From positions 1,550,001 through 1,614,000 of the forward strand of contig NZ_CP091792.1 of assembly GCF_022024115.1 (NCBI RefSeq): 64,000 nt of DNA, in the 5' to 3' direction. Numbering within the stretch: position 1 is the stretch's first letter; every line of letters starts with the position of its first letter. The notes under the pieces were generated by a model. The model made no database searches. It had not been told where the DNA came from and saw only the letters and a list, made by a program, of their open reading frames with translations. Shown in pieces: positions 1-64,000 of the stretch. A program made the translations under genes and the position numbers. This stretch comes from Prevotella communis (GTDB lineage Bacteria > Bacteroidota > Bacteroidia > Bacteroidales > Bacteroidaceae).

Positions 1-129
1 CATGATGAGCAGTGTGTCACCGTCATCAATGCCCTCTACCTCACCTTCTACCTTGAAACCGTTGGAGTTACAAGATGTCATGGAAATAGCTGCAAGAGCT
101 AATCCGAAAAGGAATTTTAGTTGTTTCAT
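1..129 (-). CDS. Lipoprotein, DUF4369-like N-terminus (partial)
   Basis: Only the first 43 codons are in the window; the gene runs off the left edge. The start is ATG at 129. Residues 1-20 form a lipoprotein signal (Lys near the N-terminus, hydrophobic run LFGLALAAIS, then MTSC with Cys20 as the lipidation site). The mature part starts with a strand pattern VEGEVEGIDDGDTLLI, typical of the DUF4369 domain that precedes a thioredoxin/AhpC-like domain in many Bacteroidetes surface or periplasmic lipoproteins. It lies 22 nt downstream of prs on the same strand and could be read through from it. The family call rests on a short stretch; the lipoprotein call is firmer. Confidence 0.7.
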   Translation of the reverse strand, partial: MKQLKFLFGLALAAISMTSCNSNGFKVEGEVEGIDDGDTLLIM

Positions 130-151
130 CTTTATAGTAAAATTGGTGTGA

Positions 152-1090
152 CTATACCAGATACTGGTCACTGATACTCTCGTTCTCAATCACACGGCGG
201 ATGGTCTCGGCAAACATCTCGGCAACGCTGATCTGCTTCACCTTGGCGCAACGCTGGGTGTATGGGATAGAGTCGGTGAATACAATCTCCTCAAGAGCTG
301 ACTCCTGTACACGATCGCTGGCGGGACCGCTCATCACACAGTGGGATGCACAGGCACGCACGCTCTTGGCACCAGCCTCCATCATCAGGTCGGCTGCCTT
401 GGTGATAGTGCCTGCTGTGTCAACCATATCATCGATAATGACTACGTTCTTACCTTCAACATCACCAATAATCTGCATGGTGGCTACCACATTGGCACGA
501 GCGCGGGTCTTGTTGCACAACACCAGCGGACAGCCCAGGTATTTGGCGTATGTGTTGGCACGCTTAGAACCACCTACGTCAGGTGAAGCAATTACAAGCT
601 CGTCGAGTTTCAGACTCTGCAGATAGGGCAGCAGCACACCTGAAGCATACAGATGGTCAACAGGTACGTCAAAGAAACCCTGAATCTGATCTGCGTGGAG
701 GTCCATCGTGATCACACGGTTAACGCCAGCAGTGCTCAGCAGGTCGGCAACCAACTTGGCACCAATGCTAACGCGTGGCTTGTCCTTACGATCCTGACGT
801 GCCCATCCGAAATAGGGGATGACGGCGTTGATAGTACGAGCAGATGCACGCTTGGCAGCATCGATCATCAGCAACAGCTCCATCAGGTTGTCGCTATTGG
901 GGAATGTGCTCTGTACCAGGAAAATGTCGCGTCCACGAATAGATTCTTCGTAAGAAACGGCAAACTCTCCGTCAGAGAATTTGGTGATTTGCAATTTGCC
1001 CAGAGGGCACCCTAAACTTTGGCAGATTTTCTCAGCCAAGTATCTCGTTGCAGTACCCGAGAATACCATGTAAGAGTCTTTTGTAGTCAT
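152..1090 (-). CDS. prs: Ribose-phosphate pyrophosphokinase
   Basis: Makes PRPP from ribose 5-phosphate and ATP, feeding purine, pyrimidine, histidine (a his cluster lies at 32-35 kb) and NAD synthesis in the cytosol. The 312-residue length is normal for class I PRPP synthetases. The PRPP-binding loop DDMVDTAGT is at residues 220-228, the Mg/ATP segment DLHADQIQGFF at 130-140, and the flexible-loop/ribose-phosphate segment ASPDVGGSKRA at 168-178. The ATG at 1090 is 34 nt from the upstream ThiE-like gene, so the two may be cotranscribed. Nothing is unusual about it. Confidence 0.97.
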   Translation of the reverse strand: MTTKDSYMVFSGTATRYLAEKICQSLGCPLGKLQITKFSDGEFAVSYEESIRGRDIFLVQSTFPNSDNLMELLLMIDAAKRASARTINAVIPYFGWARQDRKDKPRVSIGAKLVADLLSTAGVNRVITMDLHADQIQGFFDVPVDHLYASGVLLPYLQSLKLDELVIASPDVGGSKRANTYAKYLGCPLVLCNKTRARANVVATMQIIGDVEGKNVVIIDDMVDTAGTITKAADLMMEAGAKSVRACASHCVMSGPASDRVQESALEEIVFTDSIPYTQRCAKVKQISVAEMFAETIRRVIENESISDQYLV

Positions 1091-1124
1091 TGCTTATTAT
1101 GTAGTACGTATAAATTGAATAGAC

Positions 1125-1733
1125 TTAGTTAACTGCTTTTTGTAACTTCTGGAAGTGAGATATGAGATCCTTGTAGTCCTGCTCCTGATGGATGTTGAAA
1201 CGATTCCACAGGTCGCCACAGATGACTACGCCTCCAAAACCCAAGTCGCGCATCTGACGGATATTGTCAAGATTGATGCCGCCCATCGCGTAGACATGCT
1301 TGTCGATAAGACCTTTCCTGCTGGCCTCGCGCAGCTCCTCCTCGCTGATTGTTTGCTTGTCTTGGGGATTGCTCTGACTGTCGAAGATGGTCTTCAGGAA
1401 AACATAATCGGCTTTCTTCTTGGCATCATGCAGTTCGGCAATACTGTGGCAGGTGCAGCTGAAATGGCCTTTGTAGCCATAGGGCAGTTCTGCATCGGCT
1501 GTATTGAGGTGAATACCTTTAAGACCAAATTCCTCACGTAGGTAGAAATGATCGTGAACGGTGATTTTCCTATAGTAATCTTCAGGTAGGAGGGTAAGCA
1601 ACCGTTCGGAATAGACGGGTTCCGAATCAGGTTTGTATAAGTGCAGATTATCCATCCCTTCTTCGAAAAGAGTGGTCAGGATCTTGTCTTCTTCCACGAA
1701 AAACGTGGCCTTTGTCAGGATGATAAGTTTCAT
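1125..1733 (-). CDS. Thiamine phosphate synthase-like protein (ThiE/TenI family)
   Basis: A 202-residue TIM-barrel protein of the ThiE/TenI type. Recognisable pieces are GIHL near residue 74, SCTCHS near 92, YVFLKTIFDS near 110 (the usual D-Y-V-x-x-S/G-x-x-F segment) and YAMGGI near 149, followed by the phosphate-binding end GFGGVVICGDLW. In true ThiE the enzyme joins HMP-PP to thiazole phosphate. Several residues around the pyrophosphate site differ from that pattern and no other thiamine gene is nearby, so a ThiE-like aldolase-fold protein of unknown substrate is also possible. The ATG at 1733 follows the tRNA terminator. No clear promoter is seen. Confidence 0.75.
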   Translation of the reverse strand: MKLIILTKATFFVEEDKILTTLFEEGMDNLHLYKPDSEPVYSERLLTLLPEDYYRKITVHDHFYLREEFGLKGIHLNTADAELPYGYKGHFSCTCHSIAELHDAKKKADYVFLKTIFDSQSNPQDKQTISEEELREASRKGLIDKHVYAMGGINLDNIRQMRDLGFGGVVICGDLWNRFNIHQEQDYKDLISHFQKLQKAVN

Positions 1734-1753
1734 CTACAAATCTTATTATTATA

Positions 1754-1784
1754 AAAGCCCTTTCCTGTTAGGAATAAGGGCTTT
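1754..1784 (-). terminator. Intrinsic terminator after tRNA-Arg
   Basis: Perfect 9-bp arms AAAGCCCTT (1754-1762) and AAGGGCTTT (1776-1784) around a 13-nt loop. On the minus strand the hairpin is followed by a short T-rich tract. It lies just downstream of the tRNA 3' end. Confidence 0.7.
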
Positions 1785-1795
1785 ATGTAATTAAG

Positions 1796-1869
1796 TGATT
1801 CCGTCGGGATTCGAACCCGAGACCCACAGCTTAGAAGGCTGTTGCTCTATCCAGCTGAGCTACGGAACC
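1796..1869 (-). tRNA. tRNA-Arg (anticodon UCU)
   Basis: A 74-nt cloverleaf on the minus strand. The acceptor stem is GGTTCCG/CGGAATC with discriminator A, the D arm contains AGCTGGAT, and the anticodon stem is ACAGC/GCTGT with loop CTTCTAA, so the anticodon is UCU (reads AGA). The T arm is TCGGG-TTCGAAT-CCCGA. CCA is not encoded in the DNA. Confidence 0.96.
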
Positions 1870-1903
1870 AGCCTCGCATGAGGAATGCCCTCATTTGCGA
1901 GTG

Positions 1904-1935
1904 CAAAGGTACTCTTTTTTTATGATATATGCAAA
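1904..1935 (-). promoter_or_regulatory. Promoter of tRNA-Arg, Bacteroidetes type
   Basis: Reading the minus strand, the -33 TTTG is at 1935-1932 and the -7 TACCTTTG at 1911-1904, with a 20-nt spacer, matching the consensus. The leader between this promoter and the tRNA contains a long hairpin (1873-1883 with 1889-1901, broken by a 2-nt bulge). Confidence 0.8.
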
Positions 1936-1937
1936 TT

Positions 1938-2735
1938 TTAAACCTTAAATCTGATATATGACCTGTCATCGAACGAATTATTTCCCGCTGTGAAGGCTTT
2001 GGTGGCTTTGAACTCACCGATATTCAGGGGGTCGTTCTCACGTTGCCAGGCTAGTTTTTCCTCGGATTCCTGCAGGGTGTGGCACAGGAAGGGATAGCCA
2101 TCGCTGGCCAGTACGATTTCCCATGGCTGGAAGTCGAGGGTGATGATACGCACATATTGCTCTGGGATGCGGAAGCCGTCAATGACGCTATAAGTGATGT
2201 TTTGCTGCTTCATAGCCTCCAGCATCTGTGGGATAATCTGCTGACGGGCAGTGTCGTTGACGAGGTAGTGCTCCCTGGGCTCTGCTCCTTCGTTGATAAT
2301 CTGCGCCCTGTGCTCGGCTAACTCCTGTTCGTAGGGCTTTGGATTGTCGTAGAAGGTGCCGCCCACCATGCATTGGCAGTCTCCAATCATCCAGATTTCG
2401 CGATTCAAACGGCTATAGACAACGGCACTGGCCGTGAGTCTTTCCTCAGGGTGTTCTATCAGTCGGGGTATGTCCGCTTCTTTGTAGTGCTTATTGATTT
2501 GTCTGGATACCCCTATGCAGAAATCGTGGCATGAGATACCCTTTGGCACTTTGCGGATATATTTCCCGATGAGCTGCATGGCATAGCGTCCGTTGCTCTT
2601 GAAGTAACTGTATCGCTTGTCGGTTTTTGACGTAGAGCCATCGATAACGGCGATGAAATCATCCGTGACGACGATGCCGTCCTCGCTTTTCTTCTTTGGG
2701 TTTTTCGGAACGAGGTTTTGTTCGAGAATTATCAT
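1938..2735 (-). CDS. PP2C-like phosphatase-fold protein
   Basis: A 265-residue protein not assignable to a named gene. It shows the spaced landmarks of the PP2C fold: DDFIAVIDGSTSK at 25-37 (metal-binding DG), ERLTASAVVYSRL at 98-110, WMIGDCQCMV at 115-124 (GDSR-like), ASDGY at 210-214 and SFDDRSYI at 254-261 (the DN/DD motif near the end). I infer a cytosolic, divergent PP2C-type phosphatase. The start at 2735 gives an N-terminus that runs straight into the fold, but it means 77 nt of overlap with ygiQ; a longer reading frame exists and is rejected. It is the last gene of the six-gene operon and ends just before the tRNA promoter. Confidence 0.65.
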   Translation of the reverse strand: MIILEQNLVPKNPKKKSEDGIVVTDDFIAVIDGSTSKTDKRYSYFKSNGRYAMQLIGKYIRKVPKGISCHDFCIGVSRQINKHYKEADIPRLIEHPEERLTASAVVYSRLNREIWMIGDCQCMVGGTFYDNPKPYEQELAEHRAQIINEGAEPREHYLVNDTARQQIIPQMLEAMKQQNITYSVIDGFRIPEQYVRIITLDFQPWEIVLASDGYPFLCHTLQESEEKLAWQRENDPLNIGEFKATKAFTAGNNSFDDRSYIRFKV

Positions 2736-4665
2736 TGTTGAAGTTTGGATTATACGATTTGGGCTTATTGCCTGACGATGCACGATGTTCGCCATACGGA
2801 CGCTTCTCGCCAGACGGACGATAGCCGCCTTGCGATGGTGGCATGTCGCTATACAGCTTTGCAATCAAGTCGGGACGGCCAATACGGCGTAACGACTGCT
2901 CGATGCCACGACGCTCCTCGGGCTTGTACCAGAAGAAGAACTGGCGCTGGGCCAACTTCTCCTTTGGCGTCTTGGCGCTGAACACGGGTTCGAGTGTATA
3001 AGGGTCGTAGCCTGTGTACCACGTTTCGGTGGCATTGGTAAGAGGCGTTGGTGTGAAGTCCTGCACCTGCTCGAGGTGGAAATCAAGTCCCTTGGTAATC
3101 ACAGCCAATTCGGCCATATCCTCCTCCTGACAACCTGGATGGCTGGAGATGAAGTAGGGAATGATTTGCTGGCGAAGTCCCTCCTCGCGATTAATACGGT
3201 CGAAGATGCGCTTAAACTCGTAGAACTGCTGGAACGAGGGTTTGCGCATGAGGTAGAGAACACGGTCGCTGGTGTGCTCGGGGGCTACCTTCAGACGTCC
3301 TGAAACATGACGGGTAATCAGTTCGCGGGTATACTCCGCAGCGGCCTTGTTGCTGGCCTCATCCTTACTCTTATATAATAATAGGTCGTAGCGGACGCCA
3401 CTGCCGATATAGCTGTGCTTGATGCCAGGAAGGGCATCTACCGAACGATAGATATCGAGCAACTTAGAGTGATCGGTGTTGAGGTTAGGGCATATCTGCG
3501 GGTGCACACATGATGGGCGACGGCATTTCTCACAGGCATTTTTATTCTTGCCGCTCATGCCATACATATTGGCCGATGGGCCACCTAAGTCGGACAGATT
3601 TCCCTTAAAGTCGGGCATCTGAATCACCTGTTTTACCTCGCGCAGGATACTCTCCTTTGAACGGCAGGTGATAAACTTGCCCTGGTGGGCCGAAATGGTA
3701 CAGAAGGCGCATCCGCCAAAGCATCCGCGATGGATGTTGACGGAGAACTTAATCATGTCGTAAGCCGGAATGCGCTTGCCCTTGTATTTGGGGTGCGGCT
3801 GACGTGTGTAAGGCAAATCGAACGATGCGTCGAGCTCCTCGGTAGTCATGGGCGGGTAAGGCGGATTAATGACCACATAGCGTCCGTCAACCCCCTGCAG
3901 CAAGCGCTGGGCGTGCATCATGTTGGATTGCTCCTCCACATTCTTGAAGTTCTCGGCCTGAGCCTTTTTGTTCTTCATGCACTCCTCGTGCGAGTGGAGT
4001 ACGATGTCGCGATCGGTAATGCCGCCCAGGATATCCTCCTTGCGCGAGAGATAAACGGTTTGCGGCAGGTCGCGAATATCGCGGATGCTCTCGCCGGCAG
4101 CCAGGCGGCGTGCCAGTTCAATCGTAACTTTCTCGCCCATGCCGTAGGTAATCATATCAGCAGGCGAATAGCAGAGCAGACACTTCTTAAGGCTGTCGCT
4201 CCAGTAGTCGTAATGGCTCACACGACGCAGTGAGGCCTCGATACCACCCAGTACTACAGGCACGTCGGGGTATAGCTCCTTCAGGATTTTGGTGTAGACG
4301 ATGGTGGGGTATTCCGGACGCATGTCGTGACGTCCGTCAGGGGAATAGGCATCCTCTGAGCGCAGACGACGTGCAGCCGTGTATTTGTTCACCATGGAGT
4401 CCATACAGCCTGGTGATATGCCAAAGAAAAGACGTGGCTTGCCTAATTTCTTGAAGTCACGGTAGTCACCGTGCCAGTCGGGCTGGGGCACAATAGCCAC
4501 ACGGAATCCCGCGGCCTCGAGTGTGCGGCCAATCACGGCGGCACCAAACGATGGGTGGTCTACATAAGCATCGCCCGAAAACAGGATTACATCTACGTAA
4601 TCCCATCCCCGGAGTTCTAATTCCTTTTTTGTTGTCGGTAGAAAATCAGTCAGCCGATACTCCAT
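2659..4665 (-). CDS. YgiQ-family radical SAM protein
   Basis: A 668-residue protein of the UPF0313/YgiQ family. The radical-SAM iron-sulfur motif CFGGCAFC lies at residues 315-322, preceded by the family-specific N-terminal domain (FSGDAYVDHPSFGAAVIGR near 29-47, VVLGGIEASLRR near 138-148). The last ~40 residues are basic and low-complexity (Lys, Arg, Asn, Pro, His). The family has no firmly established reaction; the motif shows that it binds a 4Fe-4S cluster and SAM. The gene overlaps the upstream small gene by 20 nt and the downstream PP2C-like gene by 77 nt, so translation is probably coupled. Confidence 0.92.
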   Translation of the reverse strand: MEYRLTDFLPTTKKELELRGWDYVDVILFSGDAYVDHPSFGAAVIGRTLEAAGFRVAIVPQPDWHGDYRDFKKLGKPRLFFGISPGCMDSMVNKYTAARRLRSEDAYSPDGRHDMRPEYPTIVYTKILKELYPDVPVVLGGIEASLRRVSHYDYWSDSLKKCLLCYSPADMITYGMGEKVTIELARRLAAGESIRDIRDLPQTVYLSRKEDILGGITDRDIVLHSHEECMKNKKAQAENFKNVEEQSNMMHAQRLLQGVDGRYVVINPPYPPMTTEELDASFDLPYTRQPHPKYKGKRIPAYDMIKFSVNIHRGCFGGCAFCTISAHQGKFITCRSKESILREVKQVIQMPDFKGNLSDLGGPSANMYGMSGKNKNACEKCRRPSCVHPQICPNLNTDHSKLLDIYRSVDALPGIKHSYIGSGVRYDLLLYKSKDEASNKAAAEYTRELITRHVSGRLKVAPEHTSDRVLYLMRKPSFQQFYEFKRIFDRINREEGLRQQIIPYFISSHPGCQEEDMAELAVITKGLDFHLEQVQDFTPTPLTNATETWYTGYDPYTLEPVFSAKTPKEKLAQRQFFFWYKPEERRGIEQSLRRIGRPDLIAKLYSDMPPSQGGYRPSGEKRPYGEHRASSGNKPKSYNPNFNNDNSRTKPRSEKPKEEKRGRHRRHG

Positions 4666-4969
4666 TATTTGCGGTTTTGTTCTTCTTCCAGTCTAGGAAG
4701 AGTGATACTAGGTTCTGCAGTCCCAGTGCCTTCATGTTGGGATGATAGATTACATCCAGGCAAAGGTCGAGGAGTGCCTTGTCGCGCCCTGTCTCTGATT
4801 CAAGAAGGGAGCGTATGTTAAACCTCAGTTTATCGAGTACGTCTTCGTCAACGTATCCGTTGGAATCGATGAGATCACGAAGCAGTTGGTACTGCTCGAT
4901 AGTAGCCAGGTGCTGGTCACTTACCTCGATGCTTCTTGTACCTGAAGCGTTGGTTTGAATTTTTGCCAT
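4646..4969 (-). CDS. Small conserved-type hypothetical protein
   Basis: A 107-residue acidic, probably helical protein with no signal peptide and no motif I recognise. It sits 2 nt after the amidase-like gene and overlaps the ygiQ start by 20 nt, which supports it being a real coupled gene. Function unknown. Confidence 0.7.
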   Translation of the reverse strand: MAKIQTNASGTRSIEVSDQHLATIEQYQLLRDLIDSNGYVDEDVLDKLRFNIRSLLESETGRDKALLDLCLDVIYHPNMKALGLQNLVSLFLDWKKNKTANNGVSAD

Positions 4970-4971
4970 AA

Positions 4972-7560
4972 TTATCTGTTAATTAGGAATTTCAATATAC
5001 CACGCATAATTGATCCTTGAAGTGCTTTATCTGTGATGCATTCAAAGGGAAAACCTATTGAGAATGCGTGGTAGTCATTACCTTGATAGGCCACTGCAGC
5101 GCAAGTCTGGTTGTTGTAAACCATCGTGGGAAATGCGTTGCTGGTGGTGGGCATCAGGATGTCGCTTTTCAGGGCGGCGTAATGCTTTTCGTTCAGCTGG
5201 CGATAGAACTTGAATGTCGTGCCAAGTCCCTTGACGTCTCCACTCAGGTCGTTGTTGGTTCCCTCGTAGCTGACCTTCAGGACGTCGGCAAGGAATGCCT
5301 TCTCTTCGTCGTTGGTCATGTCAGAACCGATATAGGCTCCGCTTACCAGCAGGTTGCCGCCGCAGGCTGTATAGTCTCTCAGTCGTTCCTGCATAGCCTG
5401 ACGGAAACTCTTGTATGGCACTAAGCTGTGCCCGTCATTTTTCTCCAGTCCTAACAGCAGGTCAATGGCCTGGTATCTGTTCAGGTCGCAGTCGCCTTTT
5501 TCAATGGCCAGTGAAGAACTGCTGACGATACTGTATTCTCCAGCCGAACGGATGGCACTGGCATGGGTGCCTACATAGTTGAAGTCGTTGCCGGCAATGA
5601 ACATACCCTGAAAATCGTTTGTGGTATATCCTAAGCCCGTCTCGTTCTCAATACCCATGCGCTTGACGTCGAAATTACGCTGTAGTCCCAGCCATCCGGC
5701 TGTCCTGCCATACGACACACCAATGTCTTCGTTGAGGTCAAAACCCTGTCCCTCCTTACTGATGGCGGGTGATGAGAGTCGGTTGAACCCATTGACTATC
5801 ATGATGGTCTTGGTGGATTTGGGGTTGTAGAGTGCGGCGAGAACCTCAGTGGGAAAACTCTTTCCCCCCTCGTTGATGGCTGCTATGCGGAAGCGGTAGA
5901 GCACGTTGGGCTTCAGTTGTACATGACAGGAAGTGCCTCTGAGCAGAGTGCCATTGTCAAAATCGCTGTTGTCCTGGGCAATGTATAATACGTAGCCCGT
6001 CGGAGCAGATGAGGGCTCCTGTCCGTCTATGACGCCCTGCCAACTGATAATCGCTTCGCCTGCTTTTTCTGAGAACTCTATGTGGAAACGATTAGGCGCC
6101 AAGGGTTGTACCACAGCCTCTTTCTTGTGCTTGCTGGTGATATAGCGCAGGATGGTCTTGTAGACAGAACGTGCCAACGTGAACCGGAAGTTGGGATCCT
6201 GACCATAGCGCATATCCCCGAAATTCTGATGCGACAGCGTTTCAAGGATGGAGCTGGGAACGATGGGCAGACGTGTCTCAGAGTAATTGCGGTCTCTTAC
6301 CTGACGTCTGGTCCAGTCGCCATAACTGTATTTCATGTCGGCGGTCAGGTTGTTGAGCAGGGCCGTGGCCAGTTCTCTTGAGGCCTCACGACTGATGCCT
6401 GCCGCCAAACAACTGTCGCCATAATTGGTGGTGCAGATGGAGAGAGAGCCATAGACGCCCTCACCAGTCTCTGTATAGCCTGCATCGCTATGGATGGCCA
6501 GCGACAGTTCTATAGGAACGTGACGACCAATGGAATCTGGTGCAAAAACAGAACCGCCACAAAGCAGGTTGGTCATCAGGGAACGCACGTTGAGGTCGTC
6601 GCCATAGTCGTTCTCGCCATTCTTGCAACTATATATCTCGTAAGGCATTCCTGCCCATTGTGCATAATATCGTGCGCCTTCCAGACAACGGGGCAGTCCG
6701 CTGGTTTCGCCCCCTCGTTCTATGTTACCCATACCACCGCCAAAGCGGACGGCATCAGTCGTGACTACGCCTTTGTGCTTGCTGAGGTTGGATACTACGA
6801 CCTTGTTTCTTTCGCTGCATCCCTCGTCAAAATCAAATGTACCCAGATAGACCCATGTGAATCCGCCCATCTGCTGGTTGACCTTGAACTCAGTCTTCTG
6901 ACCTTGGTGATAGACGATGTAGTGGGCGTCGTCAATGCTCTCTTCTACGGTCTGGTAACTGATATAGACTGCATATCGGCCCGTTTCGGGGATGGTGGGC
7001 TGATAGGTGACGGTACTCTGTTTGGAACTGTTGTGCGTGGTTTCTGCCATGCGTGCCGTACCGGCCATGAAGGGATTGTCCTTGTCCTGATAAGTTCCTT
7101 GGTGAATGGCAAACCCCTGACTGGGAGCTGTTTCCCAAGGATGGCGCAGGTTGCTTTCATGGTAGTTGACAAACGGAGGCATGTTGTCGTTGTCTACGAT
7201 GATCTCGTTGCGCTGCCAGTCGCGTTCGCGTGGTGTGAAAACATTCGCTCCGGCGTTCTCGAGCATGGGGATGAGGTAGGGGATTACGATGGTCTGGGTG
7301 AAGAGATCTTCCGTCGTTCCGAAGAGAGCTGGTCTCTGCCAGCGCCATTTTCCCTCGTTGTTGTCGAAATAGCGCCCGTGACTGGCCCATAGCGAAAGAT
7401 GCCGCCCGTCGAGTCCGTGCTCAATAGTGTAGGGGCGTGATACGTTCTTGACCCATGGCTCACCCTTATAGTCGATATGTCCCCATGAAGTCTGGGCTGA
7501 CAGACTTTGAATGCCTGCCAGCAGGAGTGTGATAATAAATAGAGGTGTTTGTCTAGACAT
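4972..7560 (-). CDS. Exported amidase-like protein with golvesin-like and FN3 domains
   Basis: An 862-residue secreted protein. The start at 7560 is chosen because it gives a clean signal peptide (residues 1-23, ending LSAQ) and an 8-nt overlap with the acyltransferase. An N-terminal region contains VFTPRERDW and LSLAIHSDAGY, which look like the zinc-amidase fold (N-acetylmuramoyl-L-alanine amidase type). It is split by a golvesin-C-like beta domain (about residues 150-275, with GRYAVYISY and GGFTWVYLG). A fibronectin type III-like unit follows (about 490-600), then a C-terminal Rossmann-like part starting IMIVNGFNR. Relatives are often labelled xanthan lyase, without clear support here. Likely role: periplasmic or surface wall processing. 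Confidence 0.7.
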   Translation of the reverse strand: MSRQTPLFIITLLLAGIQSLSAQTSWGHIDYKGEPWVKNVSRPYTIEHGLDGRHLSLWASHGRYFDNNEGKWRWQRPALFGTTEDLFTQTIVIPYLIPMLENAGANVFTPRERDWQRNEIIVDNDNMPPFVNYHESNLRHPWETAPSQGFAIHQGTYQDKDNPFMAGTARMAETTHNSSKQSTVTYQPTIPETGRYAVYISYQTVEESIDDAHYIVYHQGQKTEFKVNQQMGGFTWVYLGTFDFDEGCSERNKVVVSNLSKHKGVVTTDAVRFGGGMGNIERGGETSGLPRCLEGARYYAQWAGMPYEIYSCKNGENDYGDDLNVRSLMTNLLCGGSVFAPDSIGRHVPIELSLAIHSDAGYTETGEGVYGSLSICTTNYGDSCLAAGISREASRELATALLNNLTADMKYSYGDWTRRQVRDRNYSETRLPIVPSSILETLSHQNFGDMRYGQDPNFRFTLARSVYKTILRYITSKHKKEAVVQPLAPNRFHIEFSEKAGEAIISWQGVIDGQEPSSAPTGYVLYIAQDNSDFDNGTLLRGTSCHVQLKPNVLYRFRIAAINEGGKSFPTEVLAALYNPKSTKTIMIVNGFNRLSSPAISKEGQGFDLNEDIGVSYGRTAGWLGLQRNFDVKRMGIENETGLGYTTNDFQGMFIAGNDFNYVGTHASAIRSAGEYSIVSSSSLAIEKGDCDLNRYQAIDLLLGLEKNDGHSLVPYKSFRQAMQERLRDYTACGGNLLVSGAYIGSDMTNDEEKAFLADVLKVSYEGTNNDLSGDVKGLGTTFKFYRQLNEKHYAALKSDILMPTTSNAFPTMVYNNQTCAAVAYQGNDYHAFSIGFPFECITDKALQGSIMRGILKFLINR

Positions 7561-8107
7561 TACCAATTGTAAACAGTTCGGGCCGCTTGCCCTTGAAATC
7601 CTTGAAGTATAGTTTAATTTCGCGCATGTCGGCCTCCAGGTCACCTGTGGGGATGATGGTCTTCGTGCACTTGATGTGTTTCTTTTCGTAGTCGAGTCCG
7701 TAGAGCAGGATGGGTATGCCTGCCTTCAGGGCAATGAAATAGAAGCCCTTCTTCCATTCCTCCACACGTGAGCGTGTGCCCTCCGGGGTGATGCAGAGAT
7801 GGAATACCGGGGTCTGTTTGGCTGTTTCAGCCATAGAGTCTGTCATGCTGGTATGTTTCTGACGGTATACGGGGATGCCGCCCATCCATTTGAAGATGGG
7901 ACCCAATGGCCAGAAAAACCACTCCTTTTTCATTAAAAAATTACTGCCTAGACCTTTGGCGCCGTTGTAGAGCTGTCCGATGAGGAAGTCCCAGTTGCTG
8001 GTATGGGGAGCCAGGCAGATAATGTATTTTTCAGGATGTTCCTCAGTCACTTCGGTTGTCCATCCCATTTTCTCGAACAATAGCCAGTTACAAAATTTCT
8101 GCCACAT
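7553..8107 (-). CDS. 1-acyl-glycerol-3-phosphate acyltransferase-type enzyme
   Basis: A 184-residue PlsC-type acyltransferase. The catalytic HX4D motif is H-T-S-N-W-D near residues 34-39 and the glycerol-phosphate-binding block is TPEGTRS near 107-113. Enzymes of this fold acylate a lysophospholipid or another lipid-linked acceptor at the membrane. The protein is short and lacks an obvious membrane anchor. It starts immediately after the preceding gene's stop and overlaps the next gene by 8 nt. Confidence 0.85.
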   Translation of the reverse strand: MWQKFCNWLLFEKMGWTTEVTEEHPEKYIICLAPHTSNWDFLIGQLYNGAKGLGSNFLMKKEWFFWPLGPIFKWMGGIPVYRQKHTSMTDSMAETAKQTPVFHLCITPEGTRSRVEEWKKGFYFIALKAGIPILLYGLDYEKKHIKCTKTIIPTGDLEADMREIKLYFKDFKGKRPELFTIGNV

Positions 8108-8377
8108 TTACAGGTTGTTTATTTGATCTACGATTTCGCTGACTTGAGCGGCAAACTTTTCGCGCAAATCCTTGTAGTATGCGCTGGCCTTGATGCCCGG
8201 CTCGGGGTGTGATACGCGGCTGATGAAGTTGCGCTGGGTCTTGACGACTGCCACAAGCAATGCCTCTGTGTTTTCCTTGCTGACTTCGTTTCCATACAGC
8301 GAAGCAGCCACGCCTTCAGTAAATAGTTCTTCGCAAATCTGGTTTATTGCCTTCTTTAGTGATCTCTTGTTTGCCAT
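8108..8377 (-). CDS. Small helical hypothetical protein
   Basis: An 89-residue Lys/Glu-rich, probably all-helical protein (MANKRSLKKAINQICEELF at the N-terminus). The ATG at 8377 is chosen because the consensus promoter at 8404-8435 would put the transcript start just upstream of it; a longer reading frame extends through the promoter and is rejected. No motif is recognised. It is the first gene of the operon that continues to the PP2C-like gene. Confidence 0.75.
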   Translation of the reverse strand: MANKRSLKKAINQICEELFTEGVAASLYGNEVSKENTEALLVAVVKTQRNFISRVSHPEPGIKASAYYKDLREKFAAQVSEIVDQINNL

Positions 8378-8403
8378 AGTCTTTAAAGTTGTTGAATCCT
8401 TTG

Positions 8404-8435
8404 CAAAGATACAAAATGATTTTGAATCCACCAAA
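8404..8435 (-). promoter_or_regulatory. Promoter of the six-gene minus-strand operon
   Basis: On the minus strand, TTTG at 8435-8432, a 20-nt spacer, and TATCTTTG at 8411-8404. It reads toward the small gene at 8377 and is divergent from the pfp promoter. Confidence 0.8.
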
Positions 8436-8449
8436 TACTTCTTTAATTT

Positions 8450-8481
8450 TTTGTGTTTTTCGTTTTTATTTCGTACCTTTG
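8450..8481 (+). promoter_or_regulatory. Promoter of the PPi-phosphofructokinase operon
   Basis: TTTG at 8450-8453, a 20-nt spacer, and TACCTTTG at 8474-8481. It leaves an untranslated leader of about 45 nt before the ATG at 8534. Confidence 0.82.
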
Positions 8482-8533
8482 CAACCTGATTTTGAAATGT
8501 TATTTTTAATCAAATAAATTGTTCTAGAACAGT

Positions 8534-10171
8534 ATGGAAAAAAGTGCATTGCAGATTGCAAGAGCAGCCTATCAGCCCAAGCTGCCCCGTGGATTGAAGG
8601 GCGCAGTAAAAGCTGTAGAAGGTGCTGCCACTCAGAGTGTTGACAACCAGGAAGAAATCAAGGCTCTCTTCCCCAATACCTACGGAATGCCTCTCGTAGA
8701 GTTCGTTCCCGGTGAAGAGAAGAGCTACGAGCCCATGAATGTGGGTATTATCCTTAGTGGTGGTCAGGCTCCTGGCGGTCACAACGTGATTACCGGTCTG
8801 TTTGATGCTGTGAAGCGTCTGAATCCCGCCAACCGTCTTTATGGTTTCATCCTGGGTCCTGGTGGTCTGGTAGACCACAACTACATGGAACTGACCAAGG
8901 AGATTGTCGACGAGTATCGTAACACTGGTGGTTTTGATATGATCGGTTCTGGTCGTACAAAGCTGGAGAAGGTAGAGCAGTTTGAGAAGGGTCTCGAGAT
9001 TATCCGTGAGCTCGGCATCAAGGCTATCGTGATTATCGGTGGTGACGACTCTAATACCAACGCTTGTGTGCTGGCTGAGTACTATGCCGCCAAGAACTAT
9101 GGCGTACAGGTTATCGGTTGTCCTAAGACCATCGACGGTGACTTGAAGAACGATCAGATTGAGACTTCATTCGGTTTCGATACCGCTTGTAAGACTTACT
9201 CTGAGCTGATTGGTAACATTGAGCGCGACTGTAACTCAGCCCGTAAGTACTGGCACTTCATCAAGGTGATGGGTCGCTCAGCATCTCACATCGCCCTGGA
9301 GTGCGCTTTGCAGACTCAGCCCAATATCTGTCTCGTTTCTGAGGAGATTGAGGAGAAGGCTATGAGCCTCGATGATATCGTAGCATATATTGCTAATGCA
9401 GTAGCTGTTCGTGCTGCTGATGGTAACAACTTCGGTACAGTAGTTATCCCCGAGGGTGTTATCGAGTTCATCCCTGCCATCAAGAAGCTGATTGCCCAGT
9501 TGAATGACGTGCTGGCTTTGCCCGAGGCTAAGAATATCAGCCGCGACGAGCAGGTAGACTTCGCCAAGAGTCACCTCACAGCCGAGAACCTCGCTGTGTT
9601 CAACAGCCTGCCCGAGGGTGTTGCCCGTCAGTTGGCTCTTGACCGTGACCCTCACGGAAACGTACAGGTGTCACTCATTGAGACAGAGAAACTGCTGTCA
9701 GAGATGGTTGCTAAGAAGCTCGACGCTATGAAGGCCGAGGGTAAGTTCGTTGGTAAGTTTGCGGCCCAGCACCACTTCTTCGGATACGAGGGACGTTGCG
9801 CTGCTCCTTCAAACTTCGATGCTGACTACTGCTATGCCCTGGGTACCAGCGCTGCCCAGCTGATTGCTGCCGGCAAGACTGGCTACATGGCTATCGTGAA
9901 GAATACGACTGCTCCTGCCGACGAGTGGAAGGCTGGTGGTGTGCCCATCACGATGATGATGAACATGGAGAAGCGTAATGGTGAGATGAAGCCCGTTATC
10001 CGTAAGGCTCTCGTTGAGTTGGACGGCAAACCCTTCAAGACCTTTGCTGCACAGCGTGACCGTTGGGCTCGTGAGACAGCTTACGTTTATCCCGGTCCTA
10101 TCCAGTACTGGGGTCCCACAGAGGTTTGTGACCAGCCTACGAAGACATTGGCTCTTGAGCAGAGCAAATAA
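8534..10171 (+). CDS. pfp: Pyrophosphate--fructose 6-phosphate 1-phosphotransferase
   Basis: A cytosolic glycolytic enzyme that phosphorylates fructose 6-phosphate reversibly with PPi instead of ATP. At 545 residues it belongs to the long PPi-PFK group. GGDDSNTNA near residue 171 has Asp in the position that excludes ATP, and PKTIDGDL near 198 is the catalytic loop with the Lys typical of PPi users. The N-terminal signature [12 protein letters not shown] is near residues 73-84. The start is ATG at 8534 behind a consensus promoter. The stop overlaps the ATG of the lysozyme gene (TAATG), so the two are translationally coupled. The PPi link to the membrane pyrophosphatase at 59.6 kb is worth noting. 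Confidence 0.96.
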
Positions 10172-11085
10172 TGCCAGGAAGTCATTCCAAATACACTACA
10201 TCGCGAAGTCAGGCGGGCAGAAAGAAGCCTCGTCTGACTTCGCCTGTTCGTAGAAAGAAGCCAGGCTTTTTTATACGTCTTCTCCGTCATGTGCCCCGTT
10301 GGGCGTGGTGGATAGGCGGACTGGCTATCATCTCTGTCTATATTGCTTTCTTCTATTACTTGTTTGTATCGCCTTACGGATTCCGCTGGCGTGCGCTCTA
10401 TGGTGAGGTCAACTATCCCGAGGGTTTTGACATCCATGGTATTGACGTCAGTCACTATCAGGGTGAGATAGACTGGGAGGTGCTGCGTAATCAGGGCACT
10501 ATCGATGATTGTCCTATCCGTTTTGTGATGATAAAGGCTACGGAGGGTGCCACCAAGGTTGACGAGAATTTCGAGGATAACTTCTTCCAGGCGCGCGAGT
10601 ACGGGTTTACACGTGGTGCTTACCATTTTTACAGCACCCGTTCAAGTGCTGCCGACCAGGCCCGCTTCTTTATCCGCAACGTGAAACTGGAGAATGGTGA
10701 CCTGCCTCCAGTACTTGACGTAGAGCATAAGCCTAAGGGGCAGACAACGGAAGCCTTCAAGCAGAGTGTCCTGGAATGGCTGCAGATTGTTGAGAAACAC
10801 TATGGTGTAAAGCCCATCCTTTATACCTATTATAAATTTAAGATGGAAAACCTTAACGACTCGGTGTTCGACCAGTATCCTTACTGGATAGCCCATTACT
10901 ATGTGGACAGTGTGGAGTATCAGGGACAGTGGAAGTTCTGGCAACATACCGATGCAGGTAGTCTGCCGGGCATCAAGGGGCCTGTCGACTTCAATATCTA
11001 CAACGGGTCGTACTATGATTTGCGTCAGTTGACCATTGGCAGTCAGGAGACCATCGGTGTAGACGCTTATCGTGATAATGATTAA
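10171..11085 (+). CDS. Glycoside hydrolase family 25 (lysozyme), membrane-anchored
   Basis: A 304-residue protein: a basic N-terminal tail (residues 1-43), one membrane helix (44-66), then a GH25 catalytic domain. GIDVSHYQGEIDW at 90-102 holds the conserved Asp, and MIKATEGAT near 120-128 holds the conserved Glu. Later blocks are AYHFYS and PPVLDVE. GH25 enzymes cleave the MurNAc-GlcNAc bond of peptidoglycan, so it should act in the periplasm on wall turnover. Its start overlaps the pfp stop by one base. Confidence 0.9.
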   Translation: MPGSHSKYTTSRSQAGRKKPRLTSPVRRKKPGFFIRLLRHVPRWAWWIGGLAIISVYIAFFYYLFVSPYGFRWRALYGEVNYPEGFDIHGIDVSHYQGEIDWEVLRNQGTIDDCPIRFVMIKATEGATKVDENFEDNFFQAREYGFTRGAYHFYSTRSSAADQARFFIRNVKLENGDLPPVLDVEHKPKGQTTEAFKQSVLEWLQIVEKHYGVKPILYTYYKFKMENLNDSVFDQYPYWIAHYYVDSVEYQGQWKFWQHTDAGSLPGIKGPVDFNIYNGSYYDLRQLTIGSQETIGVDAYRDND

Positions 11086-11086
11086 T

Positions 11087-11626
11087 ATGATGGATTATAA
11101 GATTCTGATCGATAAATACTATCCGGAGGACGACGACTTGAAGGCGCTGCTGATGAAACATTCGCGCCAGGTGGCTGATAAATGTATCCTGGCCTGTGAG
11201 CGTCATCCAGAACTGCAACTTGACAGGGCTTTCGTTGAAGAGGCTGCCATGCTCCACGATATCGGTATCCGCTGGTGTCATGCGCCCGGCATCTTCTGTG
11301 AGGGCGAAGAACCTTATATCCGTCATGGACTTATTGGTGGGGAGATACTTCGGAAGGAGGGCTTTCCGCAACATGCGCGTGTGTGCGAACGCCATACGGG
11401 CACAGGACTGACGCGTGAGCAGATTATACGACAGAACCTGCCTCTTCCCGAAGAGGATTTTACCCCAGAGACACTTGAGGAACAACTGGTATGCTATGCC
11501 GACAAATTTTTCTCGAAATCTCATCCTGACAGAGTGCTGTCTGTAGCGGATGCAGCCCGTAGTTTGGAGAAATTCGGTCTCGAGGGCGTGGAAAAGTTCC
11601 TTGAATGGGCTAAAAAGTTTGAATAA
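11087..11626 (+). CDS. HD-domain phosphohydrolase-like protein
   Basis: A protein of about 180 residues with the metal-binding HD pattern: His in LMKHSRQVADKC, the HD pair in AAMLHDIGI, and later His in RHGLIGGEI and CERHTGTGLT. HD-fold enzymes of this type hydrolyse phosphate esters, often nucleotides; the substrate is unknown. Two adjacent ATGs (11087, 11090) follow the lysozyme stop by 1 or 4 nt, and a GTG at 11072 would overlap it. The ATG pair fits the fold best. It is the third gene of the pfp operon. Confidence 0.8.
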   Translation: MMDYKILIDKYYPEDDDLKALLMKHSRQVADKCILACERHPELQLDRAFVEEAAMLHDIGIRWCHAPGIFCEGEEPYIRHGLIGGEILRKEGFPQHARVCERHTGTGLTREQIIRQNLPLPEEDFTPETLEEQLVCYADKFFSKSHPDRVLSVADAARSLEKFGLEGVEKFLEWAKKFE

Positions 11627-11674
11627 ATGCGAAAATGACAACATAATTCATTTTTTATTTGTACTTTTGCACCC

Positions 11675-14587
11675 GTGAAACGCAAATCGGTCATATTTTT
11701 AATGCTTTCCGCTTTTCTTTGTATGCTGGCGGGAATACCTTCAACACCATATCAGGATAATTCAAGGACACTGGATGGCGATTCGTTGGAGGTGGCCGAT
11801 TCTATTCTGTTTGACTCTATTCTCGCATCTCTTGATACGGTCCCAGCATCATTTGATTCCCTTTTTTCGGACACGACGATATCGCGTGGCGCCCGTCAGG
11901 CTGCAGCAGCCCTGAAGCGTGACACCACGGTGATGGACTCGCTGGAACTGGCTATCTATCTCCATAATAAGGCTGTTGACGACTCGCTGGCACTCGACAG
12001 TATCAATCGTCAGAGAAAGCATGGTATTGATTCTCCCGTGGAGTTCTCGGCCAACGACTCTTTGCTCTATGAGGCCGGCCATGGCATGGCCTATCTCTTT
12101 GGTAATTCCCATGTGAAATACCAGAACATGGATCTGCAGAGCGAGAATATCTATCTGAGTCTCGACTCTTCACTCGTTCATGCTACCGGCGCACGTGATT
12201 CCGTTTCAGGAAAGCTCTTCGGCAATCCTGTGTTCCAGATGGGCAACGATACTTATCAGAGTGATACGATGGCTTTCAACTTCAAGACGAAGAAAGGTTT
12301 TATCCAGCAGGTATATACCGAGCAGCAGGAGGGCTACCTCACCAGTCAGCTTTCCAAGCGTGGCGCTAATGGTGAACTCTATCTGCAGCACGGACGCTAT
12401 ACGACATGTGACGAACCCCATCCTGACTTCTACCTGGCGCTCTCACGCGCAAAGGTTCGTCCCGGAAAGGATGTGGTATTCGGTCCTGCCTATCTCGTGG
12501 TATGCGATGTGCCCCTGCCATTGGCTATTCCTTATGGCTTCTTCCCCTTTACGAAGAGCTACTCCAGCGGTTTCATCATGCCTACCTATGGTGACGAGAC
12601 TGAGCGTGGCTTCTATCTGCGTGATGGTGGTTACTATTTCGCCATCAGCGACCAGATGGATCTGAAACTGCTCGGTGAGATCTATACGAAGGGCTCATGG
12701 GGTGTCAGCGCAGCATCCAATTACCGCAAGCGTTATCGCTATAGCGGCTCTTTCTATGGCAGTTACCAGAACTCGGTGACGGGTGAGAAGAATCTGCCCG
12801 ACTATTCCAAGACAACGAGCTTCAAGATCCAGTGGAGCCATCGTCAGGACGCAAAGGCCAATCCTTATTCTACGCTCTCGGCATCGGTGAACTTTGCTAC
12901 CAGCAGTTATGAGCGCAACAACCTGACTTCTATGTATAACCCTCAGACGATGACGCAGTCTACGCGTACATCATCTGTCAGCTATAGCACTTCATTCTCA
13001 AGCATCGGCATGAGTCTGAGTACCACGATGAACCTGAACCAGAACATGCGTGACTCAACCATCGCCATGACGATGCCTGACCTGAATATCTCTATCTCGC
13101 GCTTCTACCCGTTCAAGCGAAAGCATATGGTGGGCAAGCAGCGCTGGTACGAGAAGATTGCCATGTCGTATACGGGTCATTTCAGCAACTCTATCTCTAC
13201 GAAAGAGGATAAGCTGATGCATTCTAACCTGATCAAGGACTGGCGCAATGGTATGCAGCACTCTATTCCTGTGAGTGCCAGCTTCACCGTGCTCAACTAT
13301 ATCAACCTGACGGCATCGTTCAATTTCACGGACCGCACTTATACCAATAAGATTATGCGTTCATGGGATGGTACGACGGAACAGAGGGATACCATCTATG
13401 GTCTCTATAACGTCTACAACTGGAACATGTCGCTGGCTGCTTCTACCAAGTTGTATGGCTTCCTGACGCCTCCCCGTGGTTTCCTGGGCGGCAGGATCCA
13501 GAAGATCCGTCATGTCTTCACGCCTCAGGTCAGCCTGAACTATGCGCCCGACTTCAGCGCATCCCGCTATGGCTATTACGAGACATACCAGAAGACGGAT
13601 AGCGAGGGTAATGTGACGATGGTGGAGTATTCTCCTTTCCAAAACTCACTCTACGGCGTACCTGGCAAGGGAAAGACGGGTAGCATCGCCTTTGATATGT
13701 CCAACAACCTGGAGATGAAGATGTACGACCGTAATGACTCGTTGAGGAAAATCAGCCTGATTGATGAGTTCGGTGCATCTATGTCGTACAACATGGCGGC
13801 GAAGATCCGTCCCTGGAGCGATTTGTCTACCCGTATCCGTCTGAAGCTCACGAAGAACTATACCCTCAACATGAACGCCGTCTTTGCCAGCTATGTCTAC
13901 GAGGCCGACTCGGTAGGTGCCCGTCCGCGTCTCAGCGAGCATACCACCTATTGGGAGCAAGGTAAGATAGGCCGTTTCCAGGGTATGTCGCAAAACCTGT
14001 CGTACACCATCTCCAACGAGAAGATCTCCAAGATCTTCAAGTGGCTCAGGGGTGAGCGTGATAATAAGAAGGATAAGGATGAGAACGAGCCGGCTCTTGA
14101 CGACATCAATAGTATCGAGTCGAATGTTGACCCCGATATGGAGAAAGCCAAGCATGGCGCCAGGAAGCAGAATGCCGGACTGGCTGAGACCGATGAAGAC
14201 GGTTACATGCCTTTCTCTATGCCCTGGTCTGTCAGCTTCGGCTATGGTATCACCATGCGTGAGGATACCGACGTGAAGAAGTTCAATTACAACACGATGC
14301 GCTATCCTTATAAGTTCACGCAGAACCTGAACATGAGTGGTAATATCCGCCTGAGTGACGGATGGAATATCTCGTTCTCTTCCGGTTACGACTTTGAGAA
14401 CAAGAAGATTTCCATGACCACGGCATCACTCTCGCGCGACCTGCATTGCTTCAACATGTCGTGCTCTGTAGTGCTGTCGCCCTATACCAGCTATAACTTC
14501 TCGTTCCGTTGTAACGCTTCTACGCTTACCGATGCCTTGAAGTACGATAAGCGTAGCGGATATAGCAATTCTGTCCAGTGGTATTAA
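11675..14587 (+). CDS. LPS-assembly protein LptD-like outer-membrane protein
   Basis: A 970-residue outer-membrane protein with an N-terminal signal (KRKSVIFLMLSAFLCML), a Ser/Asp-rich stretch, an OstA/LptA-like beta-jellyroll segment (about residues 105-250, with ENIYLSLDSSLVHATGARD), then a long beta-barrel region rich in alternating aromatic strands. In the Bacteroidetes LptD group it would insert lipopolysaccharide into the outer leaflet. The usual disulfide Cys pairs of enterobacterial LptD are not apparent. The start is GTG at 11675; an ATG at 11699 is the alternative but would cut away the charged n-region. A TACTTTTG box ends only 5 nt before the GTG. Confidence 0.82.
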   Translation: MKRKSVIFLMLSAFLCMLAGIPSTPYQDNSRTLDGDSLEVADSILFDSILASLDTVPASFDSLFSDTTISRGARQAAAALKRDTTVMDSLELAIYLHNKAVDDSLALDSINRQRKHGIDSPVEFSANDSLLYEAGHGMAYLFGNSHVKYQNMDLQSENIYLSLDSSLVHATGARDSVSGKLFGNPVFQMGNDTYQSDTMAFNFKTKKGFIQQVYTEQQEGYLTSQLSKRGANGELYLQHGRYTTCDEPHPDFYLALSRAKVRPGKDVVFGPAYLVVCDVPLPLAIPYGFFPFTKSYSSGFIMPTYGDETERGFYLRDGGYYFAISDQMDLKLLGEIYTKGSWGVSAASNYRKRYRYSGSFYGSYQNSVTGEKNLPDYSKTTSFKIQWSHRQDAKANPYSTLSASVNFATSSYERNNLTSMYNPQTMTQSTRTSSVSYSTSFSSIGMSLSTTMNLNQNMRDSTIAMTMPDLNISISRFYPFKRKHMVGKQRWYEKIAMSYTGHFSNSISTKEDKLMHSNLIKDWRNGMQHSIPVSASFTVLNYINLTASFNFTDRTYTNKIMRSWDGTTEQRDTIYGLYNVYNWNMSLAASTKLYGFLTPPRGFLGGRIQKIRHVFTPQVSLNYAPDFSASRYGYYETYQKTDSEGNVTMVEYSPFQNSLYGVPGKGKTGSIAFDMSNNLEMKMYDRNDSLRKISLIDEFGASMSYNMAAKIRPWSDLSTRIRLKLTKNYTLNMNAVFASYVYEADSVGARPRLSEHTTYWEQGKIGRFQGMSQNLSYTISNEKISKIFKWLRGERDNKKDKDENEPALDDINSIESNVDPDMEKAKHGARKQNAGLAETDEDGYMPFSMPWSVSFGYGITMREDTDVKKFNYNTMRYPYKFTQNLNMSGNIRLSDGWNISFSSGYDFENKKISMTTASLSRDLHCFNMSCSVVLSPYTSYNFSFRCNASTLTDALKYDKRSGYSNSVQWY

Positions 14588-14593
14588 TCCTGT

Positions 14594-14614
14594 CTTATTC
14601 CTAAAACGAATAAG
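14594..14614. terminator. Possible convergent terminator hairpin
   Basis: CTTATTC and GAATAAG arms around a 7-nt loop, between the convergent lptD-like and antiporter genes. There is no good T run, so this is weak. Confidence 0.3.
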
Positions 14615-14618
14615 AGGC

Positions 14619-16874
14619 TTACTGGTGTGCAAGCATCAGGGCATCCAGGGCTTCCTGCTCACCTACAATCCAGAGGATGTCTCCCTCTTCAAAGCGGCGC
14701 TTGGGTCCTACGGATGACAGGTTCTCCTTTCCTTCCTCCATGCCTACCACCATGCAACTGTAACGGCTTCTGATGCCACTCTCTTCCAGAGTCTTGCCAA
14801 TAAACGGACTGTCCTGGGCGATGATAAACTGGCGCAGCTTCATCTCGCGCTTCTCCAGTTCATAGTCTTCGCCCAGCACGTCATTCTCTATGGCATTGCG
14901 GAATTTGGTCAACTGGTCATCGCTGCCGATAGCCTGCAGCTTGTCGCCAGGGAAGATGATATAGTCGCCGTCAGGGATGTTCAGTCGGCATCCGCCACGC
15001 ATGATGCTGCTGATGTGTACGCCATACTTGCGTCCCAGGTTCAACTGCTTCAGCGTCTGTCCCATCCACATCGAGTTGAAAGGCACGTCGAAATCCGCAA
15101 TATGGATATCTCTGTCCAGCAGCTTTCCCTCATACAGGGGCTTCTTCCTGCCACGCACCTGAGCCTCGATATCGCGTGAGCGCAGGTTGTTGATAAACAG
15201 GCGTTCCAACAAGATGCTGCGTCGCTTGATGGACCTCGACATGATGATGAGTATCACAGCCACAAATCCCACCGTAATCAGGATGGCAGACCCGAAATGC
15301 GTCAGGTAGCTGATCACGTAGAACACGAAGTTCACGGCTATCATGATGCGGAACAAGATGGTGAATATCAGGGGCAGGCGGTTGCGGTTGCTTTCCTTCC
15401 ACAGGGCCTTGAACTCCTCACTCCTGTTCTTCTTCATGACCATGGCCCGCAGGAACGGAGCCATCAGGATGATGGTGATGACGCCTGTGATGGCAGGACC
15501 GTACCATTCCTCCTGAAACATCTGAATCATGATAGGGTGGAAGAATGTCAGCATCAGCGCAATGACGGCAATGGAGAGAATGCTGTATACGATGGTGTTG
15601 ATACTCATCTGGATGAGCAGTCGCTTCCATTTGCTCTGTTCGGTGGTGTTCGGCCTGCTCATGGACAGATGGTTCAGCATCTTGATAAGTCTCGTGGGCA
15701 GATGTGGCTCCAGCGCATTATAAGCCGGCGTGGCGAGCCGTATCATGTAAGGTGTGAGAAATGTTGTAATGACGGATACGGCCACCACCACCGGATATAG
15801 GAAATCGCCGATGACGCCCAATGAGAGTCCCAGCGAAGCAATGATAAACGAGAATTCACCTATCTGAGCCATCGAGAAACCACAGCGCATGGCCGACTTC
15901 AGCGACTCGCCGCCCAACATGAACGAGATGGAGCCGAAGATAGCCTGGCCAATGATGATGGTCATCACCAGCACGAAGATGGGCAGGGCATAGTCTATCA
16001 GTATCTGCGGGTCAACCAGCATACCTACTGACACAAAGAAGACGGCGCCAAACAGGTTCTTCACCGGTTCCACCAGCTTCTCAATACGTTCTGCCTCTAT
16101 CGTCTCAGCCAGGATGCTGCCCATGATAAAGGCTCCGAAGGCCGACGAGAAACCTACCTTCGTAGAGAATACGGCCATGGCGCAACAGAGTCCCAGGGAT
16201 ACAATCAGCAATACCTCGTTATTGATCAGCTTACGTACCCTGCGCAGGAAGAGGGGGATGGCAAAGATGCCCACCACCAGCCAGAGTACCAGGAAGAATC
16301 CTATCTTCATCACGGAGCCCAGCATCTGTCCGCTGTCGGGATTGTTGCCACTGGCAATGGCGCTCAGCATCACCATCATCACGATAGCCAGGATATCTTC
16401 CAGTATCAGCACGCTCATCACCAGACCGGCAAACTGCTGTTGGCGCAGCCCCAGGTCGTCGAATGCCTTGTAGATAATGGTCGTGGAACTCATGGCCAGC
16501 ATACCGCCTAGGAAGATGCAGTTCATGCGCGACCAGCCAAACGACTGTCCTACGATGACGCCAAGCAGGGACATGGCGAAGATGATGCATATCACCGAGA
16601 TGACAGGCGATGCTCCCATCTTCAGGATTTTCTTGAAAGAGAAATCCAGTCCCAGGGAGAACAGCAGGAACATCACGCCGATATCCGCCCACAGATGGAT
16701 GTTGGACATGTCCACCACCGATGCGGTATAGGGCATGTGGGGCGACACTAGGAAACCGGCTACGATATAGCCCAGTACCAGGGGCTGCTTCAATTTCTTG
16801 AATACCAGCGTCACGACACCAGCCACCATCAGTATCAGGGCAAGGTCTTCTATCAATGCGGGAAGTTCTGCCAT
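14619..16874 (-). CDS. Monovalent cation:proton antiporter (CPA2/KefB type) with TrkA-C domains
   Basis: A 751-residue inner-membrane protein. The first ~400 residues hold about 12 hydrophobic helices with the CPA2 exchanger signature LFSLGLDFSFKK near 73-84 and GAFIMGSILAETIEAERIE near 245-263. A second membrane group follows (about 425-555), then two cytosolic TrkA-C/RCK-like regulatory domains (IADFDVPFNSMWMG onward, and RQFIIAQDSPFIG onward). Such proteins exchange K+ or Na+ for H+ and are gated by ligand at the RCK part. The gene lies 48 nt downstream of pepT on the same strand and probably shares its promoter. The ion preference cannot be read from the sequence. Confidence 0.88.
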   Translation of the reverse strand: MAELPALIEDLALILMVAGVVTLVFKKLKQPLVLGYIVAGFLVSPHMPYTASVVDMSNIHLWADIGVMFLLFSLGLDFSFKKILKMGASPVISVICIIFAMSLLGVIVGQSFGWSRMNCIFLGGMLAMSSTTIIYKAFDDLGLRQQQFAGLVMSVLILEDILAIVMMVMLSAIASGNNPDSGQMLGSVMKIGFFLVLWLVVGIFAIPLFLRRVRKLINNEVLLIVSLGLCCAMAVFSTKVGFSSAFGAFIMGSILAETIEAERIEKLVEPVKNLFGAVFFVSVGMLVDPQILIDYALPIFVLVMTIIIGQAIFGSISFMLGGESLKSAMRCGFSMAQIGEFSFIIASLGLSLGVIGDFLYPVVVAVSVITTFLTPYMIRLATPAYNALEPHLPTRLIKMLNHLSMSRPNTTEQSKWKRLLIQMSINTIVYSILSIAVIALMLTFFHPIMIQMFQEEWYGPAITGVITIILMAPFLRAMVMKKNRSEEFKALWKESNRNRLPLIFTILFRIMIAVNFVFYVISYLTHFGSAILITVGFVAVILIIMSRSIKRRSILLERLFINNLRSRDIEAQVRGRKKPLYEGKLLDRDIHIADFDVPFNSMWMGQTLKQLNLGRKYGVHISSIMRGGCRLNIPDGDYIIFPGDKLQAIGSDDQLTKFRNAIENDVLGEDYELEKREMKLRQFIIAQDSPFIGKTLEESGIRSRYSCMVVGMEEGKENLSSVGPKRRFEEGDILWIVGEQEALDALMLAHQ

Positions 16875-16922
16875 AGACTCTACGTGTTGTTAGATGAGGC
16901 GCAATCCTTTCCTGGGATGGCG

Positions 16923-18146
16923 CTATTTGTTGTATTGTGCGGTGAGTTCACACAGTTTGACGATGACCTGCATGGCTTTCTCCATAGACTGTACAGGCAC
17001 AAACTCGTACGGACCGTGGAAGTTGATGCCACCGGCAAAGATGTTGGGGCAGGGCAGACCCTTGAACGAGAGTTGGGCACCGTCCGTACCACCGCGTATA
17101 GGCTTGATCTTGGGTGCCACGCCAGCTTCCTGCATGGCCTTCAGTACCAGGTCGACGACATGCATCTGCGGGTCAATCTTCTCCTTCATGTTGTAATACT
17201 GGTCGCAGACCTCGATGCTGACCGTTCCCTCGCCGTATTTCGCATTCATCTCTTCAGCTACGCGTTTGATGAAACGCTTGCGGTCCTCGAATTTCTCGCG
17301 GTCGTGGTCACGGATGATATACGACAGTCTGGCCTGTTCGGTCTGTGTCTGCATGCCCGTGAGGTGATAGAAACCCTGATAGCCTTCCGTCGTCTCAGGC
17401 GTCTCGTTGGCAGGCATCATACTGACAAATTCCGCTGCCAGCAGACTGGCGTTCAGCATCTTTCCCTTGGCATATCCCGGGTGAACACTCACGCCCTTGA
17501 TGGTAATCTTGGCAGACGCGGCGTTAAAGTTCTCATACTCCAGTTCGCCCACGTCGCCACCATCCATCGTGTAGGCCCATTCGCATCCGAATTTCTCTAC
17601 GTCGAAATGGTGGGCACCCATGCCAATCTCCTCATCGGGATTGAACGCCACACGTATCTTACCGTGCTTGATGTGCTTGTTGGCTTTCAGGAATACCATG
17701 GCCTGCACAATCTCGGCAATACCAGCCTTGTCGTCGGCACCCAGCAAGGTGTGTCCGTCCGTCACAATCAGGTCCTCGCCCGTATGCTGCAGCAGTTCTG
17801 GGAACTTATCTGGTGAGAGGTAGATACCCTCCGACAGTTCGATATCCCCGCCGCTGTAGTTGTTCACGATGCGCGGCTTGATATCGGCGCCACTGCAGTC
17901 GGGACTGGTGTCATAGTGGGAAATGAATCCTATCACGGGCACTTTATCCTTGATATTGGCGGGCAGCGTGGCATAGATGTATCCCTTGTCGTCCAGGGTC
18001 ACATCCTCCAGTCCCTCATGTTTCAACTCTTCATACAAAAAGCGTGCAAACACCAATTGCTTGCTGGTGCTTGGCACGCTATCGCTCTCCTCATTTGATT
18101 GTGTATCAAATTGAGTATACTTCAGAAATCGTTCGATAATATTCAT
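16923..18146 (-). CDS. pepT: Peptidase T (tripeptide aminopeptidase)
   Basis: A 407-residue M20B metallopeptidase that removes the N-terminal residue from tripeptides in the cytosol. Zinc-site segments are [13 protein letters not shown] near 74-86, [13 protein letters not shown] near 138-150, [13 protein letters not shown] near 173-185, and a late [12 protein letters not shown] block. The length is normal. The promoter (18151-18182) has a perfect -33/-7 pair with the -7 box ending 4 nt before the ATG, so the message is probably leaderless. A perfect 15-bp dyad overlaps the -33 element. Confidence 0.95.
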
Positions 18147-18150
18147 AATG

Positions 18151-18182
18151 CAAAATTACGAACTTTCTCTTACAACTCCAAA
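18151..18182 (-). promoter_or_regulatory. pepT promoter, apparently leaderless
   Basis: On the minus strand, TTTG at 18182-18179, a 20-nt spacer, TAATTTTG at 18158-18151, then CATT and the pepT ATG. The perfect palindrome CTCCAAA-T-TTTGGAG (18176-18190) covers the -33 element and could be an operator. Confidence 0.75.
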
Positions 18183-18202
18183 TTTTGGAGGAGATATTTG
18201 CT

Positions 18203-18218
18203 GTCTGCCTTTGCAGAC
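18203..18218 (-). terminator. Hairpin after the Cthe_2159-like gene
   Basis: GTCTGC (18203-18208) and GCAGAC (18213-18218) with a 4-nt loop, 9 nt beyond the stop of the upstream gene. It lacks a T run on the minus strand, so it may be a weak or factor-assisted terminator, or an mRNA 3' stabiliser. Confidence 0.4.
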
Positions 18219-18226
18219 GTCATAAA

Positions 18227-20137
18227 TTATTTGGCAGTTATTGAAGCGACACTAGATGTTCCCTGATGTGTGGCCCCCAGATACAGGCCGTGCCAAGCTG
18301 TGGTGGCATCGGTAGGTTCCGTGGTACTGTATTTCACGTTGTATGTGGAGCCCTTGACCATTCCCGTAGCCGTGAACAGCGCCAGCTTGCTGCTACAGGA
18401 CCCATCAAAACTGTAGGTCACGAGGTTGTTGCCCGAGGCATCTGCCAGGGTGTAGTAGCGACCCTTCGTGTAACTGATGGTGCTGGTGACAAAGGCATAG
18501 CCTTGTTTGGCGTTCGAGATGGTGTTGCCACTTGAACTGCCGCGACCGCCGCCTCCGCCCTGACTGCCGCCGGCGCTGATGCCGATGCCCGTACCCGTAA
18601 TTTGGATATACGAGTTGTTGTCACAGTCGAAGCCTTCCTCGGGATCACCCTTGGTGGTGTAGGCAAAGGCCACGCCGTTGCCGATGGTGATGGCCCCCGT
18701 GGTGCCTGCGTTGGAGTCTACGGCATCGTTACCGTTGGAGTAGCACACCGTGACGCCGCCGTTGAACATAATCTTTCCTGTAGAGTTGATACAGTCGTCG
18801 TAGCACTGGAAATAGTGCTTGCCGCCCTGAATATCGATGCTGGTCTTTGACTCCAGACCTTCACTTCCGTCTGATTTCGTGTAGATATCCGTCTCGCCGC
18901 CATAGATGGTCACCGCACAGATAGCCTTGATGCCCTTGGCCGATGAGGAACTGTAGGTAGAACCCGTCTGACGGATGGTCAGCTTCGGACCGGTACCGTC
19001 GGGCTTGCCCTGGGTGTAGGAACCCGTGACGTCCGTCCACTTCGTACTTCCGCCCATGCCGCCGGGACCGCCCCATCCCCAGTTGTTGCCACCGCTTGTC
19101 GTCTCTGTGCCGTCGCCGCAACGGATAGCCTTCGAGGCGTTACCGCTCATGTTGATGGTGATATCGCCCGCATTCAGGGCCATGCAGAGCGCCTTCATGC
19201 CCTTGGCACCCTTCACCTCGCCATTCTCGATGGTGGGTGCCGCACTGTTGTTGATGACCAGCGTGCCACCGTCCACATACAGCGTGCCCGAGTTCTCGTC
19301 CTCATGATCCTCTGTCTGGGCTGTCGTCTCATCGTCTTCCTCCAGGTCCACGTTGATGCCGTCGTCGCCCACGCCGCTGATGCTGACGCTGCCACTCTTC
19401 ATCTGGAAATACTTGTTGCACGAGATACCGTCCTTCACGGCCGAGAGGATATTCAGCGTCAGGTTCTTGATGGTGATATAGTCGCCACTCTTCAGGGCAT
19501 GCGCCGTCTTGCCGTAGATATTCAGCGTGCCGTTGCCCTGCAGTTGCAGTTGTCCCTTGCTGTATATACATGCTTTCTGGTCGCCGCTGGCCCCGTCGGT
19601 GAGCGTATTCTCCGTATCCTTCTTCACGCTGAGCTGGATGCGCTTCTTGTTGTTGATGGTGATGGCAGCCCCGCTGGGGTTGGTCATCGTGATGCCGGCC
19701 AACTGTACCGTACATTTATAGGCGCCGTCGAGGGTCAGCGATCCGTTTTCGGTACTGCCTTTGAGGATATACGTTATCTCGTCGCCATCGATGTCGGCCG
19801 TGTTGGCCTGACTGATGCTGACGTGCCCGCCATTGACCGATGCGCTGACATAGGCGGCGATATTGCCGGCGATGCTGACGCTTGCCGTCGTGCCGTCGTA
19901 GGTAATCCTGACGCTGTTGTCCGTCACTTCCGTGGCATCAATATACATCCTGCTGATATCGCCGACAGCGAACGCCTTGTCCATGATGGTCAGCGTGGTC
20001 CCGCTGGCGTAGTTCATCTCGCCGGCTTTCTCCGCGGGAAACTGATACGTGACGCCGCCCGATACCACGTTCAGCGTCTGAGCCTGTACTGCGATAGTGA
20101 GTACCAGGGCTGTGATGAGGCTATATATCTTCTTCAT
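18227..20137 (-). CDS. Exported Cthe_2159-like carbohydrate-binding protein
   Basis: A 636-residue protein with a signal peptide (residues 1-19, ending AVQAQ). The body matches the Cthe_2159-like carbohydrate-binding family (polysaccharide-binding beta-helix): repeated short strands with motifs such as ITYILKGSTENGSLTLDG, AAITINNKKRIQLSVKK, GDYITIKNLTLNIL and DGINVD. Gly-rich loops occur (GGNNWGWGGPGGMGG near 350; GGGGRGSSSGN near 525). It ends without a clear T9SS sorting domain. Its start overlaps the stop of the small upstream gene by 4 nt (ATGA), so the two are coupled. Likely role: surface or periplasmic polysaccharide binding; the ligand is unknown. Confidence 0.78.
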   Translation of the reverse strand: MKKIYSLITALVLTIAVQAQTLNVVSGGVTYQFPAEKAGEMNYASGTTLTIMDKAFAVGDISRMYIDATEVTDNSVRITYDGTTASVSIAGNIAAYVSASVNGGHVSISQANTADIDGDEITYILKGSTENGSLTLDGAYKCTVQLAGITMTNPSGAAITINNKKRIQLSVKKDTENTLTDGASGDQKACIYSKGQLQLQGNGTLNIYGKTAHALKSGDYITIKNLTLNILSAVKDGISCNKYFQMKSGSVSISGVGDDGINVDLEEDDETTAQTEDHEDENSGTLYVDGGTLVINNSAAPTIENGEVKGAKGMKALCMALNAGDITINMSGNASKAIRCGDGTETTSGGNNWGWGGPGGMGGSTKWTDVTGSYTQGKPDGTGPKLTIRQTGSTYSSSSAKGIKAICAVTIYGGETDIYTKSDGSEGLESKTSIDIQGGKHYFQCYDDCINSTGKIMFNGGVTVCYSNGNDAVDSNAGTTGAITIGNGVAFAYTTKGDPEEGFDCDNNSYIQITGTGIGISAGGSQGGGGGRGSSSGNTISNAKQGYAFVTSTISYTKGRYYTLADASGNNLVTYSFDGSCSSKLALFTATGMVKGSTYNVKYSTTEPTDATTAWHGLYLGATHQGTSSVASITAK

Positions 20138-20538
20138 TTTACCACTATCTTAAAGGATTTCTGCTTGCTCTTCAGGATATAAAGCCCGGGTTTAAGAGAA
20201 ATCTTTGCTTCGTTGACATTCAGATACTTACCAAGTTTGACTCCTCCAGTAGTAAAGATCTCCACAACCTCTTCCTCCTGCGTGCCGGCATTACTGATGC
20301 CGGTCAGGTCGGCCTGTTGGGTGAAGTACATTTTGCTGAGGTCGGTCAGCGGCAACGACTGTGTGCCGTCGGCATTCGTGGCCACGAGTTGTCCGTTGCT
20401 GATTGTGATAGAGAGCTGCTCCACGGCGAGGACCGTCGTCGTGCCCTCCGTATTCTGGAATACCAGATACGGGTAGTCATAGGCCTGCGCCTGGAGTGTG
20501 CCCAGTGTTATCAGGGTGGTTAGAACCAGTTTCCTCAT
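20134..20538 (-). CDS. Small exported protein with T9SS-like C-terminal tail
   Basis: A 134-residue protein. The start at 20538 is chosen because it gives a signal peptide (MRKLVLTTLITLGTLQAQA); a longer frame would run through the promoter. The middle has LSITISNGQLV and LPLTDLSKMYF, which resemble LTIMDKAFAVGDISRMYI at the N-terminus of the following Cthe_2159-like protein, so both may share a small beta module. The last ~40 residues (EIFTTGGVKLGKYL ... LKPGLYILKSKQKSFKIVVK) look like a type A T9SS sorting domain. Coupled to the next gene by a 4-nt overlap. Function unknown. Confidence 0.72.
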   Translation of the reverse strand: MRKLVLTTLITLGTLQAQAYDYPYLVFQNTEGTTTVLAVEQLSITISNGQLVATNADGTQSLPLTDLSKMYFTQQADLTGISNAGTQEEEVVEIFTTGGVKLGKYLNVNEAKISLKPGLYILKSKQKSFKIVVK

Positions 20539-20562
20539 TTTTGTGTTCGTTTTGATGTTATC

Positions 20563-20633
20563 AAAAAAAGACTGTTTGCCTGCAAAGTTAGTCTTTCCCA
20601 GTCTAAAGACCAAACTTTTTAAGCAAACAGTCT
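20563..20633 (-). terminator. Intrinsic terminator with a promoter inside its loop
   Basis: On the minus strand, AGACTGTTTGC (20633-20623) pairs perfectly with GCAAACAGTCT (20579-20569), which is followed by seven Ts. The 43-nt loop has its own inner stem (GTCTTT/AAAGAC). It ends the acyl-CoA synthetase operon. The promoter of the downstream small gene lies within the loop. Confidence 0.75.
20583..20614 (-). promoter_or_regulatory. Promoter of the small exported protein/Cthe_2159-like operon
   Basis: On the minus strand, TTTG at 20614-20611, a 20-nt spacer, and TAACTTTG at 20590-20583. The start of transcription would fall inside the 3' arm of the upstream terminator, so its own transcript cannot form that hairpin. 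Confidence 0.75.
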
Positions 20634-20660
20634 GATATAATCAGCGAAAAGTAGGCTTCC

Positions 20661-22322
20661 TTACTTGTAGAGGTAGCGCTTGATACTCTTCTTAGGTGTC
20701 TTGGCAAACTCCTCCTCGTGGATTTCAATCTCCGAAATCTTCTCGTAGGCAGGCAGCGCCTCGTTCAGCGTGTTACGGTTCTGCTCCATGATACCAGCGA
20801 GGTCGTCCATCGTGAAGCCCATGTTCTTGGCCTCGTCGAGGTCGGGGTGTACCAGTGCCACCAGCTTGGTGTCGCGCTGCACCACGATGCTCTCTACCAC
20901 CATGGCCATAGAGTTCAGCTTGTCCTCAATCTCCTCAGGATAGATATTCTGTCCGTTGGCACCCAGCAGCATGTTCTTCGAACGTCCGTTGATGAATACG
21001 TTGCCGTTGACATCCATCGTACCCAGGTCGCCCGTGTGATACCAGCCGTCCTTGTCGATGGTCTCTGCCGTAGCCTCCTCGTTCTTGTAGTAGCCCAGCA
21101 TCACGTTCAGGCCGCGGGCCAGGATTTCGCCAGGAATCGTAGCAGGATCGGGAGAGTCGATCTTCACCTCCATGTGGATTACCGAACGTCCGCAAGAGCC
21201 GGGCACGAACGAGTGCCAGTCGCTGTAGCAGATAATCGGGGCACACTCCGTGGCACCATAGCCCACCGTGTAGGGGAAGTTGATGCGGTGCATGAACTGC
21301 TCCACCTCCTGGTTGAAGGCAGCACCACCGATAATCACCTCGTATACATTGTCGCCAAAGGCCTTGAGCACCTCCTTGCAGATCATCTCGCGAACCTTCA
21401 TAGAGATGATAGGCATCTGCAGGAGCAGGCGCATGCGGTTGTTCTGAATCTTGGGGAACACCTTCTTGCGGATAATCTTCTCGATAACCAGGGGCACGGC
21501 GATGATAATCTTCGGCTTCACCTCGGCAAAGGCCTGCGCGATGATGGCAGGCGACGGGGTGCGGTTCAGGTAGAACACGTGGCAGCCATGCAGGAATTCG
21601 AACAGGAATTCGAAGGCCATGCCATACATATGCGCCATGGGCAGAATCGAGATGATGTTATCACCCTTCTTGATCGTAGAGCCCAGCACGTTGCATGCAA
21701 AGTCGTAGTTCGACCACAGCGCACGGTAGGGAATCATCACACCCTTTGAGAAGCCTGTGGTACCGCTGGTATAGTTGATCAGGGCCAGCTCGTCAGGACT
21801 CTGCTCGATGTAATAGTTGATATGCTCCTGACGGAAGTATTTAGGATACTTCTGTCCATAGAGGGCGTTCAGGTTCTCGCGGGCATAGGTCAGCTTCTCC
21901 GAGCGCGACACGATGAGCGAGTAGTCCGTATTGCGGATGATGCCCTCCAGGTGAGGCATCTGCTCAGGGTCGATGATGCCAGCCACATAGTCGCCGGCAA
22001 AGAGCAGCTTCGCATCAGAGTGGTTCACGATATTATGAATCTGCTCGGGCATGAATTCGTGCAGGATGGGCACGGCAACGGCACCGTAGGTCAGCGTGGC
22101 GATGAAAGCCACAGCCCACTGGCTGCTGTTTCGTCCGCAGAGTGCAATCTTGTCACCTTTCTGTACGCCTGAGTTCTCGAAAAGGATGTGCACCTTCTCT
22201 ATCTTTCTGGCTACGTCGTGGAACTGCAATGTCTGTCCCTTATAGTCGGTCAGCGCATCTGCATCCCAGTTGGCGATGATACTTTCCTGTATGAGTTTAT
22301 TAAAACTTGGTATTGTTTCCAT
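20661..22322 (-). CDS. Long-chain acyl-CoA synthetase-type ligase, copy 2
   Basis: A 553-residue AMP-binding enzyme of the acyl-activating family. Core motifs are INYTSGTTGFSKG near 187-199, the YGATECAP block near 358-365, YHTGDLG near 436-442, and the C-terminal Lys in FAKTPKKSIKRYLYK. It should adenylate a fatty or other carboxylic acid and pass it to CoA (or an acyl carrier) in the cytosol. It is closely similar along its length to the next upstream gene, 13 nt away, from which it probably arose by duplication. The FadD-like role is inferred; the acid is not known. Confidence 0.88.
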   Translation of the reverse strand: METIPSFNKLIQESIIANWDADALTDYKGQTLQFHDVARKIEKVHILFENSGVQKGDKIALCGRNSSQWAVAFIATLTYGAVAVPILHEFMPEQIHNIVNHSDAKLLFAGDYVAGIIDPEQMPHLEGIIRNTDYSLIVSRSEKLTYARENLNALYGQKYPKYFRQEHINYYIEQSPDELALINYTSGTTGFSKGVMIPYRALWSNYDFACNVLGSTIKKGDNIISILPMAHMYGMAFEFLFEFLHGCHVFYLNRTPSPAIIAQAFAEVKPKIIIAVPLVIEKIIRKKVFPKIQNNRMRLLLQMPIISMKVREMICKEVLKAFGDNVYEVIIGGAAFNQEVEQFMHRINFPYTVGYGATECAPIICYSDWHSFVPGSCGRSVIHMEVKIDSPDPATIPGEILARGLNVMLGYYKNEEATAETIDKDGWYHTGDLGTMDVNGNVFINGRSKNMLLGANGQNIYPEEIEDKLNSMAMVVESIVVQRDTKLVALVHPDLDEAKNMGFTMDDLAGIMEQNRNTLNEALPAYEKISEIEIHEEEFAKTPKKSIKRYLYK

Positions 22323-22335
22323 ATCTTAGATTTGT

Positions 22336-23991
22336 TTATGCATGATAAAGATAACGCTTGATGCTCTTCTTAGGTGTCTTCTGGAACTCCTCGTCGCGCA
22401 GCACGATGCGGCTGATGCGACTGTAGGCAGGCAACTGGGCGTTCAGGTTCTCGCGGTTCTGGTCCATCACGGCCTCCAGTTCCTCCTGTGAGAAGTTCAC
22501 CACCTCGTCCTGATCGGGATAGATCATTGCCACCAGCTTGTCGCCGTCCTGCACCACCAGACTCTCTGCAATCATCGGCATGGAGTTCAGCTTATCCTCA
22601 ATCTCCTCAGGATAGATATTCTGTCCGCTGGCACCCAGCAGCATGTTCTTGATACGTCCGCGGATAAAGATGTTCTGCTTCTCATCCATCGTACCCAGGT
22701 CGCCCGTGTGATACCAGCCGTCCTTGTCGATGACCTGCTGCGTGGCTTCCTCGTTCTTGTAGTAGCCCAGCATCACGTGCTTGCCGCGTGTGATAATCTC
22801 GCCGGGGATGTTCTGCGGGTCGTCGCTCAGGATGCGCACCTCCATGTCGTCCACCGGACAGCCGCATGAGCTGGCGGCAAACTCCTTATGGTCGCGATAG
22901 CTGATCAGCGGGGCACACTCCGTGGCTCCATAGCCCACGGTGATGGGGAATCCGATGCTCATCAGGAACTGCTCCACCTCTTTCGACAGGGGCGCACCAC
23001 CCACGATGACCTCGTAGGCGCGGCCGCCGAAGGCCTCGTACACCTGCTGACAGATGCGGTTCTTCACCTTCGTGGATACGATAGGCATGGCCATCAGCAG
23101 TTTCATCTTGTTGGTCTGTATGATGGGGAACACCTTCTTGCGGATAATCTTCTCGATAATCAGGGGTACCGATACCACCAGGGTAGGGCGTACCTCCGTG
23201 AAGGCCTGGGCAATCAGCGTGGGCGATGGCAGGCGGTTGAGGAAGAACAGGTGACAACCGTTGCAGAAACCGAACACAAACTCGATGGCCAGACCATACA
23301 TGTGGGCCATGGGCAGGATGTCGAGCATGGGGTCGCCGGCCTTCACTACCGCACCCAGATGGCGCAGACAGAAGGTCAGGTTGCCCATGATGGCGCGATA
23401 GGGAATCATCACGCCCTTCGAGAATCCCGTGGTACCGCTGGTATAGTTGATCAGCGCCAGTTCCTCGGGCGAATCCTCGTGATAGCGTACGTGCTCTTTC
23501 CTGAAAGCCTTGGGATACTTCTCGCCAAACATCATGTTCAGATGCTCGCGGGCATACGTCAGTTTCTCAGAACGTGATACCATCAATGAGAAATCGGGCA
23601 GGAACACGATACCTTCAAGTGCGGGCATCTGCTCAGGGTCAATCTCCTTGGCCACGAAGTCGCCCACGAAGAGGGCCTTGGCGCCAGAGTGGTTCACGAT
23701 GTTATGGATCTGCTCGGCATTGAATTCATGGAGGATGGGTACTACCACGGCTCCGTAGGTCAGGGTTGCCAGGAAGGTCACGGCCCAGTGGGCAGAGTTA
23801 CGTCCGCAGATGGCAATCTTGTCTCCTTTCTCAATGCCACAGTTCTCAAAGACGATGTGAAGTTTTTCTATTTTACGGGCTACGTCGTGAAACTGCAACG
23901 TCTGTCCCTGAAAATCAGTCAAGGCATCAGCGTCCCAGTTGTTGATGATGGCGTCGTAAATATACTTGTTGAAGCTAATATTTGAGCTCAT
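22336..23991 (-). CDS. Long-chain acyl-CoA synthetase-type ligase, copy 1
   Basis: A 551-residue paralogue of the following gene, with the same motifs (INYTSGTTGFSKG, YGATECAP, YHTGDLG, FQKTPKKSIKRYLYH). The ATG at 23991 is chosen because the promoter -7 box ends at 24015, leaving a short leader; a longer frame crosses the promoter. The promoter region holds four TTGCAC half-sites at 21-, 20- and 21-nt steps, arranged as two inverted pairs, which suggests regulation by a dimeric repressor or activator, perhaps lipid-responsive. First gene of the two-gene operon. Confidence 0.88.
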   Translation of the reverse strand: MSSNISFNKYIYDAIINNWDADALTDFQGQTLQFHDVARKIEKLHIVFENCGIEKGDKIAICGRNSAHWAVTFLATLTYGAVVVPILHEFNAEQIHNIVNHSGAKALFVGDFVAKEIDPEQMPALEGIVFLPDFSLMVSRSEKLTYAREHLNMMFGEKYPKAFRKEHVRYHEDSPEELALINYTSGTTGFSKGVMIPYRAIMGNLTFCLRHLGAVVKAGDPMLDILPMAHMYGLAIEFVFGFCNGCHLFFLNRLPSPTLIAQAFTEVRPTLVVSVPLIIEKIIRKKVFPIIQTNKMKLLMAMPIVSTKVKNRICQQVYEAFGGRAYEVIVGGAPLSKEVEQFLMSIGFPITVGYGATECAPLISYRDHKEFAASSCGCPVDDMEVRILSDDPQNIPGEIITRGKHVMLGYYKNEEATQQVIDKDGWYHTGDLGTMDEKQNIFIRGRIKNMLLGASGQNIYPEEIEDKLNSMPMIAESLVVQDGDKLVAMIYPDQDEVVNFSQEELEAVMDQNRENLNAQLPAYSRISRIVLRDEEFQKTPKKSIKRYLYHA

Positions 23992-24058
23992 TGCACAATT
24001 TTCAAAATTTTGTGCAAAGGTACGATATTTTTTGCACATTTCAAAAAAAATCGTGCAA
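23991..24058 (-). promoter_or_regulatory. Acyl-CoA synthetase promoter with four phased TTGCAC sites
   Basis: The promoter on the minus strand has TTTG at 24045-24042, a 19-nt spacer, and TACCTTTG at 24022-24015. Around it are two inverted pairs of identical geometry, TTGCAC-N15-GTGCAA, at 23991-24017 and 24032-24058. The first covers the -7 box, transcription start and ATG; the second covers the -33 element. Confidence 0.7.
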
Positions 24059-24116
24059 TTTTTTAGACGTTTTTGTTAATTAAGGAAAAATAGACTAATA
24101 TGCGCAACTTTTCGAA

Positions 24117-25352
24117 TTATTCGTAGTGCATCGAGCGTGCCGGATGGATGAAAAGTATCAGAATACAGGGCAGCAGAAGTACCACGGCGCACGACATGAT
24201 TGTCTGCAGATTGATGAGTAGAATCAGCAGCGGATTCAGTTCCATGGGTGCCTCACTCACATAGTATGTCTGGGCGTCGAGCGTGATGATGCCCGTGTAT
24301 TGCTGTAGCAGTACCAGTCCTATGCCCAGCACGTTGCCCCACAGCATGCCGCGCCCGGTAATCATGATGCCATAGTACATGAAAGTACTGATGATGCTGC
24401 CGTTGCCTGCGCCCAGTGCCTTCAGGATGCCAATCATCTGCGTGCGTTCCAATATAATAATAAGGAGGCCGCTGATCATGGTGAATCCAGCCAGCGAGAC
24501 CATGAGTCCCAGGATAATCCACACGTTGACATCCAGCAGTTCCAGCCAGGAGAACACCTGCGGATACACCTCCGTGATGCTGTAGCTCACGCTGGTGTTG
24601 CCGTCGCGGTCGGTTTGTCCCTTCAGCGCGCGCAGCACGTTCATGTTCGTAGGCTTCAGCTGTTCAAAGTCGTTGACCAGCAACTCGGCACCCGAGCATT
24701 GCAGACTGTCCCATCCGTTGAGCCGCTGCGTCACGTACAGGTCCGTCAGGCATATCTGGTCGTCAAAGCGCTTCATGTTGGTCTGGTAGATGCCGCAGAT
24801 GGTGAACCGGCGTGCGCGCACGTCGTCCTGGCCTATGAAGTAGGCAAACAGCTTGTCGCCCGTCTTCACGCGGAGTTTCTTGGCGATGCTCTTCGAGATG
24901 ACCAGCGGATATTTGGTCTTTTTGTCCGAGAACTGCGGCAGCGTTCCCTCTACCAGGTTCTCGCTGATAAAGGTCGTGTCGTATTCCTGTCCGATACCTT
25001 TCAGCATCACGCCCAGGAAGTCCTCGTCGGTCTTCAGGATGCCCTGCGTCATGGCGAAGCGCTCCGCATGGCGCACGCCCTCTACCGCCTCGTAGGCCGC
25101 CAGCGTACTGTCATTGATGCAGATGGGGTAGCCCGTAGCCTGCACGTTGTACACCTGTATATGACTGCCGAAGCCTGCCACCTTTTCGCGGATGGCATGT
25201 TTGAAGCCCAGCACCACGCTCACCGTGATAATCATCACAGCCAGTCCTATGGCCACGCCGATGGTAGCTATACGAATAGCCGGGCGGCTCACCTTGCGGC
25301 GGTCGCCCTTGTCGCTATAAATTCTCTTGGCTATGAATAATGGGAAGTTCAC
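24117..25352 (-). CDS. ABC transporter permease, LolE/LolC-like
   Basis: A 411-residue inner-membrane protein of the FtsX/MacB permease family: one N-terminal membrane helix (IRIATIGVAIGLAVMIITVSV, about 27-47), a large periplasmic domain (about 50-270), then three helices (about 280-400). The N-terminus MNFPLFIAKRIYSDK is typical of the Bacteroidetes LolE-like group that releases lipoproteins toward the outer membrane. The start is GTG at 25352, 6 nt after a GCTACCGC repeat element. No ATPase (LolD) gene is adjacent, so its partner must be encoded elsewhere. Confidence 0.85.
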   Translation of the reverse strand: MNFPLFIAKRIYSDKGDRRKVSRPAIRIATIGVAIGLAVMIITVSVVLGFKHAIREKVAGFGSHIQVYNVQATGYPICINDSTLAAYEAVEGVRHAERFAMTQGILKTDEDFLGVMLKGIGQEYDTTFISENLVEGTLPQFSDKKTKYPLVISKSIAKKLRVKTGDKLFAYFIGQDDVRARRFTICGIYQTNMKRFDDQICLTDLYVTQRLNGWDSLQCSGAELLVNDFEQLKPTNMNVLRALKGQTDRDGNTSVSYSITEVYPQVFSWLELLDVNVWIILGLMVSLAGFTMISGLLIIILERTQMIGILKALGAGNGSIISTFMYYGIMITGRGMLWGNVLGIGLVLLQQYTGIITLDAQTYYVSEAPMELNPLLILLINLQTIMSCAVVLLLPCILILFIHPARSMHYE

Positions 25353-25358
25353 TCTACA

Positions 25359-25400
25359 GCGGTAGCCGATTTTTCACTTTTCACTCTTCACTTTTACTTT
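25359..25400 (-). repeat. GTGAAAA/GCTACCGC intergenic repeat, copy A
   Basis: On the minus strand, imperfect heptamers (GTGAAGA, GTGAAAA) then ATCGGCTACCGC, ending 6 nt before the LolE-like GTG start and beginning at the aminotransferase stop codon. Same layout as the copies at 28.5, 33.1, 34.4 and 39.4 kb. Confidence 0.75.
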
Positions 25401-26599
25401 TCCATGACCCTCCCCGGATAAGCCTCCAGAGCCTTCTGCAGCACCACGAGTGCCTTCATCAGGTCCTCCTTCTTCAGCACGTAGGCTATACGCACCTGGT
25501 TGATGCCTGCGCCTGGCGTGGTGTAGAAACCGGCTGCGGGAGCCATCATCACCGTCTGTCCTTCGTACTCAAATTCCGACAGGCACCAGCGGCAGAACTT
25601 CTCCGCATCGTCAACAGGCAGTTTGGCCACGGTATAGAAAGCGCCCATGGGGATAGGCGAATAGACGCCGGGAATACGGTTCAGTCCGTCAATCAGGCAC
25701 TTACGGCGCTCCACGTACTCATCATACACGTCGCGATAGTAGTCCTCGGGTGCATCCAGCGATGCCTCGGCCACAATCTGTCCGATGAGTGGGGGAGAGA
25801 GGCGGGCCTGACAGAATTTCATCACGGCTGCGCGTACCTCTTTATTCTTAGTGATCAGCGCACCGATACGGATACCGCACTCAGAGTAGCGCTTCGACAC
25901 GGAGTCAATCAGGATCACGTTCTGCTCGATGCCCTCCAGGTGACAGGCCGAGATATAGGGCGAACCGGTGTAGATATACTCGCGATACACCTCGTCAGAG
26001 AAGAGATACAGGTCGTATTTCTTCACCAGGTCGCGTATCTGGTTCATCTCGCGGCGGGTGTACAGGTAGCCCGTGGGGTTGTTGGGGTTGCAGATCATGA
26101 TGGCACGTGTGCGCTCGTTGATCAGCTCCTCAAACTTCTCCACCTTGGGCAGCGAGAAGCCTTCCTCAATCGTCGTGGCGATGGTGCGTATCTTGGCACC
26201 GGCCGAGATGGCGAAGGCCATATAGTTGGCATAGGCAGGCTCTGGCACGATAATCTCGTCGCCAGGATTCAGGCACGACAGGAACGCGAAGAGCACCGCC
26301 TCACTACCGCCGCTGGTAATGATGATATCATCGGCCGTGACGTTGATGTTGTATTTCGCGTAGTAGCCCACCAGTTTCTCGCGGTAGCTCTGATAGCCCT
26401 GCGATGGTGAGTACTCCAAGATAGAACGGTCTATCTGCTTCAACGCATCCAGTCCCACCTGCGGTGTGGGCAGGTCGGGCTGACCAATGTTCAGGTGATA
26501 CACCTTCGTTCCGCGTTTCTTTGCGGCAACAGCCAGCGGAGCCAATTTTCTGATTGGCGACTCTGGCATCTCCAGTCCTCGTACTGATATTTCTGGCAT
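25394..26599 (-). CDS. PLP-dependent aminotransferase, class I/II (AspAT-like)
   Basis: A 401-residue fold-type I aminotransferase. The PLP lysine lies in SVSKRYSECGIRIG near 238-251. CNPNNPTGYLYTRREM near 172-187 holds the substrate-arginine loop region and the Asn that contacts PLP, FSDEVYREYIY near 203-213 holds the PLP-binding Asp and Tyr, and a C-terminal Arg is in NQVRIAYVL. The substrate is not clear; relatives are labelled aspartate or aromatic aminotransferase. A TATCTTTG box at 26638-26631 on the minus strand, with a poor -33, is the likely promoter. Confidence 0.87.
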   Translation of the reverse strand: MPEISVRGLEMPESPIRKLAPLAVAAKKRGTKVYHLNIGQPDLPTPQVGLDALKQIDRSILEYSPSQGYQSYREKLVGYYAKYNINVTADDIIITSGGSEAVLFAFLSCLNPGDEIIVPEPAYANYMAFAISAGAKIRTIATTIEEGFSLPKVEKFEELINERTRAIMICNPNNPTGYLYTRREMNQIRDLVKKYDLYLFSDEVYREYIYTGSPYISACHLEGIEQNVILIDSVSKRYSECGIRIGALITKNKEVRAAVMKFCQARLSPPLIGQIVAEASLDAPEDYYRDVYDEYVERRKCLIDGLNRIPGVYSPIPMGAFYTVAKLPVDDAEKFCRWCLSEFEYEGQTVMMAPAAGFYTTPGAGINQVRIAYVLKKEDLMKALVVLQKALEAYPGRVMEK

Positions 26600-26745
26600 C
26601 TTGTTTATGTGCTATTTTTATAATTGCGTGCAAAGATACGATTTTCTTCCGACATAACAACAAATAAATCTGAAAAAAACGGCTTTTGCTTGCTCATTTC
26701 GGATTTTATGCGTATTTTTGCACGTCAAAATAAAGCGCACATCAT

Positions 26746-27981
26746 ATGAATTTCGAGGAAATGCTGAATGTTCAGGAAGGACAGAAACCCCACCGTGAGT
26801 CAACCCCGCTGGGCAGTTACTATCGCCGTCAGGTGGATGGTAAATACCGCTATGTCATTGAGTTAAGACCGGAGCTGACCGACAGTATCGTGTTCTGCGA
26901 AGCCCTGAAGCAGGAACAGCAGTGGTCTGTGCGCCAGCGTGGCAAGCAGCAGCTCCACTACGAGGTGCATCAGGACAGCAATGACCAGCTCTATGAACTC
27001 GAACTGGAGCAGGGACAGTTCCTGACGCTGGCATCTCTCCTCGACCAGAATCCCGCTGCCCTGGCCGGCAAGGGGTTTGTGGACAGCATCGTGAAACCGC
27101 TGATTGAGTTTGGTGCCAAGCTCAATGAGGAGGGCGTGTTCCAGCTCTGCTATGCGCCCAACAATATCTTTGTGCGCAAGAGCGACAATCATCCCTTCCT
27201 GCTCTCCCATGGCTCGTTCTATAAGGCCATGACCGACCAGAAGGCACTCTTTGCCGGGGCCGAGGACTATGTGGCTCCCGAGGTGCTTGCCGGTGAGGAG
27301 GCTACCGGGCGCAGCGATGTCTATTCCCTGGGTAAGCTCATCGCTTTCCTCTACGAGCAGGGCTCCATGCCTTTCGAGTATAAGCAGGTGGTGAAGAAGG
27401 CCACGGCCGAGGAGCCCAGGAAGCGCTATAAGTCGCTCGACGAGATGCACAAGGCTATCAGTCAGAAGCGCAGTATGCGACGCTCTGCCGTGCTGATGGC
27501 TGCCAGCGTGCTCGTCTCTCTGCTGGCCGTCTATATCTATGTAGACACGCTGCCCGAGGTTACTAACAATATAGAGTTCGTAGAACCGGCTAAACAGCAG
27601 ACTAATGACCTCTTTAGTAGTGACGAACTGGAGGAGGATACGGCATTTCTGGCTGATACAATAGATCTCTCTGATGAAGCGCTGATGCAAAAGGCTGAGA
27701 TGATTTACCGTAAGCGTTACCAGAAAGCTGCCGATGAGATTCTTTCGAAGGTTTATAACAGCAAACACATGGGGTCGTCTGAGAAGACCTTCATGGCCAA
27801 TTCTCAGTCTATGGCCGAGGAACTGCTCAAGGTGCAAAAAGAACTGGCTGGCGAGGCTGGCTTGCCCGACGGTCTGGCTGGCCGCATCGGTCACGAGATC
27901 GTGGAGCAGCTCACCCAGCAGAAGCAAAAGGGGCTCAGCCGTCATGGCTATATCAAGGCAAAGGAAAATGATAATAAATAG
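26746..27981 (+). CDS. Membrane-anchored protein-kinase-like pseudokinase
   Basis: A 411-residue protein. The middle resembles the C-lobe of a Ser/Thr kinase: YVAPEVL at 175-181 (APE motif) and GRSDVYSLGKLIAFLYE at 188-204 (the D-x-x-S-x-G helix). The catalytic residues are gone: the HRDxxxxN loop reads QLCYAPNNIFV (133-143), with no His-Arg-Asp, and the DFG site reads LLSHGSF (152-158). No Gly-rich loop or VAIK Lys is visible. One membrane helix (about 246-265) is followed by an acidic and then helical periplasmic tail (266-411). I infer a non-catalytic binding or scaffold role. First gene of a run with DUF4494, YggS and a sigma factor. Confidence 0.7.
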   Translation: MNFEEMLNVQEGQKPHRESTPLGSYYRRQVDGKYRYVIELRPELTDSIVFCEALKQEQQWSVRQRGKQQLHYEVHQDSNDQLYELELEQGQFLTLASLLDQNPAALAGKGFVDSIVKPLIEFGAKLNEEGVFQLCYAPNNIFVRKSDNHPFLLSHGSFYKAMTDQKALFAGAEDYVAPEVLAGEEATGRSDVYSLGKLIAFLYEQGSMPFEYKQVVKKATAEEPRKRYKSLDEMHKAISQKRSMRRSAVLMAASVLVSLLAVYIYVDTLPEVTNNIEFVEPAKQQTNDLFSSDELEEDTAFLADTIDLSDEALMQKAEMIYRKRYQKAADEILSKVYNSKHMGSSEKTFMANSQSMAEELLKVQKELAGEAGLPDGLAGRIGHEIVEQLTQQKQKGLSRHGYIKAKENDNK

Positions 27982-27991
27982 ATAAAAGAAA

Positions 27992-28480
27992 ATGATGAGA
28001 AGTAGAACAGCAACATGGTTTGAATGCAAGATTCGTTATGAGAAGACAATGGAAGATGGTATGCAGAAGAAGGTCACCGAGGCTTATGTGGTGGATGCCC
28101 TGAGCTTCAGCGAGGCCGAGGAGCGTATCATCGAGGAGATGTCTTCATATATCAGTGGTGAGTTCAATGTCACCGACATCAAGAAGGCGCCTTATGGCGA
28201 GATCTTCTTCAGCGACCAGGAGATGGCCGACCGCTGGTACAAGGCAAAACTGCAGTTTATCACGCTCGACGAGAAGACTGAGAAGGAGAAGCGCTCTAAC
28301 GTGAACTACCTGGTTCAGGCCGGTTCGTTCAATGGTGCCGTGAAAAACCTGGAAGAGGTGATGGGTGGCACCATGATCGACTATTCTATCGTCAGCGTCA
28401 ACGAGACCACGCTCATGGATGTTTTCGAGCACCTGGCAAAGGCCAGTAAGCAGGACGATAAACCCGAATACGAAGGGTAA
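27992..28480 (+). CDS. DUF4494 domain protein
   Basis: A 162-residue soluble protein of the Bacteroidetes family DUF4494 (start WFECKIRYEKT; VTEAYVVDALSFSEAEERI near 30-48). No catalytic motif is visible and the function is unknown. The ATG at 27992 is 10 nt after the pseudokinase stop; the second ATG at 27995 is equally possible. Confidence 0.82.
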   Translation: MMRSRTATWFECKIRYEKTMEDGMQKKVTEAYVVDALSFSEAEERIIEEMSSYISGEFNVTDIKKAPYGEIFFSDQEMADRWYKAKLQFITLDEKTEKEKRSNVNYLVQAGSFNGAVKNLEEVMGGTMIDYSIVSVNETTLMDVFEHLAKASKQDDKPEYEG

Positions 28481-28488
28481 AGGGAATA

Positions 28489-28542
28489 GTGAAAAGTGAA
28501 AAGTGAAAAGTGAAAAGTGAAAAGTGAAAAATTTGCTACCGC
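28489..28542 (+). repeat. GTGAAAA heptamer array with GCTACCGC end, copy B
   Basis: Six perfect tandem copies of GTGAAAA (28489-28530), then ATTTGCTACCGC (28531-28542), then TTT and the yggS ATG at 28546. It is the longest and cleanest array in the window and replaces any Shine-Dalgarno site for yggS. Confidence 0.9.
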
Positions 28543-28545
28543 TTT

Positions 28546-29217
28546 ATGTATCCTGTTAAAGAGAAATTAAACGAAGTGCGTCAGTCGCTCCCTCAGGGGG
28601 TGCAGCTCGTGGCTATCAGTAAGTTCCACCCCGAGGAGTATATTACTGCGGCCTACGAGGAGGGCCAGCGCGTCTTTGGCGAGAGCCACGAGCAGGAACT
28701 GTCCCGCAAGGTGCAGTCGTTGCCCAGCGATATCGAGTGGCATTTCATCGGTCATCTGCAGACCAACAAGGTGAAGTATATCGCCCCTTATATCTCGATG
28801 ATCGAGGCGGTGGACTCGCTGAAGCTGTTGCGCGAAATCGAGAAACAGGCTGCCAAGGCCGGTAGGGTGGTGCGCGTGCTGCTGGAACTGCATATCGCTG
28901 AGGAGGCTACGAAATACGGACTCACCCTCGATGCCTGCCGCCAGCTGCTGGCCGATGGCGAGTGGCGACAGATGGAGCACGTCCAGATCTGCGGACTGAT
29001 GATGATGGCTTCGAATGTGGACGACGAGGCGCAGATAGCGCAGGAGTTCCAGACGGCTGCCCGTTTCTTCGACGAGGTGAAACAGCAGTATTTCGCTACC
29101 GACGATGCCTTCTGTGAGCGCTCCTGGGGCATGAGCCACGACTACCACATCGCTGTGCAAAGCGGTTCCACCATGGTGCGTATCGGTACCACCATCTTCG
29201 GACCCCGCGTATATTAA
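28546..29217 (+). CDS. YggS/PLPBP-family PLP homeostasis protein
   Basis: A 223-residue single-domain TIM-barrel protein that binds pyridoxal phosphate and is involved in B6 and amino-acid homeostasis; it has no known catalysis. The PLP Lys is in LVAISKFHP near residue 26, followed by GESHEQEL, HFIGHLQTNKVK near 73-84, GLMMMA and MSHDYHIAVQSGSTMVRIGTTIFG at the C-terminus. The ATG lies 3 nt after the heptamer array and 7 nt separate its stop from the sigma factor gene. Confidence 0.93.
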   Translation: MYPVKEKLNEVRQSLPQGVQLVAISKFHPEEYITAAYEEGQRVFGESHEQELSRKVQSLPSDIEWHFIGHLQTNKVKYIAPYISMIEAVDSLKLLREIEKQAAKAGRVVRVLLELHIAEEATKYGLTLDACRQLLADGEWRQMEHVQICGLMMMASNVDDEAQIAQEFQTAARFFDEVKQQYFATDDAFCERSWGMSHDYHIAVQSGSTMVRIGTTIFGPRVY

Positions 29218-29224
29218 ATTAGTA

Positions 29225-29902
29225 ATGGAAGATAGCATACTGAATAAATACCTCGACGAGATTGGTCGCGAGCAACTGCTCTCCGAAGAGCAGGAGGCCC
29301 GCCTCTCGGCTCGTATCCTTCAGGGCGACGAGCGGGCGCTGAACCGCCTGATCGAGGCTAACCTGCGTTTCGTCGTTGTCATTGCCCGCCAGTATCAGGG
29401 ACAGGGCCTGTCTATGGAAGACCTCGTCAGCGAGGGCAACCTGGGTCTGATGAAGGCTGCACGTAAGTTTGACGCCACGCGCGGACTGCGATTCGTCAAC
29501 TATGCCGTGGTCTTTATCCGTCAGCAGATAGAGAAGGCGGTGCGCAAGGAGAGCGACGAGCAGCGTGTGGAGAGCACCCGCGACGGACAGACGCGTTCGG
29601 TGGATGCCCCACTGGGTTCCAAGGCCAATGTTAGTCTGCTGTCCGTACTGGTCAATGCCGACTCCCCACAGGCCGACCAGCGTGTCTATAATGCCAGTCT
29701 GGAGGATGCCATCGAGCGTTCGCTGCAGACGCTCAACGAGCGCGAGACCGTCGTCGTCAATGCCTACTTCGGTATTGGTGAGGAGCGTCAGACTATGGCC
29801 GAGATAGCCGAGCGCATGTCGTTGAAGCGTGAGCGTGTACGCCAGATACGCGACCGCGCCGTGCGGCGCCTGAAGAAAAACATGAAGTTATTCCGAAAGT
29901 AA
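29225..29902 (+). CDS. Divergent sigma-70-family RNA polymerase sigma factor
   Basis: A 225-residue sigma factor. Region 1.2 is at the N-terminus (LNKYLDEIGREQLLSEEQEARL), region 2 at about 35-105 (core-binding DLVSEGNLGLMKAARKFD) and region 4 at about 165-225, with the helix-turn-helix TMAEIAERMSLKRERVRQIR. It is shorter than a Bacteroidetes RpoD. In region 2.3 the usual YAVWWIRQ reads YAVVFIRQ, so the two Trp that flip the -10 base are replaced, and the region 3 segment is not recognisable. I infer an alternative sigma of the RpoD group. A terminator follows. Confidence 0.85.
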   Translation: MEDSILNKYLDEIGREQLLSEEQEARLSARILQGDERALNRLIEANLRFVVVIARQYQGQGLSMEDLVSEGNLGLMKAARKFDATRGLRFVNYAVVFIRQQIEKAVRKESDEQRVESTRDGQTRSVDAPLGSKANVSLLSVLVNADSPQADQRVYNASLEDAIERSLQTLNERETVVVNAYFGIGEERQTMAEIAERMSLKRERVRQIRDRAVRRLKKNMKLFRK

Positions 29903-29909
29903 ACATAGA

Positions 29910-29936
29910 AAGGCTCCCAGAAACGGGAGCCTTCTT
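29910..29936 (+). terminator. Intrinsic terminator after the sigma factor gene
   Basis: AAGGCTCCC (29910-29918) and GGGAGCCTT (29925-29933) with a 6-nt loop and a short T-rich tail, just after the stop. Confidence 0.8.
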
Positions 29937-29962
29937 TGCACTCCAATCAAATTAATCAACTC

Positions 29963-31057
29963 ATGGCGGAGCAAGATAAATGGAAATGGCAAGAGCCCGG
30001 CACAGCCTGGCGTGGCATCTGTACCTATCATATCACGCTGACGATACCGTCGCGCGAACCCTTGTTAGGGACGTTGGTGATACCCGACGGCGACCCTGCC
30101 CAGGCGCGTGTGGAGCGCACGGCATTGGGTAATGCTGTTGTTGATGAGCTATACGTGATGTGCCGCCACTATCCTGCCATCCGCATCCTCCAGTTTTGCC
30201 TGATGCCCGACCATCTGCATGCCATCATTAGGGTGACCCAGGTCATGGATACAAGCATACGCAGCGTGATTCGCGGATACTGGCAAGGCGTTAAAAAACT
30301 GGGTAGGGCATACACCTTGTCCGTCTCTCCCGCGTCTGGCTCTTCGTCCGTTTCTCCTGTTTCCCGTCCTTTGGCAGTTCCTCCCGCGTCTGGCCCTTCG
30401 TCCGTTTCTCCTGTTTCCCGTCCTTTGGCAGTTCCTCCCGAATTCAATTCGGGGTCAACGCCCCAAGCCCCCACCTGGCCCTTTCCTATCTTCACCGAGA
30501 GGCCCTTTATCCGCCCTTTGTCGCGCCGCGGTCAGCTTCATACTATGATGCGCTATGTACAGATGAACCCTCAGCGCCTGGCCACCAAGCGCCTGAAGCC
30601 CGGCTTCTTTCATGTGCAGAGGGATATCATCATCCATGGCCGCAGCTATGATGGCGTAGGAAATACCATGCTGCTGATGGCCCAGATCTTTGCTCCCGTC
30701 CACGTGCGTAGTGCGATGGTGGCGGCAGCTGAGCATGGCGAGACAGAGTCCCTGCGCAACTACATGAATTCTTGCGTGTTGAAGGCCCGCCAAGGCGTCG
30801 TGATGGTATCGCCTTTTATCTCTACCCAAGAGAAGATGGTGATGCAAGTGCTGCTGCGCGAACAACGCCCTTTTATCATACTTCTCGATAATGGCTTCCG
30901 GGATTTCTTTAAGCCCTCCGACGCCCTTTTCGATGCCTGTGCCTCAGGTCGCGTCCTCCTGTTAAGCCCCTGGCCCTATGATGCCACCAAGCGCCACATC
31001 AGTCGCGCCGATTGCGTAGCCCTGAACCAAATGGCGGAAGAGATATGCAGCATGTAA
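29963..31057 (+). CDS. RAYT-type Y1 (HUH) transposase with C-terminal Rossmann-like domain
   Basis: A 364-residue protein. The HUH motif is HLH at residues 84-86 (FCLMPDHLHAII) and the Y1 Tyr is probably Y198 in MRYVQMNPQRL, so the single-strand nuclease site looks intact. Between them an 18-residue Pro/Ser-rich repeat (PASGSSSVSPVSRPLAVP) occurs twice (123-140, 141-158; 54-bp units at 30329-30436 with one base difference). Residues ~244-364 form a second domain (GVVMVSPFIS, PFIILLDNGF, LFDACASGRVLLLSPW) that recalls the DprA/LOG Rossmann fold. No inverted terminal repeats are evident, so it is probably a domesticated, single-copy RAYT. A TTG-initiated longer frame is rejected in favour of the ATG at 29963. 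Confidence 0.78.
   Translation: MAEQDKWKWQEPGTAWRGICTYHITLTIPSREPLLGTLVIPDGDPAQARVERTALGNAVVDELYVMCRHYPAIRILQFCLMPDHLHAIIRVTQVMDTSIRSVIRGYWQGVKKLGRAYTLSVSPASGSSSVSPVSRPLAVPPASGPSSVSPVSRPLAVPPEFNSGSTPQAPTWPFPIFTERPFIRPLSRRGQLHTMMRYVQMNPQRLATKRLKPGFFHVQRDIIIHGRSYDGVGNTMLLMAQIFAPVHVRSAMVAAAEHGETESLRNYMNSCVLKARQGVVMVSPFISTQEKMVMQVLLREQRPFIILLDNGFRDFFKPSDALFDACASGRVLLLSPWPYDATKRHISRADCVALNQMAEEICSM
30329..30436 (+). repeat. 54-bp in-frame tandem duplication in the RAYT gene
   Basis: Two 54-bp units (30329-30382, 30383-30436) differ by one base and encode the Pro/Ser linker twice. The near identity suggests a recent, slippage-prone expansion. Confidence 0.9.
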
Positions 31058-31548
31058 ATAAAAATCTTTCATCATGTTAGCCTGTATTACAGGAAGCAAT
31101 ACGTCGTCTCTCTGTCTGAAAAACGACGTGTTGCTCATCGAGAAACGACGTTTCTCCTTATCCCCCCCAAAAAAAATATCAAGTCGTAATTTAATGTTTC
31201 ATATTTAATGTTTAATGTATTCATAATACCCCCAAAATCTTCACTCGAGTGAATTCATCGAATTAGCTCAAGTCATGAAATCACTCGGGTCATTTCATGA
31301 TTTCAGCTATATAGATATTCCGCTACATTTTCTGTCCTCTTTTTCTTTAATTCTCCTTCTTTTTCCTCACCAACCCTTTTTTTTTCTTCGAAAGGGTAAT
31401 AATATCTTGAAATATCCAATTGAAATTACAACAATCTCATAAAGTTTTTGTAACTTTGCGGTGCAAAGCCAATGGAAATTATATGGCGATTGAAAACACC
31501 AATGCCAGCATTAATGTTGAATATAGCAAAACATAGGTCAGTAGGATA
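31058..31548. other. Palindrome-rich non-coding region after RAYT
   Basis: No credible gene in 491 bp. It holds CCTGTA-T-TACAGG (31081-31093); GCAATACGTCGT/ACGACGTGTTGC (31096-31107 with 31123-31134, one mismatch); GAGAAACG-A-CGTTTCTC (31140-31156); the 14-bp palindrome TTCACTCGAGTGAA (31240-31253); and TCATGAAAT/ATTTCATGA (31273-31281 with 31292-31300). The motif AAACGACGT occurs twice. The rest is AT-rich, with a TAACTTTG box at 31451-31458 that may start mutT transcription. Confidence 0.7.
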
Positions 31549-31932
31549 ATGAAACACATAGAAGTTGTAGCAGCAATTATGCATGATGACGAGGGTCGCA
31601 TCTTTGCCACTCAGCGAGGATATGGCGACTATAAAGACGGTTGGGAATTCCCGGGCGGAAAGATGGAAGCTGGGGAAACACCTGAGGAGGCGCTGAAGCG
31701 TGAGATATGGGAAGAGCTGGAAACGAGAATCGTGGTGGAACGGTTGATGCAGACCGTGGAATATGATTACCCGCAGTTCCATCTCACCATGCATTGTTTT
31801 TGGTGTCACGTGGAGAGTGGCTCACTAACATTAAAGGAGCATGAGGCCGCCCGCTGGCTCACGAAGGATCAGCTGGACACCGTCGACTGGCTTCCAGCGG
31901 ATGTGAAGGTGGTGGAAATGCTTAAGATGTAA
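31549..31932 (+). CDS. NUDIX hydrolase, MutT-like (8-oxo-dGTP diphosphatase)
   Basis: A 127-residue protein. The Nudix box GKMEAGETPEEALKREIWEE (residues 42-61) has the catalytic REIWEE. The compact size and the N-terminus KHIEVVAAIM are those of MutT-type nucleotide-pool cleaners that remove oxidised dGTP. The ATG at 31549 has AGGA 7 nt upstream. It is convergent with hisC. Confidence 0.9.
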   Translation: MKHIEVVAAIMHDDEGRIFATQRGYGDYKDGWEFPGGKMEAGETPEEALKREIWEELETRIVVERLMQTVEYDYPQFHLTMHCFWCHVESGSLTLKEHEAARWLTKDQLDTVDWLPADVKVVEMLKM

Positions 31933-31982
31933 GATGTCTGATGGCTGAGGGCTGAAGATGTAAGAGGGAAGATGCAAGATAA

Positions 31983-32013
31983 AAAAAGCGCATCCGGGAG
32001 GGGTGCGCTTTTT
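31983..32013. terminator. Bidirectional terminator between mutT-like gene and hisC
   Basis: A 13-bp stem (31983-31995 with 32001-32013) with a GGGAG loop; five As on one side and five Ts on the other make it work on both strands. It serves the convergent genes. Confidence 0.85.
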
Positions 32014-32033
32014 GTTGTTATAGAGGGGGAATT

Positions 32034-33074
32034 TTATTTGTACTGACGGAGGGCACCTATTAGCTCGCTGTTCTCGTTGCGGGTGCCGATGGTGATGCGC
32101 AGGCAGTTGTTGCAGAGCTGCACGCGGGTGCGGTTGCGCACGATGATGCCCTGGCTGACCAGGTAGTCGTAGATGCGCTGGGCATCCGTGACCTTTGTCA
32201 GGAAGAAATTGGCATTGGTGGGATATACCTTCTCGCAGATAGACAGTTGGCTGAAGGCCTGCATCATACGGGTGCGCTCCTGCATGATGAGCTGTACCCA
32301 GCGGTCTACCTCGTCGGGGTCGCTCAGCACCTTGATGGCCTGCTGCTGTGAGAGGAGGTTGACATTATAGGGATACTTCACCTTGTTGAGGATGTCGATG
32401 ATGGCGGGTGAGGCGAAAGCCATGCCCAGGCGGATAGCGGCAGAGGCCCATGCCTTGCTCAGGGTGTTGAGCACCACGAGGTTGGGGTAGCGGGGCAGTT
32501 CGAAGCGCAGGGGGCGCTGGGCAGAGAAGTCGCTATAGGCTTCGTCGACCACGACAATGCCTTCGAAACCGTTGAGCACCTTCACAATCTCGTCGCGGTT
32601 GATATCATTACCGGTGGGGTTGTTGGGGCTGCAGATCCAGATAACCTTGGTGTGGGCGTCGCAGGCTGCGAGGAGCTTGTCGGCTGTAATCTGGTAGTTC
32701 TCGTCGAGCAATACGGGACGATACTCCACATCATTGATATCGGCACATACCTTGTACATGCCGTAGGTGGGCTCGATAGCCACCACATTATCTTCCTTGG
32801 GTTCGCAGAAGCAACGGTACATCAGGTCGATGGCCTCATCGCTGCCATTGCCCAGGAAGGTGTATGCTGTAGGAATGCCCTTGACCTTCTCGATGAGCTT
32901 CTTTACTTCCAGCTGCAGGGGGTCAGGATAGCGGTTCAGGTTGTCTATGCCGTAGGGGTTCTCGTTGGCATCCAGGAACACGGTGGCCGTGGTGCCAGAG
33001 AACTCGTTGCGCGCACAGCTATAGGGCGCAAGATTCCAAATATTCTTTCGAGTCAGTTTTTCAAGACTAAACAT
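32034..33074 (-). CDS. hisC: Histidinol-phosphate aminotransferase
   Basis: A 346-residue class II aminotransferase that makes histidinol phosphate from imidazole acetol phosphate with glutamate. DANENPYG near the N-terminus, [10 protein letters not shown] near 75, CSPNNPTGN near 148, VVDEAYSDF near 171, and the PLP Lys in [15 protein letters not shown] near 203-217 are all normal. The start is taken as ATG 33074; a TTG at 33083 is rejected. 43 nt downstream of hisD, with repeat copy C in between. hisB does not follow. Confidence 0.93.
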
Positions 33075-33095
33075 AATTCTCAATAATTAGTTGTA

Positions 33096-33126
33096 GCGGT
33101 AGCCAATTTTTCACTTTTCACTTCTC
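33096..33126 (-). repeat. GTGAAAA/GCTACCGC intergenic repeat, copy C
   Basis: On the minus strand, CGAGAAGTGAAAAGTGAAAA then ATTGGCTACCGC. Its upstream part overlaps the last codons and stop of hisD; its end lies 21 nt before the hisC ATG. Confidence 0.75.
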
Positions 33127-34404
33127 GATTGCGTTCAATCGAACGCTCATCGCATTCTTGTGGGCATCCAGCTGTTCGGCACCTGCCATCAGTTCTACGG
33201 CATGACCTATCTGGCGTACGCCCTCTTCGCTGAGGTGCTGGAAGGTGATCTTGCGGCAGTAGCTGTCGAGATTGACGCCGCTATAGGCCGTGGCATAGCC
33301 GTGGGTAGGCAGCGTGTGGTTGGTGCCGCTGGCATAGTCGCCGGCACTCTCGCAGGCATACTGTCCCAGGAAGACGCTACCGGCATTGATGACCTGAGCA
33401 GCCATCTCGTCGTAGTTCTTGGTCTGAATAATGAGATGTTCGGGCGCGTAGGCGTTAGAGAGCGCCATCATCTCGTCGGCAGAGGCAACAAGTACCATGC
33501 GACTGTTCTCGAGTGCCTTCTGGGCTATCTCCTTACGGGGCAGGAGGTTGAGCTGGCGTTCCACCTCGGCCTGAACCTGCTGCATCATGTCCTCGGAGGT
33601 GCTGATGAGCAGTACCTGGGAGTCGATGCCGTGCTCAGCCTGTGAGAGGAGGTCGGCAGCCACGAAGGCAGGATTGGCGGTCTCGTCGGCCAGGACGCAT
33701 ACCTCACTGGGACCAGCTGGCATGTCGATAGCCACCTCGCCCAGCGATACCTGTTGCTTGGCAGCCATCACATACTGGTTGCCAGGACCGAATATCTTGA
33801 AGACCTTGGGCACAGACTGTGTGCCGTAGGCCATGGCGCCGATAGCCTGAACGCCACCAGCCTTGAAAATCTTGCTGACGCCAGCCACACGGGCTGCTAC
33901 GAGGATGGCGGGATTCACCTTGCCCTCGCGGTTGGGAGGCGTGCAGAGTACTATCTCACGGCATCCGGCAATCTTGGCAGGCGTGGCCAGCATGAGGACG
34001 GTAGAGAAGAGTGGGGCGGTGCCTCCGGGGATATACAGTCCTACTTTCTCGATAGCGACACTCTTCTGCCAGCAGGTCACACCCTCACGCGTCTGAATCT
34101 TATGGCCTTCGAACTTCTGGGCAGCATGGAACTGATGGATGTTTTCATGGGCCAGTACGATGGCGGCTTTCAGTTCCTCACTAACCAGGCGCTCGGCCTC
34201 GTCGATTTCAGCCTCTGTGACAGCCAGGGATGTGAGCACGGCATGGTCGAAGCGCTCTTCATATTCCTTCACGGCTTCGTCACCCCTTGTGCGCACATCG
34301 CTGAGCACGGTATTGACCGTGGCCTGCAGCTGTGTGATGTCCAGATGTGGACGCTGGCAGATTTCTGCCCATTCTTCCTGTTTGGGATATTTGATAATGT
34401 TCAT
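33118..34404 (-). CDS. hisD: Histidinol dehydrogenase
   Basis: A 428-residue NAD- and Zn-dependent enzyme that oxidises histidinol to histidine in two steps. Landmarks are VGLYIPGGTAPLFSTVLML near 120-138, FGPGNQYV near 210, DMPAGPSEV near 230, the catalytic Glu-His pair in AYAPEHLIIQ near 322, and GDYASGTNHTLPTHGYA near 357. The length is normal. The ATG at 34404 is 4 nt after repeat copy D1. hisD ends inside repeat copy C; its stop TGA is part of the heptamer. Confidence 0.96.
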   Translation of the reverse strand: MNIIKYPKQEEWAEICQRPHLDITQLQATVNTVLSDVRTRGDEAVKEYEERFDHAVLTSLAVTEAEIDEAERLVSEELKAAIVLAHENIHQFHAAQKFEGHKIQTREGVTCWQKSVAIEKVGLYIPGGTAPLFSTVLMLATPAKIAGCREIVLCTPPNREGKVNPAILVAARVAGVSKIFKAGGVQAIGAMAYGTQSVPKVFKIFGPGNQYVMAAKQQVSLGEVAIDMPAGPSEVCVLADETANPAFVAADLLSQAEHGIDSQVLLISTSEDMMQQVQAEVERQLNLLPRKEIAQKALENSRMVLVASADEMMALSNAYAPEHLIIQTKNYDEMAAQVINAGSVFLGQYACESAGDYASGTNHTLPTHGYATAYSGVNLDSYCRKITFQHLSEEGVRQIGHAVELMAGAEQLDAHKNAMSVRLNAIEK

Positions 34405-34408
34405 CTCT

Positions 34409-34459
34409 GCGGTAGCAAATTCTTCACTTTAAAAGCGGTAGCCAATTTTTCACTTTTCC
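34409..34459 (-). repeat. GCTACCGC repeat copies D1 and D2 (tandem)
   Basis: Two elements side by side (34409-34430 and 34435-34459): on the plus strand GCGGTAGCAAATTCTTCAC and GCGGTAGCCAATTTTTCAC. D1 ends 4 nt before the hisD start codon, in the sense orientation. Confidence 0.75.
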
Positions 34460-34465
34460 TAATCT

Positions 34466-34538
34466 GCGGTAGCCGCTCGAGCTCTGCTCGCTTTTACAAA
34501 GCTTCGCGACTAAAAGAAATTTTTCACTTTTCACTTTC
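34466..34538 (-). repeat. GCTACCGC repeat copy D3 split by a 43-nt palindromic insert
   Basis: GCGGTAGC (34466-34473), then a 43-nt insert (34474-34516), then the element's usual tail AAATTTTTCACTTTTCAC (from 34517). The insert contains the palindromes GCTCGAGC (34475-34482) and AAGCTT (34499-34504), and the inverted pair CTTTTA (34491-34496) and TAAAAG (34511-34516). Confidence 0.75.
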
Positions 34539-34550
34539 CCCTATACCCTT

Positions 34551-35402
34551 CTAGAGGATCATCTTCTCGATTGGTGTCACCAGAATGCCCTGAGCACCCA
34601 GTTCCTTCAGCTGGCCGATGATCTCCCAGAAACGCTTCTGGTCGAGCACGGTGTGTACTGAGCACCACTCCTCGTCGGCCAGAGGAATGATGGTGGGACT
34701 CTTCAGACCAGGCAGCACGCTGATGATCTCCTGCAGACGGGCCTTGGGAGCATTCATCCGTACGTATTTCTTGTCCTCAGCCTCACGAACGGCCTCGAAA
34801 CGGAACAGCATCTGGTTGAGCAGGTCTTTCTTCTCCTGACTCATGCCGGGGTGGCCAATGAGCAGGGCCTCGCTCTTCATCACTACCTCTACCTCGCGCA
34901 GGTTGTTGCTGACCAGGGTAGAACCGCTGCTCACGATATCGAAGATAGCGTCGGCCAGTCCGATACCCGGGCTGATCTCCACGCTACCGGTAATCACGTG
35001 AATCTCGGCATTGATATGATTGTCGGTCAGGAATTTCTTCAGGATAACGGGATATGACGTAGCGATGGTCTTGCCGTTGAACCACTCAAGACCTTTGTAG
35101 TCGATATCCTTGGGGATAGCCAGCGACAAACGGCACTTGCTGAAACCCAGACGAGAGATGATGTCGGCCTCGGCACCCTTCTCTACAAATTCGTTTTCAC
35201 CTACTACGCCGATATCAGCCACGCCAGAGGCAACGCTCTGGGGAATATCATCATCGCGCAGATAGAGTACTTCCAGGGGGAAGTTGGTTGCCTCGACCAG
35301 AAGCGTACGCTTGCTGGCACTTACTTTGATGTCGGCCTCACTAAGCAACTGCATCGTGTCCTCGAAGAGGCGACCTTTTGATTGTACTGCAATTCTAAGC
35401 AT
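34551..35402 (-). CDS. hisG: ATP phosphoribosyltransferase, long form
   Basis: A 283-residue HisG that starts histidine synthesis by joining ATP and PRPP. It is the long form with a C-terminal ACT-like regulatory domain (about 210-283), so it should be inhibited by histidine without HisZ. The N-terminus RIAVQSKGRLFEDTMQLL and GIGLADAIFDIVSSGSTL near 155-172 are family features. It is the first gene of hisG-hisD-hisC. The leader holds AAAAGGT-type heptamers (35408-35446) and a TAATTTTG box at 35467-35460 on the minus strand. Confidence 0.95.
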   Translation of the reverse strand: MLRIAVQSKGRLFEDTMQLLSEADIKVSASKRTLLVEATNFPLEVLYLRDDDIPQSVASGVADIGVVGENEFVEKGAEADIISRLGFSKCRLSLAIPKDIDYKGLEWFNGKTIATSYPVILKKFLTDNHINAEIHVITGSVEISPGIGLADAIFDIVSSGSTLVSNNLREVEVVMKSEALLIGHPGMSQEKKDLLNQMLFRFEAVREAEDKKYVRMNAPKARLQEIISVLPGLKSPTIIPLADEEWCSVHTVLDQKRFWEIIGQLKELGAQGILVTPIEKMIL

Positions 35403-35407
35403 ATTTC

Positions 35408-35446
35408 AATTTTTTACCTTTTTACCCTTTTACCTTTTTACTTTTA
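35408..35446 (-). repeat. Heptamer-like array in the hisG leader
   Basis: On the minus strand, repeated AAAAGGTA/AAAAGGGTA units 6 nt upstream of the hisG ATG. Same 7-nt periodicity as the GTGAAAA arrays but a different sequence and no GCTACCGC end. The AAGG units could also act as a loose ribosome-binding tract. Confidence 0.6.
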
Positions 35447-35557
35447 TAATTATCGGTTGCAAAATTACTGTTTTTTTCTTTAATTTGCAATAAATTGATT
35501 ACTTTTGCACCAAAATAACAACTTTTTTGGAACTTGTGAGTATATTTATACTCTTTA

Positions 35558-36403
35558 ATGGATAATTGTATGAACAATCACTCTGTATTGATAGCTGATA
35601 GCGGAAGCACGAAAACAGACTGGGCTTTTATGGGCAGGCGCGTGCAGACGCAGGGCATCAATCCCTTTCATCAGGACGAAGACACAATACGCGGAATCTT
35701 GAAAGATGAACTGTTGCCACAGCTGACGTCAGACATCAGACATCTTACATCAATCCTCTTCTACGGCAGTGGGGTGCGCCCTGAACTGGAAGAGAAGATG
35801 CAGCGGTTGTTGCAGGAGGCTTTCCCGCAGGCAGGGCATGTGGAGGCTCACGGCGACCTGCTGGGTGCGGCACGTGCACTTTGTGGTCATCAGGAGGGCA
35901 TCGCCTGCATACTGGGAACGGGGGCAAACTCATGTCTGTATGACGGCGAGCGGATTGTGGAGAACACGCCACCAATGGGCTATATACTGGGTGACGAAGG
36001 TAGTGGAGCAGTACTTGGAGTAAGGTTTCTTAATGCGCTGTATAAGAATAGGTTATCAAACGTCGTAAAAGTGGCTTTTGAGGCTTATATGGAGATGTCG
36101 ATGGCACAGGTTATTGACCGTGTGTATCGTCAGCCGATGGCTAACAGGTGGTTGGCTTCGCTCTCTACTTTTATTCATCAGCAGATAGGAAATCCGCAGA
36201 TAGAGCAGTTGGTGATTGATAACTTCCGCGACTTTATCCAACGAAATATAACGCCTTATCAACGAAAGGATCTGCCCATTAATGCTGTGGGCAGTATCGC
36301 GTTCTATTATAAGGAACAATTAGAAAAGGCCGTCAAAGCAGAAGGCTACACACTGGGAAAAATAGTGCGTAGCCCTCTGGATGCGTTAGTCGAGATGGAA
36401 TAA
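35558..36403 (+). CDS. BadF/BadG-type ATPase, N-acetylglucosamine-kinase-like
   Basis: A 281-residue sugar-kinase-fold protein. The phosphate-1 motif DSGSTKTDW is near residues 13-21, the phosphate-2 region LGTGANSC near 126-133 and the GDEGSGAVLG block near 147-156. Relatives phosphorylate N-acetylglucosamine in wall recycling, but the substrate is not proven here. Start at 35558; the ATG at 35570 is an alternative that leaves NNHSVLIADSGSTK. A TACTTTTG box lies at 35500-35507. It converges on the rhamnose mutarotase gene and overlaps it by 18 nt. Confidence 0.83.
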   Translation: MDNCMNNHSVLIADSGSTKTDWAFMGRRVQTQGINPFHQDEDTIRGILKDELLPQLTSDIRHLTSILFYGSGVRPELEEKMQRLLQEAFPQAGHVEAHGDLLGAARALCGHQEGIACILGTGANSCLYDGERIVENTPPMGYILGDEGSGAVLGVRFLNALYKNRLSNVVKVAFEAYMEMSMAQVIDRVYRQPMANRWLASLSTFIHQQIGNPQIEQLVIDNFRDFIQRNITPYQRKDLPINAVGSIAFYYKEQLEKAVKAEGYTLGKIVRSPLDALVEME

Positions 36404-36706
36404 CTCGGGTAGGGGAATGGTGACTGGCGAATTGTCGGGGTTCACCTCCATGATGTCGGCCATCATGTCCCACCAGCGCTGGGTGATAGGGTCCACGTTC
36501 TCCGTATCCTGCGAATTACCCTCTTTGGTACACTCCTGATAGGCAAAGAGAATATTGGTGTCTTTGTCCCAGTAGATACTGTAGTTTTGTACTCCTTGTT
36601 CTTTAATCATCTGTTTGAGTTCTGGCCAGATGGCGGCGTGACGTTTCTCGTACTCTTCCTCGAAGCCTGGCTTCAGGAACATCTTGAATGCGAATCTTTT
36701 GATCAT
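36386..36706 (-). CDS. rhaM: L-rhamnose mutarotase
   Basis: A 106-residue dimeric barrel that interconverts the anomers of L-rhamnose. Family landmarks: KPGFEEEYEKRHAAIWPEL near 12-30 (catalytic His22), NYSIYWDKDTNILFAY near 41-56, and RWWDMMADIM near 77-86. The length is normal. No other rhamnose gene is in the window. Its 3' end overlaps the kinase gene by 18 nt in a convergent arrangement. Confidence 0.92.
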   Translation of the reverse strand: MIKRFAFKMFLKPGFEEEYEKRHAAIWPELKQMIKEQGVQNYSIYWDKDTNILFAYQECTKEGNSQDTENVDPITQRWWDMMADIMEVNPDNSPVTIPLPELFHLD

Positions 36707-36726
36707 AAATTTGTTTTAGTTACTGA

Positions 36727-39381
36727 TTATTGGATATGTACCTTACGTGAGGTACCGTCGTAATATCTGAATATATAGGTTTTACCTGTCAAAGGGGTGC
36801 TGATCTTGATGCCAGCAAGCGTATAGATGCCCTCAAGACGCTTGTCCTTTGGGGATTCTGCTATGATAATATCTTCAATGGCATCGGGCGTATAGGCAAA
36901 GTAGGCATCAAGGAACTCGATACGGCCCTTCACCCAATTATGGATACGTTCTTCGCTGTCTTTGTTGGCATTGGTGATGAATGGTTTTACGCCTGTGATT
37001 GTAGTGGTGGCCCGCCATAGTCTGCCCTCAAGCCAGCATACGTCACCAGCATGATATTCTTTTGTGGCTTTATAGGAACCTTGTTCTGAGAGGTAGTACT
37101 CTGGGTCGTCCAGCGGCACAGTCTCCCATCCACTATTGCAGACGGCATCACTATAGCAAGGACTCAGAGGCCAGCGTTCCTCTTCCGCAGCATAGAACGC
37201 TTCGCCTATGCGTGCTCGCCAATCGTCGATGATAGCCACCACGTTGTCATAGTCAAACACACCATTCTCTCGCAGGGTGATATAACGGTCTGCGATATCG
37301 TCGGCATAGTATTTGTTAATCCAGTAGAAAGGGCCCGATGTCAGTTTCTCTACAGGACGGTAGGGCGGTTCTATGTTGCCATAGAGTCCTACACCGAAGG
37401 TCTGGTCAAGATCATAGGGAGTCACCATCCATCGATGTCCGTCGTAGGTAAACCATTGCCAGTTTTTCTGGGAACCGTCGCCATTGCGGGTGAAATAGTA
37501 ATGTACGGCATAGTCGATAAGTGCGTCTGTGTCAAAACGTTGCTCTATCTCCTGTCGCATCTGTTCGATGCTGGCTTCCTGGGCCTCGATGTCTGTCAGG
37601 ACTGACCAGTATTGGCTTAGCTCCTGAATATGTTGCTTCACCTCGGCAGACAATTCCTTGGCCTTGCGGATACTGTCTGGCTCGTCATCTACGATGTAGA
37701 GCGGACTGTTCTCGTCGATGAGTTCCTTCGGACTATTACCGTCGTAGACATTTCCCTGAACGGTATAGAGCGTTTTAGGCGTGCGCACCTCGAAACGGTT
37801 CCAACTGATTGTTCCTTTGAAGAGGTATTGGTCGTTCAGATTACCGTCCAGATGGATATGGGTAGCGCGGGCTTTCTTCTGGTTCATGTTCTTGCGGTGC
37901 TTCTTTAGCTGCCAGGCATAGATGCCGTAGAAATTGCCTTTGACATAAACGATACAGGGAAATCCGTCAGGGAAACAACGGGCTTTGCTGCTCTCGTAAT
38001 AGCCCCCGCGTTCCCAATAAGGTGGTCGGTCGGCTATCATCTGACTGAATAGTTTGTAGGCTGCCTCTCCGAGTCCACGGATGTAGTCGGTATAGAAAGC
38101 CTTGAGATGAAAACCGTCTTGTTTCACCCAGTCGCCAAACTTCAGGTCAGGAGCCCCGTCTTCGTTCCAAGTGGCATCGGTGAAATGGCATGAGAAGTTT
38201 TTCTTGGGGTAGCGCATGGTATAGTCGCCTTGGCCGTTCAGGGTTACGGGTTTTCGGAAATAGTGTCCGTTGCCGTCGTACATCTCCAGATAGCCCTTTT
38301 GTATGTCAGTCTTTTTTGTAGGCAGTTGGGAAAAGCCGGTCAGGTTGACGAATGCCAGTGTAGGTTCGTCAATCTTAATGGTCATAGAATCGCTCAGGTC
38401 TTGGACATTCTCGTTGTAGCCTCGTTCCGTGATGGCCGTTATAAAGGGTGTCTGTGCTGCAATAGGGGTAGATAAGATAAATATAAGCAGGAGTTTCGCC
38501 AGCGATAGGAAATAGCCTAGCTTGTATAGTTTGAAAAGCCTGAGCGAGGGCTTCTGGCTACAGAGGTTACGGCGTTCCCATTTGCCAAAGAGGCGGTGCC
38601 ATAGGCGGATAACACTCTTTACGGCTCCGATATGGATGCCATCTACGAAGGTGATCATCTGGGAGTAGCCGCGCAGGTCATTATGAAAATTATGGAGCGT
38701 GCGCAAACCTTCCTCTGTCTTACTGACGAAATGGGCGTTGTCCTCGTAGTCGAAGAATCCTGCGGGATTGTCGGGATGGACAATCCGGATGCCTGCCTGT
38801 CTGAGACGCTTGCCGAAGAGAACGTCTTCATAGCCGTAATGATGGAAGCGCTCGTCAAAGGGATATTGCTGCATCAGGGGCTTGGAAATCAGGAAGTTGC
38901 ACGTATGGAAATGCATGAAGGGACGCTTCCTGCGCTCCTCGGCAGTATGCATCGCCTCGCATTGTCTTTCGTACAGATAGCGCAGGTTGGTCTCCTCGCC
39001 ACGACCAATGATATAGCCGCCATAGCCCACCTGCTCCACGTCGGCATCGAGCCAGCGACGTACGAAATCGTCGGAGGGAATGGTCATGTCGCCATCCATG
39101 AACAGCAGCCAGGCATACTGCGCCTCGTTGCAAAGGAAATTGCGGATGGCTGCACGGCCCACATTCTGCTCACGGCGAATGAAACGCACATGGGGGAAAG
39201 CGGACAATTGTCCATCATCCATCATCCATCTTCCATCATCCATCCTGTCCGACCCGTCGTCGGCTACGATAATCTCGTACTTGAGACCCTCGATAGCTTC
39301 CGCCTGCCGGCTTAATGCTGCCACCTGACTGGTGCAGTCACTATTATATATAGGTATTAATATTGATAGCTCTTGCTTCAT
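36727..39381 (-). CDS. Fusion of GT2 glycosyltransferase and exported CotH-like protein
   Basis: An 884-residue protein with two normally separate parts. Residues 1-~275 are a GT2 glycosyltransferase (LSILIPIYN, IIVADDGSD, LLFMDGDMTIPSDDF) interrupted at ~49-60 by an Asp/Met-rich stretch made by an ATGGATGATGG-type repeat. Residues ~284-308 (LGYFLSLAKLLLIFILSTPIAAQ) read like a signal peptide or membrane helix. The rest is a CotH-type domain (GDYTMRYPKKNFSCHF; NWQWFTYDGHRWMVTPYDLDQ near 636-656) with a GDVCWLEGRLWRA carbohydrate-binding-like unit and a T9SS-like tail (GIYTLAGIKI ... YYDGTSRKVHIQ). Start ATG 39381; TAATTTTG ends 8 nt upstream. Confidence 0.8.
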   Translation of the reverse strand: MKQELSILIPIYNSDCTSQVAALSRQAEAIEGLKYEIIVADDGSDRMDDGRWMMDDGQLSAFPHVRFIRREQNVGRAAIRNFLCNEAQYAWLLFMDGDMTIPSDDFVRRWLDADVEQVGYGGYIIGRGEETNLRYLYERQCEAMHTAEERRKRPFMHFHTCNFLISKPLMQQYPFDERFHHYGYEDVLFGKRLRQAGIRIVHPDNPAGFFDYEDNAHFVSKTEEGLRTLHNFHNDLRGYSQMITFVDGIHIGAVKSVIRLWHRLFGKWERRNLCSQKPSLRLFKLYKLGYFLSLAKLLLIFILSTPIAAQTPFITAITERGYNENVQDLSDSMTIKIDEPTLAFVNLTGFSQLPTKKTDIQKGYLEMYDGNGHYFRKPVTLNGQGDYTMRYPKKNFSCHFTDATWNEDGAPDLKFGDWVKQDGFHLKAFYTDYIRGLGEAAYKLFSQMIADRPPYWERGGYYESSKARCFPDGFPCIVYVKGNFYGIYAWQLKKHRKNMNQKKARATHIHLDGNLNDQYLFKGTISWNRFEVRTPKTLYTVQGNVYDGNSPKELIDENSPLYIVDDEPDSIRKAKELSAEVKQHIQELSQYWSVLTDIEAQEASIEQMRQEIEQRFDTDALIDYAVHYYFTRNGDGSQKNWQWFTYDGHRWMVTPYDLDQTFGVGLYGNIEPPYRPVEKLTSGPFYWINKYYADDIADRYITLRENGVFDYDNVVAIIDDWRARIGEAFYAAEEERWPLSPCYSDAVCNSGWETVPLDDPEYYLSEQGSYKATKEYHAGDVCWLEGRLWRATTTITGVKPFITNANKDSEERIHNWVKGRIEFLDAYFAYTPDAIEDIIIAESPKDKRLEGIYTLAGIKISTPLTGKTYIFRYYDGTSRKVHIQ
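39186..39244 (-). repeat. In-frame ATGGATGATGG-type microsatellite inside the GT2 domain
   Basis: On the plus strand, overlapping TCCATCATCCATC units. On the coding strand they give the Met-Asp-Asp-Gly-rich insert between the UDP-binding strand and the next helix of the GT2 fold. Confidence 0.75.
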
Positions 39382-39422
39382 TTCGAGCCCAAAATTACAC
39401 AAAAAAATCTAAAAATACCGTT

Positions 39423-39467
39423 GTGGGAGCAAATTTTTCACTTTTCACTTTCCACTTTTACTTTTTT
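39423..39467 (-). repeat. GTGAAAA/GCTCCCAC variant repeat, copy E
   Basis: On the minus strand, AAAAGTGGAAAGTGAAAAGT then GAAAAATTTGCTCCCAC. On the plus strand the core reads GGGAGC in place of GGTAGC. It lies between rpsP and the fusion gene, 41 nt before the latter's start, in the sense orientation. Confidence 0.65.
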
Positions 39468-39471
39468 TTCG

Positions 39472-39479
39472 TAATTTTG
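39472..39479 (+). promoter_or_regulatory. Likely -7 element of rpsP
   Basis: TAATTTTG 65 nt upstream of the rpsP ATG; no good TTTG at -33. Confidence 0.45.
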
Positions 39480-39544
39480 CAGCCGCTTTCACGAGATGGG
39501 AGCATGAAATTCAAACTTTTAACAACAAAAACAACATTTAAAAC

Positions 39545-40081
39545 ATGGCAACAAAAATCAGATTGCAGCGCGGTGGCCGTAAGAGCTATGCTTTCTACAG
39601 CATCGTAATCGCCGACGCTCGTGCACCACGTGATGGTCGTTTCACTGAGAAGATTGGTTCTTACAATCCTAACACCAATCCCGCCACGGTAGACTTGAAT
39701 TTCGACCGTGCATTGTACTGGGTAGAGAATGGCGCACAGCCTACTGATACCGTACGCAACATCCTCAGCGGTGAGGGCGTTTACCTGATGAAGCACCTTA
39801 AGGGTGGCGTGAAGAAGGGCGCTTTCGACGAGGCTACTGCACAGAAGAAGTTCGATGCATGGAAGGCTGACAAGCAGAAGGGTCTTGACAAGGTAGCAGC
39901 CGAGGTAGCTAAGGCTAAGAAGGATGCTGAGGCAAAGGCTCTCGCTGAAGAGAAGAAGGTTAACGAGGCAATTGCTAAGAAGGTAGCTGACAAGAAGGCA
40001 GCTGCTGCTGCAGCAGAGGCTGAGGTAGAGGCTCCCGCAGAGGCTGAGGCAGCTGCAGAAGAGGCTCCCGCAGAGGCTTAA
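39545..40081 (+). CDS. rpsP: 30S ribosomal protein S16 with Ala/Lys-rich extension
   Basis: Residues 1-~95 are S16 ([59 protein letters not shown]). Residues ~96-178 are a highly charged Ala/Lys/Glu-rich helical extension, seen also in other Bacteroidetes S16 proteins. It binds 16S rRNA in the 30S body. An intrinsic terminator follows. Confidence 0.96.
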
Positions 40082-40116
40082 TCTGCTTCTTCTTTATTCA
40101 AGTAGAAATCAAACTG

Positions 40117-40153
40117 GAACTCTCGAAGTTTTTCTTCGAGGGTTCTTTTTTTT
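40117..40153 (+). terminator. Intrinsic terminator of rpsP
   Basis: GAACTCTCGAAG pairs with CTTCGAGGGTTC (one G-U), followed by eight Ts. Confidence 0.88.
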
Positions 40154-40188
40154 GTGCGTACTTGTATTTGGTAAGATTGATGGTAGAA

Positions 40189-40228
40189 TAAAAAAGAGCA
40201 TCCGGCAAATGCGGATGCTCCTTTTTTA
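40189..40228. terminator. Bidirectional terminator after pyruvate:ferredoxin oxidoreductase
   Basis: GAGCATCCG (40196-40204) and CGGATGCTC (40212-40220) with As before and Ts after, so it works on either strand. Mainly for the minus-strand oxidoreductase gene. Confidence 0.85.
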
Positions 40229-40275
40229 TAGAGATGGGTCAGCGGGCGAACCGCTGACCACACGGATTCAGAGAA

Positions 40276-43200
40276 TTAATCCTCCCAGTTCTCCTGAGAC
40301 TTGCGGATGTAAGTCTTGTAGCGGAGCTGAGCCATCTTCTGTGCCTCAGCGAACAGCTCCTCGGCCTCGTTAGGATAAGCCTTCTTAACAGAGAGGTAAC
40401 GAACCTCACCGAGCAGGAAGTCGTGGAAGTTCTCCCAGTTGGGCTCCTTAGAGTCGAGAGAGAATGGGTTCTTGCCTTCATCAGCCAGAGCGGGGTTGTA
40501 GCGCCACAGGTGCCAGTAACCGCACTCAACTGCCTTCTTCTCCTCGGCCTGGCTCTTACCCATACCGCCCTTGGCCTTCAGACCGTGGTTGATACATGGA
40601 GCGTAAGCGATGATGATTGAAGGTCCGTGCCATGCCTCAGCCTCGCGGATAGCCTTGAGGGTCTGTGCGTGGTCTGCGCCCATAGCAATCTGAGCTACAT
40701 ATACATAACCGTAAGTGGTAGCGATCATACCCAGATCCTTCTTGCGGATGCGCTTACCCTGAGCAGCGAACTGAGCGATAGCACCAAGAGGAGTAGCCTT
40801 AGAAGCCTGACCACCGGTGTTAGAGTAAACCTCAGTATCGAGCACGAGGATGTTCACGTCCTCACCAGAAGCAATCACGTGGTCGAGACCACCGTAACCG
40901 ATATCGTAAGAAGCACCGTCACCACCGATGATCCACTGTGAACGCTTCACGAGGTAGTGATCCAGAGTCTGGAGCTCCTTGCAGGTAGGACAACCCTTGG
41001 CAGCGCTCTCAGCGATGAGCTCGCGCAGACGTGGAGCAATCTCCTTGGTCTTCTCGGCATCCTCCTTATTCTCAATCCACTCCTTGGCAAGTGCCTTGTA
41101 CTCGTCGCTGGCGTTGCCGTCGATCATCTCCTGCAACAGCTTAGCTACACGCTCCTTCATCTTCTTGTTACCCAGAGCCATACCCAGACCGAATTCGCAG
41201 AAGTCCTCGAACAGAGAGTTGTTGAATACAGGACCCTGACCCTTCTCGTTCTTAGTATAAGGTGTAGAAGGAATAGAAGCAGAGTAGATAGAAGAACATC
41301 CGGTAGCGTTGGCGATCATCTGACGGTCACCGAAGAGCTGAGAGATGAGCTTCACGTAAGGAGTCTCACCGCAACCAGAGCAAGCGCCAGAGAACTCGAA
41401 CAGAGGCTGAGCGAACTGTGAGTTCTTCACGTTGCTCTTGATGTCGACGAGGTTCTGCTTTGACTTAACATTCTTAACCAGGTACTCCCAGTTCTTAGCC
41501 TCCTGAACCATGTCGGCTGCATCAGGATTGAATGGAGCCATGGTGAGAGCCTTGCCAGTCTTAGGATTGCCTGGGCAGATGTCGGCACAGTTACCGCAAC
41601 CCAGACAGTCGAGTACTGAAGTCTCGATGCGGAAGTGCATGCCCTTCATAGCGGCAGGAGCCTTCATCTCGAGGGTGTCGGCAGCAGCTGCGAAGCCCTT
41701 GATCTCGTTCTCGTCGAGTACGAATGGACGGATGGCAGCGTGAGGACAGATGTAAGCACACTGGTTACACTGGATACAGTTGTCCTTGTTCCATACAGGA
41801 ACGAAGGCCTCTACACCACGCTTCTCGTAAGCGGCTGTACCAACCTGCCAAGAACCGTCAACAGTGTTGTGCTTAACAAAGTCAGAAACCTTCAGCAGGT
41901 CACCAGCCTGAGCGTTGATAGGACGAACCAGTTCCTTAACGAATGCGGGAGCATCGTCCTGCTTCTCAGCATCGTCTGGCAGGTTTGCCCACTCGGGCTT
42001 AACGGTGAACTGTACATACTCACCACCACGGTCGATAGCTGCGTAGTTTTTATCAACTACATCCTGACCCTTAGCCCCGTAAGACTTCAGGGCAGCAGCC
42101 TTCATCTTCTCAACAGCGAGCTCCACGGGGATGACGCCGGTGATACGGAAGAATGCACTCTGCAGGATAGTGTTAGTACGGTTACCCAGACCAATCTCCT
42201 GTGCAATCTTAGTAGCGTTGATGGTATATACAGTAATGTTGTTTTGTGCGAAGTAGCGCTTTACCTTGTTAGGCATGAACTTCTCGAGCTCGTCGGCGTC
42301 GAAGATCGTGTTGAGCAGGAACTGACCGTTCTTCTGCAGACCACGTGTAACGTCGTACATGTGGAGGTAAGCCTGAACGTGGCAAGCCACGAAGTTAGGT
42401 GTGGTTACCAGGTAGGTAGAGCGGATAGGTGTGTCACCGAAACGCAGGTGAGAGCAGGTGAAACCTCCTGACTTCTTAGAGTCGTAAGAGAAGTAAGCCT
42501 GGCAGTACTTGTCGGTGTTGTCACCGATAATCTTAACTGAGTTCTTGTTAGCACCTACGGTACCATCGGCACCCAGACCGTAGAACTTAGCCTGGAACAT
42601 GCCCTTGCCGCCGAGAGCAATCTCCTCAACCTCAGGCAGAGAGGTGAAGGTAACATCGTCTACGATACCAACTGTGAAATGGTTCTTTGGCTCGGGCATA
42701 GCGAGGTTGTTGAACACGCTGATGATCTGAGCAGGTGTAGTGTCGCGGCTACCAAGACCGTAGCGGCCACCCACGATGAGAGGCTTGTTCTCTACGTCGT
42801 AGAAAGCATCCTTCACGTCGAGGTACAGAGGCTCACCGTTAGCACCGGGCTCCTTGGTACGGTCGAGCACAGCAATACGCTTAACAGTCTTAGGAACTGA
42901 AGCGAGCAGGTGCTTAACTGAGAATGGACGATAGAGGTGAACAGAAATCATACCAACCTTCTGGCCATTAGCGTTCAGGTAGTCGATGGCCTCGCGAGCA
43001 GCATCGGTAGCAGAACCCATGAGGATAATCATGCGATCAGCATCCTCAGCTCCGTAGTATGAGAATAGGTGGTACTCACGGCCAGTAATCTTAGAGATCT
43101 CGCCGAGGTATTTCTCAACAACCTCGGGTACAGCATCGTAGTACTGGTTGCTAGCCTCACGGTGTGTGAAGAATGTCTCGGGGTTCTCAGCAGTACCACG

Positions 43201-43851
43201 TGTGATAGGACGCTCAGGGCTCATAGCACGATCGCGGAAACGCTTAACAAACTCCTCCTTAACCAAAGGACGGATATCTTCCTGATCCATCATCTCAATC
43301 TTGTGGTACTCGTGAGAGGTGCGGAAACCATCGAAAAAGTTAACGAAAGGAACGCAGGTCTCGAGAGTAGCCAGATGAGGAACGGCTGTCAGGTCCATCA
43401 CCTCCTGAACTGAACCTGAGCAGAACATGGCGAAACCGGTCTGACGGCAAGCCATAACGTCCTGGTGGTCACCGAAGATACACAGAGAGTGTGAAGCCAG
43501 CGTACGGGCAGAAACGTCGAATACGCAAGGAATCAACTCACCAGCAATCTTGTACATGTTTGGAATCATCAGGAGCAGACCCTGAGAAGCGGTGAATGTA
43601 GTGGTGAGGGCACCAGCCTGCAAAGAACCATGAACGGCACCGGCAGCACCAGCCTCTGACTGCATTTCCTGAACTGAGACGTTCTGACCCCAGAGGTTCT
43701 TGCGACCACGGGCAGCCCACTCGTCAACATGCTCCGCCATTGGCGAAGACGGGGTGATGGGGTAGATAGCAGCTACCTCCGAGAACATATAGCTCACGTG
43801 AGCCGCAGCCTCGTTACCATCACAGGTGATAAATTTCTTTTCTTTAGCCAT
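40276..43851 (-). CDS. nifJ: Pyruvate:ferredoxin (flavodoxin) oxidoreductase, single chain
   Basis: A 1191-residue homodimer-type enzyme that converts pyruvate and CoA to acetyl-CoA, CO2 and reduced ferredoxin; central to anaerobic catabolism. Order: pyruvate-binding domain I (YPITPSSPMAEHVDEW near 35-50), domain II, the gamma-like domain, two 4Fe-4S clusters (CIQCNQCAYICP near 690; CLGCGNCADICPG near 750), then the TPP domain with CSGCGE near 830 and GDGASYDIGYGGLDH near 978. All expected segments are present. The codon use looks strongly biased, as in highly expressed genes. No clear promoter in the 81 nt before the AAA ATPase gene. Confidence 0.97.
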   Translation of the reverse strand: MAKEKKFITCDGNEAAAHVSYMFSEVAAIYPITPSSPMAEHVDEWAARGRKNLWGQNVSVQEMQSEAGAAGAVHGSLQAGALTTTFTASQGLLLMIPNMYKIAGELIPCVFDVSARTLASHSLCIFGDHQDVMACRQTGFAMFCSGSVQEVMDLTAVPHLATLETCVPFVNFFDGFRTSHEYHKIEMMDQEDIRPLVKEEFVKRFRDRAMSPERPITRGTAENPETFFTHREASNQYYDAVPEVVEKYLGEISKITGREYHLFSYYGAEDADRMIILMGSATDAAREAIDYLNANGQKVGMISVHLYRPFSVKHLLASVPKTVKRIAVLDRTKEPGANGEPLYLDVKDAFYDVENKPLIVGGRYGLGSRDTTPAQIISVFNNLAMPEPKNHFTVGIVDDVTFTSLPEVEEIALGGKGMFQAKFYGLGADGTVGANKNSVKIIGDNTDKYCQAYFSYDSKKSGGFTCSHLRFGDTPIRSTYLVTTPNFVACHVQAYLHMYDVTRGLQKNGQFLLNTIFDADELEKFMPNKVKRYFAQNNITVYTINATKIAQEIGLGNRTNTILQSAFFRITGVIPVELAVEKMKAAALKSYGAKGQDVVDKNYAAIDRGGEYVQFTVKPEWANLPDDAEKQDDAPAFVKELVRPINAQAGDLLKVSDFVKHNTVDGSWQVGTAAYEKRGVEAFVPVWNKDNCIQCNQCAYICPHAAIRPFVLDENEIKGFAAAADTLEMKAPAAMKGMHFRIETSVLDCLGCGNCADICPGNPKTGKALTMAPFNPDAADMVQEAKNWEYLVKNVKSKQNLVDIKSNVKNSQFAQPLFEFSGACSGCGETPYVKLISQLFGDRQMIANATGCSSIYSASIPSTPYTKNEKGQGPVFNNSLFEDFCEFGLGMALGNKKMKERVAKLLQEMIDGNASDEYKALAKEWIENKEDAEKTKEIAPRLRELIAESAAKGCPTCKELQTLDHYLVKRSQWIIGGDGASYDIGYGGLDHVIASGEDVNILVLDTEVYSNTGGQASKATPLGAIAQFAAQGKRIRKKDLGMIATTYGYVYVAQIAMGADHAQTLKAIREAEAWHGPSIIIAYAPCINHGLKAKGGMGKSQAEEKKAVECGYWHLWRYNPALADEGKNPFSLDSKEPNWENFHDFLLGEVRYLSVKKAYPNEAEELFAEAQKMAQLRYKTYIRKSQENWED

Positions 43852-43932
43852 TTTTTTGTAATGATTAAAAATGAATGTATTTGTTTGCTTTTAGTTTTAT
43901 GTCCTTTTTTTACCCTTTTACTGTTCTACCTT

Positions 43933-45120
43933 TTAATAAAGGAATCCCAGCAGCCAGAGGGGTATCTGATTGTCCTTGCCGATTTCCGTGTTGTAGCGGG
44001 CGTAAATCGTATCGGACGCGTACTTTATTTTATTATGTACGTCGGCATCACAGATGCGGAACTTCAGTTTTCCGTCTACCAGGAAGTAGGGCTCGCGTCC
44101 ACTCTGGTTCACCTTGTGGTCCTTCCAAAGAGAGTTTACGAAGAAGGTCTCCATAGCTGTCTGCTTCTCTACGTGAATGGGGTAGATGGCATACAGGAGG
44201 TTGGAGTTGTGGAGCATCACCTTTGAAGGCTTCTTGGGGAAGTCCTCGCCCTCTGGGTAAATCATATTGAGCAGACGGGCATCGGTGAGGTACTTGATAT
44301 AGTTCATCACCGTGGCACGACTGGTCTCTATATCGGCAGCCAGCTTTGACACGTTGGGAGCCTTCGGACCTTCCTCGGCCAGCTCGTAGAAGAGCTTCTT
44401 GATCTTAGGCAGATACTTCAGTTCAATCTGCTTGATAATCAGGATGTCAACCTCGGTCATCATGTTCATGGTCTTCAGCAGGTTCTCGCTATAGTTGCGA
44501 TGCTCCTGGAAGAAGGGGTAGAAGCCATGATGGATGTAGTCCTGGAAATAGCGGCGTGGTGATACCTTGGGCAGAATCTGCTTGACAATATGCTCGTGGT
44601 CGCTCAGGATCTCGTCCAGGGTGTAAGCGCGGAAACTATTGCCTGTCATTAAGTTCAGGAACTCACGGAAAGAGAAACCGCGCAGGTTGTAGGACTTCAC
44701 GATACCATTGAGCTCCGGATTCTCGTCCTTCAGGCGCATCACGCTGGAACCGGTAAACACAATCTTCAGACCTGGATAGAGGTCGTAGCATTTACGCAAC
44801 TCCTGGGACCAGTTGTCTTGCTTGAAGACCTGGTCTATCAACAGCACACGGCCACCGCGATGATAGAACTCGCCAGCAAAATCAGCAATGCCGCGTCCCT
44901 GAAAGTAGAAGTTGTTCATGTTGATATAAAGACATTGCTTGTCGTTTATATCAAACTTTTCCTTGGCATACTGTAAAAGGAATGTCGTTTTTCCAACGCC
45001 TCTCGTACCCTTAATACCAATCATGCGGTCAGACCAGTCGATCTCGTCCATGAGACTGCGACGGACTGGTGCATTCACATGCTCTACCAAGTAACGATGT
45101 GTTCTGAAAAAAGCTTCCAT
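43933..45120 (-). CDS. AAA-type ATPase with DUF4143-like C-terminal part
   Basis: A 395-residue P-loop protein. The Walker A motif GTRGVGKTTFLL is near residues 39-50, Walker B GGRVLLIDQV near 88-97 (Asp-Gln instead of the usual Asp-Glu), and sensor 1 KIVFTGSS near 118-125. A winged-helix-like part (SKLAADIETSRATVMNYIKYL) follows near 258-278, then a nuclease-like DUF4143 end. Such proteins are common in gut Bacteroidetes, with unclear roles. It has its own consensus promoter. Nearby genes give no functional clue. Confidence 0.82.
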   Translation of the reverse strand: MEAFFRTHRYLVEHVNAPVRRSLMDEIDWSDRMIGIKGTRGVGKTTFLLQYAKEKFDINDKQCLYINMNNFYFQGRGIADFAGEFYHRGGRVLLIDQVFKQDNWSQELRKCYDLYPGLKIVFTGSSVMRLKDENPELNGIVKSYNLRGFSFREFLNLMTGNSFRAYTLDEILSDHEHIVKQILPKVSPRRYFQDYIHHGFYPFFQEHRNYSENLLKTMNMMTEVDILIIKQIELKYLPKIKKLFYELAEEGPKAPNVSKLAADIETSRATVMNYIKYLTDARLLNMIYPEGEDFPKKPSKVMLHNSNLLYAIYPIHVEKQTAMETFFVNSLWKDHKVNQSGREPYFLVDGKLKFRICDADVHNKIKYASDTIYARYNTEIGKDNQIPLWLLGFLY

Positions 45121-45145
45121 CTACAGATTTGTTTTAAAACAGCTG

Positions 45146-45176
45146 CAAAGGTACGACTTTTTTGCGAAATTGCAAA
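45146..45176 (-). promoter_or_regulatory. Promoter of the AAA ATPase gene
   Basis: On the minus strand, TTTG at 45176-45173, a 19-nt spacer, TACCTTTG at 45153-45146. The -33 is part of the dyad TTTGC-GAAATT-GCAAA (45161-45176). Confidence 0.78.
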
Positions 45177-45284
45177 GTGGAAATGGCAAAATATTACAAA
45201 AATCGTATTTATTTTAATATAATTGATATAATGTTTAAAATAGATTTAATAAATATGCAATCATACATTTACGATGGCTGGGTA

Positions 45285-47675
45285 TTAAAGCTTAAATGCC
45301 ACCGTTCCCATCAGGGTGCGACCCGGATAGCGATAGGGGATATATGACGTTCCACCAATCTCGTAGCAGGTGTTAAACACATTGTCGCAATCGAGTGAGA
45401 GCTGCATGGTCTTGTTGTAATCGTACTTCAGACGCAGGTCAACCAGGGCACGTTCGTTGAGATAGAAATCTTCGCTACCTGTGACACGTGAATTGGCCTT
45501 GTTGAGCGTACGTGAGGTATAGCGCAGATTGCCCGATAGCCACAAAGAGTGGTTCTTCTTGTCAAACAGGCGCTGCTCGCAAGCCAAGTTGGCCGTTACC
45601 GACGGTATGCTATAGATGTGATGATCGTAGTAATAATACTGTTCAGCACTCATGGCCCGTTGGAAAGTGGTGTTGAGTCGTGAACGGAACGCCGTCGTTT
45701 TGTAACTCAGTTCTGTTTCGATACCTGCCACCTTAAGACTACCCGAGTTTACATATTTCGGCGCATTCAGGTCGGTGCTCTGGTTATTACAGATGAGGTC
45801 TGTCAAGTGGTTGTAGAACAAGTTGACATCATAATCAAAATGCCCACCTATAGACCCCAGAAAGTCCAGCTGTATAGCATTCATATATTCCGGCATCAGG
45901 TCCTCACTACCTTTGTACGTGTTCTGCGTGTTCTGACGATAAAAATAGGGAGCATCTACAAACGAGCGTGAGTACGACGCCTTGACGCTGAACGTCTTAG
46001 AGGGAACATAGACCAAGGCGACACGGGGCGAGAATGCCTCGACGCTCATATCGTTTCGACGATACTTCTTGTCGTAGCGCAGACCAGCATTGAGGATCAG
46101 CTGGTCGGTGAAATAGTGCTTATTCTGAATGAAACCCGAGATGCTCTTCTCATGGCCCACATTTAGCTGATTAGGGGATTCTGGTGTGGTTACTATAGTG
46201 ATGTTACTATACTCCTCTCCGAGGAAGAACTCGTTGACAGGGATTCTGTAGAATTCAAACTGTGCACCAGCCAGCAGGTTACCATGCTGATTACCTATCT
46301 TATAGTTGGAGGAGTACTTAGCCGTTGCACCAATAGTATATTCTTCCCAGTTGTCATCCTGATACACACCATGATAAAGACGCATAACCGGTTTTCCGTC
46401 TGGACCTATCTTTGGGGTACCACTGCCATCAGGATTGAACTCTACGTTATACATAGAATCAGAAACAACCTGATAGTCTTGAAACTGATACCAGTCACCA
46501 TAGAGCGCTATATTCAAGTTGGAACTGCCAAAACTCTTGTCGTATTCGAGATTGAGATGGTTCTCATTGACAGAATAGCCAGGGGTGACCCCAAAGAACT
46601 GACGATAACGGTCGTAGTCATATGTTTGAGCATACCATGAATACTGAGGAACCAGTTTTCCGTATTTGCGACTCACCATCAGGTTGAAATCATTGAGTTT
46701 TATGGTGACTCCTATGTCGTAAGACGGTTTGCCCTCGTAACGGCCCACATAGGCATAGCCATCGTGTGGGGTTTGTGAATAGCCAGAACCAGCAGGAATC
46801 GTGATACGTTCTCCTTTTGAGGTGTAGAGAGAAGCCCATGCCATCACGTCGGCTCCTAGGAACGTTGTTCCAGCTGTGAGGTCGGCACGATGAGTACCAA
46901 AAGAGCCATAGCTGTATTTGCCCTTGATGCCATTGATCTCATTACCACTTTTTGTGATAATATTGACCACAGCCGTCAGAGCCACGTTACCATAAAGTGA
47001 TGAAGCAGGACCTCGCAGCACCTCTATATGGTCAATCTTCTCCGTGCTGATGGCATAGTCGAGCTTACCGTTGTTGGTAGAACGGGCATTCAGTCGGTGA
47101 CCATTCTCCATCACAAGAATCTTCTCCTGACCATTCGTATATACACCATGCATGGCCACATTAGCGAAAGCATACGTACAAATCTCACTCATGCCAGGCA
47201 CATAGGCAGCCAGTATCTGTCCGATGTTCCTGTTGTTGCTCAGCATATCAATCATCTCGCGAGTGATGATGGTTACAGGTACAGGCGCCTCCTCGATATT
47301 CTCTTCCTGACCAGATGCCGTCTTAATGGTAGTACCCCGACCTTCGCGCAGTCGGTTTATCATATCGACAAAACGCACAGGATCTTCCAGTGAACCGAAG
47401 AAATACTTGTTTTCGTTCAGCAGCAGTCCTGCGTAATACTCCGATTGTTCTGGCTGGTCGAGCGCCAGACAGCAGAGCGACATCAAACGATATGCTTTCT
47501 GCCTGTCGGTACCAAGAAAAGCTTTCTCATTGCGTTTCAGCAAAACGAGCGCAGAGTCAATACGACCTATCTTATAGGCATTTTCCGCCTGAACATAGAC
47601 ATCCTGAGCTGATGCAGGCATTGCCAGAAGCGTGAGGGCGACGACTGTGAGGTATATTCTTAGATGATTAATCAT
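45285..47675 (-). CDS. TonB-dependent receptor with TPR-like N-terminal domain
   Basis: A 796-residue outer-membrane receptor with a signal peptide (1-23, ending ASAQ). In place of the usual CarboxypepD-like domain, residues ~24-115 form a helical, TPR-like segment (YVQAENAYKIGRIDSALVLL). The plug domain is next (EEAPVPVTIITREMID near 126-141; IEVLRGPASSLYGNVALTAVVNI near 216-238), then a 22-strand-type barrel. There is no SusD partner. It follows the NRPS stop by 27 nt, so I infer that it imports, or senses, the NRPS product or a complex of it. A vitamin or metal-complex receptor with no link to the NRPS is the alternative. Confidence 0.88.
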   Translation of the reverse strand: MINHLRIYLTVVALTLLAMPASAQDVYVQAENAYKIGRIDSALVLLKRNEKAFLGTDRQKAYRLMSLCCLALDQPEQSEYYAGLLLNENKYFFGSLEDPVRFVDMINRLREGRGTTIKTASGQEENIEEAPVPVTIITREMIDMLSNNRNIGQILAAYVPGMSEICTYAFANVAMHGVYTNGQEKILVMENGHRLNARSTNNGKLDYAISTEKIDHIEVLRGPASSLYGNVALTAVVNIITKSGNEINGIKGKYSYGSFGTHRADLTAGTTFLGADVMAWASLYTSKGERITIPAGSGYSQTPHDGYAYVGRYEGKPSYDIGVTIKLNDFNLMVSRKYGKLVPQYSWYAQTYDYDRYRQFFGVTPGYSVNENHLNLEYDKSFGSSNLNIALYGDWYQFQDYQVVSDSMYNVEFNPDGSGTPKIGPDGKPVMRLYHGVYQDDNWEEYTIGATAKYSSNYKIGNQHGNLLAGAQFEFYRIPVNEFFLGEEYSNITIVTTPESPNQLNVGHEKSISGFIQNKHYFTDQLILNAGLRYDKKYRRNDMSVEAFSPRVALVYVPSKTFSVKASYSRSFVDAPYFYRQNTQNTYKGSEDLMPEYMNAIQLDFLGSIGGHFDYDVNLFYNHLTDLICNNQSTDLNAPKYVNSGSLKVAGIETELSYKTTAFRSRLNTTFQRAMSAEQYYYYDHHIYSIPSVTANLACEQRLFDKKNHSLWLSGNLRYTSRTLNKANSRVTGSEDFYLNERALVDLRLKYDYNKTMQLSLDCDNVFNTCYEIGGTSYIPYRYPGRTLMGTVAFKL

Positions 47676-47702
47676 TTCATAAAAACAATTATACGTTACA
47701 CA

Positions 47703-50700
47703 TTATATTTGCGACAGACAGAAGCTGACGTTATTTGTATCCAACAGACGGAAGTGGCTGGTTGACACAGAATGGACGCAGAGGTGAGGCAACAAGCGGC
47801 GCCAGGAGGCATCGCTATCAGACTTCAGTTCCTTGTCTGCCATCTGTGTGGCTTCGAAATAATCCACACTACCACTATAGAACGGCATGGGCGAATGATC
47901 CTCTATGGGATTGATATACTCCTCCATTTGATGGAGCCTGCCAACAACCTTAGAGATATCGAAATAGGTGTCGAACAGCAACACACGTGGAGTCTGATTT
48001 GTTTCCTCGTGCCACTTGACTGCACAACGATAGCTGAACTCGCCACCAAAGCTATGGCCCACGAAGACGCTGACCTTGGCATCAGCAGGGAGACTATGGC
48101 GAATCAGTTCAATATAGCCATCCACTATTTCTGACTTGTTCTTGCCAGCAAACAATGTACGGATATGCTCCTGAAGGGGTTCGATGACAAAGACGGAATA
48201 GCGCTGACATAAACGGGTGATCAGCGGCTGCAACAAATGGTAGGAAGTGAGTCCTTGAACGACCACGGCAACAGGTTTCGAGGCATCGTAGCCCTGAGCC
48301 CAGTCGCCAACAGTGGTTTTGTGGGCTGCTATCTTCTTAATAGTCTTTAACCGGAGTATGTCATTGACTTTCAGATTGAAGTCGGCTTCCTTAGCCAATA
48401 CTGCCAGTTTAATGGCATTGAGTGATGACAACCCCAGCAGAGTCAGGTCATCAGTAATACCCACCTGTTCGATACCCAATATCGTCTTAACGATGTCGAG
48501 CAAGACCTTCTCCCGTTGATTTGAAGGTGGTTCTGTAGTACCATGACTCAATGTCATACTCGTTGCCAGTTCTGTGAGCTGCCGATGATCAATTTTTCCA
48601 TTGGGAGTCATCGGCATTCTTTCCAGTTGTACAAGCTTCGAGGGCACCATATAAGAAGGCAGTGAGTCTGTCAGACTCTTGCGTAATACCTTTGGACTCA
48701 TCTCACTGCTGTCGGAAACATAAAAGCCCATCAGGTACTGAAGGTTGTTATGTTTGTTCACAATTACTGCCGACGTCTGAATACCAGGCAAACTATTAAT
48801 GCAGCTCTCTATTTCGCCCAGCTCTATTCTGTAGCCATTAATCTTCACCTGATTGTCTATGCGTCCGTGGAATATCAGTTCGCCGTCCTGGCTCCACTTC
48901 ACCAGATCGCCTGTGCGATACATCTTCTCGCCTGGCAGGAAGGGACAGTCGACGAAACGCTCACGAGTTTGTTGCTCTCGTTGCCAATAGCCACGAGCCA
49001 ACTGCGGTCCCACCAGACATAACTCACCCATAGCGCCCCAGGGGACAAGACGCCCTTCTGGACCGACAATCAGCGACTTGCTGCCAGGAACGGGATGCCC
49101 AATGGGAATATTCTCGTATGTACAATCAGGATCAACGACGTGATAAGAAGAACAGACCGTAAATTCTGTAGGTCCGTAACCATTGATAACCTTGACACCC
49201 GTATTTCGGTTGACATGCAGATTCTCGCCTCCAAGGAACAGATAGCGTAGCGACAGGTCCTGACTCTCAAGCAGTTCCATTCCTATCTGCGTACTCATTG
49301 TCAGACCCGTAATTTGGTTGTCGGTAAGATAGCGGCTGAAAGCCACTATGTCATAACGCATGGCCGATGATATGATATGAATCTGTGCACCACATGTAAG
49401 TGGACCAAACAAGTCAGGTATTGAGGCGTCAAAGCTGAAGCTGGGGTGAAGTGCACACTTGTCTCCAGCCTTTAATTCTTCCATAGGAATCAGCCAATTC
49501 AGCATGGCACAGAGCGAATGATGTTCTATCATAACACCCTTAGGTTTGCCTGTAGTGCCCGATGTGTAGATGATATAAGCCAGCGATTGCGCTCTACTAT
49601 AGTCTAATGGCGAAACAGTAGAAGAAAAATCGAAATGATCTAATAAGATAATATGTCGCTGACTATCATTCGACCTTAAATCATGTTTCTCTGCCAGTTT
49701 ACTGGTGGTTATCAGGAATCGGGCATTCAGGTCGTTCAACATGAAGTCAATACGAGCCTGTGGATAGTCAGAGTCCATCGACAGATATGCGCCTCCAGCC
49801 TTGAATACTGCGAGGACAGCAATCACAAACTCTTTACGGCGTGGAAGCATCAGTGCCACAAAAGCGTCGTTAGCAACTCCAGCCTTGACAAGTGATGCAG
49901 CCAGACAGTCAGACTGTCTGTCCAGTTCTGCGTAAGTGATAGAAGATAGCTTATCGACAACAGCTATCGCATCGGGAGTGTGTGAAACCTGGCGCTTGAA
50001 CAGCTGGATAAATGTCTCTGACGCATCTCTTTTGACTTCCTTCCCGCAGCCCATGGTTAGCAGATTCTCCATATCTTCATGCGACAGAAGAGGAAGCGAC
50101 ATCAAAGTCACCTCATCATTGTCAACAGCCGCAAAGGTCTTAATCAGGTGAATGTAGCTTTGCAAAATCCTCTTCACAAAAGCATCTGAATAGATGTTGC
50201 TGTGGTATTCCGCATGAAGCGTGAGTTGGTTGCCATTTCTGGAAATCTCGAATGCCAGTTGCTCGCCGGTGGCATTATCCATCAGAGGTATCTGACAGTA
50301 TGGCGCTCCGCCAATACGGTTTGGAAATTCGATGTCGCCCTGATAGGCAAAGAGAATCTGACTGCCAATATAGTGATTCATGGCTCTGAGCTCGGCAAAC
50401 GAATAAATATCGTTTGCCATGCTGCCCATCAGTTGCTCTTTGATAGTCTGTAGCAATGTTCTCAGCGTTGTCTGCTTGTCCCATTTCTCATAGACGGGCA
50501 ACGTCTTTACCAACATCGAAACAGTACGGTCCAATCTTAATTCATGACGACCGTGATAGATGGTAGCGAACAGAGACTCTTGAGAATAGGTATAGTGTCC
50601 CAACAGATAACCAAAGACTGCAATCGTAAATACATTAGGAGTCACACCAAAACGTTGGCACGCCTCGTTCAGTTCTTGTACACTCAAACCCAGGTCAGCC

Positions 50701-52997
50701 TCCTGTTTTCCAAATGTGGTAGCAAGTCCGTTGCTGTCGGCAACGGGCAGGGATGTGATTTCCAGACTTCCAAACACATTTGTGTTCCACTCTTTGGCAT
50801 CACTGTAAGTTTTTGTTTGTCGTAGGGCCTCTTCCTCCTGCGCTACCTCAAAGCCACTGAAAGACTCACCTTCCAGATGCTCACCATCATAAGCTTTCTC
50901 TAAGTCGGATAGTACAACGCCCATAGACATTCCATCGAAGATAACATGATGGAAGTCCATGAAAAGATAGGCATTCTTCGGCGTAGCAATGATACGGATA
51001 CGGAACAGTTGGTCATGAAGCAAGTCAAAGGGTTGCATCAGTTGAGGCTTTAGATAGTCAAATTCCTCTTCCGAAACATATTCTATCTCCTGCCTATAAC
51101 TCTCGTCATCATTCCTGTGCTGACGGGGATTGCCGTTGCTGTTGATAAACAGGCGAGTCTTCACAAAGGGATGGGCCTCTACTACGGCCTCAAGGGCTTT
51201 TGCCAGACGAGGTAGATCCAGCCCGGGGGCCAGTTTGAAAAGCGTGCTGTTGTTATAGACCACCTCGCCCTGTCGAGCCATGCATGCAGCAAAGATTCCC
51301 AACTGCGTCTGACTCAGTGGGTAGTCCGCCAGGCGTTCAAAACTGAACTCGCCCTTCTTGCTGATGGCTTCGGCTATCCTGCGTGGCGTGCGATGCGTAT
51401 AAATCATTCGGGCGTCGATAGACAGGTCGGCACACAGCGTCTGCAACTTCATCACACGGATGCTGTCGCCACCCATCAGGAAGAAGTCCTCATTGACACC
51501 TACCTGCGTATGGCCCAGTGTACGTTCGAAGGCAGCACACAACTTCGCCTCTGTATCGTTCTGAGGAGCCTCGTAGGGCGCACGCTCTATGACGTCGTCC
51601 TCCACAGCAGGCGACTGCAGACTCTTGCGGTCGGTCTTGCCGTTCATGTTGAGCGGAAAACTCTCCATCTTCACGAAATAGACCGGTACCATGTAGGCAG
51701 GCAACTTCGACGTGAGGTAGTCGATGATTTCCTGCTCCGTGACGCCCGTCTTCGAGATATAATAGCCGCAGAGATACTGACGCTTATTACCAGAAGTAAA
51801 ACCCTTGACGATGGCGTTGTCGATGCCAGGAATCTTCTTGAACACCGTCTCCACCTCACTCGGTTCTACGCGCTGCCCGTTGATTTTCACCATCCAGTCC
51901 TTTCGGTTCACGTATATCAGGTTGCCGTCTGGCCGAGCCCTGACAATATCGCCTGTATGAAGCCATCCGCCCCGATACAGTTGTGCCGTACGCTCCGGGT
52001 CCTTATAGTAGCCAGGCGTCAAGTCGCCCCGATAACACAGTTCTCCCTCCTCGCCGAAAGGCACCTCGTTGCCGTCCTCATCCTGTACACTATATATATA
52101 AGGTTCTACAGGGATACCGATAGGCGTATTGTCGTAGGGTTTGTCAATCATAAACGTGCAGCCGATGCCAGCCGTCTCCGTCTGACCACAGTAGTTGACG
52201 AGCTTATACCCCTTAGGGCCTACACCCGACACACGCTCAGAAGCAGTAAACACCACCTTTAATGCCTGTGATTTATTCTGGAAATAGGGTAGTACCGAAG
52301 GAGGAATAAATACAAACTCGATACGCTGCTCGGCCAGGAAATCCTCCAGTTTACGAATATCCATCCTGATATTCTGAGGCACCACGTTGACGGTCTTGCC
52401 CCTGGTGATGAAATCATAAATCAGTTTGCAGGCCACAAAAAACATTGGCGCCGTGACAGCCATCACCGACACATCCAAATCCTGGAACATCTTGTCAGGG
52501 AATAGCGGAATGCCAAACGAGCGAAACGAGTGGAGCACACCCTTTGGCTGCCCCGTACTGCCTGACGTATAGAAGAGGGCGTTGATGTCGTCCTCACCAG
52601 GCAGTGCCGACGGTTCTTTTGGTTCTGTGGATGCCATCTCGCTCATCACCTTCTCATCAATCAACAGGGGCGATTCGCTATGCTCCATAATCTGCTGAAT
52701 ACGAGACTCCGGAAACTGGTCGCCCATGGGAATGATAGCATGACCTGCCAGCCAGATGCCAATCTCAGCAGCTATATACTCCATACTCGTGGGCAGACAG
52801 ATGCCGATGAAAGAGTGGGCGGGCAACCGACGCTTGTCGATATAGCCCACAACCCTGCAAGCCATGATATACAGCTCTTCGTAGGTTGTTTCCCGTTCGC
52901 CAGCATGGTCAATGATAGCCGTCTTCTGAGAACAATTCTCAAAAGCATCCACTATCCATTTTATAAATAATGCGGTAGTAGAGTCTGTTTTAACCAT
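47703..52997 (-). CDS. Two-module nonribosomal peptide synthetase, A-T-C-A-T-TE
   Basis: A 1764-residue NRPS. A1 is at ~10-463 (YTSGSTGQPKG near 143; A10 MNGKTDRK near 451), T1 carries Ser512 in MGGDS, C is at ~560-973 with HHVIFDG at 683-689, A2 at ~996-1478 (YTSGTTGKPKG near 1144, FSFDAS near 1187, NGYGPTE near 1272), T2 has Ser1525 in LGLSS, and TE at ~1574-1764 has Ser1649 in GHSFGG and His1748. A1 lacks the Asp that holds the alpha-amino group, so its substrate may not be an ordinary amino acid. By eye the A2 pocket is D-A-P-T-F-G-G-V-C-K, nearest to aromatic codes. No reductase or PPTase is nearby. The start is taken as ATG 52997 (AGGAG 14 nt upstream); a TTG at 53033 is the alternative. 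Confidence 0.93.
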   Translation of the reverse strand: MVKTDSTTALFIKWIVDAFENCSQKTAIIDHAGERETTYEELYIMACRVVGYIDKRRLPAHSFIGICLPTSMEYIAAEIGIWLAGHAIIPMGDQFPESRIQQIMEHSESPLLIDEKVMSEMASTEPKEPSALPGEDDINALFYTSGSTGQPKGVLHSFRSFGIPLFPDKMFQDLDVSVMAVTAPMFFVACKLIYDFITRGKTVNVVPQNIRMDIRKLEDFLAEQRIEFVFIPPSVLPYFQNKSQALKVVFTASERVSGVGPKGYKLVNYCGQTETAGIGCTFMIDKPYDNTPIGIPVEPYIYSVQDEDGNEVPFGEEGELCYRGDLTPGYYKDPERTAQLYRGGWLHTGDIVRARPDGNLIYVNRKDWMVKINGQRVEPSEVETVFKKIPGIDNAIVKGFTSGNKRQYLCGYYISKTGVTEQEIIDYLTSKLPAYMVPVYFVKMESFPLNMNGKTDRKSLQSPAVEDDVIERAPYEAPQNDTEAKLCAAFERTLGHTQVGVNEDFFLMGGDSIRVMKLQTLCADLSIDARMIYTHRTPRRIAEAISKKGEFSFERLADYPLSQTQLGIFAACMARQGEVVYNNSTLFKLAPGLDLPRLAKALEAVVEAHPFVKTRLFINSNGNPRQHRNDDESYRQEIEYVSEEEFDYLKPQLMQPFDLLHDQLFRIRIIATPKNAYLFMDFHHVIFDGMSMGVVLSDLEKAYDGEHLEGESFSGFEVAQEEEALRQTKTYSDAKEWNTNVFGSLEITSLPVADSNGLATTFGKQEADLGLSVQELNEACQRFGVTPNVFTIAVFGYLLGHYTYSQESLFATIYHGRHELRLDRTVSMLVKTLPVYEKWDKQTTLRTLLQTIKEQLMGSMANDIYSFAELRAMNHYIGSQILFAYQGDIEFPNRIGGAPYCQIPLMDNATGEQLAFEISRNGNQLTLHAEYHSNIYSDAFVKRILQSYIHLIKTFAAVDNDEVTLMSLPLLSHEDMENLLTMGCGKEVKRDASETFIQLFKRQVSHTPDAIAVVDKLSSITYAELDRQSDCLAASLVKAGVANDAFVALMLPRRKEFVIAVLAVFKAGGAYLSMDSDYPQARIDFMLNDLNARFLITTSKLAEKHDLRSNDSQRHIILLDHFDFSSTVSPLDYSRAQSLAYIIYTSGTTGKPKGVMIEHHSLCAMLNWLIPMEELKAGDKCALHPSFSFDASIPDLFGPLTCGAQIHIISSAMRYDIVAFSRYLTDNQITGLTMSTQIGMELLESQDLSLRYLFLGGENLHVNRNTGVKVINGYGPTEFTVCSSYHVVDPDCTYENIPIGHPVPGSKSLIVGPEGRLVPWGAMGELCLVGPQLARGYWQREQQTRERFVDCPFLPGEKMYRTGDLVKWSQDGELIFHGRIDNQVKINGYRIELGEIESCINSLPGIQTSAVIVNKHNNLQYLMGFYVSDSSEMSPKVLRKSLTDSLPSYMVPSKLVQLERMPMTPNGKIDHRQLTELATSMTLSHGTTEPPSNQREKVLLDIVKTILGIEQVGITDDLTLLGLSSLNAIKLAVLAKEADFNLKVNDILRLKTIKKIAAHKTTVGDWAQGYDASKPVAVVVQGLTSYHLLQPLITRLCQRYSVFVIEPLQEHIRTLFAGKNKSEIVDGYIELIRHSLPADAKVSVFVGHSFGGEFSYRCAVKWHEETNQTPRVLLFDTYFDISKVVGRLHQMEEYINPIEDHSPMPFYSGSVDYFEATQMADKELKSDSDASWRRLLPHLCVHSVSTSHFRLLDTNNVSFCLSQI

Positions 52998-53029
52998 TCG
53001 TATGGATTTTTCTCCTGTGAAAGAAGGAA

Positions 53030-53851
53030 TCAATTTTTAATTGGAATTATAAAAGTGAAACTCGTGCCCTGTCCCAGCGTTGACTCGAACGACAGTTTGC
53101 CTCCGTGTTTGTTTTCTACGATATCGCGTGTGATGCCCATGCCAAGACCAGTGCCTTGTCCTACGGGTTTGGTGGTAAAGAAATTCTCATAGAGATGCTG
53201 CTTCACCTCGTCGCTCATACCCTCACCATTGTCGGCCAGCGAGATGGTGAGTTGCTTGCCGTCCGACTTCACGCATACCGTTACCTCCGGCTGATAGTCA
53301 GCACCCGTTGCCTCGGCCTTCTTCTTTACAGCATAGCAGGCATTGTTCATCACGTTGAGTACGGCACGACTCAGATCCTGTGGGATGACCATAATCGGAG
53401 GCAGACCCTCCTGATAGTTCTCACGGATAGCTATGTTAAAACTCTTATCGTTGGCACGCATGGCGTGATACGACAGCCACACATACTCCTTGACCAGGTG
53501 ACAGATGTCCGTCGGGATAAACTCGTTTTCCTTGCCACGAGAAATGAGCAGTATGCCCTGAATGATGCTGATGGCCCGTTCGCCATGCTCCACAATCTTA
53601 GACATATTCTCTTTCAGGTCGGCCACGATATCCTCCACCTCCTCACGGTCGTCCTCACTCAGTTTATCTTCGTTGTCCTCTACAATCTCAGTCAGATCAC
53701 TCAGCAACTTGTTCGACATCTTACTGAAATTAATGACGAAATTCAAGGGGTTCTGAATCTCGTGGGCAATGCCGGCGCTGAGCAGTCCTAGTGATGCCAG
53801 CTTCTCCTGTTGCTTCAGTTGTTGCCTGAGGTTTTCCATTTGCTTCTCCAT
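53030..53851 (-). CDS. Soluble sensor-less histidine kinase
   Basis: A 273-residue kinase with no membrane segment. A short coiled coil (1-20) leads into HisKA with the intact H-box LLSAGIAHEIQNPLNFV (phospho-accepting His near residue 30). HATPase_c follows: N-box NNACYAVKKK near 167-176, G1 DNGEGM near 207-212, and G2 TGLGMGIT near 233-240. It directly follows the membrane sensor, whose own H-box lacks the His, so the two may act as a pair. Nothing obvious as its receiver other than the REC-PP2C protein upstream. Confidence 0.88.
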   Translation of the reverse strand: MEKQMENLRQQLKQQEKLASLGLLSAGIAHEIQNPLNFVINFSKMSNKLLSDLTEIVEDNEDKLSEDDREEVEDIVADLKENMSKIVEHGERAISIIQGILLISRGKENEFIPTDICHLVKEYVWLSYHAMRANDKSFNIAIRENYQEGLPPIMVIPQDLSRAVLNVMNNACYAVKKKAEATGADYQPEVTVCVKSDGKQLTISLADNGEGMSDEVKQHLYENFFTTKPVGQGTGLGMGITRDIVENKHGGKLSFESTLGQGTSFTFIIPIKN

Positions 53852-53859
53852 AATATGTA

Positions 53860-56688
53860 TCAGTTTTGAAGAATTGGTAACGTAATGGTTATTATTGTAT
53901 AATTATCTTTCTCGGACGCTATCTGGATGTCGCCACCGTGATCCTGTATCACTTCATGACTCAGATAGAGACCGATACCTGCTGCCTCACCCGTTGGCTT
54001 CGTGGTGAAGAAGGGGTCGCAGACCTTGTCAATGATGCTTTCCTCTATGCCGATACCGTTGTCGCGAACGGTGATGGTAGCAAACGCGTCGTCCTGAGTC
54101 AGCGTGACAGCCACCTCCGGCGTATATTGCGTGCGTGCTGCTTTCTTCTCCAGCGCATACATCGCATTGCCTAGAATACTCATGATGGTCATACTGATCA
54201 GCTCTGGATTACCATTGATATTGACACTTGTCTCAGGTATAGAGAAAGGTGCCTGGATGTTGAACGCAGCAATCTTCTCCTTGAAATAGTTGTGTAGCAT
54301 CTCTTCGTCCTGTCTCAGAATACTACAGAGGTCTATTGCCATCTTGCCACCCGTGCGGTCTTTCAGGATTTCCTCCATCGCCTTCAGCGTGCGTGTGGTG
54401 TTCAGTCCGTGCTGTTCCACCTTCTCCAGGTTCTGACTCAACATCTCCAGCACATCCAGCGTGTCCTCGAAGTTCTCCTTGTCCATGTGCTCCTCCTCGT
54501 CCTCGATATTCGCCTTGAGGTCTTTCAGCAGTCCGCACGACAGTTTCGAGAAATTATTGATATAGTTCATCGGGTTGAGAATGCGGTCAATCAAGCCCTG
54601 CGTCAGTTTACCGGCCGTAGCCATCTTCTCCTGACGAATCAGTTCGTGCTGCGCCTCGCCCAGGTCTTTGAGGGCCTGCTCCAGACTCTTTGACTTCTCT
54701 TCAATCTCGTCCTTCTGTTTGACCACCTCGGCCGTGCGCTCCTGCACAATACTCTCCAGACGCATCTTTTCCTTCTCCAACCGGTGCAGACGGAAACGTA
54801 CGAGGAGGTAGATCAGGATACCAACCACAACCAGGTAGAGAATCATCATGTACCATCGCTGGTAGAACGGCCGCTGAATCTCAAATTTCAGGGCTTCTGC
54901 CTGCGTCACCTGTCCGTAGGCATCCATCGCCTGCACCTCGAAGGTGTATCTTCCTGGTTCCAGACTTGGGAACTTAGCCTCCTGCTCGTTGTCCCATGCC
55001 GACCACGACTGATTGTTCAACCTGTAGCGATAGCGTGTCTCCTTGATCAGGATGGTGTTGTCCAGTGCGAAGGTAAACTCCAGGTTGCGCTCATCGCTGC
55101 TGAGTCTCTGCAACTTGCTTGGCATCTTACCGTAGCCACCCCACAAGATGCTGTCGCCATTCAGCTTGACGCTGCGGATAAACAGTTTTGGACTGCTATC
55201 CAGTATGGGGTCAGAGAATTTCACCTTATAGGTAATCAGACCAAAGTCGCCACCCAAGATGAGCCTGTCCCTGTCGTAGAACAACATATCGCGTACATTA
55301 TATTCGCTGATAGCGTTCAACTGCTGCGTGAATCGCTTGTCCTTGATGCCATCCTTGATGCAGTAAAGCCCTCGTCCGTCGCTATTTGTGAGCCATGTGG
55401 CCCCGTCCTTGTCCAGATAAGCCATCTGAGGGTAGGGGATGGGGGCTGTCTGGTTGGCACTGATGGTGAGCAGTTCCTTGTTCGTTGGCACAATCATGCC
55501 CGGCACGGTCTTGTCGCCCTCCAGCACCACCTGATGGAACGCCTTCTCTGCCTGCTTCTTGCACCAGATGATGCCATACAGATTCTGCAGCCAGATGGTC
55601 TCCTTCTTATCTATATAAATATGTGTCACGCGCTCCAGGTCGGCTATCTTCTCCCTGCGACCGTTGTCGCCGTTCATGAACACACCCTCCGACTCACCAG
55701 TATAGAATCCGCCCTGCGCCTCCTTCACCGACATGGTGTTGTGGTCGTTCAGTCGCTCGGCCACCGTCTTCTCCTTCATCAGGTACAGACCGTTGCTCGT
55801 AGCCACCAGCAATCCCTTGGGTGTGGTAATCATTTGCCAGCAAGGGTGGGTCATATCGGCCACCTGACGGAAGAATTTTCCATCCATGAAAAACAGTCCG
55901 TTGGCAGTGCCCACGTAGAGCGTTCCCTCATGAAAGATGATAGACAGTACCTCGCCACGGAGCCCCTCTTGCGCTGTGGCATGCGTGTAGGTAGTAGGTA
56001 CGGCGATGCAGAACAGGCCGTTGTTCGTGGCGCCCCAAAGGATGCCTTTGCCGTTGTAGGCCAACTTATTGATAGCGTTCGAGCACAGACCGTTGTCCTC
56101 CGTAATCAGATAGGCCGTCTGCCCGTTGCTCAGAATATTCACGCCGTTGGCCCCCGTTGTCTGCGCCTTCAGTCCGAATCCTATGTCAATAAACTCGTTG
56201 TCGGGCGCCGTCTCCAGCAGGCGCTGCGAGGCCTCCTTCACCTCGCCCTTACTGAGCGTGTAGCCGTAGCCGTCCTCCAGTTGGAAGACCATCTGGTTGC
56301 CGTTCTCCCAAATCCTGGTGACCACACCCTGAAAATTACCTTTCTTCACGGCATTATGCAGCATCAGCTCACCCTTGTCGTTGCTCTCTATGAAGCCCAG
56401 GTAGTTGTAGCCGCCAGCCCAGATCGTACCCTTCCGGTCGCGATAGAGGGTCGTCACACGGGTGATGTTGGGCGTATGGATGATGCGCCATTCTGCCTGG
56501 TCGTAATACAGCAGACCTTCAAAGTTGGCCACATACACAAACCCCTTGTCGTCTGTGGTGATGTCGAAGTTGCGGTTGTGCGCCTGATACTCCTCAGCGC
56601 TAAAGTTGCGCAGGAATGGAATTCCCTGTGTGAAAGAATAGGTTGAGGCTGTCAGAAGGGCGAAGAGTATAAAGAGCCGTTTATTCAT
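53860..56688 (-). CDS. Propeller/Y_Y_Y membrane sensor with degenerate H-box
   Basis: A 942-residue sensor. It has a signal peptide (1-20), N-terminal two-component propeller repeats (~25-500), a Y_Y_Y domain (~505-605, ending YTFEVQAMDAYG), one membrane helix (~613-634), a long coiled coil, then a HisKA-like segment and a HATPase domain (NAMYALEKK, DNGIGIE, AGIGLYLS). The H-box reads LTQGLIDRILNPMNYINNF: Asp stands where the phospho-accepting His should be. The ATP site looks intact. A strong AGGAGG precedes the ATG. It overlaps the previous gene by 4 nt and ends 8 nt before the soluble kinase. I infer that it senses a periplasmic ligand and works through a partner kinase. Confidence 0.88.
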   Translation of the reverse strand: MNKRLFILFALLTASTYSFTQGIPFLRNFSAEEYQAHNRNFDITTDDKGFVYVANFEGLLYYDQAEWRIIHTPNITRVTTLYRDRKGTIWAGGYNYLGFIESNDKGELMLHNAVKKGNFQGVVTRIWENGNQMVFQLEDGYGYTLSKGEVKEASQRLLETAPDNEFIDIGFGLKAQTTGANGVNILSNGQTAYLITEDNGLCSNAINKLAYNGKGILWGATNNGLFCIAVPTTYTHATAQEGLRGEVLSIIFHEGTLYVGTANGLFFMDGKFFRQVADMTHPCWQMITTPKGLLVATSNGLYLMKEKTVAERLNDHNTMSVKEAQGGFYTGESEGVFMNGDNGRREKIADLERVTHIYIDKKETIWLQNLYGIIWCKKQAEKAFHQVVLEGDKTVPGMIVPTNKELLTISANQTAPIPYPQMAYLDKDGATWLTNSDGRGLYCIKDGIKDKRFTQQLNAISEYNVRDMLFYDRDRLILGGDFGLITYKVKFSDPILDSSPKLFIRSVKLNGDSILWGGYGKMPSKLQRLSSDERNLEFTFALDNTILIKETRYRYRLNNQSWSAWDNEQEAKFPSLEPGRYTFEVQAMDAYGQVTQAEALKFEIQRPFYQRWYMMILYLVVVGILIYLLVRFRLHRLEKEKMRLESIVQERTAEVVKQKDEIEEKSKSLEQALKDLGEAQHELIRQEKMATAGKLTQGLIDRILNPMNYINNFSKLSCGLLKDLKANIEDEEEHMDKENFEDTLDVLEMLSQNLEKVEQHGLNTTRTLKAMEEILKDRTGGKMAIDLCSILRQDEEMLHNYFKEKIAAFNIQAPFSIPETSVNINGNPELISMTIMSILGNAMYALEKKAARTQYTPEVAVTLTQDDAFATITVRDNGIGIEESIIDKVCDPFFTTKPTGEAAGIGLYLSHEVIQDHGGDIQIASEKDNYTIITITLPILQN

Positions 56689-58295
56689 TTCTCACCTCCT
56701 TTCACACTATTGATAAACATCTTGTAAGAGGCACTCTTACCTATATAGTTATCCCATTGCTCCTCCGTGAGCAGATGCGCCTTCAGTCGGTTTACCATCA
56801 CATCGACCGATACCAACGTCTCCGTCAGGTTGCCGTTGTTATCGCCCGACCACAGGTGCGTCTTCTTGTTATTGATGTTGAAGTAGCGAATCCATCCGTC
56901 CGACTGGTCCGACTGGAACAGTTGGATAGGTTCCACCTTCTCGTTTTCGTAGAGCCACAGGTTCATCTTGCCGTCGTAGCTGGAAGAGTAGAGTTGGTTG
57001 CCGTTCACCTTCAGTCGGGTGATGCGCGAACGATGGCCCACCAGTTCCTTTATTCTCCCGTTCTTTTCCTCCACATATATCTTGCCGTCGCTGGTGCCGT
57101 AGGTGTTGATACCCTTGTTGTCAGAGCGTGCAAAAGCCGTGACGATGCCCTTTACGGCAGTGGGCTTGCGCTTACTATCCAACTTGTCTGTGCTCACCAT
57201 CTCGTGCATATATCCCTGTTCGTCGAAGAGATACGGATGCTTGTTGATGCGCCCCAGGGCCGTGATCTTGGCGTTCACACGTAGGGTGCCCTGCTGCTGG
57301 TGAGTCTTCGTATTAAAGAGTGCCACACTGTGTTCACCCACCACCACCAGCATGTCGTCGTTATACATATCCAGCGCCATGGGGTGACTGATGTCTGAGA
57401 GTACCACCTGCTGCGCCTTGCCGTTGGCCGGGATGACGACCAGATGGCCCGTGTGACTGGCGGCATAGATGGTGCCAGCCTTATCCACATACACGCTACG
57501 GAAGTCCAGTGCGCTGTTAGAGAACAGGTTGTGCGTCTTTAGTTTATCATCCTGATTCACATGACGGTATATCTCGCCATAGCTACTCACCGTTACCAGC
57601 TCTTTCTCTTTGTTGGGAACGAAGAATATGCCCGTGATGCCACCCTTGTGCAGGTTGTTCCAGGTCGTCTTACTGTCGCTCACCTCCATCAGGGCCTGAA
57701 TCACGGAGACGTGATACAGGTCGTTCCTGCTGCCGTAGGTCTTCGTCAGCCAATACGACGCAAAGACCAACCGCTTAGCCAGTTCCTTATTGCCGCCCGA
57801 CTGATACTGATTAGAACCCATGGAGGCCAGCGAGCGTCCCAGCGCTATGTAGCTCAGGGTATCAGCCACGCGCTTGTTGAGCTCTGCCGTCTTCCTCTGG
57901 TCGTTGGCTATCTCGGCCTGCCGTTTAGCCTCCTTACTCTGAGCCTCGGCATTGTCGCGCTCCTTTCGGGCTATTTCTTCCGATGCCCTCGCCTGGTTTT
58001 GGGCGATGATAGCGCTCTGCTTCTCCTCCTCAGCAATCTCGGCCTGCTTCTTTGCCTCGACGGTACGCTCATCGCTGATGCGTTTCTGTTCGTAGGCAAT
58101 CTCCTCCATCTGCTTGTTGATGCTTTGGTCTATCACGGCCCGGTGCTCTTTCTGACTCATCACGGCCAACTGCTGTTCCAGTTCGGCCGTCTTCTCCTTC
58201 TCGAAGTAGTAGCAGCTAAAGCCCACGGCGCATCCTGTGCCCAAAGCGGCACAGGCAATGCCCCAAAGCATATTATTTCTAATCAGCTCTTTCAA
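56685..58295 (-). CDS. Membrane-anchored coiled-coil/beta-propeller protein
   Basis: A 536-residue protein: one membrane helix (~9-30), a long Lys/Glu/Gln/Ala-rich coiled coil (~35-145), a helical linker (~146-205, NKELAKRLVFASYWLTKT), then a WD40-like beta-propeller (~215-500; GGITGIFFVPNKEKELVTVSSYGEIYRH, GHRSRITRLKVNGNQLYSSSYDGKMNLW). No enzymatic motif. The start is TTG 58295 (6 nt after the REC-PP2C stop) or ATG 58271; both keep the helix. The propeller side is probably cytosolic or periplasmic depending on topology, which cannot be fixed here. A scaffold or sensor role is inferred. Confidence 0.75.
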   Translation of the reverse strand: MKELIRNNMLWGIACAALGTGCAVGFSCYYFEKEKTAELEQQLAVMSQKEHRAVIDQSINKQMEEIAYEQKRISDERTVEAKKQAEIAEEEKQSAIIAQNQARASEEIARKERDNAEAQSKEAKRQAEIANDQRKTAELNKRVADTLSYIALGRSLASMGSNQYQSGGNKELAKRLVFASYWLTKTYGSRNDLYHVSVIQALMEVSDSKTTWNNLHKGGITGIFFVPNKEKELVTVSSYGEIYRHVNQDDKLKTHNLFSNSALDFRSVYVDKAGTIYAASHTGHLVVIPANGKAQQVVLSDISHPMALDMYNDDMLVVVGEHSVALFNTKTHQQQGTLRVNAKITALGRINKHPYLFDEQGYMHEMVSTDKLDSKRKPTAVKGIVTAFARSDNKGINTYGTSDGKIYVEEKNGRIKELVGHRSRITRLKVNGNQLYSSSYDGKMNLWLYENEKVEPIQLFQSDQSDGWIRYFNINNKKTHLWSGDNNGNLTETLVSVDVMVNRLKAHLLTEEQWDNYIGKSASYKMFINSVKGGEK

Positions 58296-58301
58296 TGCTT
58301 T

Positions 58302-59465
58302 TTACTTTCGTTTAAATGATAATAAGGTGATGTCGTCACTCTGAGGTGCGCCGTCGGTAAAGGCCTTCACACTAGCCAGGATATTGCTAATGGTCTCCTG
58401 ACAGTTCAGTCCCTTCAGCGCCTCCAGCGTCTGTTTCAGTCGGGGCTCACTATACTCCTCCAGGGCATTGTTCACGGCCTCGTTCACACCGTCGGTATAC
58501 ATCACCAGCATGTCGCCCTGCTGCAGTTGCAGCGTGTTGGCGCTGAAGTCCAGTCCCTCTATAGCACCAATCATGCAGTTATTGCTCATAGGCAGCGCCT
58601 CCACCTGTCCGCTGGCATGGAGCAGGTAGGGCGAGTTGTGCCCGGCGTTACAGTAGTTCACCTCGCCCGTCTTCGTGTTGTAGATAGCGTAGAACACGGT
58701 GACAAACATGCAGTTCACCGACTCCTTGCAGAGCAGTTCGTTGGCCCGTGTCATCACCTCGTTGGGTGCTATGCCCTGCATGCCGATAGCACGTATCAGC
58801 GTACGACTCACAGCCATGAAGATGGCTGCCGGCACACCCTTACCACTCACGTCGGCCATCACGAATCCAATCCTGTCTTCATCAATGCGGAAGAAGTCGT
58901 AGAAGTCGCCACCCACGTCCTTCGCAGGTGTCATCGAGGCAGCCACGTCGAGGATAGCCTCAAACTCAGGGAACGGAGGGAACACCCTGGGCAGTATGGC
59001 CTGCTGTATCTCGCCAGCCACAGCCAGGTCGGTCTTCAGCGACTCCAGTTGCGAGTGCTCCTTTTGTGACTCTTTGATATAATTAATCTGCTCGATAGCC
59101 TTCTCAATGGTGACACTCAGGTCGTCCAGGTCTATAGGCTTTGTGGCAAAGTCGAACGCACCGTTGTTCATGGCCTGACGGATATTCCCCATGTCGCCAT
59201 AGGCACTCACCATGATACACTTCATGGCAGGGTTCTGCATCTCATTGATTTTCGTTAGCAGCGTCAGTCCGTCCATCTCCGGCATGTTGATATCGCTCAG
59301 TATGATATCAAAATCTTTGTGCTGAAGCATCATGGTCAGTGCTTCCACACCATTGTGAGCAAAGTGGAACTCGTACTCTCCTTTACGGATCTTTCTTCTG
59401 AAATATTGTGTCAAGAGCAACTCGAGGTCCATCTCGTCATCGACACTAAGAATTTTTGTTGGCAT
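58302..59465 (-). CDS. Response regulator with PP2C (SpoIIE/RsbU-like) phosphatase output
   Basis: A 387-residue protein. REC domain (1-~125) with the acid pair in VDDEMD, the phospho-accepting Asp in ILSDINMPEMDG near 55-66, and the Lys in ATKPIDL near 108. A coiled linker (~126-160) leads to a PP2C domain of the SpoIIE/RsbU type: GGDFYDFF near 197-204, ADVSGKGVPAAIFMA near 217-231, MYTDGVNEA near 326-334 and SDDITLLSFKR at the C-terminus. Such proteins dephosphorylate an anti-anti-sigma (STAS) factor when the REC is phosphorylated, but no STAS or RsbW-like gene is nearby. First gene of the NRPS operon. Confidence 0.92.
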   Translation of the reverse strand: MPTKILSVDDEMDLELLLTQYFRRKIRKGEYEFHFAHNGVEALTMMLQHKDFDIILSDINMPEMDGLTLLTKINEMQNPAMKCIMVSAYGDMGNIRQAMNNGAFDFATKPIDLDDLSVTIEKAIEQINYIKESQKEHSQLESLKTDLAVAGEIQQAILPRVFPPFPEFEAILDVAASMTPAKDVGGDFYDFFRIDEDRIGFVMADVSGKGVPAAIFMAVSRTLIRAIGMQGIAPNEVMTRANELLCKESVNCMFVTVFYAIYNTKTGEVNYCNAGHNSPYLLHASGQVEALPMSNNCMIGAIEGLDFSANTLQLQQGDMLVMYTDGVNEAVNNALEEYSEPRLKQTLEALKGLNCQETISNILASVKAFTDGAPQSDDITLLSFKRK

Positions 59466-59510
59466 AATGTTTATCTAATTTTTACTTTATATTTCGTTTA
59501 TTTTCGATAA

Positions 59511-59553
59511 CGGATTTAACGGATTTAACGGATTTAACGGATTTAACGGATTA
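59511..59553. repeat. Tandem 9-bp repeat upstream of the NRPS operon
   Basis: Four perfect CGGATTTAA units (59511-59546) plus a partial fifth, in the gap between the pyrophosphatase stop and the response-regulator start. A 9-bp unit would not keep helical phase for many repeats; it could be a repeated regulator site or a slippage array. Confidence 0.88.
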
Positions 59554-59561
59554 TTTTTTTT

Positions 59562-61748
59562 CTACGAGAATATCACCGTTAGTCCGGCCATCACGATGCT
59601 TACCATCGACATCAGTTTGATGAGGATATTCAGCGATGGGCCCGACGTGTCCTTGAAGGGGTCGCCTACGGTATCGCCAACGATGGTGGCCTTATGGGCA
59701 AACGAACCCTTGCCGCCGAAGTTGCCTTCCTCTACCATCTTCTTGGCATTATCCCATGCGCCGCCGGCATTGGCCATGAACACGGCGAGGGTGAACCCGC
59801 TCGACAGTCCGCCAACGAGCAGTCCCAGCACACCGGCAATACCCAGCACACAGCCAACGACGATAGGAATGGCGATAGCCAGGAGCGACGGTACAATCAT
59901 TTCGTGCTGGGCGGCACGTGTGGATATCTCTACGCAAGAACCATAGTCGGGCGTGCCTGTACCTTCAAGTATGCCCTTGATCTCACGGAACTGTCTGCGC
60001 ACCTCTTCCACCATCTTCTGGGCGGCACGTCCCACAGCCTCCATCGTGAGTCCACAGAACAGGAAGGCGGCCATGGCGCCGATGAAGGCACCTACCAGCA
60101 CGCGAGGGTTCATCAGGTTCACCTGGAAGTAGTTCATGAAGTCGGGTATGGTAGCGTTGATAGCGTCAATCTCCTCACCGGCCAGGTTCACGATGATATC
60201 GCCAGAGCGGTGCATCGCAATCTTCACCTCCTCGATATAGGAAGCCAGCAGGGCCAGGGCCGTGAGGGCGGCAGAACCAATGGCGAACCCCTTACCGGTT
60301 GCGGCGGTGGTGTTACCAAGAGCATCGAGTGCATCCGTACGGTGGCGCACCTCTTCACCCAGCTCACTCATCTCAGCGTTACCGCCTGCATTGTCGGCAA
60401 TAGGACCGTAGGCATCCGTAGCCAGGGTGATACCCAGCGTAGAGAGCATACCCACGGCAGCAATACCGATACCATAAAGACCTTGCGACAGGGCGCTGGC
60501 ATTCATGTCCATCACAAAACCATTGGCGCAGAGATAACTCAGCATGATGGCCACACCGATGGTGACCACGGGGATGCAGGTTGACATCATTCCCGTGCCG
60601 ATACCCTTGATGATGACCGTGGCAGAACCCGTAAGACCAGCCTCCGAGATTTTCTGCGTGGGTTTATAGGAATGTGAGGTATAGTATTCCGTAGCTTGTC
60701 CGATGATGACACCTGCGGCCAGTCCTGTAATCACGGAGAACGAGAGCCCCAGCCAGTTGTCTATCTGGAGCAGATAGAGAATTCCGAAGGTAGCCGCGGC
60801 AATCAAGACGGCCGACACATTCGTGCCCAGCGACAACGAGTGTAGCAGGTCGCGCATCGTGGCACCTTCCTTGGTGCGGACAAGGTAAATGCCGAAGATA
60901 CTCAGGAAAACGCCTACGGCAGCTATCAGCATGGGGGCGATGACAGCTTTCAACTGCATCTCGCCGGAAGCGGCAAAGGCTACGGCACCCAGGGCTGCTG
61001 TAGAGAGGATACTGCCACAGTAGCTCTCATACAGGTCGGCACCCATGCCGGCCACGTCGCCCACGTTGTCACCTACGTTGTCTGCGATGGTGGCGGGGTT
61101 GCGTGGATCGTCCTCGGGGATGTCGGCTTCCACCTTTCCCACGATATCAGCGCCTACGTCGGCAGCTTTCGTATAGATGCCGCCGCCCACACGGGCAAAC
61201 AGCGCCTGTGTTGAGGCACCCATGCCAAAGGTCAGCATCGTGGTGGTGATGGAGATGAGTCCGTCGGGATCAAAATAATTCAGGATGATAAACCATACTG
61301 CGATATCAAGCAGTCCCAAGCCCACTACGGTGAGTCCCATAACGGCACCGCTGCGGAAGGCTATCTTCAGTCCGCCATCCAGACTCTTACGGGCTGCGTT
61401 AGCCGTACGGGCTGAGGCGTAGGTAGCCGTCTTCATGCCAAAGAAACCTGCCAGTCCACTGAAGAAACCGCCCGTCAGGAAAGCAAACGGTACCCATGGG
61501 TTCTGTACACCAAAGCCATAGGCCATCACAGAGAAGATGATGGCAAGGATGATGAAAACAATCAACACCACTTTGTACTGCTGTTTCAGATAGGCCATTG
61601 CGCCACGTCTTACGTGACCGGCAATCTCTATCATACGGGGCGTGCCTTCTTCCGCCTTCATCATGCTGCGGAAGAAACTGTAGGCCATGCCAAGGGCCAC
61701 TACTGAGGCAATTGGAACGAGCCAAAAAGCAATAGGTATATTCATCAT
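59562..61748 (-). CDS. hppA: K+-dependent membrane-bound pyrophosphatase (ion pump)
   Basis: A 728-residue polytopic protein (about 16 helices) that hydrolyses PPi and pumps H+ and/or Na+ across the inner membrane. The catalytic segment DDPRNPATIADNVGDNVGD is near 215-233, with GADLYESY after it. LGNTTAATGKG near 476-486 has Ala and Gly at the two positions that are Lys and Thr in K+-independent enzymes, so it should need K+; the pumped ion is not certain but Na+ use is common in this group. It removes the PPi that the pfp enzyme and biosynthesis produce. Own consensus promoter; either ATG (61748 or 61745) may be used. Confidence 0.95.
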   Translation of the reverse strand: MMNIPIAFWLVPIASVVALGMAYSFFRSMMKAEEGTPRMIEIAGHVRRGAMAYLKQQYKVVLIVFIILAIIFSVMAYGFGVQNPWVPFAFLTGGFFSGLAGFFGMKTATYASARTANAARKSLDGGLKIAFRSGAVMGLTVVGLGLLDIAVWFIILNYFDPDGLISITTTMLTFGMGASTQALFARVGGGIYTKAADVGADIVGKVEADIPEDDPRNPATIADNVGDNVGDVAGMGADLYESYCGSILSTAALGAVAFAASGEMQLKAVIAPMLIAAVGVFLSIFGIYLVRTKEGATMRDLLHSLSLGTNVSAVLIAAATFGILYLLQIDNWLGLSFSVITGLAAGVIIGQATEYYTSHSYKPTQKISEAGLTGSATVIIKGIGTGMMSTCIPVVTIGVAIMLSYLCANGFVMDMNASALSQGLYGIGIAAVGMLSTLGITLATDAYGPIADNAGGNAEMSELGEEVRHRTDALDALGNTTAATGKGFAIGSAALTALALLASYIEEVKIAMHRSGDIIVNLAGEEIDAINATIPDFMNYFQVNLMNPRVLVGAFIGAMAAFLFCGLTMEAVGRAAQKMVEEVRRQFREIKGILEGTGTPDYGSCVEISTRAAQHEMIVPSLLAIAIPIVVGCVLGIAGVLGLLVGGLSSGFTLAVFMANAGGAWDNAKKMVEEGNFGGKGSFAHKATIVGDTVGDPFKDTSGPSLNILIKLMSMVSIVMAGLTVIFS

Positions 61749-61796
61749 TGGTTATTGTTTTTAGTCTATTTGTATAATATTATGTATTACATTCTG

Positions 61797-61828
61797 CAAA
61801 AGTATCACTTTTTTTTTATAAATACAAA
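61797..61828 (-). promoter_or_regulatory. Promoter of hppA
   Basis: On the minus strand, TTTG at 61828-61825, a 20-nt spacer, and TACTTTTG at 61804-61797. Nothing comparable is seen before the NRPS operon 2.3 kb downstream, so readthrough from here is possible. Confidence 0.75.
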
Positions 61829-61848
61829 TAAGTTTGCGATTTTTTGAG

Positions 61849-61856
61849 TAATTTTG
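61849..61856 (+). promoter_or_regulatory. Likely -7 element of the ATP-grasp gene
   Basis: TAATTTTG 16 nt before the ATG; no TTTG at the proper -33 distance. Confidence 0.4.
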
Positions 61857-61872
61857 CCGAAAAATTGAGAAT

Positions 61873-62949
61873 ATGACTTTACATATATTTAATCCTGAAC
61901 ACGATATCGCCCTTGCAGCCAATCTCGCCAACTTCACCGCGCCTCATGCCGGTCGGCAGTTGCGCCATGACCTGGGCTTTATTCCGGCCTTGTGGGCTGA
62001 AGAGGGAGACAGCGTTCTTGTTGATAATCCTGAACGTGCCGCCTACGACTATGACCGTTTTCTTCATGCCGTCAACAGGCAACTGAAGGATTACGCGCCG
62101 GTCAGAAAAAATTTCCTCCCTCGTTGGGAAAATAAAAATCCCTCGTCGGACATCACGAAAATCCAGCCCTGGGGATGGGATGTGGCCCTGAAGGCCCGTC
62201 TGAAGCGGAGTGGGGCAGACGAGCGCTTGTTGCCCACGGATGTTCAGTTGGACGTTATCCGTCAGTTGTCGCATCGCCGCACCTCAGCCCAACTCCTTCC
62301 GCTGCTGCAATGTGAAGGTACGGTAGGCGAGTCGTTCGAGTGTCATACGGAAGAAGAAATTCGCCTGCTTCTGGAGCGTTACGGCCGACTGGTTCTCAAG
62401 GCTCCCTGGTCGTCGAGTGGCAGGGGATTGCGCTTTGTGAACAGTACCAATTTTACCACGCATCAGGCCGGATGGCTGCGCAATCTGTTTGCGACGCAGG
62501 GCTCTGTGATGGCTGAACCATTTTTTGACAAAGAGAAGGATTTTGGCATGGAGTTCTATGCCGGTGAAGATGGCAGTATCCGTTACTTGGGACTCTCGCT
62601 TTTCCATACGGCAAACGGTGCCTATACGGGAAATATCCTGGCTACAGAAAATAAAAAGCGTGAAATGATAAGCCGTTATATATCAATTGAATTGCTTGAT
62701 AGTATTAAGGAAAATATTTGCAGTAGTCTGCCGGCCATCCTCAAGGGTGGCTATGCCGGACCTTTCGGGGTTGATATGATGGTGGTCAAGGGTGAGCGTT
62801 TCCTGCTGCATCCTTGTGTGGAAATTAATTTACGCCGTACCATGGGACATGTGGCCCTGGCCTTGACGCCAACCGATGACGAGATGGTGCGTGTGATGAG
62901 AATAGAATTTGCGGATGGCCGCTACAAAATGAAGGTAGAAAGAGTATAG
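61873..62949 (+). CDS. ATP-grasp-like protein of unknown substrate
   Basis: A 358-residue protein with ATP-grasp features: the lid/nucleotide segment LVLKAPWSSSGRGLRFV near 172-188, EPFFDKEKDFGMEF near 215-228, and the metal site CVEINLRRTMGHVALAL near 315-331. The N-terminus has a distinct HIFNPEHDIALAANL. The family is conserved in Bacteroidetes but I know of no assigned reaction. ATP-grasp enzymes join a carboxylate to an amine or thiol, so peptide-bond formation is possible. It is followed 5 nt later by mntP, so the two may be cotranscribed. Confidence 0.7.
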   Translation: MTLHIFNPEHDIALAANLANFTAPHAGRQLRHDLGFIPALWAEEGDSVLVDNPERAAYDYDRFLHAVNRQLKDYAPVRKNFLPRWENKNPSSDITKIQPWGWDVALKARLKRSGADERLLPTDVQLDVIRQLSHRRTSAQLLPLLQCEGTVGESFECHTEEEIRLLLERYGRLVLKAPWSSSGRGLRFVNSTNFTTHQAGWLRNLFATQGSVMAEPFFDKEKDFGMEFYAGEDGSIRYLGLSLFHTANGAYTGNILATENKKREMISRYISIELLDSIKENICSSLPAILKGGYAGPFGVDMMVVKGERFLLHPCVEINLRRTMGHVALALTPTDDEMVRVMRIEFADGRYKMKVERV

Positions 62950-62954
62950 GTCTC

Positions 62955-63557
62955 ATGATGAATCTATTTGATATATGGATGCTCTCCGTGGCGTTGGCCA
63001 TGGATTGTTTTACGGTGTCGATAGCCAGTGGTGTGATTCAGGGCCGGCGGGAATGGCCTGTGATTCTCCGTATTGCCTTCCTCTTCGGACTTTTCCAGGC
63101 GATGATGCCTTTTTTCGGATGGCTCGCCACGAATTATTTTGCCCATTATATTGAAGCCTACGACCATTGGGTGGCTTTCGGTCTGCTGGCTTTTCTGGGC
63201 GGCAAGATGATTTATGAGTCGTTCCAGCCTGAGGAACAGCATTTCTTTAATCCACGAAAACTCCGCACCCAACTCCTCCTGGCTGTGGCCACGAGTATAG
63301 ATGCGCTGGCCGTGGGCATCTCCTTTGCCGTTACTGGCTATTCCTCCATGTCGCTCCTCCTGGAACCACTTGTCTGGATTGGTCTGGCTTCCTTCTTTTT
63401 CAGTGTGTTTGGCCACCTGTTGGGACTTCGTTTTGGCGAGACCGTGAGAAGGCGCATCCGCCCTGAATTATTGGGCGGTATCATCCTGATATTGATTGGC
63501 GTTAAGATTTTACTGACTCACATTTCAATTTTTTCTTCATTTTATTTGTCAGAATGA
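62955..63557 (+). CDS. mntP: Manganese efflux pump MntP-like
   Basis: A 200-residue inner-membrane protein with six helices, of the MntP (DUF204) family that exports Mn2+. The repeated acidic motifs are seen in LAMDCFTVSIASG near 14-26 and TSIDALAVGISFA near 112-124. The ATG at 62955 or 62958. Its last codons contain the -33 TTTG of the downstream gene's promoter. Confidence 0.9.
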   Translation: MMNLFDIWMLSVALAMDCFTVSIASGVIQGRREWPVILRIAFLFGLFQAMMPFFGWLATNYFAHYIEAYDHWVAFGLLAFLGGKMIYESFQPEEQHFFNPRKLRTQLLLAVATSIDALAVGISFAVTGYSSMSLLLEPLVWIGLASFFFSVFGHLLGLRFGETVRRRIRPELLGGIILILIGVKILLTHISIFSSFYLSE

Positions 63558-63576
63558 TAAAGATTAACTATCTTTG
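63545..63576 (+). promoter_or_regulatory. Promoter of the zinc-ribbon gene
   Basis: TTTG at 63545-63548 (inside the mntP 3' end), a 20-nt spacer, and TATCTTTG at 63569-63576, 23 nt before the ATG. Confidence 0.78.
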
Positions 63577-63599
63577 CAGACAAATTAATAAATATTCTA

Positions 63600-64000
63600 A
63601 TGGCTGACGAACAATTTCTTAATTCAGAACAAGAACTACAGCGCGAGCAGTTCAGGTCTCGAGATAACGAAACTCCCCAGATGCAGCAGATGATGCAGGG
63701 ACAGACGGCGAATGCCAATGGCATTCCTTGTCCTAAGTGTGGCACTGTCAATGATCCCGATGCCACCTACTGTGCGCTGTGTGGTGCTTTCCTTATCACG
63801 GGCGTTTGCCCCAACTGTGGTAGTGAGATAGACCCGGATGCCGATTTCTGTGAGGCATGTCATCATTATATCAAGACGGATGTGTGCTCTTTCTGCGGCG
63901 CAAGTTTTAACGAGCAGGATGTCTACTGCCCTGAGTGCGGACAGCCTCGTGGCGGTATTGTATGTCCCGCTTGCCATACGCTCAACGATTTCTCTTTCTG
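63600..64000 (+). CDS. Multi-zinc-ribbon protein (partial)
   Basis: The first 133 codons; the gene continues past the right edge. After a Gln-rich N-terminus (1-42) come repeated CPxCG-type zinc knuckles: CPKCGTVNDPDATYCALCG, CPNCGSEIDPDADFCEACH, CSFCGASFNEQDVYCPECG, and the start of a further one. These are zinc-ribbon/DZANK-like units. There is no hint yet of a linked enzymatic or membrane domain, so the role is unknown. Confidence 0.85.
   Translation, partial: MADEQFLNSEQELQREQFRSRDNETPQMQQMMQGQTANANGIPCPKCGTVNDPDATYCALCGAFLITGVCPNCGSEIDPDADFCEACHHYIKTDVCSFCGASFNEQDVYCPECGQPRGGIVCPACHTLNDFSF

Follow-up and report, generated by a model that had tools for sequence, protein, structure and literature searches.

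In the genome of a Prevotella communis-like rumen bacterium, six open reading frames on the minus strand form one run at 45285..59465 of the window (the whole stretch of 64,000 nt that was analysed). The genes of this run and the features flanking it are the following.

43933..45120, minus strand: AAA_14 ATPase gene, often found downstream of the run; it has a promoter match of its own
45146..45176, minus strand: Bacteroidota-type promoter match (pattern scan) between the TonB and AAA_14 genes
45285..47675, minus strand: TonB-dependent receptor with an N-terminal extension of ~100 aa ahead of the plug
47703..53033, minus strand: NRPS, A-T-C-A-T-TE, starting at TTG 53033 or ATG 52997
53030..53851, minus strand: soluble histidine kinase, acceptor His present (domains and motif)
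53860..56688, minus strand: Reg_prop/Y_Y_Y sensor, predicted periplasmic, with one TM helix (614-632) and a cytosolic kinase-like domain
56685..58295, minus strand: WD protein with an N-terminal helix (predicted signal anchor), a long coiled coil and a WD40-type beta-propeller
58302..59465, minus strand: REC-SpoIIE (PP2C) response-regulator phosphatase, first gene, with the REC Asp and PP2C metal motifs
59508..59552, no strand: 9-bp tandem repeat ahead of the operon, 5 copies (~2 in strain E15-14)
59562..61748, minus strand: H+-pyrophosphatase gene, 96 nt upstream of the operon
61797..61828, minus strand: Bacteroidota-type promoter match (pattern scan) upstream of the pyrophosphatase gene

In gene order the products contain REC and SpoIIE/PP2C; a coiled coil and a WD propeller; Reg_prop/Y_Y_Y and HATPase; HisKA and HATPase; A-T-C-A-T and a thioesterase; and Plug with a TonB barrel. 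Coordinates and domains agree with a previous sequence-only reading of this DNA, which had recognised the propeller and Y_Y_Y domains of the sensor and missed its kinase-like domain. The first three intergenic gaps are 6, -4 and 8 nt, and the NRPS and TonB genes are 27 nt apart. The gap between kinase and NRPS is -4 nt from the TTG or 32 nt from the ATG, the latter start being consistent with the 1764-aa cluster P0007; the spacing given earlier was 6, -4, 8, about 30 and 27 nt. The Bacteroidota promoter pattern TTTG-N17-23-TAnnTTTG, found 10 times in the window against 0.7 expected, has no match within the six-gene run. It also has none between the pyrophosphatase gene and the operon, so read-through is possible there. 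Inclusion of the AAA_14 gene in the operon transcript is disfavoured by its own promoter match, which is a prediction, and this gene is probably transcribed separately. Scans for sigma-70-like promoters (28 found, 18.2 expected) and terminator-like structures (7 found, 11.1 expected) were uninformative.

The gene set is not unique to P. communis. A search for the same order in related genomes found it kept in relatives, so the run is not a chance arrangement. Dozens of cassettes keep the gene order, the strand and the close packing, which would not be expected of unrelated neighbours assembled by chance; the probability of such an assembly is negligible. The four regulators precede the NRPS in all 12 readable genus genomes (own included; at least 53% identity). 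Two truncated contigs agree over their readable part, and the TonB gene comes next wherever the contig goes on. The opposite pattern, NRPS and TonB genes without the regulators in most relatives, is not seen among these close relatives. No cassette accompanies the more distant NRPSs of this family, either at 45-47% within the genus or in other families and phyla. In addition, 20 further REC-PP2C loci without this NRPS were hand-picked from the top-scoring matches; 19 of them have the WD, sensor and TonB genes and 14 the soluble kinase. The view of the six genes as one unit is therefore right for close relatives at 53% identity or more, but the NRPS is not the centre of the unit, as regulators and TonB without this NRPS are common. 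The WD gene occurs in 133 of 398 genus genomes and this NRPS family in 19. SpoIIE is present in all 133 WD-bearing genomes and HATPase_c_2 in 132 of them, and one full cassette (L208) belongs to another Bacteroidales family. Other NRPSs adjoin the TonB gene in four of the 20 further cassettes. At locus L168 the pyrophosphatase (96% identity), REC (91%), WD (84%) and AAA_14 (96%) proteins are similar to those described here, TonB has 49% identity and an unrelated NRPS lies on its other side; this is a cargo swap within a kept cassette. The sensing set looks like the common core and the NRPS like optional cargo. The supposed rarity of NRPS genes in the lineage was also rejected, since nine of 35 other same-genus genomes have a match to this NRPS at E <= 1e-100 and PMC8241843 reports 5,346 NRPS clusters in 8,160 rumen genomes.

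The kinase-like domain of the sensor has intact ATPase boxes and an Asp at the phospho-acceptor position. This Asp replaces the acceptor His in the sensors of all 34 cassettes, and the His is kept in 29 of 29 soluble kinases (two fragments were left out of the counts, one of L040 at 367, which is frameshifted, and the second of L167). Of the two-component parts, the soluble kinase supplies the His and the ATPase and REC the Asp, and by these motifs sensor and soluble kinase are a putative pseudokinase-kinase pair. The soluble kinase of L026 ends before the last ATPase box. Restriction of the Asp to loci with an adjacent soluble kinase was considered and rejected: six of 20 hand-picked loci have no soluble kinase gene, five of these have a sensor, and all five sensors carry the Asp, so that their kinase partner must be encoded elsewhere. 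In DivL/CckA-type control a sensor without acceptor His pairs with a competent kinase; the P. communis sensor differs in having Asp for His and in being a propeller protein of predicted periplasmic location. The propeller of the WD protein is also predicted to be periplasmic, although the N-terminal helix fell under the hydropathy threshold used. The AlphaFold model of this protein has a pLDDT of 84, and WD40 folds were matched in a PDB search. Over 29 non-independent cassettes the propeller of the WD protein co-varies with that of the sensor (rho 0.87, partial 0.76).

No protein of the genome other than REC-PP2C matches SpoIIE strongly (185 bits), although two partial matches of 28-30 bits also exceed the cut-off of 25. 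The same genome has one HATPase_c_2 kinase over cut-off (L107 8551-8976) and one short STAS gene, a candidate antagonist (L107 9014-9316). This RsbW-like/STAS pair, the single one in the genome, lies ~600 kb from the cassette and adjoins a RelA/SpoT-domain gene. Among the 398 genus genomes 252 have SpoIIE and HATPase_c_2 together, seven SpoIIE alone, three HATPase_c_2 alone and 136 neither; frames whose length would allow a fusion of the two domains (e.g. L027, L032) inflate this co-occurrence. Per-genome copy numbers in the genome searches are lower bounds, at most 3, 8 or 10 candidates a genome having been scored, depending on the search. HATPase_c_2 and STAS genes adjoin the cassette in L163 and L178, HATPase_c_2 alone does so in L171, and in L208 both are by the cassette on the same strand. 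The PP2C therefore probably acts on the RsbW/STAS partner switch, as judged from gene content. It may instead have another target, in which case the pair would be an unrelated switch controlling the RelA/SpoT-domain gene. The distance of the pair would agree with this. So would two further observations: at least 10 of 18 loci with such genes have a RelA/SpoT-domain gene nearby, and no NRPS-bearing cassette inspected has STAS within the length that was read. However, a genome with one strong SpoIIE has no second HATPase_c_2 over cut-off, and the adjoining pairs in L163 and L178 also speak for a link; another target is rather unlikely. Outside this phylum, members of the NRPS family often have SpoIIE, STAS and a fusion of MATE and kinase as neighbours (80 loci, minus 45 without 6 kb on both sides and minus four Prevotella cassette loci). 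A search of the P. communis genome for a MATE-kinase gene led only to two MATE matches at 21-22% and the free kinase. Nothing relevant to partner switching in Prevotella was found in the literature searched. SpoIIE/RsbU-RsbW-RsbV (SpoIIE-SpoIIAB-SpoIIAA) switching (PMC8256260) is similar in that the genome encodes all three components, the PP2C, the HATPase_c_2 kinase and the STAS antagonist. In P. communis, however, the PP2C is fused to REC and a pair of kinases would drive it, the genes for the HATPase_c_2 kinase and the antagonist are unlinked to the cassette, and no sigma-factor target was identified. RssB-type regulators (NCBIfam NF045505) have the REC and PP2C architecture in common, although the P. 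communis protein reaches 119.5 bits where the model's cut-off is 700.

The NRPS has A, T and C domains with core motifs and a release domain. The thioesterase match is under the Pfam cut-off, yet the GHSFG motif is present. A terminal reductase (NAD_binding_4), present in the family relative L027, gave no match in this NRPS, which ends in the GHSFG region instead. A-domain codes of 36 hand-picked loci were read off a MAFFT alignment at anchor positions that we take to be those of GrsA. Asp235, the Asp holding the amino group, is missing from the P. communis loading A domain and from all 30 readable loading A domains, and present in all 53 readable later ones. The loading count omits L048 (unreadable), L080 (first domain ordinary), P0001 (same as L021), the second ORF of L051 and four non-family synthetases (L160, L168, L173, L177); the later count omits one unreadable L072 domain. 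The second A domain has the code DAPTFGGVCK, presumably of 'aromatic' specificity. As the loading domain lacks the amino-holding Asp, the predicted product is likely an acyl group plus one amino acid, released by the thioesterase; the two-unit compound suggested earlier fits in this form. Recovery by the TonB receptor of a product that binds metal or cofactor, as with siderophores or in nutrient scavenging, would be in line with the best NCBIfam models of the receptor, those for receptors of hemin, siderophores and B12, although none of them comes near its cut-off. Chelating chemistry, however, is not evident in a product of one amino acid and an acyl starter with no extra tailoring domain, and among solved structures the loading domain best matches ordinary NRPS A domains, with a salicylate ligase far lower in the list. 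Scavenging is therefore improbable. The ruminopeptin cluster (R. bromii; PMC12327764) and the aureusimine synthetase AusA (NF047350) are likewise modular gut or commensal NRPSs. Those make dipeptide aldehydes, whereas the thioesterase-ended P. communis NRPS, with 715 bits against the AusA cut-off of 2500, would give an acid or cyclic product.

Similarity of the TonB receptors follows that of the NRPS thioesterases (rho 0.80 in 12 non-independent cassettes, matched by none of 2000 shuffles). This can indicate an autoinducer loop, in which the exported product enters the periplasm through TonB, is perceived by the propeller pair and switches the operon, NRPS-less cassettes eavesdropping. Gene set and order would fit such a loop, as would the differing NRPSs beside TonB in other cassettes and, among 10 distant loci, the eight in which a related TonB receptor adjoins nSTAND-TM-WD40 proteins. 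However, neither the loading A domain (0.09) nor the last one (0.11) co-varies with the sensor. Before any control, sensor and TonB correlate weakly (0.37, equalled in 15 of 2000 shuffles), and with REC and kinase domain controlled the partial rho between TonB and the two sensors is -0.12 to 0.12. Co-variation beyond background was thus rejected, and contact between receptor and sensor is unsupported by this test. Moreover, joint transfer of thioesterase and TonB, which lie side by side, can account for their correlation, and the synthetase is often missing from the cassette. Product sensing is possible, and the complete loop is unlikely; recapture or sensing of the product by the receptor, as suggested earlier, is putative, since TonB co-varies with the NRPS thioesterase and, beyond background, not with the sensor pair. 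In pyoverdine/FecA signalling a TonB receptor with an N-terminal periplasmic extension stands beside regulators, and the pyoverdine synthetase is under its control. The cassette differs in having no anti-sigma/ECF pair, and the TonB extension, although recognisable, contained no known signalling domain in the domain search; any signalling role is putative. TonB-WD pairing occurs in two lineages; nothing relevant on it was found in the literature searched. The nSTAND1-TM-WD40 proteins of Bacteroidales have a related coiled coil and WD propeller by a related TonB, with an NTPase in place of the kinase/PP2C output.

Taken as a whole, the run is best explained, with fair though incomplete confidence, as a trans-envelope sensory cassette with a pseudokinase-kinase-PP2C relay and a synthetase as optional cargo. 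The two propellers would detect a cue in the periplasm, and the sensor would act via the neighbouring soluble kinase because Asp stands in place of its acceptor His. The soluble kinase may then phosphorylate the REC domain, and the PP2C would dephosphorylate a STAS antagonist held by the RsbW-like kinase. The cargo NRPS would couple its acyl starter to the amino acid, the thioesterase would free the product, and the adjacent receptor may bind or import a related ligand. An external signal could trigger synthesis by the NRPS. A far-reaching extension, which we regard as speculative and improbable as it stands, is a new form of cell-cell signalling in Bacteroidota, in which an N-acyl amino acid would pass TonB to the twin-propeller pseudokinase and a PP2C switch with (p)ppGpp-type output, NRPS-less cassettes would listen and swapped synthetases would change the signal. 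No description of the cassette was found in the open-licence papers searched. It is defined here as a sensory gene set that recurs in Prevotella of the rumen, its WD gene being present in a third of the sampled genus genomes. The invariant Asp-for-His sensor gives a clear biochemical prediction. In addition, the connection of a gut NRPS family of several phyla with partner-switch proteins can be a handle for activating silent synthetase clusters.

The run of six minus-strand genes is real and conserved, with its motifs intact. The genes and domains named in the sequence-only reading (REC-PP2C, WD protein, propeller sensor, soluble kinase, NRPS and TonB receptor) were confirmed by ORF and domain search, as were its gaps of 6, -4, 8 and 27 nt; its gap of "about 30" is -4 or 32 nt, depending on whether the NRPS starts at TTG 53033 or at ATG 52997. 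The NRPS has the domains A-T-C-A-T-TE with core motifs present, the thioesterase matching below the Pfam cut-off with GHSFG present, and the TonB protein consists of a signal peptide, about 100 residues, a plug and a barrel. The genome is a single contig of 3.57 Mb, and the operon genes of Prevotella communis E15-14 (locus L021) are 99-100% identical to those of the window. The operon is a new combination of known parts, and no description of this gene set was found in a search of open-licence papers; the main text of PMC8241843, a survey of rumen NRPS clusters, has no mention of TonB or transporters by term search. The spread of the sensing cassette without the synthetase, the repeated link of the NRPS family with partner-switch proteins and the Asp-for-His sensor are the strongest new facts.

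The NRPS loading module (residues 1-560) matched 40 of 398 genomes of the genus at E <= 1e-60. Nineteen, the own genome included, stand out (at least 45% identity, E <= 1e-140), the remainder being 30-34% identical, and 15 of them reach at least 53%; one of these (G365) is unreadable upstream and was left out of the upstream counts. At this level the propeller sensor and soluble kinase immediately precede the NRPS in 14/14 readable genomes, REC-PP2C and WD come first in 12/12 whose contig reaches that far, and a TonB gene follows the NRPS wherever the contig goes on. The six-gene order stands at 53% identity and above; at 45-47%, no cassette surrounds the NRPS within the stretch read in four genomes: in G358, G223 and G337 a MATE-kinase gene adjoins it, and in G308 STAS and SpoIIE accompany it. 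The whole cassette is also present in L024 and L026, two named assemblies outside the sample.

The NRPS looks like optional cargo of this cassette, which has two flanking genes:
43933-45120, minus strand, AAA_14 ATPase gene, downstream
59562-61748, minus strand, H+-pyrophosphatase gene, upstream

SpoIIE (PP2C phosphatase) genes are common in the genus (259/398 genomes), and the WD gene occurs in 133/398 at E <= 1e-100, with SpoIIE in all 133 and the RsbW-like kinase HATPase_c_2 in 132. Twenty REC-PP2C genes located apart from this NRPS family were hand-picked from the best-scoring matches; 19 are accompanied by the WD protein and propeller sensor, 19 by a TonB gene (truncated in one, where the contig stops) and 14 by the soluble kinase; L165 has REC-PP2C without any of these. 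A different synthetase directly follows TonB in four of the 20 (L160, L168, L173, L177). L168 shares with the window the upstream pyrophosphatase (96%), REC (91%), WD (84%), sensor (73%) and AAA_14 (96%), but its TonB reaches 49%, and its unrelated A-T-C-A-T synthetase stands after TonB, whereas that of the window stands before it; synthetase and receptor therefore differ and the sensing genes are kept, apparently at the same site. Fifteen cassette loci have the AAA_14 gene after the cassette and on its strand (L021, L024, L026, L040, L149-L152, L154, L159, L168, L171, L173, L176, L177), with 85-96% identity in 12 compared loci besides L021, even where sensors are only about 40-50% alike.

The predicted model of the WD protein (pLDDT 84, pTM 0.70) has a helix, a coiled coil (63-165) and a propeller (209-494), and resembles WD40 propellers in a structure search. 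Because its N-terminus is a basic then hydrophobic stretch in 14/14 relatives compared, a signal anchor with a periplasmic propeller is suggested; the window's own N-terminus lies below the hydropathy threshold used. The T9SS WD40 protein of PMC5053529 is unrelated. The sensor carries a signal peptide and a single TM helix (614-632). In its kinase domain an Asp occupies the acceptor-His site, within a DRILNP motif, in 34/34 readable cassettes, with the ATPase boxes present except in one split copy, and the soluble kinase keeps the acceptor His in 29/29. As the motifs around this site are alike in both (NPLN), a duplication followed by acceptor loss is likely. WD propeller and sensor domain covary strongly across 29 cassettes (rho 0.87; partial 0.76, controlling for REC and kinase domain), as would be expected of one complex.

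Covariation gave no clear support to the proposal that the receptor recaptures or senses the product. Over 12 cassettes, the similarity of TonB tracks that of the NRPS thioesterase (0.80) and of the soluble kinase (0.60), but only weakly that of the loading A domain (0.33), last A domain (0.36) or sensor (0.37). Sensor similarity tracks that of neither A domain (0.09, 0.11). The thioesterase correlation is explicable by linkage, since the two are neighbours. In 29 cassettes the TonB extension, plug and barrel gave 0.12 to 0.45 against WD and sensor as raw values and -0.12 to 0.12 as partial correlations. These values count against a signal loop. By contrast, in eight of ten distant loci from other Bacteroidales families (L198-L207, flanks only 1.5 kb), nSTAND1-TM-WD40 proteins adjoin a TonB receptor with a related N-terminal part, the extension alone being recognised in six, so that the pairing of receptor with WD propeller looks old.

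Regarding output, the genome has a single strong SpoIIE match, REC-PP2C at 185 bits; two partial ones, at 29.5 and 28.4 bits, are also over the cut-off. One protein exceeds the HATPase_c_2 cut-off, and STAS is found in one short protein, with two further matches in frames of 404 and 563 aa. The genes for the kinase and the short STAS protein adjoin, followed by a RelA/SpoT-domain gene (L107:8551-10371, own genome), and at least 10 of the 18 loci compared, the own one among them, have such a gene next to kinase/STAS genes. This recurring row suggests a partner switch controlling an alarmone enzyme, and we infer that the PP2C acts on the short STAS protein. L163 and L178 have the kinase and STAS pair next to the cassette, and L171 has only the kinase there; in L208, which belongs to a different Bacteroidales family, the pair lies upstream on the same strand, with isoamylase and DJ-1 genes between. 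Of the 398 genomes, 252 have both SpoIIE and HATPase_c_2, 7 only SpoIIE, 3 only HATPase_c_2 and 136 neither, a co-occurrence inflated by two-domain fusions.

The best 80 named loci among at least 580 matches to the NRPS include Lachnospiraceae, Oscillospiraceae, Muribaculaceae, Fibrobacter and Synergistaceae. Thirty-five have at least 6 kb on both sides, 31 of them outside the Prevotella cassette. In raw counts, 25 of these 31 have SpoIIE no more than 8 kb from the NRPS, 21 have STAS no more than 6 kb away, and 18 have a MATE transporter with a fused HATPase_c_2 domain no more than 3 kb away; at least one of the three is near in 26, at least two in 23, and none in five (L048, L053, L069, L073, L074). 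Within the Prevotella clade, seven loci (L022, L024, L026, L056, L153, L155, L156) have the MATE fusion after TonB and seven (L021, L040, L149-L152, L154) lack it; a search of the window's genome found none. MATE export may be under partner-switch control. Such fusions lie beside NRPS genes in several phyla (e.g. L022:17805-19574, L027:8222-9970). Distant Prevotella NRPSs (L138, L141, L142, L146) lie within about 10 kb of HATPase_c_2 frames of 725-784 aa (G349:C18, G127:C81, G205:C6, G351:C34; two listings compared by eye), which are probably SpoIIE fusions. Next to the NRPS of a relative (L032), the SpoIIE protein has a dCache domain, below the dCache_1 cut-off; the rumen dCache receptors listed in PMC9540692 include serine phosphatases.

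A-domain codes were read in 36 hand-picked loci, from aligned positions numbered by GrsA. Asp235 in NRPS A domains holds the substrate's amino group. The loading A domains of this NRPS family have V, I, M or G at this position (30/30 readable, several phyla) and later A domains keep Asp (53/53 readable); the missing Asp points to a starter that is probably an acyl acid. The second A domain has the code DAPTFGGVCK, which we take to resemble aromatic codes. With an acyl starter, and since one further A domain and a thioesterase follow, the likely product would be an N-acyl amino acid, linear or cyclised, so the two-unit compound proposed earlier fits as acyl plus one amino acid, predicted from A-domain residues and domain order. 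The genome has one PPTase-superfamily match (205-aa frame). Ruminopeptin is described in PMC12327764 as a dipeptide aldehyde.

In 16/33 cassettes the 250 nt before REC-PP2C contain a TTTG...TAnnTTTG promoter match, at a distance of 60-87 nt in 15 of them. The window has none at this place; there the pyrophosphatase gene, with its own match upstream, ends 96 nt before REC-PP2C. The gap before REC-PP2C holds a 9-bp tandem repeat (59508-59552), with five copies in the window and about two in E15-14, which may be a variable switch.
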